The translations under genes were made by a program, and so were the position numbers. A stretch of DNA of 43,479 nt from Treponema sp. (lineage in GTDB: Bacteria; Spirochaetota; Spirochaetia; Treponematales; Breznakiellaceae), in the NCBI GenBank assembly GCA_009778545.1, contig WRJO01000004.1, positions 1-43,479 on the forward strand, read 5' to 3'. A model generated the notes under the pieces. The model saw nothing but the letters and a program-made list of their open reading frames with translations. It was not told where the DNA came from and did not search any database. This document shows, in pieces, positions 1 to 43,479 of the stretch (positions are counted from its first letter, which is position 1; the number at the start of each line of letters is the position of its first letter).

Positions 1-602
1 CAGTTGATGCTATCACCCTCACCGGCAATCTCCGTTATCAATCCGGCTATTTTGCGGTTATCTATGTAGATGTCGTTAGGCCAGCGCAGGCTCACCGGCT
101 TCCCGCACAGGGATCGAATGGCGCGGGCGGCGGCGATTTGGTACACCATCACCGGCAGAAAATAATCGCCGAGGGCAATTGCCGGCCGTTCAAGGATCGT
201 GCAAAACAGCCCGCCCTGGCGCGATGCCCATGCCCTGCCGTTACGGCCCCTCCCGGCGCTCTGCCGTTCCGCAGTAATCACCGTTCCGGCGGGAAACCCC
301 TGCAAGGCACATTCCCGCGCATTGTCCATGGTGCTGGTCGTCCCGGCAAAGTGGCGGAACATCGCCTCTTTTTCGCCAAATTCCCAGGGGTACAGAAAAT
401 CGGCGGCCTTGCCTGGCTCAAGCGCGTAGCCGGAATCGTTGGTTTCAACCGGGTATCCCGCCTCGGTAAGCGACTGTACTCCCTTCCAGACGGCAACCCG
501 CGACACGCCGATAGCCGACGCCAGCACGGTTCCGCTCACCGGTTCCCCCGCCCTTTCCCGCAAAGCCATGAGCAATTTTGCCTTGGTGGAAATGTTAACC
601 AT
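1..602 (-). CDS. birA: Bifunctional biotin--[acetyl-CoA-carboxylase] ligase / biotin operon repressor, partial (runs off left edge)
   Basis: Manual minus-strand translation from ATG at 602: MVNISTKAKLLMALRERAGEPVSGTVLASAIGVSRVAVWKGVQSLTEAGY... (HTH) ...TTSTMDNARE...ERQSAGRGRNGRAWAS...LRWPNDIYIDNRKIAGLITEI; GRGRxGRxW and KWPND-like motifs of BirA. Open at the window edge, so absent from the ORF track. Confidence 0.93.
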   Translation of the reverse strand, partial: MVNISTKAKLLMALRERAGEPVSGTVLASAIGVSRVAVWKGVQSLTEAGYPVETNDSGYALEPGKAADFLYPWEFGEKEAMFRHFAGTTSTMDNARECALQGFPAGTVITAERQSAGRGRNGRAWASRQGGLFCTILERPAIALGDYFLPVMVYQIAAARAIRSLCGKPVSLRWPNDIYIDNRKIAGLITEIAGEGDSIN

Positions 603-637
603 AACGAATCACAGGTTAACAGGTTAAATTACCGGGG

Positions 638-1339
638 TCAAGGCTGCGCGGCACCGCGTCGGATATTTCCATCTGTACTGAAAGATGCAGTTTCCGTATT
701 CAGCTCAATTATGTTGCTATGATCATGAGAGTCGATACATAGAATTTTTGTTTTGGAATAAGGAGATATTCTGAATTGTAGTTCGTCGAGTTCAGAATGT
801 CCGACAACCTGATTATACCCTTTGACCGCAGTTTTCAAAAGGGCGGGAATTCGTATCCATAAACAGCCTTCATTTTCGTTATTTCCAAAACCATCCGGTC
901 CGACCCATCTGAAATAATCCGGTTTTTCGATAAACAACTCGTTGATTTCTTCTACTGACTGTATTCCGGCACATTTCATCCATTTATGCGACACTCCGGC
1001 GTGAGAAAAAAGCCACCCATCATATACCGCTGCAACCTGCATATATTGACTGGCGCTCATGAGCGCTTTTACTATTGCAATGGCATGGTGGAATTGAAAT
1101 CCGCTGCACTGCTCATTCAGAAAATACGAAGTTTCATGATTGCCAAAGAGGACGTCAACTTTATCCGGGTTCCTTTTTTTGAGCTGTATTATTTCCAAGA
1201 AATTATTGATTTGGTCAGGCCATTTATTTTCCCAGCAATCAAAATAATCCCCCAGAAAGATAACTTTATCTGCAGAATCAATATTTGCTTTTTTCCAGTG
1301 AGTAGATTGATGAACATCCGGAATAACGCATATTTTCAT
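638..1339 (-). CDS. Calcineurin-like metallophosphoesterase
   Basis: MKICVIPDVHQ...VIFLGDYFDCW...DVLFGNHE...FSHAGVSH: D-x-H, GD, GNH(E/D) metallophosphoesterase motifs. Confidence 0.85.
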   Translation of the reverse strand: MKICVIPDVHQSTHWKKANIDSADKVIFLGDYFDCWENKWPDQINNFLEIIQLKKRNPDKVDVLFGNHETSYFLNEQCSGFQFHHAIAIVKALMSASQYMQVAAVYDGWLFSHAGVSHKWMKCAGIQSVEEINELFIEKPDYFRWVGPDGFGNNENEGCLWIRIPALLKTAVKGYNQVVGHSELDELQFRISPYSKTKILCIDSHDHSNIIELNTETASFSTDGNIRRGAAQP

Positions 1340-1372
1340 AAAAACCGCAAAGCCTTACATCTTGTCACATAA

Positions 1373-1444
1373 AGGCGCCGATCGGAATCGAACCGATGCA
1401 TAAAGGTTTTGCAGACCTCTCCCTTACCGCTTGGGTACGGCGCC
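1373..1444 (-). tRNA. tRNA-Cys (anticodon GCA)
   Basis: Reverse complement GGCGCCGTACCCAAGCGGTAAGGGAGAGGTCTGCAAAACCTTTATGCATCGGTTCGATTCCGATCGGCGCCT folds as a cloverleaf: acceptor GGCGCCG/CGGCGCC, D arm CCC/GGG, anticodon loop CTGCAAA, T arm with GGTTCGATTCC. Confidence 0.96.
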
Positions 1445-1541
1445 GATTACCAGACTATACCAAAAACCGGCCTTTTGTTCAAGCCATAAGCAGCAGTTGA
1501 CCTTGCAGCCGTATCCGGTTTATGATGTTATTATGGAGGAT

Positions 1542-2684
1542 ATGATGAAAAAAATCAATCTTTGTCTTGTTTTGGCCGTACTGGCTGCGGCTTTTGTTGT
1601 CCTGGCAGGCTGCAACAAGAAGCCGACCGCCAATGTATCCCACGTTTCAGAAACGCTGGCCCTTGGAAGCGGCGACATTACCGTGCGGCTTTTAACCGAT
1701 GCCACGGGTATCGACGACAAATCATTTAACGCGGCAGCCTGGCGGGGCATTCTTGAATTTTACGGCGACAACTGGACGCATCAGACAAAACGCGGCATTG
1801 CCTACGATGTCGTAACGGCGCAGACCCAGGATATGTACGTCCCCAACCTCAGACAGGCTACGGACGAGGGCTACGATCTCATCGTTACCACGGGGTTTAC
1901 CTGGGCGGAAGCGATGGGCGAGGTTGCCTCCGGCAATCCCCGGCAGAACTACATGATCGTCGACGTTGACTGGCTGGGCGGCGCGAATGTCATGCAGTCG
2001 GCCTATGCCGAACATGAAGGCTCCTACCTTGTAGGCGCGGCAGCGGCGCTTAAGGCCAAAGAAGACGGCATCGCCAATCCCCGCTTCGGCTTTATCGGCG
2101 GAGTTCCCGGCGCGGTCATCACCAAGTTTGAGGTGGGCTTTGTCCAGGGCGTACTTTCGATAATCCCTGATGCTCAAATCGTCGACTACTATGTAAACAG
2201 TTGGGGCGAACCAGCGCTCGCCAAGACCCAGGCGAAAAATTGGTACGATTCCGGCGTGTACGCGATTTATTCGGCGGCGGGCGGCAGCGGCAACGGTACC
2301 ATCGCGCAGGCAAAAGAATACCGCGCTGCGGGGCGGAACGTATGGGCCATCGGCGTCGATTCCGATCAGCATGAGGAAGGGTTGTTCAACAACACCGATT
2401 CTGCCGTTCTTACCTCTATGCTGAAGCGGGTGGAAACAAGCCTATTGTACGCACTGCAGGCAGTCAAAAACCACACATTCCGGGGCGAGATCGTCACCTT
2501 TGACCTTGTCAAGGAAGGCGTTGGATATTCCACCAGCAACCACGCTTTGAGCAACAGCATCGTAACGCAGCTAGAGGCGCTCAAACAGCGGATCATCTCG
2601 GGCGACATTTATGTAGCAGCCACCAACGCCGAAGCCAAAACGCTTCCCGGCTTCCCCCAGGACCTAAAAGCAATTGATGATTAA
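1542..2684 (+). CDS. BMP family ABC transporter substrate-binding lipoprotein (PnrA/TmpC-like; nucleoside or riboflavin-type)
   Basis: MMKKINLCLVLAVLAAAFVVLAGCNKK lipobox; BMP signature LLTDATGIDDKSFNAAAWRGI. Track start at 1431 would overlap the tRNA; ATG at 1542/1545 fits the signal peptide. Confidence 0.9.
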   Translation: MMKKINLCLVLAVLAAAFVVLAGCNKKPTANVSHVSETLALGSGDITVRLLTDATGIDDKSFNAAAWRGILEFYGDNWTHQTKRGIAYDVVTAQTQDMYVPNLRQATDEGYDLIVTTGFTWAEAMGEVASGNPRQNYMIVDVDWLGGANVMQSAYAEHEGSYLVGAAAALKAKEDGIANPRFGFIGGVPGAVITKFEVGFVQGVLSIIPDAQIVDYYVNSWGEPALAKTQAKNWYDSGVYAIYSAAGGSGNGTIAQAKEYRAAGRNVWAIGVDSDQHEEGLFNNTDSAVLTSMLKRVETSLLYALQAVKNHTFRGEIVTFDLVKEGVGYSTSNHALSNSIVTQLEALKQRIISGDIYVAATNAEAKTLPGFPQDLKAIDD

Positions 2685-2691
2685 TTAATAC

Positions 2692-2790
2692 AAGAGTCAA
2701 CGAATGACGCGAATGTAAACGAATGGAATATTAAAGCAATATTAAATATTCGTATTTATTCGCGTTCATTCGCGCAATTCGTTGATCTTT
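2692..2790. repeat. Long imperfect inverted repeat of degenerate 'AACGAATGACGCGAATG' units inside the transporter operon
   Basis: Left arm AAGAGTCAACGAATGACGCGAATGTAAACGAATGGAATATT versus reverse complement of the right arm AAAGATCAACGAATTGCGCGAATGAACGCGAATAAATACGAATATT. Confidence 0.85.
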
Positions 2791-2811
2791 TTCAATTCCA
2801 AGGAGTGATTT

Positions 2812-4326
2812 GTGCGGGCGATTGAGATGCTTGGTATCAGCAAGGCGTTTCCCGGGGTTCTGGCAAATGACCGCGTGAACCTGCTTGTTGAGCAAGGCGA
2901 GATACACGCCCTCCTTGGCGAAAACGGCGCCGGAAAGTCAACCCTCATGTCGATTCTGTTCGGCCTGTACGAGGCGGATTCCGGCATCATAAAAATTTGG
3001 GGCGAAGAGGTGAAAATCCGCAGCCCCAATGATGCCACCGCCCTGCGCATCGGGATGGTGCATCAGCATTTCAAACTGGTTCACAACTTTACCGTTACCG
3101 AAAACATCGTCCTTGGCATGGAGCCGTGCAGTTCCATGGGAAATGTCGATTTGCACAGTGCGGAAGAACGTGTCGCCGAACTTTCCGAAACCTACGGCCT
3201 CTCCGTCGATCCAAAGGCGAAAATCGAAAACATCACCGTGGGAATGCAGCAGCGGGTGGAGATTCTCAAGATACTCTACCGCAGCGCCGACATCCTTATT
3301 TTTGACGAACCGACCGCCGTGCTGACCCCGCAGGAGATCGACGAACTTCTGGCGATTTTCAGCCGCCTGAAAACCGAAGGAAAAACGATCCTCTTTATCA
3401 CCCACAAGCTGCGGGAAATAAAGGCCGCCGCCGACCGCTGCACGGTGCTCCGCCGGGGAAAGTTCATCGACACCGTCGACGTTGCGGCGGTAAGCGAGGC
3501 GGAGCTTGCCGAAAAAATGGTGGGACGGGCGGTGACGTTCCGAATCGAAAAAAAGCCGGCAAAGCCCGGCGGAGTGGTGCTTAAAATCGAGGACCTTACC
3601 GTTTCCGGGCCAAAGGGCGCGCCTGCGGTTACCGGCCTTTCGCTGGAGGTACGCGCCGGGGAAGTGGTTGGCATCGCCGGAGTCGACGGCAACGGCCAGT
3701 CGGAACTGGTGGGCGCCATTGCCGGTTTACTGCCGATCCGCTCCGGCCGGGTGCTGCTGCGGGATCACGATATTTCAAAAGAAAGCATCAGAAGGCGGAA
3801 CGAAAGCGGGTTGGGGCTGGTGCCGGAAGACAGGCACAAGCATGGACTGATTCTCGACTTCCGCGTGGACGAAAATCTGATTCTAAAAAACTTCCGCCGC
3901 CAGCCCTATTCAGGTCCGCTTGGTTTTCTCCGGTTTCCCGCAATCGCAAGGCACGCCGAAAAACTTATTACCGACTATGATATACGGGCTGGACACGGTC
4001 CGGCGACTTTGGCAAAGGCAATGTCCGGCGGCAACCAGCAGAAGGTGATCATCGCCCGCGAGATCGACCTTTCCCCGGAACTGCTTATCGTGGCACAGCC
4101 GACACGGGGCCTGGACGTAGGCGCCATCGAATACATCCACCGCCGCATTATCGACGAGCGGGACAAGGGGCGCGCCGTGCTTCTCGTGTCTTTTGAGCTG
4201 GACGAGATACTTGGCCTGTGCGACCGGATCGCCGCCATTTCCAAGGGCGAGGTGGTGGGCATCCTTCCCGTGGAGGAAGCAGACGAGCGGCGAATCGGCG
4301 CGATGATGGGAGGTATCCGTGCCTGA
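2812..4326 (+). CDS. ABC transporter ATP-binding protein with two ABC domains (simple-sugar/nucleoside import type, NupO/YufO-like)
   Basis: Walker A GENGAGKST, second-half GVDGNGQSE, signature SGGNQQK, Walker B DILIFDEPTAVLTP; GTG start. Confidence 0.93.
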   Translation: MRAIEMLGISKAFPGVLANDRVNLLVEQGEIHALLGENGAGKSTLMSILFGLYEADSGIIKIWGEEVKIRSPNDATALRIGMVHQHFKLVHNFTVTENIVLGMEPCSSMGNVDLHSAEERVAELSETYGLSVDPKAKIENITVGMQQRVEILKILYRSADILIFDEPTAVLTPQEIDELLAIFSRLKTEGKTILFITHKLREIKAAADRCTVLRRGKFIDTVDVAAVSEAELAEKMVGRAVTFRIEKKPAKPGGVVLKIEDLTVSGPKGAPAVTGLSLEVRAGEVVGIAGVDGNGQSELVGAIAGLLPIRSGRVLLRDHDISKESIRRRNESGLGLVPEDRHKHGLILDFRVDENLILKNFRRQPYSGPLGFLRFPAIARHAEKLITDYDIRAGHGPATLAKAMSGGNQQKVIIAREIDLSPELLIVAQPTRGLDVGAIEYIHRRIIDERDKGRAVLLVSFELDEILGLCDRIAAISKGEVVGILPVEEADERRIGAMMGGIRA

Positions 4327-5506
4327 AAAAAAGCGCCCGGCGATAACGCCTAACGATATAAAAAACCGGATTCTCGATGCGTTTACCGGCTCCGACGCGC
4401 TGGTTTCCGTGGCGGTAGTGGCGCTGGGTTTTCTCGTGGCGACATTGCTCATCGCGATCATCGGCAGGAAACCCGGCGGCATGTACGAAGCCATCATCCA
4501 GGTGGTCACCGGCATTTCGCGCAACCGCAGCATGGAATGGATATGGAACCCCCGGTACATCGGCGAATGGCTGGTCAGTTCCATTCCCCTGATCCTCTGC
4601 GGCTTTTCGATGGCATTTGCCGTCCGCACCGGGCTGTTCAACATCGGCGCGGAGGGGCAGTACATCGCAGGCCTTACAGCGGCGCAGCTTATTGCGATAC
4701 ATTTTCCGCCTATTCCTGTGCTTGCCTGGATCGTTGCGGTGCTGGGCGCAATTGCAGCCGGTGCGCTGTGGGGAGGCATCGTCGGCTTTTTCAAGGCAAA
4801 GTTCAGGGTTTCCGAGGTTGTTGCGACGATCATGATGAACTACATCGCCTTCTACCTCCACCGGATTATCACGCTGAGGATACCGGGCAGCAACACCCAC
4901 CGCACCCCGGCTTTTTCACCGGAGGCGACTCTGGCTAGCCCCTTCCTCGCCTCGCTGACCAACGATTCCCGCCTGAGTTACAGTCTGTGGCTGACTTTGG
5001 CGGCGGTTTTCATCTACTGGGTGATCATGAGAAAGACCCGGCTGGGCTATTCCCTGCGCGCCACCGGTCTGAATAAAAACGCCGCTTTTTACGGGGGCAT
5101 CAGCGTAAACGCCAACATTACCGCCGCCATGGCGATAGCCGGCGCCTTTGCCGGGCTTGCCGGGGCTTCGGTTTCGCTGGGGGTATTTTCATACGGGCGG
5201 GTGCTGGCTTCTTTTGAAAACTACGGCTTCGACGGCATCGCCGTAGCCCTTGTTGGCAACAGTACCGCGCTGGGAACCGCCCTTGCCGGCCTGCTGTTCG
5301 GTATGCTCAAATCCGCCCAGCCGCTGATGCAGAGCCGCCAGATACCCAAAGAAATTACCGCGATAATCATGGGCCTTATTGTGGTTTTTATTTCCCTGCG
5401 CGCCGGAGTCCGCCTGCTCATCGAATGGCAGATGAAGGAAAAGGCCCGGCGCACAAGTGCGCCCCGAGCCCAAGCACACGATGTGCCGACACGCGAGGAG
5501 GCCTAG
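4319..5506 (+). CDS. ABC transporter permease (BPD_transp_2 type, NupP/YufP-like)
   Basis: Hydrophobic; RTGLFNIGAEGQYIAG and VVATIMMNYIA motifs; GTG start overlaps upstream stop (GTGCCTGA), implying translational coupling. Confidence 0.9.
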   Translation: MPEKKRPAITPNDIKNRILDAFTGSDALVSVAVVALGFLVATLLIAIIGRKPGGMYEAIIQVVTGISRNRSMEWIWNPRYIGEWLVSSIPLILCGFSMAFAVRTGLFNIGAEGQYIAGLTAAQLIAIHFPPIPVLAWIVAVLGAIAAGALWGGIVGFFKAKFRVSEVVATIMMNYIAFYLHRIITLRIPGSNTHRTPAFSPEATLASPFLASLTNDSRLSYSLWLTLAAVFIYWVIMRKTRLGYSLRATGLNKNAAFYGGISVNANITAAMAIAGAFAGLAGASVSLGVFSYGRVLASFENYGFDGIAVALVGNSTALGTALAGLLFGMLKSAQPLMQSRQIPKEITAIIMGLIVVFISLRAGVRLLIEWQMKEKARRTSAPRAQAHDVPTREEA

Positions 5507-5507
5507 T

Positions 5508-6419
5508 ATGGACTTTTTTCTGATTATCTGGCGCATGCTTCCCTCGACCTTCATGATTGTTTCCCCGATTTTAATCGCGGCGATTGGGGGGATGATCTGC
5601 GAGCGCTCCGGCGTTGTCAACATCGCGCTGGAAGGGCTGATGGCGATGGGCGCGATGACCGCCGCAGTGTTTCATGTCCTTTTGGAAACCAAAATCGGCT
5701 TTTCGATACCTCTGGCGCTGCTGCTGGCCGCTGCCGCCGGCGGCCTTTTCTCGCTGATACACGCCTTTGCCTCGATTACCCTGCGGGCCGACCAGGTGGT
5801 TTCGGGGACGGGGATTAACCTCCTTGCCAACGGCGTCACGGTCTTTGTCTGCCAGTTACTGTTCAGCATGGACCGCAGCCAGAACTACCGCATGGGGATG
5901 CGATCCGACCGAATCGGTATTTACCCCACGGTGTGGATAGCCCTGGCAATATTGGGTATAAGCTGGTTCATGCTGTACAAGCGTCCCTGGGGATTGCGCC
6001 TGCGTGCAGCCGGCGAGCATCCACAGGCCCTCGCCTCTGCGGGCGTTAGCGTAATAAAAATTCGCTACATCGCCGTTTTAATTTCGGGTATTCTTGCAGG
6101 GCTTGCCGGCGGCTGCATCGTTCTGACCCAGGACATCCAGTTCACCGTCAGCACAATCAACGGCAAAGGTTTTATCGCCCTTGCTGCGGTATCATTCGGC
6201 CGCTGGGTTCCCCTGGGCGTACTTGGCGCCAGCTTTCTGTTCGGCCTTTCCTCTGCCCTTGCCGTTAACATCATCAACATCAGCGGCCTGCAATTCCTGC
6301 CTTCAGAATTCTTCAACGCCCTGCCGTACCTGATAACGCTGATCACGTTAGTCCTGTTCAGCGGCAAAGACTACGCCCCCCGCGCCGCCGGCAAACCCTA
6401 CGACAAAGGCATCAGCTGA
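5508..6419 (+). CDS. ABC transporter permease (second permease, NupQ/YufQ-like)
   Basis: GMICERSGVVNIALEGLMAMGAM and ALAAVSFGRWVPLGV motifs; start ATG at 5508 after GAGGAGG; track start 5457 likely too long. Confidence 0.88.
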   Translation: MDFFLIIWRMLPSTFMIVSPILIAAIGGMICERSGVVNIALEGLMAMGAMTAAVFHVLLETKIGFSIPLALLLAAAAGGLFSLIHAFASITLRADQVVSGTGINLLANGVTVFVCQLLFSMDRSQNYRMGMRSDRIGIYPTVWIALAILGISWFMLYKRPWGLRLRAAGEHPQALASAGVSVIKIRYIAVLISGILAGLAGGCIVLTQDIQFTVSTINGKGFIALAAVSFGRWVPLGVLGASFLFGLSSALAVNIINISGLQFLPSEFFNALPYLITLITLVLFSGKDYAPRAAGKPYDKGIS

Positions 6420-6436
6420 AATTTATTTGCAAATTT

Positions 6437-6546
6437 TTCACACGGAGGCACGGAGGCACGGAGGGTAAGAAAAGTTAAGATTAGGGCAATATGCTATATT
6501 TCCTTGTCTTTTTCCGTGTCCTCAGTGCCTCAGTGCCTCTGTGAGA
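6437..6546. repeat. Inverted pair of 'CACGGAGG' short-tandem arrays between convergent genes
   Basis: TTCACACGGAGGCACGGAGGCACGGAGGGTAAGAAAAG versus reverse complement of right arm TCTCACAGAGGCACTGAGGCACTGAGGACACGGAAAAAGACAAG. Confidence 0.85.
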
Positions 6547-6565
6547 TATATAGGGATATAATTTA

Positions 6566-7879
6566 CTATATATCTTTTGGGCGCAGGTCCTGGACGCGGA
6601 TGGCTTTGCCTTCGGACACGGGGAGGGCGCCGCCTTCGTGGAGTTCGACATGGGGACGGATTGAAATCGAAACCTGCAATGTCTGCATGATCCGCTCCTT
6701 CAGGGCGTTGAGGGGGCGGGAGTCGTCCATAAAGATGTCCTCTCCGATTTCGGTCTTTACCGTTAGGCGATCCATCGCGCCGTCTTTTTCCACCACGATG
6801 AGATAGTTGTTGCCAACTTCCTTCATGCCCATGATCACTTCTTCGATCTGGCTGGGAAAGACGTTCACCCCGTTGATTATCAGCATGTCGTCGCTGCGTC
6901 CCCTGATTCGGCGGAGGCGGCGGTGGGTTCTGCCGCACGGACAGGGTTCGGTGTAAAAGCCGGTAAGGTCGCGGGTTCGGTAGCGAAGTATCGGCGTCGC
7001 CTCGCGGCACAGTATCGTCAGGACCAGTTCTCCGACTTCGCCGTCGGCTGCCGGTTCCAGCGTGTCGGGGTTGATTATTTCGGCGATGTAGCCGTCCTCC
7101 CAGATGTGCATACCGTCCTTGCACTGGCATTCAAAGGCAACGCTGGGGCCGTTCATTTCCGACAGGCCGTAGGAGTTGTACACGTCGATGTCCAGCAGGC
7201 CTTCGATGCGCCTCCGCGTGTCCTCGGAATACGGTTCCGCCCCGGCAAAAGCCTTTTTGAGCGACAGGCTTTCCCGCGCCACGCCGGCTTCTTTCATCTT
7301 TGTTTCAACGTGCAGGAGGAAGCTCGGCGTTGCATGCACCACCGTCGTCCCGAAATCCTGCATGAGCTTGAACTGACGAGCCGTGTTGCCCGAGCCGGAC
7401 GGGATCACCATCATCCCGATTTCTTCGCCGCCCTGGTGCAGCCCCAGCCCTCCGGTAAACAGGCCGTAGCTTATCATGTTCTGGAACACGTCGTCTTTAG
7501 TACAGCCAGCCCCGTAAATGCAGCGGGCCATGTTGTCCGTCCAGTTTTTTATATCGTCCCGTGAAAAATAAATCGTTGTGGGAATTCCCGTAGTGCCGCT
7601 GGACGCGTGCAGCCTGACCACGTCGTGCCTTGGAATGCTCAAAAAGCCGTAGGGAAAGCCCTGCCGCAAATCGCTTTTTCCGGTAAAGGGAATCTTTCGT
7701 AGATCATCCAGGGAATGAATGTCGCCGGGGCCTGCGATCCCCGCCGCTGCCAGCCGCTCCCGGTAAAACGGCGTACGCAGGGCAAAGCCAATCTCCGCTC
7801 GCAGCCTGTCCAGTTGCAGCACCTCAAGCTCCGCCCTGGGCATTTTTTCAATCCGCTCGTTCCAGTACTGAAATTGCAT
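6566..7879 (-). CDS. paaK: Phenylacetate-CoA ligase
   Basis: 437 aa; AMP-binding core HASSGTTGIPTTIYFSRDDI, YNSYGLSEMNGP, YRTRDLTGFYTEPCPCGRTHRRLRRIRGRSDDMLIINGVNVFPSQIEEVI. Confidence 0.94.
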   Translation of the reverse strand: MQFQYWNERIEKMPRAELEVLQLDRLRAEIGFALRTPFYRERLAAAGIAGPGDIHSLDDLRKIPFTGKSDLRQGFPYGFLSIPRHDVVRLHASSGTTGIPTTIYFSRDDIKNWTDNMARCIYGAGCTKDDVFQNMISYGLFTGGLGLHQGGEEIGMMVIPSGSGNTARQFKLMQDFGTTVVHATPSFLLHVETKMKEAGVARESLSLKKAFAGAEPYSEDTRRRIEGLLDIDVYNSYGLSEMNGPSVAFECQCKDGMHIWEDGYIAEIINPDTLEPAADGEVGELVLTILCREATPILRYRTRDLTGFYTEPCPCGRTHRRLRRIRGRSDDMLIINGVNVFPSQIEEVIMGMKEVGNNYLIVVEKDGAMDRLTVKTEIGEDIFMDDSRPLNALKERIMQTLQVSISIRPHVELHEGGALPVSEGKAIRVQDLRPKDI

Positions 7880-7901
7880 TTTAACCTCTATTCAAAATTC
7901 C

Positions 7902-8155
7902 TCACGCCAAGGCGCGGAGGATTAATTCACAATAATTTCACGCAGAGGCGCAGAGGCGCAAAGAACGCAGAGAAGGGTGCTTTATCCGTGAACGGCGCGC
8001 ATCCATCCTTGACTCCTGAAATCCGTGAGCTTTCGATAGAGGGATTAAAGCCCCCAGTCCCAAATCCCCTCTTCCCTTTGCGCCCTCTGCGCCTCTGCGC
8101 CTTGGCGTGAGAAATTCGAATAACATCTCTGCGCCTCTGCGCCTTGGCGTGAGGT
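7902..8155. repeat. Cluster of 'ACGCAGAGGCGCAGAGGCGC' / 'GCGCCTCTGCGCCTTGGCGTGA' arrays in inverted arrangement
   Basis: Arrays at about 7902-7921, 7938-7976, 8078-8112 and 8126-8153; left arrays are reverse complements of right arrays. Confidence 0.85.
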
Positions 8156-8157
8156 TT

Positions 8158-8736
8158 TTAAGTAAGTGTCCCTGCCTGTCTGCCAAGCTGGAACGCCTGC
8201 GCGTTGGCTTCCAGCACTGCCGTTCCCTTTGCCGCGAACACCGCCGCGATGGTATCGTGCAGCGTCTGCGCATCTAGCGGCAGGAAAGGGGAAGCCGCCC
8301 CGACCATAACGGTGTTCACCGCCCTTGGCAGCCCCGCTTCTTTTGCCAGTTTCGCCGCCTCGACAATCCGCCACAAGGGAAAGCTTTTAATAGCGGCGAT
8401 AATACCCTCCGGTTCCGGGTAGTTGGGAATGTTCACCAGCGGCTCGGCAGCTGTTACCAGCGCGCCGGAAGGGGCAAGCCAGGCCGTATAGCGGAGGCTT
8501 TCCAGCGGCTCCATTGAAATTATTAGATCGGCGCAGCCTTTGGGAACCAGGTCGCCGGCAATGGGTCTGCCGCTAATTCGCAGATGGGCAAGCACTGCCC
8601 CACCCCGCTGCGCCATGCCGTGTACCTCGGACTGCCGCACATATAGCCCTTCGCCGGCAGCCGCCTGTGCAATAATCGAGGCCACTGCCAGCACCCCCTG
8701 TCCGCCGACCCCGGCAAGAATAACGTCGCACTTCAT
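8158..8736 (-). CDS. iorB: Indolepyruvate ferredoxin oxidoreductase beta subunit
   Basis: MKCDVILAGVGGQGVLAVASIIAQAA...VRQSEVHGMAQRGGAVLAHLRIS: gamma/beta-type 2-oxoacid oxidoreductase GVGGQG motif; neighbouring paaK is a typical context. Confidence 0.88.
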   Translation of the reverse strand: MKCDVILAGVGGQGVLAVASIIAQAAAGEGLYVRQSEVHGMAQRGGAVLAHLRISGRPIAGDLVPKGCADLIISMEPLESLRYTAWLAPSGALVTAAEPLVNIPNYPEPEGIIAAIKSFPLWRIVEAAKLAKEAGLPRAVNTVMVGAASPFLPLDAQTLHDTIAAVFAAKGTAVLEANAQAFQLGRQAGTLT

Positions 8737-8765
8737 ATCGAATTATTTTCCCTGTTTTACAGGAT

Positions 8766-8990
8766 TTTATCAATATGGTAAAATGGAGGAAGCTGGAAGC
8801 GAAGGACATAGAGGTGATCTCCTGCACCAATGGCTGGTATATTTTGACAGGAACAGCCCGCTTGAACTTGTAGAGGAGGTTAAAAAGATGAATGGAGCGA
8901 TACAGATGGCGGACGAACGGATGGTATACGTCACCGGCGATGCCGAAGCTATCCGTACCTATGAAATGCGCCAAATGGCTATATATGACA
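8766..8990 (+). pseudogene. rpn-family nuclease gene remnant (C-terminal half, frameshifted)
   Basis: ATCAATATGGTAAAATGGAGGAAGCTG... aligns to the intact rpn copy from about 11935; a 1-nt loss near GAGGTGATC breaks the frame; downstream EEVKKMNGAIQMADERMVYVTGDAEAIRTYEMRQMAIYD is retained. Confidence 0.8.
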
Positions 8991-9050
8991 TACAATCAAT
9001 GCAAATGGTTGACTTAATGATGTTTTTAAATAATAATAGAGTCATATTTT

Positions 9051-9377
9051 ATGCGAGATATTAAAGAAAAACTAAATGTGATAAAAGAAGTAATTCTCAA
9101 GAGTGTTCAAGCTAAACAAATTTATTTATTTGGATCCTATGCCTATGGAACTCCGACTGAAAACAGCGATATAGACATTTATGCTGTTATTCCCGATAAT
9201 TTTAACAAGGGAATAATTGACACGATGGGTGAAGTAATAAATCAACTTTACAATAATAATATATTAAATGTCGATTTGTTTTTAATAAAAGAAAGCAAAT
9301 TTTTATTTTACAAAAAAAACAGTTCTTTCGAAGAAACAATTTGTAATAAAGGGATGTTATTATATGAAACCGTATGA
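9051..9377 (+). CDS. MNT-type nucleotidyltransferase
   Basis: IYLFGSYAYGTPTENSDIDIYAVI: GSx10DxD minimal nucleotidyltransferase motif; 14-nt overlap with next ORF. Confidence 0.9.
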   Translation: MRDIKEKLNVIKEVILKSVQAKQIYLFGSYAYGTPTENSDIDIYAVIPDNFNKGIIDTMGEVINQLYNNNILNVDLFLIKESKFLFYKKNSSFEETICNKGMLLYETV

Positions 9378-9819
9378 TATTGCTGAATGGTTCTGGATTG
9401 CGGAAGAAGATATAGAATCGGCAATGCTTCTTAATACGTCGATAAAATCCCAAAAAACAAATGTATATTATCATTGTTCGCAGGCTATTGAAAAATACTT
9501 AAAAGGTTATTTAGCTTATAACGATATTATATATAACAAAGATCATAATCTGTCTCTTACAATAAAAAAGTGTGTTGATTGTGATATTAGTTTTTCTGAT
9601 ATATTGCAGGATTGTAATAAAATGACAGCTGCAATAAAAAACTTGCGTTACCCTGGCAGAATTATTCCGACAGATAAAGATTTGAGTTTTGCATTTGCTT
9701 TAATAGATAGAGTAAAAAAAATTGAACCCATACAAAAATTGTTTAATATACTAATTAATGAATATGGGGAAAATTGGCAAGAAGATTTATTTCATAAATC
9801 CAATGATGATACTGATTGA
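9364..9819 (+). CDS. HEPN-domain protein
   Basis: AEWFWIAEEDIESAMLL...YYHCSQAIEKYLKGYLAYNDI...KDHNLSLTIKKC: HEPN helix pattern; paired with MNT. Confidence 0.85.
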   Translation: MKPYDIAEWFWIAEEDIESAMLLNTSIKSQKTNVYYHCSQAIEKYLKGYLAYNDIIYNKDHNLSLTIKKCVDCDISFSDILQDCNKMTAAIKNLRYPGRIIPTDKDLSFAFALIDRVKKIEPIQKLFNILINEYGENWQEDLFHKSNDDTD

Positions 9820-10005
9820 ATGCATTCTGTGAGGGCAATCTCCTGCACCAATGGCTTGCAGACAGAAGGCTTGGCAGAAGGCCGTGTAGAGGGCCAAACC
9901 GAAACTAACCTGGAAATCGCACGGAAAGCTCTGGCAGAAGGGGCTTCTATTGAGTTTGTCCAGAAAATTACCGGGCTTTCTTCGGAAACCATCGAAGCCC
10001 TGTAA
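9820..10005 (+). pseudogene. Second rpn-family remnant (C-terminal tail)
   Basis: ATCTCCTGCACCAATGGCT (19 nt identical to 8817-8835) is followed out of frame by EGLAEGRVEGQTETNLEIARKALAEGASIEFVQKITGLSSETIEAL, matching the tail of the intact copy (EGLAEANLEIARKM...ITGLSTETIETL). Confidence 0.75.
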
Positions 10006-10010
10006 TCCCC

Positions 10011-10276
10011 CTAAACTTGACCCGCGTTTCCTCCGCATTACTCCGGTGGGGGGCGGCGCGTGTGCGTCAAAAACCTGCGGGCGACCGCCTACGGAGCCGC
10101 CTGACCACTTGATGCTTCTTGTTAGGAGTAACTATCCATAATCAGATTATCAAGTGGTCAGGCATTTTCTGTACCCTATTAGCAAATTTCCTCCCTCGTC
10201 TCCTCCGGCGAGGAGGCCCAGAAGTTTTTGCCGCCCCCCACCGGGGCTATTCTTACACAAGGCAGGGCAAGTTTAG
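10011..10276. repeat. Structured dispersed element, copy A (candidate ncRNA or palindromic mobile repeat)
   Basis: Nested: TIR CTAAACTTGACCC/GGGCAAGTTTAG; perfect 15-bp CCGGTGGGGGGCGGC/GCCGCCCCCCACCGG; hairpin CTCCTC-CGGC-GAGGAG; perfect 15-bp GCCTGACCACTTGAT/ATCAAGTGGTCAGGC; loop TAGG(A)GTA complementary to downstream TACCCTA. Homologous to copy B near 38.7 kb. Confidence 0.8.
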
Positions 10277-10308
10277 CCTAATTCGCAAAGTGCTTTGACG
10301 TGTAAAAA

Positions 10309-10388
10309 TCAAAAAAAATCTCCCGAACAATGACGATTTCCTTCGGATATCGTCGTCCTAAAAAAGAATTAGTCTCGGATTTTTTTTC
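10309..10388. repeat. Inverted repeat AAAAAAAATCTCCCGA ... TCGGATTTTTTTT containing inner GACGAT/ATCGTC hairpin
   Basis: Read directly; terminator-like, upstream of the rpn copy. Confidence 0.55.
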
Positions 10389-10442
10389 AAAAAATCCTCG
10401 CAAACATTAAAGCAAAACGCAACATTGCGCCATATAAAGGGT

Positions 10443-11246
10443 ATGGAAACTTTAGACACAGGCAGGCCTCCTGCCCGGCAGGATCCCCTCAGCGACTACT
10501 TTTTCATTAAAGTAGTCGGCGAGAAAGGCGACGAAGGCCAGTTGTTGGGCTTTCTCAATGCGGCGCTGAAGCGGACCGGCGATGAACGGCTCGTTGCAGT
10601 TGAAATCCTTGAAAACAAGACGTTCTCGGCGGAATACATCGGCGGCAAGGCCAGCATTCTCGACCTGCGGGCGCAGCTCGAGGACGGCAGCAGAATCGGA
10701 ATCGAGGTGCAGCTCTCCAATTTAAAAAACATGGACAGGCGCAGCCTCTACTACTGGAGCAAGGAATATGCTGCCGGGATAAAAGAAGGCGAGGACTATA
10801 TCAGCCTGGTCAAGGCCATCGCCATTAACATAGTCGACTTCGACTTTCTGGAAACTGATAAAGTCCACACGATCTTTCATGTATGGGAGGACGGCGATCC
10901 AAGGCTCATGCTTACGGACGTACTGGAAATTCATTTTTTGAATATGGTAAAATGGAGGAAGCTGGAAGGGAAAGACATTGAAGGCGATCCCCTGCACCGG
11001 TGGCTGGCGTATTTTGACCGGAACAGCCCGCCGGAATTGATAGAGGAGGTAAAGAAGATGGGAACAAAAAATAGCGCCCAACGGGCGTTGACTGATCATA
11101 TGTTGAATGTTCCAGCGCAGAAAAATTTTACCGTCCACGGTAACAGTAAGTCGCCTTTAGGCGACTGTGCGCGCTGCGGAGCGATACTGATGGCAGACGA
11201 GCGGATGGTGTACGTTACCGGCAATGCCGAAGCAATCCCGCCTTGA
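10443..11246 (+). pseudogene. Rpn family recombination-promoting nuclease (PD-(D/E)XK), with internal insertion and C-terminal truncation
   Basis: METLDTGRPPARQDPLSDYFFIKVVGEKGDEGQLLGFLNAALKRTGDERL...ILDLRAQLEDGSRIGIEVQLSNLKNMDRRSLYYWSKEY; close paralogue of 11439-12326; lacks about 70 C-terminal residues. Confidence 0.8.
11061..11177 (+). repeat. Palindrome-rich in-frame insertion (117 nt, 39 codons) within the rpn ORF
   Basis: Paralogues read EEVKKM-N-GAIQMADERM / EEVKKM-NEGIQMADERM; this copy reads EEVKKM-[GTKNSAQRALTDHMLNVPAQKNFTVHGNSKSPLGDCARC]-GAILMADERM. Insert contains TTACCG-TCCA-CGGTAA and AGTCGCC-TTTA-GGCGACT perfect hairpins. Confidence 0.8.
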
Positions 11247-11337
11247 AATAACGTGGTTGTTACGGTATTTGCTCTTCGCATGGTGTGTACCGATGCATTT
11301 GATTGTCGCACATGGTCACCCCTTCCCCAAATTTGTG

Positions 11338-11362
11338 CCTCCGTGCCTTTGTGTGATGTATT
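11338..11362. repeat. Solitary arm of the 'GTGCCTCCGTGCCTTTGTGTG' repeat family
   Basis: TGCCTCCGTGCCTTTGTGTGATG resembles the right arm at 6502-6546. Confidence 0.6.
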
Positions 11363-11438
11363 CTCAAAAAAATCATTTTTCCGCAAATTTCCCTCGCAAA
11401 CATTAAAGCAAATCGTAACTTCTCGCCATATAAAGGGT

Positions 11439-12326
11439 ATGAATACAATACAGAAGCATGAGCCGCCTGCGCGGCTCGACCCCCTCAATGATGTCCTTTT
11501 CATTAAGGTATTCGGCGAGAAAGGCGATGAAGGCCAACTTTTGGGCTTTCTCAATGCGGCACTGGACAGGACCGGCGATGACCGGCTTGTTTCAGTTGAA
11601 ATCCTCGAAGACAAAACATTCACGGCGAAATTCCTGGGTGACAAGACCAGCATCCTCGACCTGCGGGCACAACTCCAGGACGGCACTAAAGTTATTATTG
11701 AGGTCCAGCTCACCAACCTGAAAAACATGGACAGGCGCAGCCTCTTCTACTGGAGCAAGGAATATACTTCTGGAATAAAAAAAGGCCAGGACTATATTGA
11801 TTTGCCAAAAATCATCGCCATTAACATTATCGACTATAACTTTTTGGCGACTGAAAAAGTCCACACGGTCTTCCATATACGGGATGATAGCGAGCATGAA
11901 CTTATGCTGACGGATGTACTGGAAATTCACTTTATCAATATGGTAAAATGGAGGAAGCTGAAAGAGAAAGACATAAAGGGCGATCCTCTGCACCAGTGGC
12001 TGTCATATTTGGACAGGACCAGCCCGCCTGATCTGGTTGAGGAGGTTAAGAAAATGAATGAAGGGATACAGATGGCAGACGAACGGATGGTATACGTTAC
12101 CGGCGACGAAGAAGCCATCCGCGCTTACGAGATGCGGCAGATGGCGATTTACGATATGAACACACGGTTCCGCGAAAGTTTTGAGGAAGGCATATCACAA
12201 GGAAAAGCCGAAGGTCTTGCTGAAGCTAACCTGGAAATCGCACGGAAGATGAAGTCGTTGGGCGATTCTGCTGAAAGAATTCATACCATAACCGGCCTTT
12301 CAACCGAGACCATCGAAACACTGTAA
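11439..12326 (+). CDS. Rpn family recombination-promoting nuclease/putative transposase (PD-(D/E)XK), apparently intact
   Basis: MNTIQKHEPPARLDPLNDVLFIKVFGEKGDEGQLLGFLNAAL...SILDLRAQLQDGTKVIIEVQLTNLKNMDRRSLFYWSKEY...; ATG 11439 preferred to track start 11253 because the upstream 50 nt is a non-coding repeat shared with the neighbouring copy. Confidence 0.88.
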   Translation: MNTIQKHEPPARLDPLNDVLFIKVFGEKGDEGQLLGFLNAALDRTGDDRLVSVEILEDKTFTAKFLGDKTSILDLRAQLQDGTKVIIEVQLTNLKNMDRRSLFYWSKEYTSGIKKGQDYIDLPKIIAINIIDYNFLATEKVHTVFHIRDDSEHELMLTDVLEIHFINMVKWRKLKEKDIKGDPLHQWLSYLDRTSPPDLVEEVKKMNEGIQMADERMVYVTGDEEAIRAYEMRQMAIYDMNTRFRESFEEGISQGKAEGLAEANLEIARKMKSLGDSAERIHTITGLSTETIETL

Positions 12327-12328
12327 AG

Positions 12329-12500
12329 ATAGTGGTTAGCAGATAGTGGTTAGTGGCTAGTTCGGCATCCGAACAACAAGAATACTTCTATTAAATATTC
12401 CGGTTATCCGAACTGCAAAACTACTCACTAACCACTACTCACTAACCACTTCCTCCCCCACTACTCACTAACCACTTCCTCCCCCCACTAACCGCTTCCT
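12329..12500. repeat. 'AGTGGTTAGTGG' / 'CACTAACCACTACTCACTAACCACTTCCTCCCCC' inverted and tandem repeat between convergent genes
   Basis: Left arm 12329-12360, hairpin TTCGG-CAT-CCGAA at 12361-12373, right tandem arm 12420-12500. Confidence 0.85.
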
Positions 12501-15500
12501 AATAGTCCTTCCACGTTGGCCGGTAGAAGTACGCGAGGCGGAACATGTCGCTGCCGTAGCCGATGGCGGCATGCCAGCCGGGTGCGGAACCGAGCGTGCC
12601 GCCACGGACAGTGGGCGGCCAGGCCTCAATGTTCAGGCGGTCGTTATTCACCACATAGTCAGAGGGCACGGATACCGCCTCCCAGCCGGTTATGTCATGG
12701 CCGGTTATCTCGTCGGCCAGCGTTCCGATGAACCGTATGCCGCCGCTGGCTGTGTTGCTGTTGGTGCGGTACGCTATGCGCGCGCCGTCGTAGCTGCCGA
12801 TGCGGAAGTTGTCCCCGTACACTATCCACGGATTGCCCTCGTTGTCTACCGAGATGTCTGTCCATACGCCGCCGGATACCACGGTGTCTACCGCGTATGC
12901 GGTAAAATTGCCGGTTCTGGTGCCCACCGCATACACTATGGTGTTATGGATAGAATTGTAGAAGGCAAGGTGGATATTATTTTCCTTATCCACCTTCATG
13001 CTGACATACCTGCCCGAGCCCTGGCGGAGCGCGTGGTTTGCGGGCAGCACATAGCGCCGGGTCCAGTTGCTCCCGGTGGAATTCGGCGTTACGCTGTTGG
13101 AATAGGCAAGCCGCAGGGTATTGTTGGCAGTATCGTAGTAGGCGACAACCAATCCTGTGCTGTCATAGTCAATCGCGCAGAACAGGCCGGCGTTGGACGA
13201 GGCAGATATGGTTCCGCATATGCTATTGTTAACAATGCCGCTTGTAGCGCCACTACCGTCAATATTCACCGAGGCAGTTATGGACTGGGAGCCACTGCCT
13301 GTGACAACGGAACCCCGCGCATAGTACAGCCTTCCGTTTACCGCGTTGTACGCTATGCCATGAGAGTCCGCACTCGTCGTTCCCGTCGCAAGGGCGCGGC
13401 TGTTTTGCCAGCGGTCATTGGCTACGGTGTTGTTTCCGCTGTTCCCTGTAGTGGATATGGGCAGATAATGTGAACTTCTCTCATCATACGAAATAAAAGG
13501 CGCGTTAAAATCGGTGCCATTCCGCAAAAGAAGCCGTCCCCCCTGAGCTTCCCATGAACAGACAATGGTACCGTTGGCGCGGCTTCCGTTGTAGAATGAT
13601 ACATCCGGCCCGACATACGGAGCATCCGGAGGTATTATCGGCTTTCCACTATATTGCTGATGCGTATTGGAATAGAAACCCCTGCCAACCTGATGGTTTG
13701 GTATCTGCTCATCTCCGGACCCCTTTGCGGGTGTTTCCGGATTGCGTACCGCGTGGCTATTGCGGCCGTAATAGACGTCTTTCAGGCGGTATACCGACCA
13801 TACGCCGGTAAGCCGGCCGGAATTGCCTCCGGTATACTCCAGCGCCATTGACGGGCTGGACAGTTCATGGCTGCCGGCCTCCTCCGACTTATTGCCAAAG
13901 TACGTTACCGGCGTGTCGGAAGCATTCGAGCTTTCCATAGATCGCCAGATGTGGGCGTAGGGCTTGTTCGTCCACAACTGCGAGCCGGGGGTAAAGCTGC
14001 CCCCTTCCCTGTTCCAGGACTGATCGGCGTTCGTGCGGTGGTTTAGGGCCTCCTCTGAACCGTTGACCGTTACCGATGTTTCCAGCCGGATTTTGCCGCT
14101 CACCGAAGAAGTATTATTTGGTACTGCAAACACTATGCGGTTAACGGTCTGTGTCGGAACACCTGTCCCCGTCGTCGTGAGGTTATAGGAAGCCGACCCT
14201 CCTGTCTGAATGTTCATCGCGGTAGCGCCCGGACCTTTCAGGTTATAGCCGAAGGCTGCGATATTCGTCTCGCCACGGAAGAAGCTGTACCAGCCCTGCC
14301 GCGAGCGCCTCGTCGCATAGCGGGGCTGCTGGCTGCTGCTGCTCCAGTTTACGGTAAAGCTTGGGTTGTTGTTGCCGTACCTCCGGAAGCCGGTTATGTA
14401 CGGCACTATGTCTACCGCCGCCGTGGTTTTGAATTTGTCCTGCGCTTCAACTTCCTGGGTCCGTTCTACTTTCGTGCTGGCAAGGCCCGCCTTGCCGTTG
14501 CCGTTTTCGTCGATGGCAGCTACCCAGATGCCGATGTTCCCGGCGGGCGCGCCGCCGGCTGGCAGTTTTTCCGTGTCCCACACATACGCCCACTCCACCG
14601 TATGCCCGTCTTTCCAGTGCATTTCCTCGACGGCCCAGGCCTGCGCACCGTTAACCGGCTGCAGCTTGCGGAAATTGGGGTTGGTCAGCGGGTCGCTCGT
14701 GTCGATCCGCAGTACCGCCATGCCCTGTCCGTCTACCGGATGGTACAGGTCGGTATTTTCCGAAGCGCCAATGTGGATGCGTATCTCGCGGATAAGCTGG
14801 TTGTCATAAGCCTGGCCGCGCAATATCACCTTGCCCGAGACCATATCCCTTGCAACCTCGACTTCAACGCCGGAATTGTCCTTAACTTTGTTTTTCCATG
14901 AATCGCCTTCAACATACCCGTCGGCCCAAATATTGTAGTACTGCCCGGTGCCGGGGTTCTTTACCCTGGGATACAGGGCCGTGTCCTTTGGCTCCAGATC
15001 GCTTGCGGCATGGGCGCTGTCCCTCGGCTCGATGTGGCCGGAAGAAACCGGATCGCGCTCGGTGTTGGCGTTGAATAATCCTCCACGCAGGATGTTGTCG
15101 CCGATGCCCCTCGGGTTCGCGGCGTTCCGTATCGTTATGTCCAGGTTGGGTATCGGGTTGCCGTCTGAATCAGTTTCCCTGGAGTCGCCGACGTTGTTTC
15201 CGGTAACGGCGTTTTCCGTATAGGGGTTCAGGTCGTACAGCCGTATGGTCGGCGGGACCGGGTCGGTCAGGTAGACGTTCATGCCGACTACGACCGCGTC
15301 GTGCAATTGGGCTTCCATCCCCTGGTTTTCAACGAGGCTGTCCCACACGGTGATCAGGAAGAACGCCGTGTCGCAGGGATCGTTGTCCTCGTTGTCCGGA
15401 AGGCTGCCGAAAAATTCGTTTATCTTATCCGTATCGACCACATCAAAATCCGCCCCCTGGAAGTTGAAGCCGTGCCCCGGCTCCCCTATTGGGGGATTGG

Positions 15501-18500
15501 CGTTGTTGGGCAGGACCGGCGGGTTAAACCCGTCGTCTTTCGGCAAACCGCCGGCCGGGGTTGCCTTTTTAAGCCCCCCTACCAGTTCGTACTGCCAGAC
15601 TATGGCGCTGCTGTCTTCAAAGCCGGCAGGCACCGCATCCAGGGCCAGCACGAAGTGGGTCCCAATCGGCGTTTCCGCCTTGTGCGCCCCAAGGGAGCGC
15701 CACCTGGCCGGATTGGTATAGTCGCCCAGCGATGCGATGGTGTACAGGTTGGAATATTTTCCGTAGTCGGCATGGCTGGGCGTCCTGTTGTCCACCATTG
15801 CCTGGAGTTTTTCCGCAGTCAGCGTAAGCTGCTGCCTTTTTACGTACTGCAGGCTGTAGTTCAGGGCGTTGTTGCCGAACATCGTTTCTACCTTGAACCC
15901 GATAAAGCTGTTCTTGGATATAAAGCCCGAGTTAAGGTACCCGAAGTTTTTCATTATTTTTTCAAAGCCCGCCTCGGTTCCGGTAAGGTTGGTGGTCATG
16001 ATGGAGCGGTATTCGGGAATGTAGTATTCAGTGGAAGCGATGTCCATGGTGTCGTGGGTCTCATAGACCGCGCCGATGCCGTTGTTGTCGGTGTACAGCG
16101 TTATCCGGTCGATCTCCGGGGAGCTGTTCCCCACCGTGATTACCTGGGTATGGTGGCTGGCGTTTCCGGCGGTGTCTTCGACAATGTAGTGCAGGGTTAA
16201 CAGGCCGTCGGGCAGTTTTTCCGTGTCGAGCTGGAACATCCACGTAATATCCCAGCTTCGGGGATTGGGTATCCAGGACATTCTGGGCACCGATCCGGGG
16301 ATGGCGGTGCTGCCGCTGATCTTCAGCACCCAGCCGTTTTCGTTAAACGTATCCGCAGGGGAAGTATCTATTTCTGCAGGGTAGCGTATGTCAGACGGCG
16401 TTCCCTTGTCCTCTTTGTCATCTTTCATGGGCCATTTGACGCTGACGGCGTTATCGGTTACTGGATCATAAGCAACCTCTACATTGCGGTTAGACAGAAT
16501 GCCCGTTCGCAGTACGCCTTCCGAAATGAGCTTTTGCTTTTCCGTGTCGCCGTCTTTGGGCATCATCTTGATAAAGTGGCTGTCCACCTGGGCGGTCCCG
16601 ACGCGCTTGGTAAGCCAGACATAGACATGGGATATGTCGCGCGGCGCGTTGGCAGAACCCATGCCGGGGTTAAGCAGATTGTCGGAGAAATCGAACACCC
16701 TGCCCATAAAGTCCTGGTTGGTCCCGGCGGCCCTGGGGTTGGTTCTGCGCAGCGGGTCGGCAGCGGGCGCGAAGTTGTCGATGTCGATCTCAAAGCCCTG
16801 TATTGCCTCTGACCACGGGGTCGCGTCGTCCTGAATGCGGATTTCTATTGGGTATTTGCCGCCGTATTCGCTCCATGCGCCTCCCTTTACCTGGTTAAAA
16901 CCAGTTACGGCATCAGTCGCCCTGGAATCGAAACTCATGGTAAGGCGGTACCACCGGTTCGGAATGTTATAGTTATTAGGGGATATCGCATCGCCGTTTT
17001 CGTCTACCGGTATGATGTTTAACCCCGGCATGGTTTTATTGCCGGTGGCGTCATCGCCGATATTCCATGCGGGCTGCCAGCCGCCGCCTTCCTCGCCCAG
17101 CCTGATAAACACGGCTCTGAGCGTCCGGCCCTCTGCCGCGTCCAGAAGCGCACGCACGGCAAACCGGCCGCTGCGAAGGTCGGTGCTGCCCTGGCCCCGG
17201 TACTCCTGCCATTCGGTTACAGCGGGGCTGCCGCTTGCGAAGCTGCCGGCTTCCCGTCCTTTTATTTCGGGGGTGGTGTTCTTGATGTAGAAAATTCTAA
17301 TGTAGGGCTTGGGCGTGGGTTCGGGCAGCCGGTCTATGTCGGCTATCCTGTCGCTTCCGGCAAAACTGCTCCTAAGGGCCTGCCCCTTACCACTGAACGC
17401 GAACACTTCCAGATAGACGCGGATCATGTTGTTATCTTCCGGGTTACCTGCGGGCAGCCCCGTACCAGAATAGAAACCTTCGGTTTTAATAAGGTTGGTT
17501 ATTTCGCCAAGCGAGTTAAAGTTGAAATTCCACGGCAAAGACGGATTGCCCGCCGCCGATTCGCGGTTGGCATAGTACCAGCCTTTTGTGGAAACCCCGC
17601 CTTTAACCAGAACCTCCCACTCGCTCCTCCCCGCCTCCAGAGAATCACCGGTTAAGAGGCTGCCGTCGTTGCCTTCCAGCTCGATAATATTGTCTTCATC
17701 ATCCGGATCGTACATGGCATACGATACATAGTTCCCGCCGGCGCTTACCTTTTTGTCTACCCTTACCCGGAAGATCACGCTGTTTACCGACTGGACGTTC
17801 GTCGCATTGCCGTCTACCGAAACCGTTCCGCCCATGGTAACGTCGGCAACGGGGTCGTCAGGTTTATCGGGATCAAGAATTTCCGGCAATCCGTTAATCG
17901 TTGTAACGGGAATGTCGCCGTCGGGGTAGAACCAAATGTCCCGCCATTCATAGCTGACGTTTCCCGCCCTGTCGGTAACGCGGATGTACAGCGGCATGCT
18001 GACTATCCCGTCTTCGCCGGAAATGTCGCGCGGAACAGGACGCACCATTTTATGGGTGGAACTGCCGTTGTAATCCCTGCCTTTTACCTCTATGGCTCTG
18101 GAGTATTGTTTTAGCCCGCCGACAATTTCTTTTGTCGTATTTTCTGTACCGGGGAATATGTCGGGTATGTCCATAACCCAGTCGTGAATGTTGGGATTAA
18201 CGACAAAGCCCCTGGGCGCGACTCCTCCCAGCCTGAACCACGAGTTGCCCTTGACATCGGCATTTCCCGTCGCAACATAATCCGCGGCGGCATCAAAATC
18301 GCCGCCAAATTGGGTTTTTACAACTGCTTCGATAGCCGCCTGATTGGGCCAGTCCGTGCCGTTAACAAAGCCGATGTGGTACCACATCGACGCGATGCCG
18401 CTTTCGCTGTGGGTTTCGCTTCTGTCTGCCGCCGATCCCCGTATCTGGTTATCCTGGCCGCCGTCAATTTTTTCGCCGCCCCACTCATAGCCCGGATCCC

Positions 18501-21500
18501 GAATGTCGTTGCGCCTCGGCGTATCAATGGTTACCACAGGCGGGGTATTGTCCAGGGTAAAGCTCCTCGTTGCCTCGCCCCATCTGCCTGCCATATCGAA
18601 AACCGTAACCTTTACGCGGCACAAGCCGTCTTCAACGCCATTGGGAACGGTAAAGCGTACTTCCCGTTCCTTATCCACCTCTTTGGGATAAACCGGATCG
18701 GCAGTGATAGTAAATTCTCTAACCACATTTCCCGGGAGCGTCAGCTCTGCCTGGATGGTGCGGAACCTGTTCTGATCGGTTATCGTAACGGGGAATACTA
18801 ATTCGCCGCCCGAATTGGCAGACGAAATAAACTGATCCACATCAAAGCTCACGGCAGGGTTGTTCCTGTCGTAGTAGAAGTACACATAGTCCGAATATAC
18901 GGGGTTGCCGTTCCCGGTTGCATCCCACAGCTCTGTTCCGTTACTGATTATCGAAGAATCTTTTGCCCGCAGGTTAATCCGGTACAGGCCGTCGGCGCGT
19001 TCTTTAACCGGCACCGCAGCGCCGCCGTTAATCGCTGTATTGCCGTTGATCTGCCAGTTGCCGCCTGAAATATTTACAACATCGGCTGCGTCATAGGCGA
19101 TTCCGGTATCGATCAATTCGATATGCCAGTTGCCGTTTTCGCCGACATAGGGGACGTTGTGCGTCAGGTCTTTTGTCCACTGGACGGAAGCCGATGTATT
19201 CCCCTTCAGGTCGGTTACCGCTGTCCGTCCCGTTCCCGGCGAATCCTCCTGCCATTCGGTCAGGAGGCCCCAGCCCTGCGCTTCTGCCCATTTGCCTGTC
19301 ATGTAGTCCCACTGCCAGACGCTGCTTTCCAGGCGGGAAATGCCGCTTGCCGTGTCGGTAACGCTGCCCTGGATGCGGAGGCTGTCGCTAAAGAACCGGT
19401 TGTAATATGGATCCGTCGGCTTCAAATTATTCAGCGGGTCCAGGTCGTCTTGATTAACGGGAGCAAGGCTTGAGACAAAGCCAATCGCCGGCGGGGAATC
19501 GTCCTTGATAAACGACCACACCGCCTCGTCGGACTCGTTGCCGGGCGTGTAATCGGCGGCGGTGACAAAAAGATCATAGACTGAACCGGGGGTAAGGCCT
19601 ATGTAATCTTCTATTGAGAGGGAGTACTGCCAGCTCATCTCAATGTATTCCGGCGGCCCGCTGGTAGCGGGGGGGTCGAGCGGTTCTGGCGGTTTGGGCA
19701 GGAACGTAATATGATTATACGAGTCGCTTTCGAGTACCCTCACCGGCGGATTTAACACATCCTTGCCTGTCGCCCGTTCCCTAATCCACAGCCGTACCTC
19801 TCTCAGATTGGCGTCGGTCGCCGTACCCCTAACGGTAAAGACATAGTTGGTAAAGCTGCCAGTTTTGCCGAAAACGGCCGGAGGATCGTTGTCGCCAATC
19901 TCGATGTCCTTTGCCGTATTCATCCTGTCGTCGGCATTATACGCCTGTATTTCTACCACCGGGCGTTTGGAATCGATCAAGAAAACATACATGTCGCGGA
20001 AATCGAAAACGTCTTCCGGCTCGCTGTCCAGCCAGTTGCCCGGCGTGTCGGCTATTCTGAACCGGATCGTGTGCATGCCGTCGTCAAGGGGGTTGATGGT
20101 TGGATTGCCGGCTGCGTCCGCTTTGGCCAGGTCTATTGTCCACCGGTAATTTCTGCCGGAGCCGTCGAATGTTGCCGCAGTGCGGAGAACAGGCTCGTTG
20201 TCTATCTGGTATTCGAACGATTCTGTGTCAATGTCGGATATACCGTCCTCGAAAGTACCGGCAAGCACGGGCATTCCGCCTGTGTCATAGTAAATAACCA
20301 CCGACCGGGCATTGGGCCGGTTTTCATACTCGTGAATTGCATCATACTTGTCCTCGTTCCGGTCCTGATACTCCTGGCCGGTAAGGTTATTCGCCCACCA
20401 GCGGTTGAACGTTAACGTCGGAGCAAGGTCGGCAAGGCGCGCTTCGCCGATGTTGGTAAAGGAGAACGACGGCGGATCCATGTCCTTGATAAACGTTACC
20501 GAATCGGAACCGGTCTTGCCGCTTGAATCGGTAACGGAAAAGCTCAGCGTGTGCGAACCGGGTGATATGGCTTCAAAGTGAAGCATGTTATACACGTCAG
20601 TGGCGGGGATGGTAAAATAAACGCCGGTAACAGCATGGCCGTTAATGTCGGTTGTCGCGAATTCCCTGCTGATATTGCCGGGATTTTCGGGATTAAACGC
20701 GGCAGAAGAAAGCGAAGGATCGATCTCGACATCCAGCGGCACTGCCTGGCCCCCTTCAAGCTGCCAGTTTATTTTATATATGTTGCCGCTCTTAACAAGG
20801 TTGGCATCCTTAAAAATTCCTCTGATGACAAATTCCCTTCGTGCCGACCTGCCGTATGTCGAGCCGTTTACCGGCGTGAGCAGTTCAATTTCCGGAGACG
20901 TATCGTCATAGACAAAGTGGATGAGCTTGCGCCGTGAAACGCGGCTTGCCGTATCCTTTTCCCCATCGGGGGTATATTTATTGATGGCCGCGTCTGTCGC
21001 CTCGATAACGATGTACTTAACGCCGTCGCCGCCAAATTCCGCATCGGTGAACAGGCCCCGCTCAGAATCGACGCTCTTTACCAGGGGTATGTTAAGGTTC
21101 AGGCTGGTGCCAGCGACGGTAATTCCGTTGGCTGCTTTTACAATTATTCCGTTCCGATCCGGTCCCGCCAGGGTAAATTCAGGATCGTTTTCGACATCAT
21201 AAATATTTATTAAAGCGGGATTCGGGTGGTTGTGGGCAAGCCAGATGCGGAGCGTATCCATTGAAAGATCAAAGCCGTTGTCTTCCAGCACCGCGCCCTG
21301 CAGAATAAGGCCGGTCTGTCCGACGACCATTCCTCCGCCCGGACTGACGTTGCTAAAGTACGGCTTGTCTTCTTCCTGCAAAAGGAATATTTCCTGCTGC
21401 AGGGACGCGTCGGAAATGTTGCCCGCCGAGTCGACCGCGATAACAAAAAGCCGGTACTCGCCGTCGGGATTGGGGAGGTCTTCCGTGTCAATAAAGATCG

Positions 21501-24500
21501 TGAAACTGCGCTTTTCCATGTCCACTTCGCCGTACGCCCCGCCGCCGCTGGCGCCGTTCGTGTAACCGCCCGTTCCGTACAGCGCGCCGGGAATGATGTG
21601 GACCGTATCTTTTTCGTCGTAACCGGGCAATCCTGCGGGGAAGGCATCGTATTCCGTTACCATCCCGCCGCCAAGGGCGCTATACAGCGAAGGCGAAGTG
21701 CCCATTTGAGCTGCGGCCACCGCGCCGTATGATCCGGCGTTGGCGGGCAAAAGCCACCAGCGTATGCCGTCTACCTTAAAGTTGTCGGTGGCGCTTATGG
21801 TAAAGCTGATTACCTTGTTTGCCAGCCTTCCCCTGTTCAGATTGTCGCTGCTGGCGGATAGCCGTGGGCCTGCAAGCACCACGTCGTTGAACCGGCGCTC
21901 GAACGTATCGATCATCTTGGTCAGCGCGACGGTGGGCGGCTCTTCGTCTACCGAGTACCGCGCGGACAGGCTGGACTGCACCCCGAAACGGTCTTCGAAC
22001 GTAAGCCGGTAGTCAAACTCGCCGGAGCGGCCCTGCATGTTAATCGTAGCGATAAAGTTGTATTCCCAAATTTTTTGGTTTTCCGGCTTTCTCCGCAGAT
22101 CGCCTTCGGATACTTCAAACGTAACCTCGTCGGTGATATTGTCCCGTCCTTCAAAAACCTGCATGTCGACTACTTTGATAGGCCCATTTTCGTCCGAAAC
22201 GGTTCCGTGCAGGTAGACGTTGGTGCTTGCCGATATGTAGATGCTGTTAATCGGCGTTCCCCTGTTTTTGTCGGCAAAGAGGCCCGCCGATTCGGCGGCG
22301 GGCGGGCTAGAATCTACGGCGATCCAGAAGCTCTTCGTCGTTGTTGCCGCGCTTGCATGGGCGGCCCTGTCCGGCATTATCAGCTTGATCCGGGGATCGG
22401 TGTAGTCGGACACGGAGACGGTTATTTTATACAGGCCGTCGGGCAGGCTGTGGAAGTTGTTTTTAGCTGAATTGGGAGGTATCGGGCTGACTGATTCGGT
22501 ATCAGGCGCGCCGAACAGGAAATTGTACGCCGGCCGTTTTTTGAGGCTGTCCAGCAGAACGGTCTGGCTTATCGTCCCCCCGCGCCGTTCCTTAACGGCA
22601 TTCCGGTACACCACGCCGTTTTCGGTCGTGGTCGGCTGGGGCGCGAACGCATTCTTAATCTCTTCCTGGGTCAGGCTGATAATGTGGGCGTCGTCGTCGT
22701 AGGCGATGATTTTTCTGTCGTCGTCTACATACGAGCCAACCATGGTAACTGCCACCGAGGAATTCCCCGCATCGGTCGTCCTTGAGTCGCCCAGGTCCAA
22801 TCCGTCGTCGTCGCTGAGCCGCAGCACCCGGATCGAAGCGCCCGGCCTGAACCGGTTCATTCCCGGCCATGTTTCAAAAGTATTGGGATCGCCGTAATTC
22901 GGTTCTGTTATGCGATCTTCTATGGAAAGCCCGAAGTCGATTTTCGGCTTGTCGGATTCGTAGTCAACTTTGAGGGGGAAGCTGTTATGCCCCACGTTAA
23001 ACGCGTTGTCGCGGGCAAATGCGTATAACAGATACCGTTCCCCATCGGGAAGGATTCTGTCTTTTTCCCAGTCGTCGGGGATAATGTTTCCCTGCGCGTC
23101 CTGGGTAAAGTAGATGGGAGAAACCTTGAACAGGCAGGCAGAGTTAAAGATCGGGCCGTCTCGAACGATAATGTTCCTGGCGGGATTGTCCGGGTCCGGC
23201 AGGCTCATCGCGCCGGGAACGGTCGAATTGGAAATGGGAAGCCAGGTAACCTCCCTGTCGGCAGGATCGGCCATCCGGGCGATGTAGCTTTCCATAATGT
23301 CCCGGTCGTTTTCATGCACAACGACAAAGACCTGCTCGGGGTTATTTGCGTACCCCTCACGGTAAAAGTACGGGGCAGTCGCGTTGCGGAGCCGCGAATC
23401 TTCGGGCCGCATGTCGGCGATCATGAACGTCGGCTTAACGACGCCGTTAACGGTGTACACGGGGTTAAGCGGATCAAAGTCGGCAAAGCCGGGATCATCG
23501 GCGGCGGGAATGTCGACAAAGCCGCCTTCCATGCCGTTAAGCGTCACCTGCGGCGGCACCCGGTCGATGTAGAGGTCGTACGAAACCGGTTCGGGGATCG
23601 GCGTAGACGTTTTGCTGCGGGTAGTTACATAGAGGGTGTAGTGCCCTTCGTCCAGCCTGCCGTCGCTGCCGGGGTGGTCGTCAATGTCTATCCAGTCGCC
23701 GTAGCTCGAAGCTTCCAGAGCGGCGGTGTTGATCCTGCCCTTGTCGTTCAGCCAGTCCGGGCCCTGGTAGATCTGCACGGTGGAACGGCCCGCCAACGCG
23801 GCATAGGCTTTGGACGTTACCCGCTCGTTGCCCGTGTCGTTGTAGGTAAAGACAAAGCTCCGGGTGCTGGGAGTCATTTCCTGGATGTGGGGATTTTCGA
23901 GGCCCCAGTAGATGTACGGCTGGGCAAGTTCGACATAATCGCTATAAAAACCCTGGTACGGCGGTTCGTCCGCCGGGTCCCAGATAAAGCGTCCCTTATA
24001 GCCCCCGTCCCTTTCAAAATACACCGATGCGGAGGCGATGCCCCGCGAGTGGCGCGCCCGCAGGCGCAGGGTAAAGGGGCCGTTCTTGGTCGATATGTTC
24101 CGGTCGATATACCGGTGGCTGCCTTCCGGGTCTATGTCGTAATCGTTGTACCAGTCAAGGTCGTCATTCCAGCCTTCCGGCGGGGCCTTATCTATGGCTT
24201 CCAGCTTCCAGAGGTTCAGCGTGGGGCTTTCTTCCGGAGCGCTCAGGTATACAATAATCAGGCTGCATTCAAGCTGTTCCGCCTCGCTCATCCCTTCCCA
24301 TTTTTCTTCGTAATAGCTTTGCGGAAAATACGTTTCCGTCGCGGCGATGTCGCGGCTCTGTGCCCGAATCTGGAAAGCGTAAAACCGGTCGGCGACATTG
24401 GGAAGGTTGAAAATAAACTGGGCGCTGTGCGGCCCAAGGTCGTTCAGGCTGTCTCCATGGGCGTGGCGGTCGGCAAAAGCCTCCCAGGGAAGCTCCGCTT

Positions 24501-25314
24501 CCGACGGGGGCTGGCTGTAGGGGAATATTTTTACCCCGTCCGAATTGACCGGCGCGTCTCCGTCGGCATCGCTGTAAATCTGCCAAAAGCGAATCTGCGG
24601 GGGGAAAAACCGCTGTATTTCGCCTGTTTCGGGATCTATCTCTTCGGCGCTTCTCTTGTTGATCCCCTCGTTGTCGGTGATAATGCCCGCCATCAGCGTG
24701 CTAACTTCCGCCCTGCGCGGATAGAACGGATAGTCGCCGCCCCTGTATTCGTAATTCAGCAGCGTGCTGCCCAGTTCCCCCCGGCTGATCCCCACGTTGA
24801 TCGGCGGAAGGGCCAGGCTGATAAGCGGCGGATCGTTCTTGATGAAGAAGGCGATTTCGTCGGTTTCCGTCCACTTTCCCACCGAATCGGTAACCTTGAG
24901 CCGGATTTTAAAATCGCCGTCGCCAAAGTCGCAGGTGTTAATGTCCAGGTACCATGTCCAGTCGGGCAGCAGCGTTACCGTGTAGTACTCGTAGTAGGGA
25001 TTGGGTATAAGAGTATGTAACCCGGTTTCCTCGTCAAAGATGGAGAGGTATTCGTCGTGGCTGGTTACTTTTAGTTCCACCTTGTCCAGCTTGTAGTCGT
25101 CGTGGGCGGTTCCATGGAACCTCCGTTCGCCGCGTATATGCTCCCCCGCCCCCGGACTTATAAGCGTTACCGTGGGATCGTAGAGGTCTACAACGCCGCC
25201 AAGGCCGGCCTTAAACGGCTGCTCGCAGGCGAGCATCGCCAGCAGCAGCGAACCAAGGCACAGCATACGGATAATTTTCTTACTTGCAATCATGGTTTTA
25301 ACCCTCTTATTCAT
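12499..25314 (-). CDS. Giant (4271 aa) Ig-like-repeat lipoprotein with C-terminal propeller-like (BNR/Asp-box-like) region
   Basis: Signal MNKRVKTMIASKKIIRMLCLGSLLLAMLAC|EQPF lipobox; repeated linkers of (F/I)xxDxxPPxV type (VDSSPPAAES, YDDTSPEIEL, IKDDSPPAIGF, LDNTPPVVTI); C-terminus GLVVAYYDTANNTLRLAYSN...YVSMKVDKENNIHLAFYNS...ISVDNEGNPWIVYGD. RBS AGGGAGGG before ATG. Confidence 0.88.
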   Translation of the reverse strand: MNKRVKTMIASKKIIRMLCLGSLLLAMLACEQPFKAGLGGVVDLYDPTVTLISPGAGEHIRGERRFHGTAHDDYKLDKVELKVTSHDEYLSIFDEETGLHTLIPNPYYEYYTVTLLPDWTWYLDINTCDFGDGDFKIRLKVTDSVGKWTETDEIAFFIKNDPPLISLALPPINVGISRGELGSTLLNYEYRGGDYPFYPRRAEVSTLMAGIITDNEGINKRSAEEIDPETGEIQRFFPPQIRFWQIYSDADGDAPVNSDGVKIFPYSQPPSEAELPWEAFADRHAHGDSLNDLGPHSAQFIFNLPNVADRFYAFQIRAQSRDIAATETYFPQSYYEEKWEGMSEAEQLECSLIIVYLSAPEESPTLNLWKLEAIDKAPPEGWNDDLDWYNDYDIDPEGSHRYIDRNISTKNGPFTLRLRARHSRGIASASVYFERDGGYKGRFIWDPADEPPYQGFYSDYVELAQPYIYWGLENPHIQEMTPSTRSFVFTYNDTGNERVTSKAYAALAGRSTVQIYQGPDWLNDKGRINTAALEASSYGDWIDIDDHPGSDGRLDEGHYTLYVTTRSKTSTPIPEPVSYDLYIDRVPPQVTLNGMEGGFVDIPAADDPGFADFDPLNPVYTVNGVVKPTFMIADMRPEDSRLRNATAPYFYREGYANNPEQVFVVVHENDRDIMESYIARMADPADREVTWLPISNSTVPGAMSLPDPDNPARNIIVRDGPIFNSACLFKVSPIYFTQDAQGNIIPDDWEKDRILPDGERYLLYAFARDNAFNVGHNSFPLKVDYESDKPKIDFGLSIEDRITEPNYGDPNTFETWPGMNRFRPGASIRVLRLSDDDGLDLGDSRTTDAGNSSVAVTMVGSYVDDDRKIIAYDDDAHIISLTQEEIKNAFAPQPTTTENGVVYRNAVKERRGGTISQTVLLDSLKKRPAYNFLFGAPDTESVSPIPPNSAKNNFHSLPDGLYKITVSVSDYTDPRIKLIMPDRAAHASAATTTKSFWIAVDSSPPAAESAGLFADKNRGTPINSIYISASTNVYLHGTVSDENGPIKVVDMQVFEGRDNITDEVTFEVSEGDLRRKPENQKIWEYNFIATINMQGRSGEFDYRLTFEDRFGVQSSLSARYSVDEEPPTVALTKMIDTFERRFNDVVLAGPRLSASSDNLNRGRLANKVISFTISATDNFKVDGIRWWLLPANAGSYGAVAAAQMGTSPSLYSALGGGMVTEYDAFPAGLPGYDEKDTVHIIPGALYGTGGYTNGASGGGAYGEVDMEKRSFTIFIDTEDLPNPDGEYRLFVIAVDSAGNISDASLQQEIFLLQEEDKPYFSNVSPGGGMVVGQTGLILQGAVLEDNGFDLSMDTLRIWLAHNHPNPALINIYDVENDPEFTLAGPDRNGIIVKAANGITVAGTSLNLNIPLVKSVDSERGLFTDAEFGGDGVKYIVIEATDAAINKYTPDGEKDTASRVSRRKLIHFVYDDTSPEIELLTPVNGSTYGRSARREFVIRGIFKDANLVKSGNIYKINWQLEGGQAVPLDVEIDPSLSSAAFNPENPGNISREFATTDINGHAVTGVYFTIPATDVYNMLHFEAISPGSHTLSFSVTDSSGKTGSDSVTFIKDMDPPSFSFTNIGEARLADLAPTLTFNRWWANNLTGQEYQDRNEDKYDAIHEYENRPNARSVVIYYDTGGMPVLAGTFEDGISDIDTESFEYQIDNEPVLRTAATFDGSGRNYRWTIDLAKADAAGNPTINPLDDGMHTIRFRIADTPGNWLDSEPEDVFDFRDMYVFLIDSKRPVVEIQAYNADDRMNTAKDIEIGDNDPPAVFGKTGSFTNYVFTVRGTATDANLREVRLWIRERATGKDVLNPPVRVLESDSYNHITFLPKPPEPLDPPATSGPPEYIEMSWQYSLSIEDYIGLTPGSVYDLFVTAADYTPGNESDEAVWSFIKDDSPPAIGFVSSLAPVNQDDLDPLNNLKPTDPYYNRFFSDSLRIQGSVTDTASGISRLESSVWQWDYMTGKWAEAQGWGLLTEWQEDSPGTGRTAVTDLKGNTSASVQWTKDLTHNVPYVGENGNWHIELIDTGIAYDAADVVNISGGNWQINGNTAINGGAAVPVKERADGLYRINLRAKDSSIISNGTELWDATGNGNPVYSDYVYFYYDRNNPAVSFDVDQFISSANSGGELVFPVTITDQNRFRTIQAELTLPGNVVREFTITADPVYPKEVDKEREVRFTVPNGVEDGLCRVKVTVFDMAGRWGEATRSFTLDNTPPVVTIDTPRRNDIRDPGYEWGGEKIDGGQDNQIRGSAADRSETHSESGIASMWYHIGFVNGTDWPNQAAIEAVVKTQFGGDFDAAADYVATGNADVKGNSWFRLGGVAPRGFVVNPNIHDWVMDIPDIFPGTENTTKEIVGGLKQYSRAIEVKGRDYNGSSTHKMVRPVPRDISGEDGIVSMPLYIRVTDRAGNVSYEWRDIWFYPDGDIPVTTINGLPEILDPDKPDDPVADVTMGGTVSVDGNATNVQSVNSVIFRVRVDKKVSAGGNYVSYAMYDPDDEDNIIELEGNDGSLLTGDSLEAGRSEWEVLVKGGVSTKGWYYANRESAAGNPSLPWNFNFNSLGEITNLIKTEGFYSGTGLPAGNPEDNNMIRVYLEVFAFSGKGQALRSSFAGSDRIADIDRLPEPTPKPYIRIFYIKNTTPEIKGREAGSFASGSPAVTEWQEYRGQGSTDLRSGRFAVRALLDAAEGRTLRAVFIRLGEEGGGWQPAWNIGDDATGNKTMPGLNIIPVDENGDAISPNNYNIPNRWYRLTMSFDSRATDAVTGFNQVKGGAWSEYGGKYPIEIRIQDDATPWSEAIQGFEIDIDNFAPAADPLRRTNPRAAGTNQDFMGRVFDFSDNLLNPGMGSANAPRDISHVYVWLTKRVGTAQVDSHFIKMMPKDGDTEKQKLISEGVLRTGILSNRNVEVAYDPVTDNAVSVKWPMKDDKEDKGTPSDIRYPAEIDTSPADTFNENGWVLKISGSTAIPGSVPRMSWIPNPRSWDITWMFQLDTEKLPDGLLTLHYIVEDTAGNASHHTQVITVGNSSPEIDRITLYTDNNGIGAVYETHDTMDIASTEYYIPEYRSIMTTNLTGTEAGFEKIMKNFGYLNSGFISKNSFIGFKVETMFGNNALNYSLQYVKRQQLTLTAEKLQAMVDNRTPSHADYGKYSNLYTIASLGDYTNPARWRSLGAHKAETPIGTHFVLALDAVPAGFEDSSAIVWQYELVGGLKKATPAGGLPKDDGFNPPVLPNNANPPIGEPGHGFNFQGADFDVVDTDKINEFFGSLPDNEDNDPCDTAFFLITVWDSLVENQGMEAQLHDAVVVGMNVYLTDPVPPTIRLYDLNPYTENAVTGNNVGDSRETDSDGNPIPNLDITIRNAANPRGIGDNILRGGLFNANTERDPVSSGHIEPRDSAHAASDLEPKDTALYPRVKNPGTGQYYNIWADGYVEGDSWKNKVKDNSGVEVEVARDMVSGKVILRGQAYDNQLIREIRIHIGASENTDLYHPVDGQGMAVLRIDTSDPLTNPNFRKLQPVNGAQAWAVEEMHWKDGHTVEWAYVWDTEKLPAGGAPAGNIGIWVAAIDENGNGKAGLASTKVERTQEVEAQDKFKTTAAVDIVPYITGFRRYGNNNPSFTVNWSSSSQQPRYATRRSRQGWYSFFRGETNIAAFGYNLKGPGATAMNIQTGGSASYNLTTTGTGVPTQTVNRIVFAVPNNTSSVSGKIRLETSVTVNGSEEALNHRTNADQSWNREGGSFTPGSQLWTNKPYAHIWRSMESSNASDTPVTYFGNKSEEAGSHELSSPSMALEYTGGNSGRLTGVWSVYRLKDVYYGRNSHAVRNPETPAKGSGDEQIPNHQVGRGFYSNTHQQYSGKPIIPPDAPYVGPDVSFYNGSRANGTIVCSWEAQGGRLLLRNGTDFNAPFISYDERSSHYLPISTTGNSGNNTVANDRWQNSRALATGTTSADSHGIAYNAVNGRLYYARGSVVTGSGSQSITASVNIDGSGATSGIVNNSICGTISASSNAGLFCAIDYDSTGLVVAYYDTANNTLRLAYSNSVTPNSTGSNWTRRYVLPANHALRQGSGRYVSMKVDKENNIHLAFYNSIHNTIVYAVGTRTGNFTAYAVDTVVSGGVWTDISVDNEGNPWIVYGDNFRIGSYDGARIAYRTNSNTASGGIRFIGTLADEITGHDITGWEAVSVPSDYVVNNDRLNIEAWPPTVRGGTLGSAPGWHAAIGYGSDMFRLAYFYRPTWKDY

Positions 25315-25327
25315 CGCCGTACCCTCC

Positions 25328-28300
25328 CTACTTCACATAATACGCGATTCGGAAATAATCCGAGGATAGATAGCCCACCGCCCCGTTCCAGAATTTGTTG
25401 TTATTGCCTGTAGTGGGACTGGAATTCCGCGCCGGGAAACACTCCATGCCGGTACGCCCGTTCTCCACAGAATAATCCGTGGGAACGTGCATGGTTTCCC
25501 AGCCGGTTATCGACGTACCGAACATGTCGTTAAGGTTTTTGGTATAGTCGGTAGTGTTGCGGTACGCCACCTTTACCCCGTCCTTTGAGTTTGCGTAACC
25601 CTCGTCGTGGTACGATATCCAGGGGTTGCCGTTTTCGTCCAGCGAGAGCGTACACCAGCGTCCTACTGCGCCCACATTGTCTACCACCTGCACGGTTACA
25701 TTGGTAAAGGTTGAGTTGGCGGCGGTATTGTTTGGGGTAATAATGCCGGTGATGTAGACCAGCTTTTTGGTAATTTCGTTCATCGCCGCTATGTGGATGC
25801 GGTTAAATGTGTCCGGATTGGTGGCGGCTGTGCCTCTCATATCAATCTTAATACTGACATACGCGCCGGTTCCAAAATGATTCTGGTTGGTCGTCGGGAT
25901 GACGTTATCTATGACGCGCCAGTTGTTGTTGCTGGCGTTGGAAGCGTTGGCAGTGGTGGGCGCAACATTGTTGCTGATCGCCATTTTTAGCTTTGAGTTG
26001 GTCGCATCGTAGTACACGATAACGGGATAGCCCTGACTGGTAACAGCAATAGCGTTGTGATAGCCGGTGTCGGGCAGCCCGGGTTTCGGACGATTGTTAC
26101 CGGTATTTTTGCGGCCGTCATGGTCATAGATACGGTCAAGGTTTGCGGTATGGGTTATGCGGAAAGCATCGCCGCCGTCCAGGGTAGCGTCTACGTTCCC
26201 GGTGTCATATCCAAACTGCGTGCCAGGAGTGATTTTACCATTATCATCATAATTGGGAAGGCGTTCCCAAAATGTACCATTCATCATCTGAAAATTACCC
26301 CAGGGAGGATGCCAGACTAGATGTAGGCCATTTCTGGTAGCCGGCCTTGAAACACGTGTCATTGTTCCCGGCATTGGCGCGCGCAATTCAAATTTTTCAT
26401 TTGCGGGAACTTGAGCTATAGCTGGCGTTTGTGGCTGCGGCCCTAAAGTATAGATCAACTGGTCCCGTGTAACGGTGAATGTGGTATTGATATTACTGTT
26501 ACTATTTCCAACATGTGTTTCCCGCAAAGCGTCAAATTTAAATTGGTCATGATCGATTACGTCAGTCCACACCATGCTTAGTTTATAATCCCGGGCCTCT
26601 GTAGCGTTTCTGCCGTTTCCCTCTGTGAGCGGGCCGTCTTCATCGTCAAAGCCGCCGTCCAGGTTTACCCATGCCCAGGGGGCTGCGGTAAATCTGTTTA
26701 TAATTCCGGGGTCTTGCCTCCTGTTATGCCGGTACTTTATCGAGCCGTCTTTGCCATCGTAGTAGCTAACATGAATGTGTTCTGCGCCGGAACCAGGCGT
26801 ATAAACGACAATGTGGGGCCGTGCGAACTGGTTGGTGCTCGCAGGTTCGGTATTCCCCCATTTAAACCGCGTAGAAGAGTTATAGTAGGTTTTTTCCACC
26901 AGGTAATGGCCAGTCGCGCCAGAAGTGCCGACTACGTTGCTCGGGAAGTTTGAAATAGCTTCATTTGGATAGCCACCTACACCGCTTTTAAGATTGGAAA
27001 CGGCGCCGCCCTGTCCCCAGACATACACCCCGCCAAGGTCCCACCATGCCTTGTTTGCCCCCTGCCTGCCAATAAAGCTGGAAACAACCCAAGGATGCGG
27101 GGATCGGTTACTGTTTCCGTTAGTTCCGCTGCCGACGCTAAAGTAAATATCGGACATAATAACCGGGTCTACAAAGGCGGCTACACGGCGGGTAGTATTG
27201 GAGTTGTTGCTGCTGACGGTGGTACCGTTGTTTTCATCATGACTCGACCAGAGCGTGCCGGTTCTGGGATCCATGCTCATGGAGGGGTTTTGAATAAACT
27301 GATTATCGTTGATCTTCCTGAACCGGCCCTGATCCGCGCCGGTATCGCTTGTGGTATTGTTCGACTGCCAGATATGGACACGGGTATAGTCGTCCCAAAG
27401 GTCAGAACCTTCGATGGCTGGCGAACGTTCCGTGTTCCAGGGTTGGATGTAGGGCTGTGTGCCTGACAATGGCCGGTCGGAGCCGTTATTGGCTGCCATA
27501 TAGCTGCCGGCGGTTAGCGTTAGCCTTCCGTCGCCCGTTGTCGCAGCCGCTTGTATGTTTTGGGAAAGAATACGGTAGCGGGCTGCACGGTAGGCATCTG
27601 CCGCGTCTTCATTTGCAGGAATATTGCCGTCAACAATGCCATACGTAACCAGGTTCGCGGCAGTCGCGGCACCGGTCCCCCTGTTTGCAGACTCCGGCAG
27701 CGAAATAGTGGTAGTAATATCGTCCCCGCCAAGGTTAAAGCCCTTTATTAACGGCGCTTCTGCCCTGGCAAAGATGTACCTGCCCTGCAGCGAGCGGGTG
27801 TCGTTGCGGAACTGCGTTTTATTCCGGTGGAATCCGGTAATGTAGGGCCGCAGGTGCATCTCTATGGCGTTGTACTTGTGCATGCCTTCAGGGAAGCCGG
27901 GGTTGTGTATCTCGTAGCTGATGCCGGTATTGGTGTGGGCCTCTTCCCGTGTCGCATTTATCGGGCTGCTTTCCTTTCTTGGCTCGGAAGCAACGGTATT
28001 GGTGTTCATGTTATACGAAAGGGCGCGGACGGTAACATTGCCCACGACGGTGTCTGCCGGAATCGTTTCGGTGTCCCACATATACGCCCATTCCACGCGG
28101 TGGCGGTACAGGTCGATGGTGTCGGTAAAGTACACCTTCCCCGCCGCGCTTGCGGACGGTGTTAAAAGACCGGTTCGCGGCGGCGTGAAATTCGCCGGAT
28201 TGGCCGGCGTTGCCGGATCGTCGGACTGCACCAAGATGTCGAACGTGCTGCCCCCTATTTGCAGGGCGACCCGCTGGACGCGCTGGTCGTCTTCCACATA

Positions 28301-31300
28301 GCCTCGCAGTATCACCTGGCCGCTTACCGTGTCATGGGTAAAGAATCCGGCGGGATTTGCCCAGGGCCGTTCAACAGAAGCAGTTGCTGCGCTTGCCGCC
28401 CCGCCCATCTGTACACTGGAAAGGCTGTGGTGCCATGCGTTGTATGGCGTAACGGTGTAGCCAATACTTCTTGGCTCTATGTGGCCGGGTTTTACAATAC
28501 CGGTGAGGTTTACGTTGGTGTTCCACAGGCCGCCCTTGGTGCGGTTACTGTTGGGGCCCTCGCCTATGAACATCGGCGTGAGCGAACGCTGTACGGTCTG
28601 CGGCCGGTCCTGCCCTTCGGTCATGGGGTTAAGGTCGTACAACTGGGCAAAGGGCCGCGTTATGTCGTTGTTGTTTATCCGCACGCGGATAAGGGCGAAG
28701 TCGCAGAAGAGGTCCTCTTCGGGGCCGTCGGACACTTTAAGTATGAACAGCGAGTGGTGCGGCCTGTTTCCGTCCGCGTCCGCCGCCTGGCCGGGCTGTA
28801 CGGGGTTAATGCCTTCGGCGGGGGGCCATGCGTTGGTTCCGCCAAAGTCGACGATCCTGGTGCCGTAGGCGGCGCCAAACGCGCTGCTTGCGTAGGCAAA
28901 TTCGGCGAACTGTACATCTGGATCAACGGTGCCGCCGCCCGCCGCCGGGTATTCAACGTCGTTAATTTGAAGTGCGGCATTAACATTGTTGTGGGTCCTT
29001 CTAACATAGTCCTCGGTGTTGGCAAAGGCGCTGTAATAGCCGCTGTTCAGTTCCCAGGCAGAACCAACGCCGCTTACCCTGGGTTTCCACGTATTGTCCT
29101 CATCCTGGAACATTCCGTTAACGGCGGCAATAAAGGTATACCCCCGCTGCCAGGGGCCTTCGCCCTCCGCGCCCAAACTGCCCCATGCGATGCTTCCGGG
29201 GTTGTCGATGATGTAGACGCGCCCTGCCATAACCTGCCGCAGGCCGTTGTCCGCCAGTTCATTGCTTACTATACTGGCGAGCTTTGCCGCGCCGGAAACA
29301 TATTCAACGCGGTAATTCCGTTTTTTCTTTGGATCAGGATCCGCCGCGGTCTTTATCCGCATGGCCATCAGGTCGTTGCGGACGTTAAAGTCGATAACGT
29401 GGCCAACGTTCAGCGCGTTGGAATGGATGGGGTTGGTAATGCCGCTCTGGTTGTCGTTCAGTCCGGTCACGCCGAATGAATCGCGTATCCTGTCCAGCGG
29501 CCACTTGGTTGAGGCATTATTGGGAGGATAGGGATAGCCGTTATGAGGAGCGGGATGGCTGACGTTGCCGGTGAAGGCGTTGGGAGTGTCGCCGGTAAAG
29601 ACGCTGTTGCCCCGGATGTCGGTGCCAAGCTGTATCCAGTCGATCAGCGGGGCATTGTTCATGATGACCAGCGGTTCTTCGTAGTATTTGGCGTTGCCCG
29701 CCTTGTCGAACACCACATAGTGCATCGTTACCGGGCCCGATTCCATGCCGAAGCTGTTGATTTCGACGTACCAGATCATCCCCATGCCGCCGTTGGTAAA
29801 GCCCATCGGCAGCCGGTGGCCGTGGTGATCCTGGCGGCCCATCGGATCGTTCCGGTCGATAACGATGGCCCAGCTTCCGCCCGACCCTGCCGCATTGCCG
29901 GATTCAATCCCGCCTGCTATGCCCGGTATCAATATCGGCCGGCCCTGCCTGTCGGCAGCCGGAATTACGCCGTCGGTTATCAATTCGTCTGCCCATTGGA
30001 CATTTGCCGGAACGGCCGGCCATGGCGTAGCCGGCAGCGTAGTAATTCCCGTCACAGATGTCTCGTGCCAGGACAAAAAGTTCCTAGGGCGGACTCCGGC
30101 TACTTCTTCGCCAAGCCGCGAGAACCACAGCACCACCCGCGCAACGCCGGACACGTCTCCGGCATCGCCCGCTTCGCCGCCGATGGGAACGGAAACGCCC
30201 GCAGGCCGCCGGTTTTGGGTATAGGCGGCGGTGGGGGCATATTCGTCGATGGGCAGGAAGGCGGTGCGCGAGGCGGACAGCGGCGTTGGCCGCGAGATGT
30301 CCGAAGCGGTCAGGTACACGGGGAACAGCACCGAAGCTTCCGGCTCTCCGGGGTCGATGCCCATTTTTTCCAATAGTTTTGTCGTGTATACGTCTACGGT
30401 AACCTGCCACAGGTAGTAGCGGTCGGCGGTTCGTTCAATTACTTTCGCCGCGCCGATACTCGCCGTAGAGCCGGTGATTACGCTGTACCGCATATAGGCA
30501 GGATCGGTAGATGTTTTTCCGGTGAATTCCTGATTCGGGATAACATTCAGCGCATCGTTCCACTCCCATATAATATAGGTACTGGCGGAATTCAGGGTTA
30601 TTCCTGTCTTGAGTTGCCCCGGATGCGGCTCGGCGCGTACCGCCATGCCGGCAGTACGGGCTGCAACTCCGGCCTTATCCGTTAAGTAGGTCCCGCCGAC
30701 ATCATAGTAAGCGGAATCCAGCAGGTTGTACGCATTGCCGCTGCCGGAAAGGGCGCGGAAAACGCCGTCGCTATATTCCGTTCTGTTCCAGCGGATCGAT
30801 CCAAGGCCGTTATCGTCTTTTACCGTTATCCGGTACGAGCCGTGCCTTCGCAGGTTGATCTCGTTAACCGAATCCCAGTCTGTTTCCGCAGGGTTAAGCT
30901 TGCGGGCTGCCTGTTCGTTTTCAAAGATAGGCGCGCCCGCCACTACCAGCGCGTTAACGGGGAGCGGCCGGCTTACCAGGCCCCGCACGTCCAAATCCCA
31001 TTTGCCGGTCGCTTCGTCCATCGTAGCGTCTTCGGCGCGCACTTCAATAATAACCTTGCTTGCCCCGCTGCCCACTTTCTTTGAAAGCTCGTCGCGGACG
31101 TTAATATCGGCCCACCAGCTTGCGACGGTATTGCCATCGCCGCCCCTGTTTGCCATGTACCAGCCGCCGCTGTCATCATCGTCGCCGGCAGCAAAGCCTC
31201 CGCCAATTTCTGCTCTGGTTTTTGCAGTCTGGGTTCCCGTACCTGCCGTCCAGTTGGTCTCGTTCCAGTTGGGAATATCGTTCAGCTCATAGGGCTGCCC

Positions 31301-34300
31301 GTGATCAGGCTCATCGTCGTTATCGTTTATTACCCTGAACCAAACGTACCTGATCCGCTCGTTGTCCCGCGCCTGGCCCCTGATGCGGATTGGCCCGTTC
31401 AGCAGGCGTTCGGCATCCGACGCTTCCGAGCTGGGGTTGGTAATGCTTGTTATGACAGGGCGGTCCCCTTCGGGGTAGAGCCAGTACTGCAACTTTGCGG
31501 TGGTAATGTTCCCCGCCGGATCGGCTGCCATTACATGAATCGTAATTAAGCCGATCTCCTCGCCCGGCTCAATCTTCCTGCCGTCATACCGGACATCCGC
31601 ATAATTTGTAGCGCTGGTATTGCCGGTATCAAATCCGCCAATAACGCCGCCCATTTCGCCCCATTGGACGTATTTGTCTTTATCTTTTGAAAGAATCAAA
31701 TTCCTCGTGTTGGGTATTCGGATTTCCCAGCTAAAGGTTCCCTGCCGTACTTCGAGCAGAACTTTGCCTTCGCTGTCCTTAAGTTCGTGGTTCCCGCCGC
31801 CGCCTTCGTTGTACAGCCATTCGGCGGAATTGGGCGCCGGCGCGGGGGCGTTCCAGTTGGCGTTATTCGTCACAAAGAAAGACACCCGGTCGATAAGGTT
31901 GGAATTGTCGCCGGCGTTGCCCCTAAAGTTTACCCTGCCGGTCTGCGCATTACGGAAAATGTTCGGCGGAATTGCCGTATCAGTCGATTGCTGCGGCGGC
32001 TGGAAGTTGCTTAGTTCGGGGTCCCTGTTATCCAGGATAAACTGCCGGGTGTCGCCGCTTATCGCCTCCCTGCCCGCCGCGTCAAACACAAAGAGCTGCA
32101 GGGTATAGGACTTGGGCGGATCGCCTGGAGCCGCGCCAACCAGATCAAGCGGCGTTCCCGTAGCCGTTCCGTCGCCGGTCATGCGGGGCGATACGGTCAA
32201 AGTCCGCTCGGTGTTCCAGGCAAAGCCCGAAAGGGTTCCGTTGGCATCTGTCGTGCCTGCCGGGGCAGTAATCGGGAATCGTCCGACCTTAACATCGCCG
32301 TTTGAGTCCAGCACCTCCGCTTCAACCTTTGCGATGGTATTGGCGTCTTTCAGTTCGAACGTAAATTCTACCCTGCCTAAGTCGTTGTTCTTAAAGTACA
32401 TTCTGTCTGCATCGTTAGGATTAACGGGAGCATAGATAATTTCGGGATAGTCGTTGTCAATAAAGAATATTCTTGACTTATAGCGATCTTCCGTCAGCGG
32501 ATCCCTCGTATCCAGGGGATTGCCGGTTCCTATCGACCAGTCGGTAACGTACAGGTCCAGTTTGTATTGGCCTTCTTCGTACACCCCCATCGCTTTCAGA
32601 TCGTTAAAGGCGATTTCCCAGTTAACCGATGTTTCGGCGTTATCTTTGGAGTAGCCGGATGGAAGCGCGCTGGGCCAATAGTCCCTGCCGACAGGATCAT
32701 CGGGATCGGGCTGTATATCATTCCAGACGGAATTATAGTACCAGGACCACTTGCTTTCCTCATAGTTCCATTTGGCGATGCTGTACCGCACGTCCTGAAC
32801 CTTTGTATGGTCGCTCGCCGTTCCATTCAGGTCAAAGCCCCTAAGTCCGTCTTCGCTTACCTCAAACACCGACGGCGCAGTTGCGGAAAGGTTCGAGTAT
32901 TGAACAGCGGGGGGTTCCGTGTCCAGGTTAAAATTCCAGATAAAGGGGCCGGCCCTGCGGCGGGCCTTATCCCGCGCCACCACGCTGATAAAGTGCCGCC
33001 TGCCATGATTCGGCGGCGAGCCGCGCAACGCCGCTACGTCCGCTTGAAGAACGGTAAATTCCCATTCGTACAGAGGCGCGCTTCCGGTAACGGTCAGCCG
33101 GGGATCGCTGCTCTGGGGGTTATTTACATCCCCGTCGACAACGTATTTGCCGGTGATCGCGTTGTAATCGACGGTAACGGAATAGTTGCTTGCGGAGGCA
33201 ACATGGGCCTGCTCGATGGTAAACGTCAGCTCGGCAAGGTTATGCTCGTAGACATAGCCTTTCAGGCTGAACGCTTCGGTACCTGGGCCAAACGAGCTGA
33301 ACACCCGCTCGGTTTCCGACTCAAGGGCGGTGCCGGGCGGCGTTATCAGGAAATTCTCCACCCTGTTCTGCTGTTCCGGGGCCAGGTTTGCCATTTCGCC
33401 GGGCGTTGCTGTCCAGCCAAAATATGGATCGGCCCTGTCCAGTATGAACTGTATGCCGTATATGTACGACCAGTTCCCTGCCGAGTCGTCTATTCCGATG
33501 TCAATCCTGTTACGGCCGTCAGTAAGGCCGTAGCTGTCGGAAATCTCAATTTTCCATGACGCGGAAGATTCCTTCTGGTCTTTAACGGGATCGGCAATAG
33601 GCATGTCTTCCCAGGGCATAGGATCGAGTCTGCCGGTTGAATTGAAACGGTACAGGAATTTTTTAGGCGTTTCCATCCCCGGCGGATCGGCATTAATATC
33701 GTCCGCTTTCCAGACGTTGGAAAATTCGTCCTGGAACCTTCCCTCGATAAAGGGCAGATTATTGGATATATTGGAAATAACGGTGGGAGAGTCGGTTCTT
33801 TCGTTTTCCCGCTCCAGTTCGGCAATTACCCTTTCGGCGGTAAAGAATGCATACTCGGTCGGCCAGTTTTCGATAACGTCTTTCCAGCTTTGATCCCATG
33901 CAAGCCACTTTGCATCGCCCTTGCCGGAGGGCCAGTCGGAGGGCCATGCCGGGCCTTGGGTCGCCCCCGATCCTGAGCCGTTCGGGAAAGCGCCGGGGAG
34001 AAGGGGAAGAATGTCGCTGCGGCTGATTGCCCGCGATATGTTGTTGGTAACGATGTCCGGCCCCCGCGTGTCCTTGTAGAACATCCACGAAACCTCGGCG
34101 GGTTGGCCGGCCACGTCTACGGCTTTAATGCTGATGCTGTGCGGCCCCTGGGGGGCTGTCTCAAACTGGGCCAGATCGTCCGCCGTTACCGACCAGTAAA
34201 AATCTCCATCTGCCGGGGGATTATCGGGATCGTAGCTGAACAGCGTCCGGGTCATCTGCCCGTAGGTAAAGTACACGAATTTTAGGTTTTCTTCGATTAC

Positions 34301-37300
34301 CGTTCCGGTCAAATCGTTGAGCAGGTCTTCCAGCGACGAGTACGTGGGGCGGGTGCCCGAATCGATTGGGTCATAGTTGTCAAACGTAATTACCGGGGGT
34401 GTGTCGTCCAGAATAAAGCTGAAATATTCGTTGTCGCCGGGGAATGTTTTTGACTCCGCGCCGATGTAGGTAAACGTAAAACCGGGGAAGTTTTCGGGAT
34501 TATCACGTTTGTAGGTATCGGGGTTCTTGCCGAAATTGAGGTTGTCCGGCCCCGCGTCCGGCTCGTCGGTTATTCTAATCTGATAATGCTTGGGGCCGTC
34601 TTTTTCAAAGTAATTGTTAAAAATCGTTTCCATGCTGCCGCTGGTTTTGGCGGCGTAATCGGCAATATCAAACGCAAAATTAATCGTCTCGGCGGGATTG
34701 CGGGTTCCCGGAACATTTATCCAGGCACCCCACGATGTCGGCTCATAGGTGGCGTTCACCGAAGCGGGGAAGCGTATCTGCACGTATGGGTTTTTTGCCG
34801 GATCATAGGCATCGCTCATTTTCGCCGGGTCAAAGCGGTCGTCGTCGAACGCCCTGCCGCTTATCGTCAGGCCGCTTCTGCCAACGGCGCTTTCCCTGGA
34901 GGAGCCGCTCGGCGGGCTGATGCTGCCGACCAGTTCCGGTATGTCCCTGGCCTGGTTAACAATGAAGGGAGCGCTGCTTGGGATCAATATCCGGGTATCC
35001 CCGGTGTTGTAGTTCCCCGCGTTGTCTTCGGCCATGGCGAACAGCACGTACGCCGCCCCGTTCTCGAGCTTTGTTGAATCGATAACAGCCCGGTAGCGCC
35101 CGCCGCTCATCGAGTCGGCGTAGCGGAACTGGCCGTCAAAGCCGTCTGCCGGATTAACCAAAGCGTAATTGGTAGGGTTGTCAAAGTCGTCGGGCGGCAG
35201 GGTGCCGGCGCGGCGGATCCACCATTTTACCCGGACGCGATCATGGTCGGCCTCTTCCTTGATGCCGTTATCGTCGGAAGCGTTAATGGTAAACAGCACT
35301 TTGCCGTGCACCGCGCCATCGCGGTTGTTGTTGAATTCGCCCAGCGAAACGCGGGGGTCCGTGTTGTCTACCTGCACCTCGCGATCTTCGACGGAAGAGC
35401 TGCCGACGCTGTCCCATGCTTCAATGCTGAACCGTCTGCCGGAGCTGGTGGTATCAAGGCCGGCCGGGCTGAAGTTGACGTTATCCATGTGCCAGTTGTA
35501 GGTGTAGAACCCCTGGGGATCGGGGACGGGATTGGGAAGACCGCCGCCGCCTACAGGCGACCGCACAAGGCTTAGGGAATCGTTGTACAGCATCTTGCTG
35601 CCGGTGCTCGGCGTTGGGCTGACAACGTCGGGGGTAAAGGTGATGTACAGCGTTTTTACCTCAAAGCGGCTTCGTACCGTGCCGCTTATGGTAATGGGCA
35701 GTTCGCTTTGCAGGGAATTCGGCTGGGGAGATTCTATCTCTATCTCCGGCGTGTCGTTTAACACGGCAAAATGGTAGCTTGCCGCAACCGTTACTTCCGA
35801 AGGGTCGTCGCCGGGCTGTTCCTTTCCCGGCGGGCGGTCGATTTTTACCTTGGCGTTTTTGTCGTCGGTAACGGTAAAGTCGATTTTGTACATCCCGTCG
35901 CGCAGGGCCAGGCTTGCCGGAGGGTTGGCGATACCGTAGAGCGCCGACGCCATCAGCCGCTGGCTGAGCGTGCCCGACCAGGAAAGGCTGTTGCCGCTAA
36001 GAAATTCAAGCTGATCGTTATTGAGCGTTACTTCGTTTTCGGCAGGGCCGTTCAAATCGGTAATGGTTATGGTAATAAATTCCCTGTCCCGCCGCACGCC
36101 GTCGTCGTCGGAAATGTGTATCTCAATGCCAGCGCCCATTTCCAGAATGTTGTTCCTGCCGGACTCGCCCCAGTTGCCTTCCCTGGAAATTCTTCCGTCA
36201 TTGTCGATGTCTCTGGAAACGAATACATGGAGTTTGGAATGGTGGTCGATTAATTCGCCTTCGCCGTTGTCGCCATACAGATCGGGAATGTCAAGCACGG
36301 GCTTGTCGCCCTCGTCGTTAACGCGGATCTTCTGCAAAAAATAGCCAAGGTTGTGCACGCCGTCCTGGGCGATGATGTACAGCCACAGGTATTTTCCGTT
36401 GTCGTGGGGTTCATACTTCTCCGTAACCGGGTTCCACGCCGTTAGCGGATTATCCCAATCGTTTTTGCCGTCAACCTCGTTGCGGGTGTTGAACTTGAAG
36501 TGCGGCAGCAGGTCTTCGCGGTATGCGTCTGCCGGCGGGGGAACGCTCACCGGCATTACCCAGCCGGAAACGGCGCTTTCTTCTATATTATAAAAGAAAT
36601 CAAGCCCGTCTCTTGAGGGATCGTGCCGGTATTTATTGAGCAGGCTCAGCATGGTGGTTCCGCTGCGGTCGGGATCGGGGGTGGCCGTCTCGACTACCCA
36701 CTTAACCATCGAGAAACCTTTTGCGGGCGGAGTTATGCCCATGCCCTCCTCGTGCCCCATGATCCCCGAATTGTCGACGCGGCTGATGGCAACCTGGATG
36801 TTGCCGTTGACGATGTAGGGATCGTCGAGGCGGGCATCGTCCTGCAAAGCGCCAAAGTCTGTATCCTCCGGATCGATTTCCGATCCGCGCAGCGAAAGTA
36901 TCCGCACCTTGGGGCCGTCGCCGTCCAGGTAGAGCATGTAGCGCGCGGTGTTCTGAATGCCGCTGTCGGTGTAGACCGTTACCCGCAGGGTGTACGGCTC
37001 CGAACTGGGCGTAAAAATATAATCGCCGTAATGATCGTTGTCGCGATCATTTTCTTCCAGATGCCCGTCTGCGGTAAATTCAAAGAGCCTGCCTTCGCCC
37101 TGTTCGCCGGGGACCTTGAACTTGCCGTGGTACCCGTGGTGGGCCATTGTCAGATCGTTTCTGGGGTCAACATAGCCTTCTCCGGCCGCGCCATAATCGT
37201 CCCACTTGAGGAATCCGGTCCGGCGGGAACTTTCGTGTTCATATTCCAGTATCGCGTGATGTATCGGATTTTCGGAATGGGTCGCCACCACCCGCAGGCG

Positions 37301-38482
37301 GAAGTCGTTCCTTCCGGAGTGGCCGATGTGGATTTTTCTGCTTGTCGGATCGTTGATGTAGATGTTGGGTTTCGCCAGCAGGACTTCGTTGTTAATGTCG
37401 TCGTTGTCCAGCCGAATTATGGGAAGTTCCTCAACGCCGATAAGCGTGAGGGTGATGGGCGTAATGTCGGGATCAAGGGGGTCTTCGTAAATCGTGTCGT
37501 AGCCGAGCGGCGGAAAGTAGCCGATTATTTCCGTCTCGTCGCCCACAGGGCGGCGCGGCTTGAGGAATTCGTCAAAGAACGTGTCCGATGTCCGTATCTT
37601 AAAACGGTACACCTGTCCCGACGGCAGGGGAATCTGATTCCCCCCTTCCAGCTCGTACTGTATCGCTCGGGTATCCGTTACCGGATCGAGTGGGGCTATG
37701 GTGTACTGGTTCAGGTTGAAGATGAACTGCGCGACGCGGACCGGCGCTTCGTTGTAGCGGTTCACATACGATCCCTGCCCCATGGGGTTGTCGTAGCCGG
37801 AGAGGAACAGGCTCGCCCAGCCCCAGTTCGGATCATCGTCGGCGGGCTCGCCGCCGGGAAGCTCCTGCGGCCAGAATTTTATTTGGGGATAGCCGGGCTT
37901 AAGTCCCTTGCGGTCGGTTATCTGCCCGCGAATTTCCGTGCCGGTTAAAATCTGGTAATCGCCGCCGTGCCCCCGGAAGTGGGGAGAAGTAAGCCTGACA
38001 TCGGAAGTGTTATTTTTTACGATGTACACCAGCTCGATTGAGTCGGCAAACAAATTGGGATCTCGGGCGCGGAACTGCAATTTTACGATGCCGTCTTCCA
38101 GCCCTACCCGGTCTTCAAAAACTTTTCTGAGCGTATCCAGATCGAAGCGCCAGTTTTTTTCCCGCAGGCTATCCGTCGGCTCGAATTCGATGCCTTCGCT
38201 GGTCCAGTCCATGATGGGCCGGTCTTCCATTCCGTCTTCCAGGTTAAATATCTTAACCTCTACGCTGGAAAGTTCCCGGTACGCCGTAGCTTTGCCGGTA
38301 AATACGGCTATGCCTTTAAGGTACGCGCCGGATACGGGATCTTCTATGGTTATCGTCGGCGGTTCAACGGTAACTTTCCCGCCCATGTTGTTACTTAGCG
38401 GATTCTCGCAAGTAAGAAAGAGCACGAGTATGGCGGCAAAAGCCGCAGAGAACCAAATTGTCTTTTTTAAAAAGGTATGCAT
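25328..38482 (-). CDS. Giant (about 4384 aa) Ig-like-repeat lipoprotein, paralogue of the downstream giant gene
   Basis: MHTFLKKTIWFSAAFAAILVLFLTC|ENPLSNN lipobox at start 38482 (track start 38539 adds 19 aa before the signal peptide); FILDDTPPVITF, VDNTDPRVSL-type linkers; C-terminus GYPVIVYYDATNSKLKMAISN...YVSIKIDMRG...LSLDENGNPWISYHDEGY matches the other giant. Confidence 0.87.
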   Translation of the reverse strand: MHTFLKKTIWFSAAFAAILVLFLTCENPLSNNMGGKVTVEPPTITIEDPVSGAYLKGIAVFTGKATAYRELSSVEVKIFNLEDGMEDRPIMDWTSEGIEFEPTDSLREKNWRFDLDTLRKVFEDRVGLEDGIVKLQFRARDPNLFADSIELVYIVKNNTSDVRLTSPHFRGHGGDYQILTGTEIRGQITDRKGLKPGYPQIKFWPQELPGGEPADDDPNWGWASLFLSGYDNPMGQGSYVNRYNEAPVRVAQFIFNLNQYTIAPLDPVTDTRAIQYELEGGNQIPLPSGQVYRFKIRTSDTFFDEFLKPRRPVGDETEIIGYFPPLGYDTIYEDPLDPDITPITLTLIGVEELPIIRLDNDDINNEVLLAKPNIYINDPTSRKIHIGHSGRNDFRLRVVATHSENPIHHAILEYEHESSRRTGFLKWDDYGAAGEGYVDPRNDLTMAHHGYHGKFKVPGEQGEGRLFEFTADGHLEENDRDNDHYGDYIFTPSSEPYTLRVTVYTDSGIQNTARYMLYLDGDGPKVRILSLRGSEIDPEDTDFGALQDDARLDDPYIVNGNIQVAISRVDNSGIMGHEEGMGITPPAKGFSMVKWVVETATPDPDRSGTTMLSLLNKYRHDPSRDGLDFFYNIEESAVSGWVMPVSVPPPADAYREDLLPHFKFNTRNEVDGKNDWDNPLTAWNPVTEKYEPHDNGKYLWLYIIAQDGVHNLGYFLQKIRVNDEGDKPVLDIPDLYGDNGEGELIDHHSKLHVFVSRDIDNDGRISREGNWGESGRNNILEMGAGIEIHISDDDGVRRDREFITITITDLNGPAENEVTLNNDQLEFLSGNSLSWSGTLSQRLMASALYGIANPPASLALRDGMYKIDFTVTDDKNAKVKIDRPPGKEQPGDDPSEVTVAASYHFAVLNDTPEIEIESPQPNSLQSELPITISGTVRSRFEVKTLYITFTPDVVSPTPSTGSKMLYNDSLSLVRSPVGGGGLPNPVPDPQGFYTYNWHMDNVNFSPAGLDTTSSGRRFSIEAWDSVGSSSVEDREVQVDNTDPRVSLGEFNNNRDGAVHGKVLFTINASDDNGIKEEADHDRVRVKWWIRRAGTLPPDDFDNPTNYALVNPADGFDGQFRYADSMSGGRYRAVIDSTKLENGAAYVLFAMAEDNAGNYNTGDTRILIPSSAPFIVNQARDIPELVGSISPPSGSSRESAVGRSGLTISGRAFDDDRFDPAKMSDAYDPAKNPYVQIRFPASVNATYEPTSWGAWINVPGTRNPAETINFAFDIADYAAKTSGSMETIFNNYFEKDGPKHYQIRITDEPDAGPDNLNFGKNPDTYKRDNPENFPGFTFTYIGAESKTFPGDNEYFSFILDDTPPVITFDNYDPIDSGTRPTYSSLEDLLNDLTGTVIEENLKFVYFTYGQMTRTLFSYDPDNPPADGDFYWSVTADDLAQFETAPQGPHSISIKAVDVAGQPAEVSWMFYKDTRGPDIVTNNISRAISRSDILPLLPGAFPNGSGSGATQGPAWPSDWPSGKGDAKWLAWDQSWKDVIENWPTEYAFFTAERVIAELERENERTDSPTVISNISNNLPFIEGRFQDEFSNVWKADDINADPPGMETPKKFLYRFNSTGRLDPMPWEDMPIADPVKDQKESSASWKIEISDSYGLTDGRNRIDIGIDDSAGNWSYIYGIQFILDRADPYFGWTATPGEMANLAPEQQNRVENFLITPPGTALESETERVFSSFGPGTEAFSLKGYVYEHNLAELTFTIEQAHVASASNYSVTVDYNAITGKYVVDGDVNNPQSSDPRLTVTGSAPLYEWEFTVLQADVAALRGSPPNHGRRHFISVVARDKARRRAGPFIWNFNLDTEPPAVQYSNLSATAPSVFEVSEDGLRGFDLNGTASDHTKVQDVRYSIAKWNYEESKWSWYYNSVWNDIQPDPDDPVGRDYWPSALPSGYSKDNAETSVNWEIAFNDLKAMGVYEEGQYKLDLYVTDWSIGTGNPLDTRDPLTEDRYKSRIFFIDNDYPEIIYAPVNPNDADRMYFKNNDLGRVEFTFELKDANTIAKVEAEVLDSNGDVKVGRFPITAPAGTTDANGTLSGFAWNTERTLTVSPRMTGDGTATGTPLDLVGAAPGDPPKSYTLQLFVFDAAGREAISGDTRQFILDNRDPELSNFQPPQQSTDTAIPPNIFRNAQTGRVNFRGNAGDNSNLIDRVSFFVTNNANWNAPAPAPNSAEWLYNEGGGGNHELKDSEGKVLLEVRQGTFSWEIRIPNTRNLILSKDKDKYVQWGEMGGVIGGFDTGNTSATNYADVRYDGRKIEPGEEIGLITIHVMAADPAGNITTAKLQYWLYPEGDRPVITSITNPSSEASDAERLLNGPIRIRGQARDNERIRYVWFRVINDNDDEPDHGQPYELNDIPNWNETNWTAGTGTQTAKTRAEIGGGFAAGDDDDSGGWYMANRGGDGNTVASWWADINVRDELSKKVGSGASKVIIEVRAEDATMDEATGKWDLDVRGLVSRPLPVNALVVAGAPIFENEQAARKLNPAETDWDSVNEINLRRHGSYRITVKDDNGLGSIRWNRTEYSDGVFRALSGSGNAYNLLDSAYYDVGGTYLTDKAGVAARTAGMAVRAEPHPGQLKTGITLNSASTYIIWEWNDALNVIPNQEFTGKTSTDPAYMRYSVITGSTASIGAAKVIERTADRYYLWQVTVDVYTTKLLEKMGIDPGEPEASVLFPVYLTASDISRPTPLSASRTAFLPIDEYAPTAAYTQNRRPAGVSVPIGGEAGDAGDVSGVARVVLWFSRLGEEVAGVRPRNFLSWHETSVTGITTLPATPWPAVPANVQWADELITDGVIPAADRQGRPILIPGIAGGIESGNAAGSGGSWAIVIDRNDPMGRQDHHGHRLPMGFTNGGMGMIWYVEINSFGMESGPVTMHYVVFDKAGNAKYYEEPLVIMNNAPLIDWIQLGTDIRGNSVFTGDTPNAFTGNVSHPAPHNGYPYPPNNASTKWPLDRIRDSFGVTGLNDNQSGITNPIHSNALNVGHVIDFNVRNDLMAMRIKTAADPDPKKKRNYRVEYVSGAAKLASIVSNELADNGLRQVMAGRVYIIDNPGSIAWGSLGAEGEGPWQRGYTFIAAVNGMFQDEDNTWKPRVSGVGSAWELNSGYYSAFANTEDYVRRTHNNVNAALQINDVEYPAAGGGTVDPDVQFAEFAYASSAFGAAYGTRIVDFGGTNAWPPAEGINPVQPGQAADADGNRPHHSLFILKVSDGPEEDLFCDFALIRVRINNNDITRPFAQLYDLNPMTEGQDRPQTVQRSLTPMFIGEGPNSNRTKGGLWNTNVNLTGIVKPGHIEPRSIGYTVTPYNAWHHSLSSVQMGGAASAATASVERPWANPAGFFTHDTVSGQVILRGYVEDDQRVQRVALQIGGSTFDILVQSDDPATPANPANFTPPRTGLLTPSASAAGKVYFTDTIDLYRHRVEWAYMWDTETIPADTVVGNVTVRALSYNMNTNTVASEPRKESSPINATREEAHTNTGISYEIHNPGFPEGMHKYNAIEMHLRPYITGFHRNKTQFRNDTRSLQGRYIFARAEAPLIKGFNLGGDDITTTISLPESANRGTGAATAANLVTYGIVDGNIPANEDAADAYRAARYRILSQNIQAAATTGDGRLTLTAGSYMAANNGSDRPLSGTQPYIQPWNTERSPAIEGSDLWDDYTRVHIWQSNNTTSDTGADQGRFRKINDNQFIQNPSMSMDPRTGTLWSSHDENNGTTVSSNNSNTTRRVAAFVDPVIMSDIYFSVGSGTNGNSNRSPHPWVVSSFIGRQGANKAWWDLGGVYVWGQGGAVSNLKSGVGGYPNEAISNFPSNVVGTSGATGHYLVEKTYYNSSTRFKWGNTEPASTNQFARPHIVVYTPGSGAEHIHVSYYDGKDGSIKYRHNRRQDPGIINRFTAAPWAWVNLDGGFDDEDGPLTEGNGRNATEARDYKLSMVWTDVIDHDQFKFDALRETHVGNSNSNINTTFTVTRDQLIYTLGPQPQTPAIAQVPANEKFELRAPMPGTMTRVSRPATRNGLHLVWHPPWGNFQMMNGTFWERLPNYDDNGKITPGTQFGYDTGNVDATLDGGDAFRITHTANLDRIYDHDGRKNTGNNRPKPGLPDTGYHNAIAVTSQGYPVIVYYDATNSKLKMAISNNVAPTTANASNASNNNWRVIDNVIPTTNQNHFGTGAYVSIKIDMRGTAATNPDTFNRIHIAAMNEITKKLVYITGIITPNNTAANSTFTNVTVQVVDNVGAVGRWCTLSLDENGNPWISYHDEGYANSKDGVKVAYRNTTDYTKNLNDMFGTSITGWETMHVPTDYSVENGRTGMECFPARNSSPTTGNNNKFWNGAVGYLSSDYFRIAYYVK

Positions 38483-38626
38483 ACTACACCCCCCATGTGT
38501 CCTCATGGCGACACTACCCCCATTGTATAACCTAAGCATTAATATAGCACAATAGTTTAGAAATATCTACAATATCGGCACATACCGCCTAACACTTGCA
38601 GGCAAAACCACCCCCCCCTGGCGGGC

Positions 38627-38866
38627 TAAACTTGCCCCACAATGTATTTGCTCAAACCCCGGCGGGGCGGGGGGGGGCGGGCGGGCTGGCAAAAATCTGG
38701 AAGAGTCCGACTACGGAGCCACCTGACCACTAATACATGATGCTTAGGGTAACTATCCATAAATCATCTTTAATTAGTGGTCAGGCATTTACTGTACCCT
38801 AGTTTTGAAATTTACCCGCTCGTCTCCTTCGTCGGGGAGCTCCAGAAATTTTTTGCCAGCCCGCCG
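38627..38866. repeat. Structured dispersed element, copy B
   Basis: CTAAACTTGCCCC left end; GGCGGGCTGGC/GCCAGCCCGCC (38680-38690/38855-38865) followed by AAAAATCTGG/CCAGAAATTTTTT; CTCC/GGAG hairpin; CCTGACCACTAAT/ATTAGTGGTCAGG (38722-38734/38773-38785); loop TAGGGTA (38745-38751) complementary to TACCCTA (38795-38801). Confidence 0.8.
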
Positions 38867-38917
38867 CCTTTGCAATACATGCCGGTCAGTTATTTACCGT
38901 GCCTCAAGTAAATAAAA

Positions 38918-38969
38918 TTTACTCGCTCATCTCCTCCAGCGGTGAGACCCATAAATTTTCGCCGCCCCC
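38918..38969. repeat. Extra copy of the 3' module of the structured element
   Basis: TTTACTCGCTCATCTCCTCCAGCGGTGAGACCCATAAATTTTCGCCGCCCCC parallels copy B 38811-38865 and copy A 10191-10238. Confidence 0.7.
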
Positions 38970-39099
38970 GCTGCGCCCCCCTCGCTGCCCTCACTCCCTC
39001 ACTCCTCACTCCCCATTCCACATTCCACATTCCCCTCCCCTCTTCCCCTTTTCTTTTTTCGCCGATAATATGTCATACATAAAACTTAAAAAGGTGAGT

Positions 39100-42000
39100 A
39101 TGAGCAAATTTATTCGCGGTATTGGTGTTTTTACGGTGTTTTTAAGCCTCGCTGCGGGGCTTTGGGCAGTGGATTCTCCGGAATGGGGGGCGGACGCGGC
39201 GCCGGACCTCTATGCGCCGAACCTGGCGGGACAGGGCGGCTTTTCTACCAGCGCCGGGGGCGCGCCGGCAAGCGCGATTAACCCCGCCCAGGGCGGCGAC
39301 GCGCAGCGGATAGTCTTCGATATCGGCTTTCTTGGCCTGTACGGCCTGGGAGACGAGAAAAATTCCGGCGTGGCTATTGAAGCGGGAATGTTGTACCCCA
39401 CCCGTTACGGCGTTTTCGGCGGCTCCCTCCAATATATCGACAGCCCCTTCGACAGCTTTCCCATAAAGCGATCATTTGGCGGCAACCTGAACGCTGCCAA
39501 GGAAATATACCCCGGCATGTCGGTCGGCGCAGGGCTGAATTGGGGATTCGGCTCCAATTGGCTGTGGACCCTCGCCGGAGACCTCGGCTTCCGGTGGAAC
39601 GTCGGCAAAGTCGGCCACCACGAAAACTTTTTTGATAACTTTACCTGGGCATTCGTAATGCGGGGCCTCGGCGTAAGCTGGACTCCGACCTGGCTCACCC
39701 CGATGGCGGGCCTTTCCGTAGACCTCCTGCGGATCTACGGCAAAGACGGAAAAAATGACCCCTTCGCCATTATTGGCGCCGCCGATATGAGCTTCCCCTC
39801 CCTGCTGTCTTTTAAAGAAATTAACTTTATCTTTAAGGCAGGGCTCAAGTTCGAAATAGCCGAAATTGTTAACGTCTCAATGTCGTGGCCGGGCGGCTCG
39901 GGGGTAAACGCCCGCGAACTGGCGAAAGACCGAAGCGGCCTGTTCACGCCGATTCCGTCGGTGGGCATCGGCGTCGACATCGCCCTCCCCTCCAGCGGCA
40001 ACCGCATAGCCGGCGGACAGCTTCCCGCAGACGGCGACCTGGCGATCGACCTGGCGTTCAAGCCCCTGTACAAGGGCGTTACGGCGATAGGCGCCGGCGC
40101 GACATGGAAGGTCGGCATCGCCGACAAAAAACCCCCGTCAATCATCATCGACTACCCCGAAATGATGAACCTTGCAACGGCAAGCGAAAGCCACGACCTG
40201 TATCTGCCGGACCACGATCCGGCGGTACACGCGCCGATGTACTTTTCGCCCAACAACGACGGCAAGGCCGATTACCTGGAATTCCCCATCACCATTACCG
40301 ACGAGCGGTATGTGGAAAGCTGGGTGTGGGAGATAACCGACGAGGACGGCGAGGTTGTCCGCACATTTCGCAACAAGGAACTGCGGCCCGAAACCCAGGG
40401 ATTCAGAAACTTTTTCGCCCGCCTCTTTGCCATTAAAACACAGGTAGAAGTTCCGCCGACCCTCCGCTGGGACGGCATCGCCGAATCGGGGGAACTTGCC
40501 CCGGATGGCAGGTACTTTTTTACCATTACCGCGACGGACGACTCAGGCAACACCGCTGTCAGCGACACATATGTCGCCGTTTTGAAAAACGCCCCGCCGG
40601 AGATCAGCATCACGCCGATTGAAGAAGCGCAGCGGGTGTTCGGGCCGGGCGGCACGGGCGGCAGAAGCACCATCACCCTTACGCCGACCGGCTCCTTTGA
40701 GGACGCATGGGAAAGCGGGATATACGACAGCTCCGGCGAAATAGTCAGGACGTTTGAAGCCGAGCGGGGAAACCCCTCGCCGAGAATTTGGGACGGCAGA
40801 GGCGATAACGGGGCGATAGTGCGGGACGGCGTGTATACCTACCGGATTGGCACCACGGACAGGGCGCAAAATTCCGCCTATGCGGCGATGGGCAACATCG
40901 TCATTAACACGATCCGCCCGTCTGTGAGCGTATTTATTGCAGACCCCTGGTTTAGTCCCAACGGCGACGGCATTAAGGACACGGTGATAATGGCCCTGAA
41001 CGTGCCTTCGCAGGAAGGGGTCATCGGCTGGTCGATGCAAATACGGGACAGGCAGGGAAATGTCCGGCGGACGATTGCCGGAGGGCCGGAAGGCGGGGTT
41101 GGCGCGGTTTGGAATACCGCTACCGGGATAGTGCCCGTCCCCGAACGGCTGGAATTCGACGGCATGGATGACAGCCGCAAGATACTTGAGGAAGGGGAGT
41201 TTATCGGAGAACTTTCGGTAAGCTACCTTAACGGATTTACCGCCACGGCGCTTTCTCCCTCGTTCTTCCTTGACGTGACCGCTCCCGCTGCGGCGGTGGT
41301 TTCGGAATACACGGCGTTTTCCCCCAACTATGGGGGCGTTCAGAGCGAGATGCTGATACGGCAGGAAGGCACGCGGGAACTTTTATGGATCGGCGAGATA
41401 CGGCGGGCAAACGGCGAACCGGGCGAGCGTCCGGTACGGAGCTTCCGCTTCAGCGGTATCCCGCCCTTTGAACTCAAGTGGGACGGCCAGGGCGAATCGG
41501 GCACCTTTGCCGCAGACGGCGAATACGTCTACGAATTGTACTCGACCGATCAGGCCGGCAACACCGGGCGGTCCAACCTCCTGCGCTTCCGCCTGAGCAC
41601 CGCCGACACGCCGGTGATGATCACCACCGACCACCGGGCATTCGCCCCCGCCGGCAACAGCCCGCGAACCAGCGTCAATATGGTGCCGCAGATACAGGTG
41701 CGGGACGGAGTCGTCAGCTACAAGATTGAAGTGCTGAACAGCGCGGGGAATGCGGTGCGTACATTCGAGGGCCGTGGGCTTCCCGCCGCCTCGGTTAGCT
41801 GGAACGGCAGGTCCGACGACAACGCCCTTGCGCCGGAAGGCATGTACACGGCAAGGCTTTCCCTCCGCTACGAGCAGGGGAACCAGCCGATCGCCACGTC
41901 GCTGCCCTTTGAAGTGGACAACACCCCGCCGGCGGGGACAGCATCCGCGCCGTACACGGCGTTCGCCCCCGGCTCGCGGCGCTCGACCCTTCCGCTGAAC

Positions 42001-43293
42001 GTTGCCACCGAGGCAAACGACGAATGGGAAGCGGCAATTACCGCCGCCAACGGAACCAAAGTGCGTACCTGGAACTGGACCGGCAAAGCCCCGGAACTCA
42101 GTTGGGACGGCAGGGACGCGGCGGGCAACTTTGCCGCCGACGGAACCTACCAGTTTGTGCTTGCCTCTGCCGACGCGGCGGGCAACACCGCGCGGTACAG
42201 CATACCCGGCATCGCCCTGGACAAGCGCGTCCCGCAGGTGATACTCACCGCGTCTGCGACGGGCATCGCCCCCAAGCCGAATCAGAGCACCGACCTGGTG
42301 CGCTTCGGCATTATCTGCCCGCTGCAGGATGGCATTGAAAGCTGGCGGCTGGAGCTGAAAGAACCAGGCGGCGACATATTGAAGCGCTTTGACTCATCTC
42401 CGCCCGCCGCCAACGGCCGCGTAGCCCCGCCGCCGGCGAGCATCGGCTGGAACGGCCTGTCCGAAGGGGGCGGCATACGCGAAGGAACGTTCACCCCCGC
42501 GCTTACGGTAAGCTACCTCAAGGGAGACCTGGTAGTCGCCGAAGCCGCCCCGATTTTGGTCAACGTTACCGGGCCCCGCCTTACGATGAGCCACCGCCCC
42601 GAGTACTTCAGCCCCGACAACGACGGCGTGGACGACGAGCTGTTCATCAGCCTGCGCGCCGTAAGCCCATCGCCCATCGCCACATGGTCTGTGGAAATCC
42701 GCGAACCGGAGCCGCCCTATCTGCTATTCTACCGGGTAACCGGCAGGGGCAGCCCCACCGAAACGATACGGTGGGACGGCAGAAGCAACCGTGGCGAACT
42801 GGTACAGGCTGCCACCGACTACCCGGTAAAGTTCTCGGCGACAGACAACCTGGGCAACTCCAGCGAGATCGAGTCGAAGATCGGCGTCGACGTGCTGGTA
42901 ATCCGCGACGGCGACCGCCTGAAAATTCAGGTGCCGTCGATAGTGTTCCGGGAGAACGCCGCCGACTTTAACGGCATACCGGAAGACAGGGTTACCAACA
43001 ACCGCCGTGTAATCCGCCGCATCGCCGAAATACTCAACAAATTCCGCGATTACAAGATAGTGGTTGAAGGCCACGCAAATCCCGTATTGCTGACCGCGAG
43101 GGAAGAGCAGGAAGAGCTGCAGCCCCTCAGCGAAAGGCGCGCCCAGGCAGTAATGAACATGCTGATAGAATTCGGCGTTGCCCGTTCACGCCTCTCGTTC
43201 ATCGGCATGGGCGGCAAACGCACGGTAGTACAGCACGCCGACCGCGACAACTGGTGGAAAAACCGCCGCGTAGAATTTATTCTAGTAAAGTAA
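39100..43293 (+). CDS. Outer-membrane beta-barrel-like N-terminus + tandem FlgD-Ig-like repeats + OmpA-like C-terminal domain
   Basis: Signal MSKFIRGIGVFTVFLSLAAGLWA; N-terminal barrel-like region; about eight units with (F)SPNxDGxxD ... WDGxxxxGxxxxDGxYxY...DxAGN; OmpA-like end KIVVEGHANP...LSERRAQAVMNMLIEFGVARSRLSFIGMGGKR...NRRVEFILVK. ATG 39100 with AAGGTGAG upstream. Confidence 0.88.
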   Translation: MSKFIRGIGVFTVFLSLAAGLWAVDSPEWGADAAPDLYAPNLAGQGGFSTSAGGAPASAINPAQGGDAQRIVFDIGFLGLYGLGDEKNSGVAIEAGMLYPTRYGVFGGSLQYIDSPFDSFPIKRSFGGNLNAAKEIYPGMSVGAGLNWGFGSNWLWTLAGDLGFRWNVGKVGHHENFFDNFTWAFVMRGLGVSWTPTWLTPMAGLSVDLLRIYGKDGKNDPFAIIGAADMSFPSLLSFKEINFIFKAGLKFEIAEIVNVSMSWPGGSGVNARELAKDRSGLFTPIPSVGIGVDIALPSSGNRIAGGQLPADGDLAIDLAFKPLYKGVTAIGAGATWKVGIADKKPPSIIIDYPEMMNLATASESHDLYLPDHDPAVHAPMYFSPNNDGKADYLEFPITITDERYVESWVWEITDEDGEVVRTFRNKELRPETQGFRNFFARLFAIKTQVEVPPTLRWDGIAESGELAPDGRYFFTITATDDSGNTAVSDTYVAVLKNAPPEISITPIEEAQRVFGPGGTGGRSTITLTPTGSFEDAWESGIYDSSGEIVRTFEAERGNPSPRIWDGRGDNGAIVRDGVYTYRIGTTDRAQNSAYAAMGNIVINTIRPSVSVFIADPWFSPNGDGIKDTVIMALNVPSQEGVIGWSMQIRDRQGNVRRTIAGGPEGGVGAVWNTATGIVPVPERLEFDGMDDSRKILEEGEFIGELSVSYLNGFTATALSPSFFLDVTAPAAAVVSEYTAFSPNYGGVQSEMLIRQEGTRELLWIGEIRRANGEPGERPVRSFRFSGIPPFELKWDGQGESGTFAADGEYVYELYSTDQAGNTGRSNLLRFRLSTADTPVMITTDHRAFAPAGNSPRTSVNMVPQIQVRDGVVSYKIEVLNSAGNAVRTFEGRGLPAASVSWNGRSDDNALAPEGMYTARLSLRYEQGNQPIATSLPFEVDNTPPAGTASAPYTAFAPGSRRSTLPLNVATEANDEWEAAITAANGTKVRTWNWTGKAPELSWDGRDAAGNFAADGTYQFVLASADAAGNTARYSIPGIALDKRVPQVILTASATGIAPKPNQSTDLVRFGIICPLQDGIESWRLELKEPGGDILKRFDSSPPAANGRVAPPPASIGWNGLSEGGGIREGTFTPALTVSYLKGDLVVAEAAPILVNVTGPRLTMSHRPEYFSPDNDGVDDELFISLRAVSPSPIATWSVEIREPEPPYLLFYRVTGRGSPTETIRWDGRSNRGELVQAATDYPVKFSATDNLGNSSEIESKIGVDVLVIRDGDRLKIQVPSIVFRENAADFNGIPEDRVTNNRRVIRRIAEILNKFRDYKIVVEGHANPVLLTAREEQEELQPLSERRAQAVMNMLIEFGVARSRLSFIGMGGKRTVVQHADRDNWWKNRRVEFILVK

Positions 43294-43331
43294 TAGGACG
43301 GCAAAGCAGAAATGTATGCTTAAAAGGGCAA

Positions 43332-43356
43332 TACAGGAAAACACCCTGTAAGTTTT
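43332..43356 (+). terminator. Possible weak intrinsic terminator after the OmpA-family gene
   Basis: TACAGG-aaaacac-CCTGTA followed by AGTTTT. Confidence 0.4.
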
Positions 43357-43368
43357 ACTTCGGGGCCC

Positions 43369-43419
43369 GTCGGAGGCCAAGCGCACTCGTGCTGCTCGCA
43401 CGGCACGCTTGCCTCCGAC
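43369..43419. repeat. Near-perfect 51-nt palindromic hairpin
   Basis: GTCGGAGGCCAAGCG ... CGCTTGCCTCCGAC, with inner GTGC-TGCTC-GCAC. Confidence 0.75.
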
Positions 43420-43479
43420 ACCCGCCGCCGCACATTATCGGGGGATTTTTCTGCCATGTTGCAATAGTCAAACATTTCT

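Follow-up and report, generated by a model that had tools for sequence, protein, structure and literature searches.

The window, i.e. the whole stretch of 43,479 nucleotides analysed here from contig WRJO01000004.1 of a Treponema sp., carries at 10011-10276 an intergenic block of 266 bp that is self-complementary from one terminal inverted repeat (TIR) to the other, hereafter copy A. Directly upstream (9829-10005), the C-terminal remnant of an Rpn/PD-(D/E)XK-like gene was recognized by eye; it is preceded at 9051-9819 by adjoining nucleotidyltransferase (MNT-like) and HEPN genes, likely a toxin-antitoxin pair, and two intact PDDEXK_2 genes follow copy A (10425-12326). Two giant ORFs on the minus strand (4271 and 4403 aa; 12499-38539) take up most of the window, and past them lie copy B and a truncated third copy (Table 1).

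The initial annotation of this DNA had reported a self-complementary block enclosed by an outer TIR, with two perfect 15-bp stems and a second copy about 28 kb away. These observations hold: both 15-bp inverted repeats are perfect, the ends read CTAAACTTGACCC and, as reverse complement, CTAAACTTGCCCT, and copy B lies where the second copy had been seen. The RNA fold of the block reaches -125.8 kcal/mol, against -83.2 +/- 4.8 for shuffled sequences (z -8.8; 0 of 200 shuffles as good). Allowing at most one mismatch, the CTAAACTTGACCC repeat has 62 matches in this genome vs 6 for a reversed-pattern control.

Table 1. Features of the fold-back elements in the window
Feature	Position	Strand	Remarks
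Copy A: outer shell, GC-rich arm and core	10011..10276	+	85% identity to its closest relative among the copies in the genome
Left outer terminal repeat, CTAAACTTGACCC	10011..10023	+	repeat matches in the genome; bounds Y1-protein elements in two congeners
Right outer terminal repeat, minus strand reads CTAAACTTGCCCT	10264..10276	-	
Perfect GC-rich arm	left half 10043..10057, right half 10230-10244	+ (left half)	15-bp inverted repeat
Conserved core "K"	10064..10234	+	matches the covariance model over its full length (positions 1-173; 152.9 bits)
Remnant of the right end of nested element X, TGCGGGCGA	10076..10084	+	X query 125-149 matches 10074-10098
CCGCCTACGGAGCC, pairing long-range with CTCCTCCGGCGAGG at about 10200-10214	10085..10098	+	helices 4 and 5, 93.5% and 98.5% of cells paired
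Variant-1 arm: 15-bp hairpin 10099-10113/10149-10163, loop with TAGGAGTAACTATCCATAA	10099..10163	+	helix 6, 96.5% paired
Copy B	38626..38880 (right border approximate)	+	core 38686-38859, 179.2 bits; outer repeat intact on the left, degenerate on the right
Third copy, truncated to the core's 3' arm	38915..38975 (about)	+	74% identity to query 146-228

Distribution and anatomy of the family

Homologues beyond the two copies first noticed are numerous. BLAST of copy A against its own genome gave 65 matches, and a covariance model of the core, built from 15 copies, found 45 core matches there, i.e. about 45 copies. With the same model, core matches were obtained in 30 of 40 congeneric genomes, full length among the matches listed, and one relative has as many as 68. 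For many copies identity is no more than 65-80%, and most copies are therefore not recent. When 199 genomes of the order were searched under stricter filters, at which weak matches are lost, only this bacterial family matched (14 genomes, in 4 of 77 genera), so that, within this sampling, the fold-back elements do not extend beyond a single bacterial family. Scanning GTDB contigs for a 20-base motif of the core returned seven matches in unrelated taxa, approximately what is expected from chance or from GC-rich sequence. The initial annotation had recognized no known family, and Rfam indeed gave no match to the element at either gathering or relaxed thresholds.

From the outside inward, the elements are composed of an outer repeat (in this genome CTAAACTTG[A/C]CCC), a GC-rich arm and a core of about 170 nt, the latter reading GGCAAAAATCTGGGGGAGTCCGCCTGCGGAGCC, a side hairpin, TTTCTGTACCCTAGTTTTAAATTT, CGTCTCCTCCGGCGGGGAG and CCCAGAAATTTTTTGCC in this order. 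Stem arms included, most side hairpins measure either 55-61 or 73-77 nt, which defines two main classes. Short ORFs were seen by eye on either strand of the variant arms; since their frames differ between copies, we make no coding claim. The CTCCTC-CGGC-GAGGAG hairpin proposed initially is present in its letters, and the same bases have a long-range alternative in which CCGCC-TGC-GGAG pairs with CTCC-TCC-GGCGG (GGAG:CTCC plus CCGCC:GGCGG). This alternative is backed by a compensated copy (L014), in which GGAG:CTCC is swapped for ATAG:CTAT.

The modules of the element combine in several ways. At least two shells without relation to each other, CTAAACTTGACCC and GGGCAACAGCATTTA, can enclose the same core, and both do so in relative G018; among congeners, the GGGCAACAGCATTTA shell occurs in G009 and G018, and a CTCAACTTGACCC-like shell also in G018. 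Conversely, shell-only copies of about 70 bp are present on contigs C68 and C79. At a pair of paralogous loci, the flanks are nearly identical but the entire interior is present on C24 and absent from C79, with the junction at the palindrome CCCCGGCGGGG; deletion between short repeats and insertion both fit this arrangement. Several copies harbor another element, X (about 125 bp), always nested at one and the same point of the core; X also stands alone, and in one copy it encloses a second X-like unit. Of X, copy A retains 9 bases, at a place where copies devoid of X read GGGGGAGT.

Element X itself has two hairpins (L066-L083, e.g. L079, G000:C96:2827-2947, and L081, G000:C59:13361-13481). 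Two of its stand-alone copies have an open reading frame, MPK[R/K]EHSVKLC..STARAPKK..LLPKMRACF.K.SGR, reminiscent of palindromic elements carried in frame, such as the Rickettsia palindromic elements (RPE), palindromic repeats that are scattered through the genome and some of which have coding potential. Compared by description only, RPE are a possible parallel for X, with a different sequence and structure. Elsewhere in the genome, fold-back elements in opposite orientation form pairs with a common spacer of about 66 bp, GTGGCAGATATTATTGAATAAGCACAAAATTGCCTGGAATAACTGATAAATACCAC, at several places (L003, L004, L021 and L024 of G000); as this spacer is common to several pairs, it seems that certain pairs are spread or duplicated as composite units.

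Covariation, gene context and target sites

Across 123 copies, 93.7% of the cells of the core alignment are paired, against at most 50% when slid. Double-sided changes occur in 32 of 35 pairs (941 cells), and the covariation score is 0.576 vs 0.183 for shuffled data (0 of 500 shuffles as good). Pairing is maintained as the sequence changes, far above both the shuffle and the slide controls, in line with the initial observation that stems differ between copies and still pair. The arms outside the core behave alike in this genome: a left arm matches its own right arm at 18.9, vs 9.6 for the right arms and 9.1 for the left arms of other copies. Arms hence match far better within a copy than between copies, which indicates that arm sequence is free and that only self-complementarity is kept.

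This compensation is almost purely Watson-Crick. Leaving out the loosely paired column 31 and helix 7, G-U accounts for 34 of 3757 core cells (0.9%) and A-C for 76 (2.0%). Small re-folded subsets of the core give 1.7-4.6% G-U and 1.9-2.9% A-C, with 3.7-4.0% G-U when read on the opposite strand, vs 14.7% G-U and 2.3% A-C in the RNase P RNA of 16 congeners treated in the same way as these subsets. Such a pattern is expected of DNA hairpins, or of template-switch correction, and not of RNA stems drifting through G-U. On the opposite strand, G-T exceeds A-C 2.2-fold in the core (76 to 34) and 3.5-fold in the outer arms (106 to 30), an asymmetry that may reflect either a mutational strand bias or a weak tolerance at the RNA level and, weak as it is, would allow for a minor RNA role. 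In several congeners, the gene for RNase P RNA is itself about 500-585 nt long rather than about 410-430 (L274, L277, L282-L286 and others), which suggests insertions in the gene.

Perfect hairpins can arise and persist through template switching (PMC8794818), and part of the compensation could come from neutral template-switch correction of quasipalindromes rather than from selection (PMC8794818). A loop-inversion test for template switching returned matches that are the palindromic stems themselves.

The pseudoknot predicted initially between TAGGAGTA and TACCCTA fared less well. Both motifs lie where they had been placed, and 81 of 105 cells pair, vs 62% in a slid control; one of the seven positions almost never pairs and there are no double-sided changes. 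A TACCCTA-like sequence also persists in variant-2 copies, which have a different loop.

Regarding gene context, the strands of the flanking genes relative to the core appear random in the 99 copies that lie between two genes (34 --, 25 ++, 22 divergent and 18 convergent; neighbor ORFs called mechanically). No neighbor recurs: 100 neighbors match 120 Pfam families, none of which is found in more than three members. A cis-regulatory role was considered and rejected, given the lack of bias in gene orientation or neighbors and of any sign of a regulon or terminator position.

Target duplications were sought in 19 copies, without any common length or offset. The C-TA-AAC..GTT-TA-G ends had evoked a TA or CTAG duplication, and this candidate was discarded as the ends vary as complements (CTGAAC..GTTCAG, CCAAAC..GTTTGG, CCGAAC..GTTCGG) and not as direct copies; the end bases are hence part of the stem. 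Perfect 5-bp direct repeats occur near the ends of 5 of the 19 copies, vs 1.0 with shuffled flanks, and were likewise rejected because of inconsistent offsets and partly low-complexity flanks. Taken together, the near absence of G-U and the lack of orientation bias, recurrent neighbor and target duplication point to DNA hairpins, and suggest that pairing is preserved in the DNA itself, as that of a mobile hairpin, and not because the block encodes a new functional RNA. From the initial proposal of a structured RNA or mobile element, the mobile-element-like character hence stands, and the structured RNA is disfavored by the scarcity of G-U, the unbiased gene context and a pseudoknot devoid of covariation.

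Candidate mobilizers and competing explanations

The only gene found within the outer repeats of the element is RAYT-like. In two congeners, the CTAAACTTGACCC repeat bounds elements of about 690 bp that contain an ORF, namely in G028, where the gene is found in about 40 copies, full or partial, and in G029, which has a single such element; the G028 loci of this multicopy protein (L115-L118, L232, L259) and the G029 locus (L233) have intact reading frames. The enclosed protein, of about 160 aa, matches Pfam Y1_Tnp just below the cut-off (E 1.6e-4) and NCBIfam REP_Tyr_transpos also below it (E 1.3e-6). When aligned with the RAYTs of other congeners, it keeps the flanking motifs and has lost the HUH motif (NHIHLLI to DRLSFYI), which is replaced by RLS or related residues; the assignment of its catalytic tyrosine is uncertain. 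Given the loss of these residues, the protein may be inactive.

No Y1 gene turned up in this genome, whose completeness is 68%, nor in the core-rich G001 and G018. Reciprocally, none of the 16 loci tested, i.e. 12 sampled Y1 loci and four G028 elements, has a core near the Y1 gene, and G028 has the outer repeat but no core. As a Y1 gene often goes undetected in core-rich genomes and the Y1 loci tested lack the core, we infer the link between the Y1 protein and the core from their shared outer repeat. HUH-intact RAYT genes of other congeners were considered as partners and set aside: they are flanked by other repeats, such as GGTGTCAATCACC, and not by CTAAACTTGACCC. At L245 (G035), L244 (G002) and L236 (G012), the inverted repeats on the flanks of these genes are GGTGTCAATCACC or TGTTTCACGTGAAACA, and repeats of this type are probably the true REPs of the genus.

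The nearest precedent is provided by the TIRtrons of Di Nocera and colleagues, RAYT-like genes flanked by TIRs that accompany dispersed repeat families made of those TIRs (PMC3733652). In both cases, inverted repeats flank a RAYT-like gene and gene-less copies are dispersed (here, 62 repeat ends); those of TIRtrons are often inverted dimers, some of them self-complementary. The elements described here differ by a conserved, branched core of about 170 nt between the repeats, by repeats that vary between relatives and by an enclosed protein without HUH. REPINs and BIMEs, which are associated with RAYT, are likewise non-autonomous and intergenic, with two inverted halves forming one long hairpin, compensatory stem changes and a probable single-stranded DNA (ssDNA) intermediate (PMC3116915, PMC8266576); REPINs, in which compensatory hairpin changes are documented (PMC3116915), are about 90 bp long with GTAG-tagged REPs, whereas the present elements measure 260-320 bp, have nested side arms and inserted modules, and lack the GTAG tetranucleotide at the hairpin foot, their shell ends reading CTAAAC..GTTTAG. 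The element is probably related to TIRtron/REPIN repeats and moved as ssDNA.

The reading we favor, which we hold to be somewhat more probable than its negation, is that copy A is a nested, non-autonomous fold-back DNA element spread as an ssDNA hairpin by a trans-acting Y1 (RAYT/TIRYT-like) transposase. Each element is a long imperfect DNA palindrome made of the terminal repeat, the GC-rich arm and the branched core, the latter with a side hairpin of fixed length in either of its two classes. We infer that one strand, exposed for example as lagging-strand template, would fold into a hairpin to be cut and rejoined in trans by the HUH-type transposase, for which the core would be the recognized structure; elements inserting into or beside one another's hairpins would yield the nested arrangement.

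Two rather different explanations appear unlikely in comparison with the data. The first, in which a mobile repeat happens to carry a functional structured RNA (cis-acting or small), possibly read from the opposite strand, accords with the very strong covariation, the conserved unpaired stretches, the two fixed length classes of the side arms in most copies and the G-T excess on the opposite strand, but is opposed by a G-U content far below that of RNase P on either strand, by the empty Rfam searches, by the random gene orientation and diverse neighbors, and by the unsupported pseudoknot. An ordinary MITE, i.e. an internally deleted DDE insertion sequence moved via its terminal repeats, whose passive palindromic interior would have been made symmetric by template switching, seems just as improbable. 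The elements do share their size, TIRs, intergenic location and copy number with bacterial MITEs (ERIC, NEMIS, RUP and similar), and the persistence of perfect hairpins by template switching would suit this origin; yet no consistent target duplication was seen, the ends vary by lineage while the core is kept across the genus, the reverse of a MITE, and the enclosed gene is RAYT-like. The initial annotation had opposed selection on structure to a plain MITE, which turns out to be no real alternative, the element being a MITE-like fold-back in which DNA pairing is maintained.

A variant of the favored reading, not exclusive of it, is that the core is an independent mobile element targeting palindrome tips, the shells being mere targets. 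The occurrence of one core in unrelated shells within a single genome, the shells without core, and the nesting of X in the core and of an X-like unit in X all argue for it, but the relative orientation of core and shell is constant in this genome, so that both may move as one, no core was seen with a gene inside, and the shell-only copies could be deletions between short CCCCGGCGGGG repeats; we consider it a possible but doubtful scenario. Bolder still, and less likely, the core might represent a new class of mobile ssDNA structure, branched, with a conserved shape and a fixed arm length and selected at the DNA level, that would target hairpins, pass between unrelated shells and rely on its own recombinase.

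This apparently undescribed large family of nested fold-back elements thus joins the small set of non-autonomous repeats of the ssDNA type. It also brings a warning for RNA discovery, as covariation alone, however strong, is no proof of RNA; here, the near absence of G-U relative to a same-genus RNase P control separates pairing at the DNA level from pairing at the RNA level. Should the mobilizer be the RAYT-like protein without HUH, the family would pose a mechanistic puzzle. On present evidence, what is new is a nested variant of non-autonomous fold-back DNA repeats, not a new RNA.

Follow-up and report, generated by a model that had tools for sequence, protein, structure and literature searches.

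What is the structured element at positions 38627-38866 (+ strand; copy B), which lies in the divergent gap between giant lipoprotein genes and an OmpA-family gene? The window, meaning the whole stretch of 43,479 nucleotides that was analysed, forms contig 4 of a metagenome-assembled spirochaete genome (G000; 2.0 Mb, 68% complete). It also holds copy A (10011-10276, +; core 10064-10233, 141.1 bits), which is complete with both terminal inverted repeats. An earlier sequence-only reading had delimited copy B at these positions and had considered either a regulatory leader or a neutral insertion site. In our view, copy B is probably an insertion of a high-copy, non-autonomous, intergenic mobile spirochaete repeat, the conserved hairpin core of which acts as a single-stranded nucleic acid.

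Architecture of the core hairpin

The 5' terminal inverted repeat of copy B, TAAACTTGCCCCACA with its preceding C, occupies 38627-38641 (+; pattern search, 0 mismatches). A 3' terminal repeat matching it is missing from copy B, the 3' end of which is broken, and complete copies elsewhere end in TGYGGGTCAAGTTTA. The conserved core is marked by a full-length match to covariance model R1 at 38687-38857, + in the orientation of the window (161.1 bits, E 1.4e-41; copy B itself is among the 42 sequences from which the model was built), and its putative RNA strand is the minus strand. The core model describes one long irregular hairpin, running from helix P1 inward to a terminal module. Specifically, P1 consists of variable GC-rich arms with a conserved 3-nt bulge; in copy B, minimum free energy folds place the 5' arm GGCGGGCTGGCAAAAATCTGGA at 38680-38701 and the 3' arm CCAGA-AAT-TTTTTGCCAGCCCGCC at 38842-38865, and both arms are borne out across 114 copies, in which 94.7% and 87.4% of the P1 cells are paired. 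An internal loop, GA at 38703-38704 (G 1.00, A 0.98 in 112 copies) opposite GA at 38837-38838 (G 1.00, A 0.99 in 114 copies), is near-invariant on both strands and could form tandem G.A pairs.

Further inward lies a second paired region. The sequence-only reading had missed it, as it had the terminal inverted repeats and also another, broken copy fused downstream of copy B (38884-38969, +); only the 3' half of that copy is present, and by blastn it is 75-82% identical to the corresponding halves of copies A and B. The first part of the paired region is the 5-bp helix P2a, CCGCC/GGCGG with compensated variants; copy B has CCGAC (CCGCC in most copies) at 38707-38711, partnered with GTCGG at 38831-38835, and in the 114-copy pairing test double changes occur at 5/5 pairs and 94.8% of cells are paired. 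Across a TNC/TNC loop follows the 4-bp helix P2b with a bulged T, which reads GGAG/CTCC and also ACAG/CTGT, GCAG/CTGC and ATAG/CTAT. In copy B it is formed by GGAG (38715-38718), followed by an invariant CC, and CTCC (38824-38827). By the same test 98.6% of P2b cells are paired; two pairs co-vary (GC/AT; GC/CG/AT/TA) and two are invariant.

The terminal module is interchangeable. The shortest family members have a 3-nt loop (~77-nt core), others carry small hairpins, and the window's species has a 60-90-nt hairpin, P3, of two types, plus a linker of ~40 nt. Copy B bears type I, with CCTGACCACTAAT at 38722-38734 pairing with ATTAGTGGTCAGG at 38773-38785, as seen in the sequence and in the 114-copy pairing test, where double changes occur at 9/9 modelled pairs. 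The alignments place the single-stranded linker CATTTACTGTACCCTAG...CTCGT at 38786-38823; linker and P3 are both missing from the short members of about 77 nt. A coding core was considered and is unlikely, since core lengths differ by 1-20 bases among copies and no shared reading frame is possible.

In copy A, the CGGGCGACCG stretch has the appearance of a footprint left by an optional insert of ~130 bp, which several copies carry. The GA internal loop is where this insert (GCCTAAGAACAAGCACTGCGTTAAGCAGTGT...ATGGCAAGAGCCCCAAAAGAGCCACTGTAATAAT...) lies in several copies, and it occurs elsewhere too; it was noted in the G000 copies C11:600-960, C57:2507-2695, C101:2596-2782, C30:19767-19938, C105:5170-5356, C88:4788 onward and C98:5592 onward, and at L187 and L188. 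In sequence it is similar to a ribosome-binding site with a 9-codon frame, and its 3' junction is retained in copy A. Pieces of a PDDEXK_2 (Rpn-type) transposase-nuclease gene, as direct repeats, adjoin copy A (10379-12326 and 8766-8991), and a HEPN-domain protein is encoded nearby at 9364-9819.

The fold is maintained by compensatory change

The sequence-only reading had claimed that the stems differ between copies A and B with pairing preserved. The sequences bear this out: the inner stem is CCTGACCACTAAT/ATTAGTGGTCAGG in copy B and CCTGACCACTTGAT/ATCAAGTGGTCAGG in copy A, and in the outer stem GGCGGGCTGGC of copy B pairs with GCCAGCCCGCC, while the arms of copy A differ yet are self-consistent. 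As RNA, copy B folds far better than its shuffles, with z -4.8 on the plus and -5.5 on the minus strand. In a plain MAFFT alignment, 90.8% of the cells in the five helices are paired (75.0% when shuffled, 39-52% when slid), with 220 double-changed cells against 75 in shuffled alignments. Across 114 copies from 30 genomes the corresponding values are 93.9% of stem cells (shuffled 71.2%, slid 41-53%) and 734 double-changed cells against 196; this alignment (A4) was fitted to the covariance model, so its pair counts are somewhat inflated, and the plain MAFFT alignment shows the same. Taken together, the two alignments strongly support a structure upheld by compensatory change. Two further proposals did not survive the wider comparison. 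The exact 7-bp pseudoknot was suggested by TAGGGTA (38745-38751) and TACCCTA (38795-38801), both of which are present in copy B; yet over 42 copies the paired share of its cells is only 47.3%, no higher than the 47.3% averaged by shuffles, and the site in most copies reads GAGAGTA versus TACCCTA or TATCCTA. Likewise, the small 5' hairpin, thought to persist while changing, has zero double changes and does not rise above shuffles.

Paired arms could also arise in a plain foldback repeat, in which one arm is rewritten from the other by template switching or gene conversion, giving structure without selection. We consider this improbable. Double changes do far exceed one-sided ones (734 versus about 18), as such copying would give, and the core-less short forms resemble palindrome deletions. 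However, the GA/GA and TNC/TNC loops, the bulged T and the 3-nt bulge are near-invariant in 30 genomes, and these mismatched features are recognisable in other genera too. Arm-to-arm copying alone is therefore insufficient, because correction would erase the mismatched loops, yet they persist. Conservation reaches 97-100% at the loop bases (GA/GA, TNC/TNC and bulged T) but does not attain 60% in many stem columns; since the loops are near-invariant while the stem sequences vary freely, selection acts on the irregular hairpin and not on a mere palindrome.

A dispersed family with species-specific ends

The element belongs to a sizeable family. A BLAST search with copy B alone returned 54 matching stretches in G000, and the covariance model built from 42 copies found about 46 places there. 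Of 40 genomes in the genus, 30 carry it, with copy numbers that range from 1 to at least 65 and are bounded by how many candidates were scored. It is also present in ten more genomes from other genera of the same taxonomic family, one of them a complete 4.1-Mb genome; G307, from a second family, gave a marginal match (E 9e-5). The exact core motif is also present in the records Treponema sp. Hs463_bin133 and Spirochaetaceae Ncb351_bin73, the termite-gut origin of which we take from the record names. We take the host range to be Treponema and relatives, represented by metagenome-assembled genomes assumed to be of termite-gut origin. Nothing matched among plasmids, so plasmid carriage is unsupported, and viral contigs gave zero exact matches to one 25-base family pattern. 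In Rfam 15 a tRNA was the sole match in the window and the element fell in no family, and 25 further loci searched at low stringency gave nothing at the gathering score. Rfam miRNA identities were discarded: those matches are sub-threshold and reflect only long hairpins. No description of these repeats was found in the literature, and the element family is previously uncatalogued.

Twenty-seven complete elements in G000 are bounded by inverted TAAACTTGACCCRCA-type ends. Exact 8-bp target duplications flank 3 of these 27 (shuffled mean 0.14, maximum 2), namely CATGAAGG, AGTGGGGA and CCTAAAAC, of which AGTGGGGA sits in simple sequence. Forms of 66-70 bp in the same genome have the ends and no core. 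The same core lies within different ends according to species: CAGGGCAACAGCATTTAC in G009, AAACGGTAATTTGTCGCAC in G011 and ACAATNAT in G060. In the G009/G018 and G060 end families a clear target duplication is absent. Compared at the sequence level, the terminal inverted repeats are species-specific and the core is common across species. In the proposed mechanism, these species-specific ends would serve transposition in trans.

A mobilising enzyme or autonomous partner with the same ends was not identified in the 68%-complete G000 assembly. Genes for Y1_Tnp proteins occur in 13 of the 30 genomes that have the element and in 5 of the 10 that lack it; they were not found in G001, G008, G018 and G021, each of which has 10-30 element copies. 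RAYT/REPIN mobilisation is accordingly unsupported, since Y1_Tnp presence does not track element presence across the 40 genomes. G028, in which the model finds no core, contains ~690-bp units bounded by TAAACTTGACCCRC inverted ends, matching those of the element, at L245 (G028:C2:8519-9207) and at more than 30 further places, giving about 36 full or partial copies. The unit protein of 160-215 aa has a weak, below-cut-off match to Y1_Tnp (Y1/IS200-type) and, judged by eye, apparently misses the HUH and tyrosine motifs. From these sequence features, the unit gene is possibly an expanded, catalytically dead RAYT-like gene.

Neighbouring genes of copy B

The position of copy B had suggested a riboswitch-like 5' leader controlling either the giant lipoprotein gene or its OmpA-family neighbour, between which it lies in a divergent gap. 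The flanking pair is recognisable in G018 (by eye, from both gene starts), the only syntenic divergent pair found; there the gap is ~125 bp and element-free, against ~617 bp around copy B. The other relatives that have the OmpA-family gene, where synteny is not established, all lack the element upstream of it, and in G060 a weak copy lies elsewhere in the stretch around that gene. On the lipoprotein side, the sole promoter-like site (38541-38569, minus) falls in the interval separating the gene from the element, although a single match of this kind is close to the number expected by chance. Since the G018 gap is empty, relatives lack the element upstream and the promoter-like site is gene-side, copy B is read as a lineage insertion and not a conserved leader.

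The genes beside other copies are unrelated, and every arrangement is represented (divergent 24, tandem 18 and 16, convergent 13), with no clear orientation bias. Genomes with a single copy have unrelated neighbours and no synteny around the element, for which reason a resident single-copy RNA gene was also rejected. These observations make a leader of either neighbour very improbable, and copy B presumably does not specifically regulate the adjoining genes. The suggestion of a neutral insertion site is partly right: the repeat does insert at dispersed places, but its structure is conserved. That conservation also sets the element apart from the simple MITE without structural conservation that the sequence-only reading had named as its own refutation.

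Two giant frames follow one another on the minus strand, at 12499-25314 (4271 aa) and 25328-38539 (4403 aa). The second opens with what is likely a lipoprotein signal (LFLTC, at about 38482), and the first 513 residues gave no Pfam match. On the other side, within 38899-39099, the listed GTG-start frame of the OmpA-family gene begins inside the broken second copy; the ATG at 39100, preceded by AAGGTGAG, is more likely its start.

Which molecule folds

The imperfect cells of the helices point to a strand. Read on the + strand, A.C outnumbers G.U by 66 to 21, in the same direction in all helices; counted as distinct per genome, the ratio is about 47:21, and where the two distinct counts differ, A.C is ahead in 15 genomes and G.U in 4. 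An A.C excess on this strand equals G.U on the opposite one, so minus-strand RNA is favoured, and the asymmetry in these sequences points moderately to RNA of the minus strand. Additionally, for 75 of the 114 copies the fold is slightly better on the minus strand. Wobble cells are few whichever strand is read, at 0.6% and 2.0% (together 87/3242). A wobble share this low is unusual for structured RNA, although the expectation is uncalibrated here.

Because wobbles are rare in total, folding could also take place at the DNA level. A transposase would then recognise a single-stranded or cruciform DNA hairpin of REP/REPIN or attC type, and the arm covariation would reflect DNA pairing only. Besides the few G.U and A.C cells, this explanation would fit the arm pairing of at least 30 bp in many copies, the DNA fold of the minus strand of copy B (z -7.3 against shuffles) and the Y1-transposase-like gene that in G028 lies within these same terminal repeats. 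However, A.C exceeds G.U about 3:1 throughout the helices and in 15 versus 4 genomes, Y1_Tnp genes are distributed without regard to the element, and the G028 protein is a weak match that seemingly lacks the catalytic motifs. We therefore regard a purely DNA-level element as somewhat unlikely. Under our preferred reading, the hairpin would act as a single-stranded nucleic acid, likelier as minus-strand RNA than as an extruded DNA hairpin, and a putative protein may bind it, used by the element or by the host. We suggest only tentatively that the repeat is a mobile non-coding RNA family, in which the functional unit, a minus-strand RNA, would have been carried by several unrelated transposon end sets over the history of a spirochaete family and have reached dozens of copies per genome.

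Likeness to known repeats

The best reading of the kind of repeat is MITE/BOX/REPIN-like: it has BOX/REPIN architecture and some MITE traits, and lacks the REPIN traits that were tested. BOX of Streptococcus pneumoniae (PMC3049150) is likewise high-copy and intergenic. It has terminal inverted repeats, its end modules pair with one another, a middle module that is optional and interchangeable forms a fold of its own, and a folded RNA is predicted. This likeness, drawn from PMC3049150, is architectural only, with no sequence relation seen. Unlike BOX, the present element has a core common to several genera, near-invariant internal loops, species-varying terminal repeats and controlled covariation. 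REP/REPIN sequences (PMC3733652, PMC3116915) share with it two inverted halves forming one hairpin, a variable middle and persistent genomic populations. CGTC-tagged REPs are reported in Spirochaetes, among other phyla, as are RAYT genes with long terminal repeats at their borders and REP dimers within longer palindromes in that literature (PMC3733652, PMC3116915). In contrast to REPINs, Y1/RAYT genes do not track the copies, and 8-bp target duplications flank some of them. No GTAG/CGTC tag is conserved in the alignments, where an invariant GTCT is preceded by C, G or A and accompanied by the GA loop.

MITEs such as Correia/NEMIS, ERIC and QMITE2 are small and non-coding, with inverted ends, target duplication and expected hairpin transcripts (PMC10969869). 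The element resembles them in being small and apparently non-coding, in its inverted ends and, at 3 of the 27 complete elements, in target duplication; terminal inverted repeats are found in G000 and, as other ends, in G009, G011 and G060. Whereas the ends of MITEs are the conserved part (PMC10969869), here the ends vary by species and the inner hairpin is conserved. Integron attC sites came into consideration on account of a single-strand hairpin with a variable terminal structure; the AAAAC/GTTTT flank is not universal and is missing from the G000 copies.

Implications

The new aspect is a conserved inside combined with exchangeable ends across a bacterial family, which inverts the usual MITE pattern of conserved ends. 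The same irregular fold is kept across many species, so something must read it. The repeat thus represents a structured nucleic-acid family that is missing from Rfam 15 and makes up a visible share of the intergenic DNA of termite-gut treponemes. Since its interior is conserved while its ends vary, the question whether small bacterial repeats are parasites or carriers of a useful RNA or DNA structure becomes directly testable.
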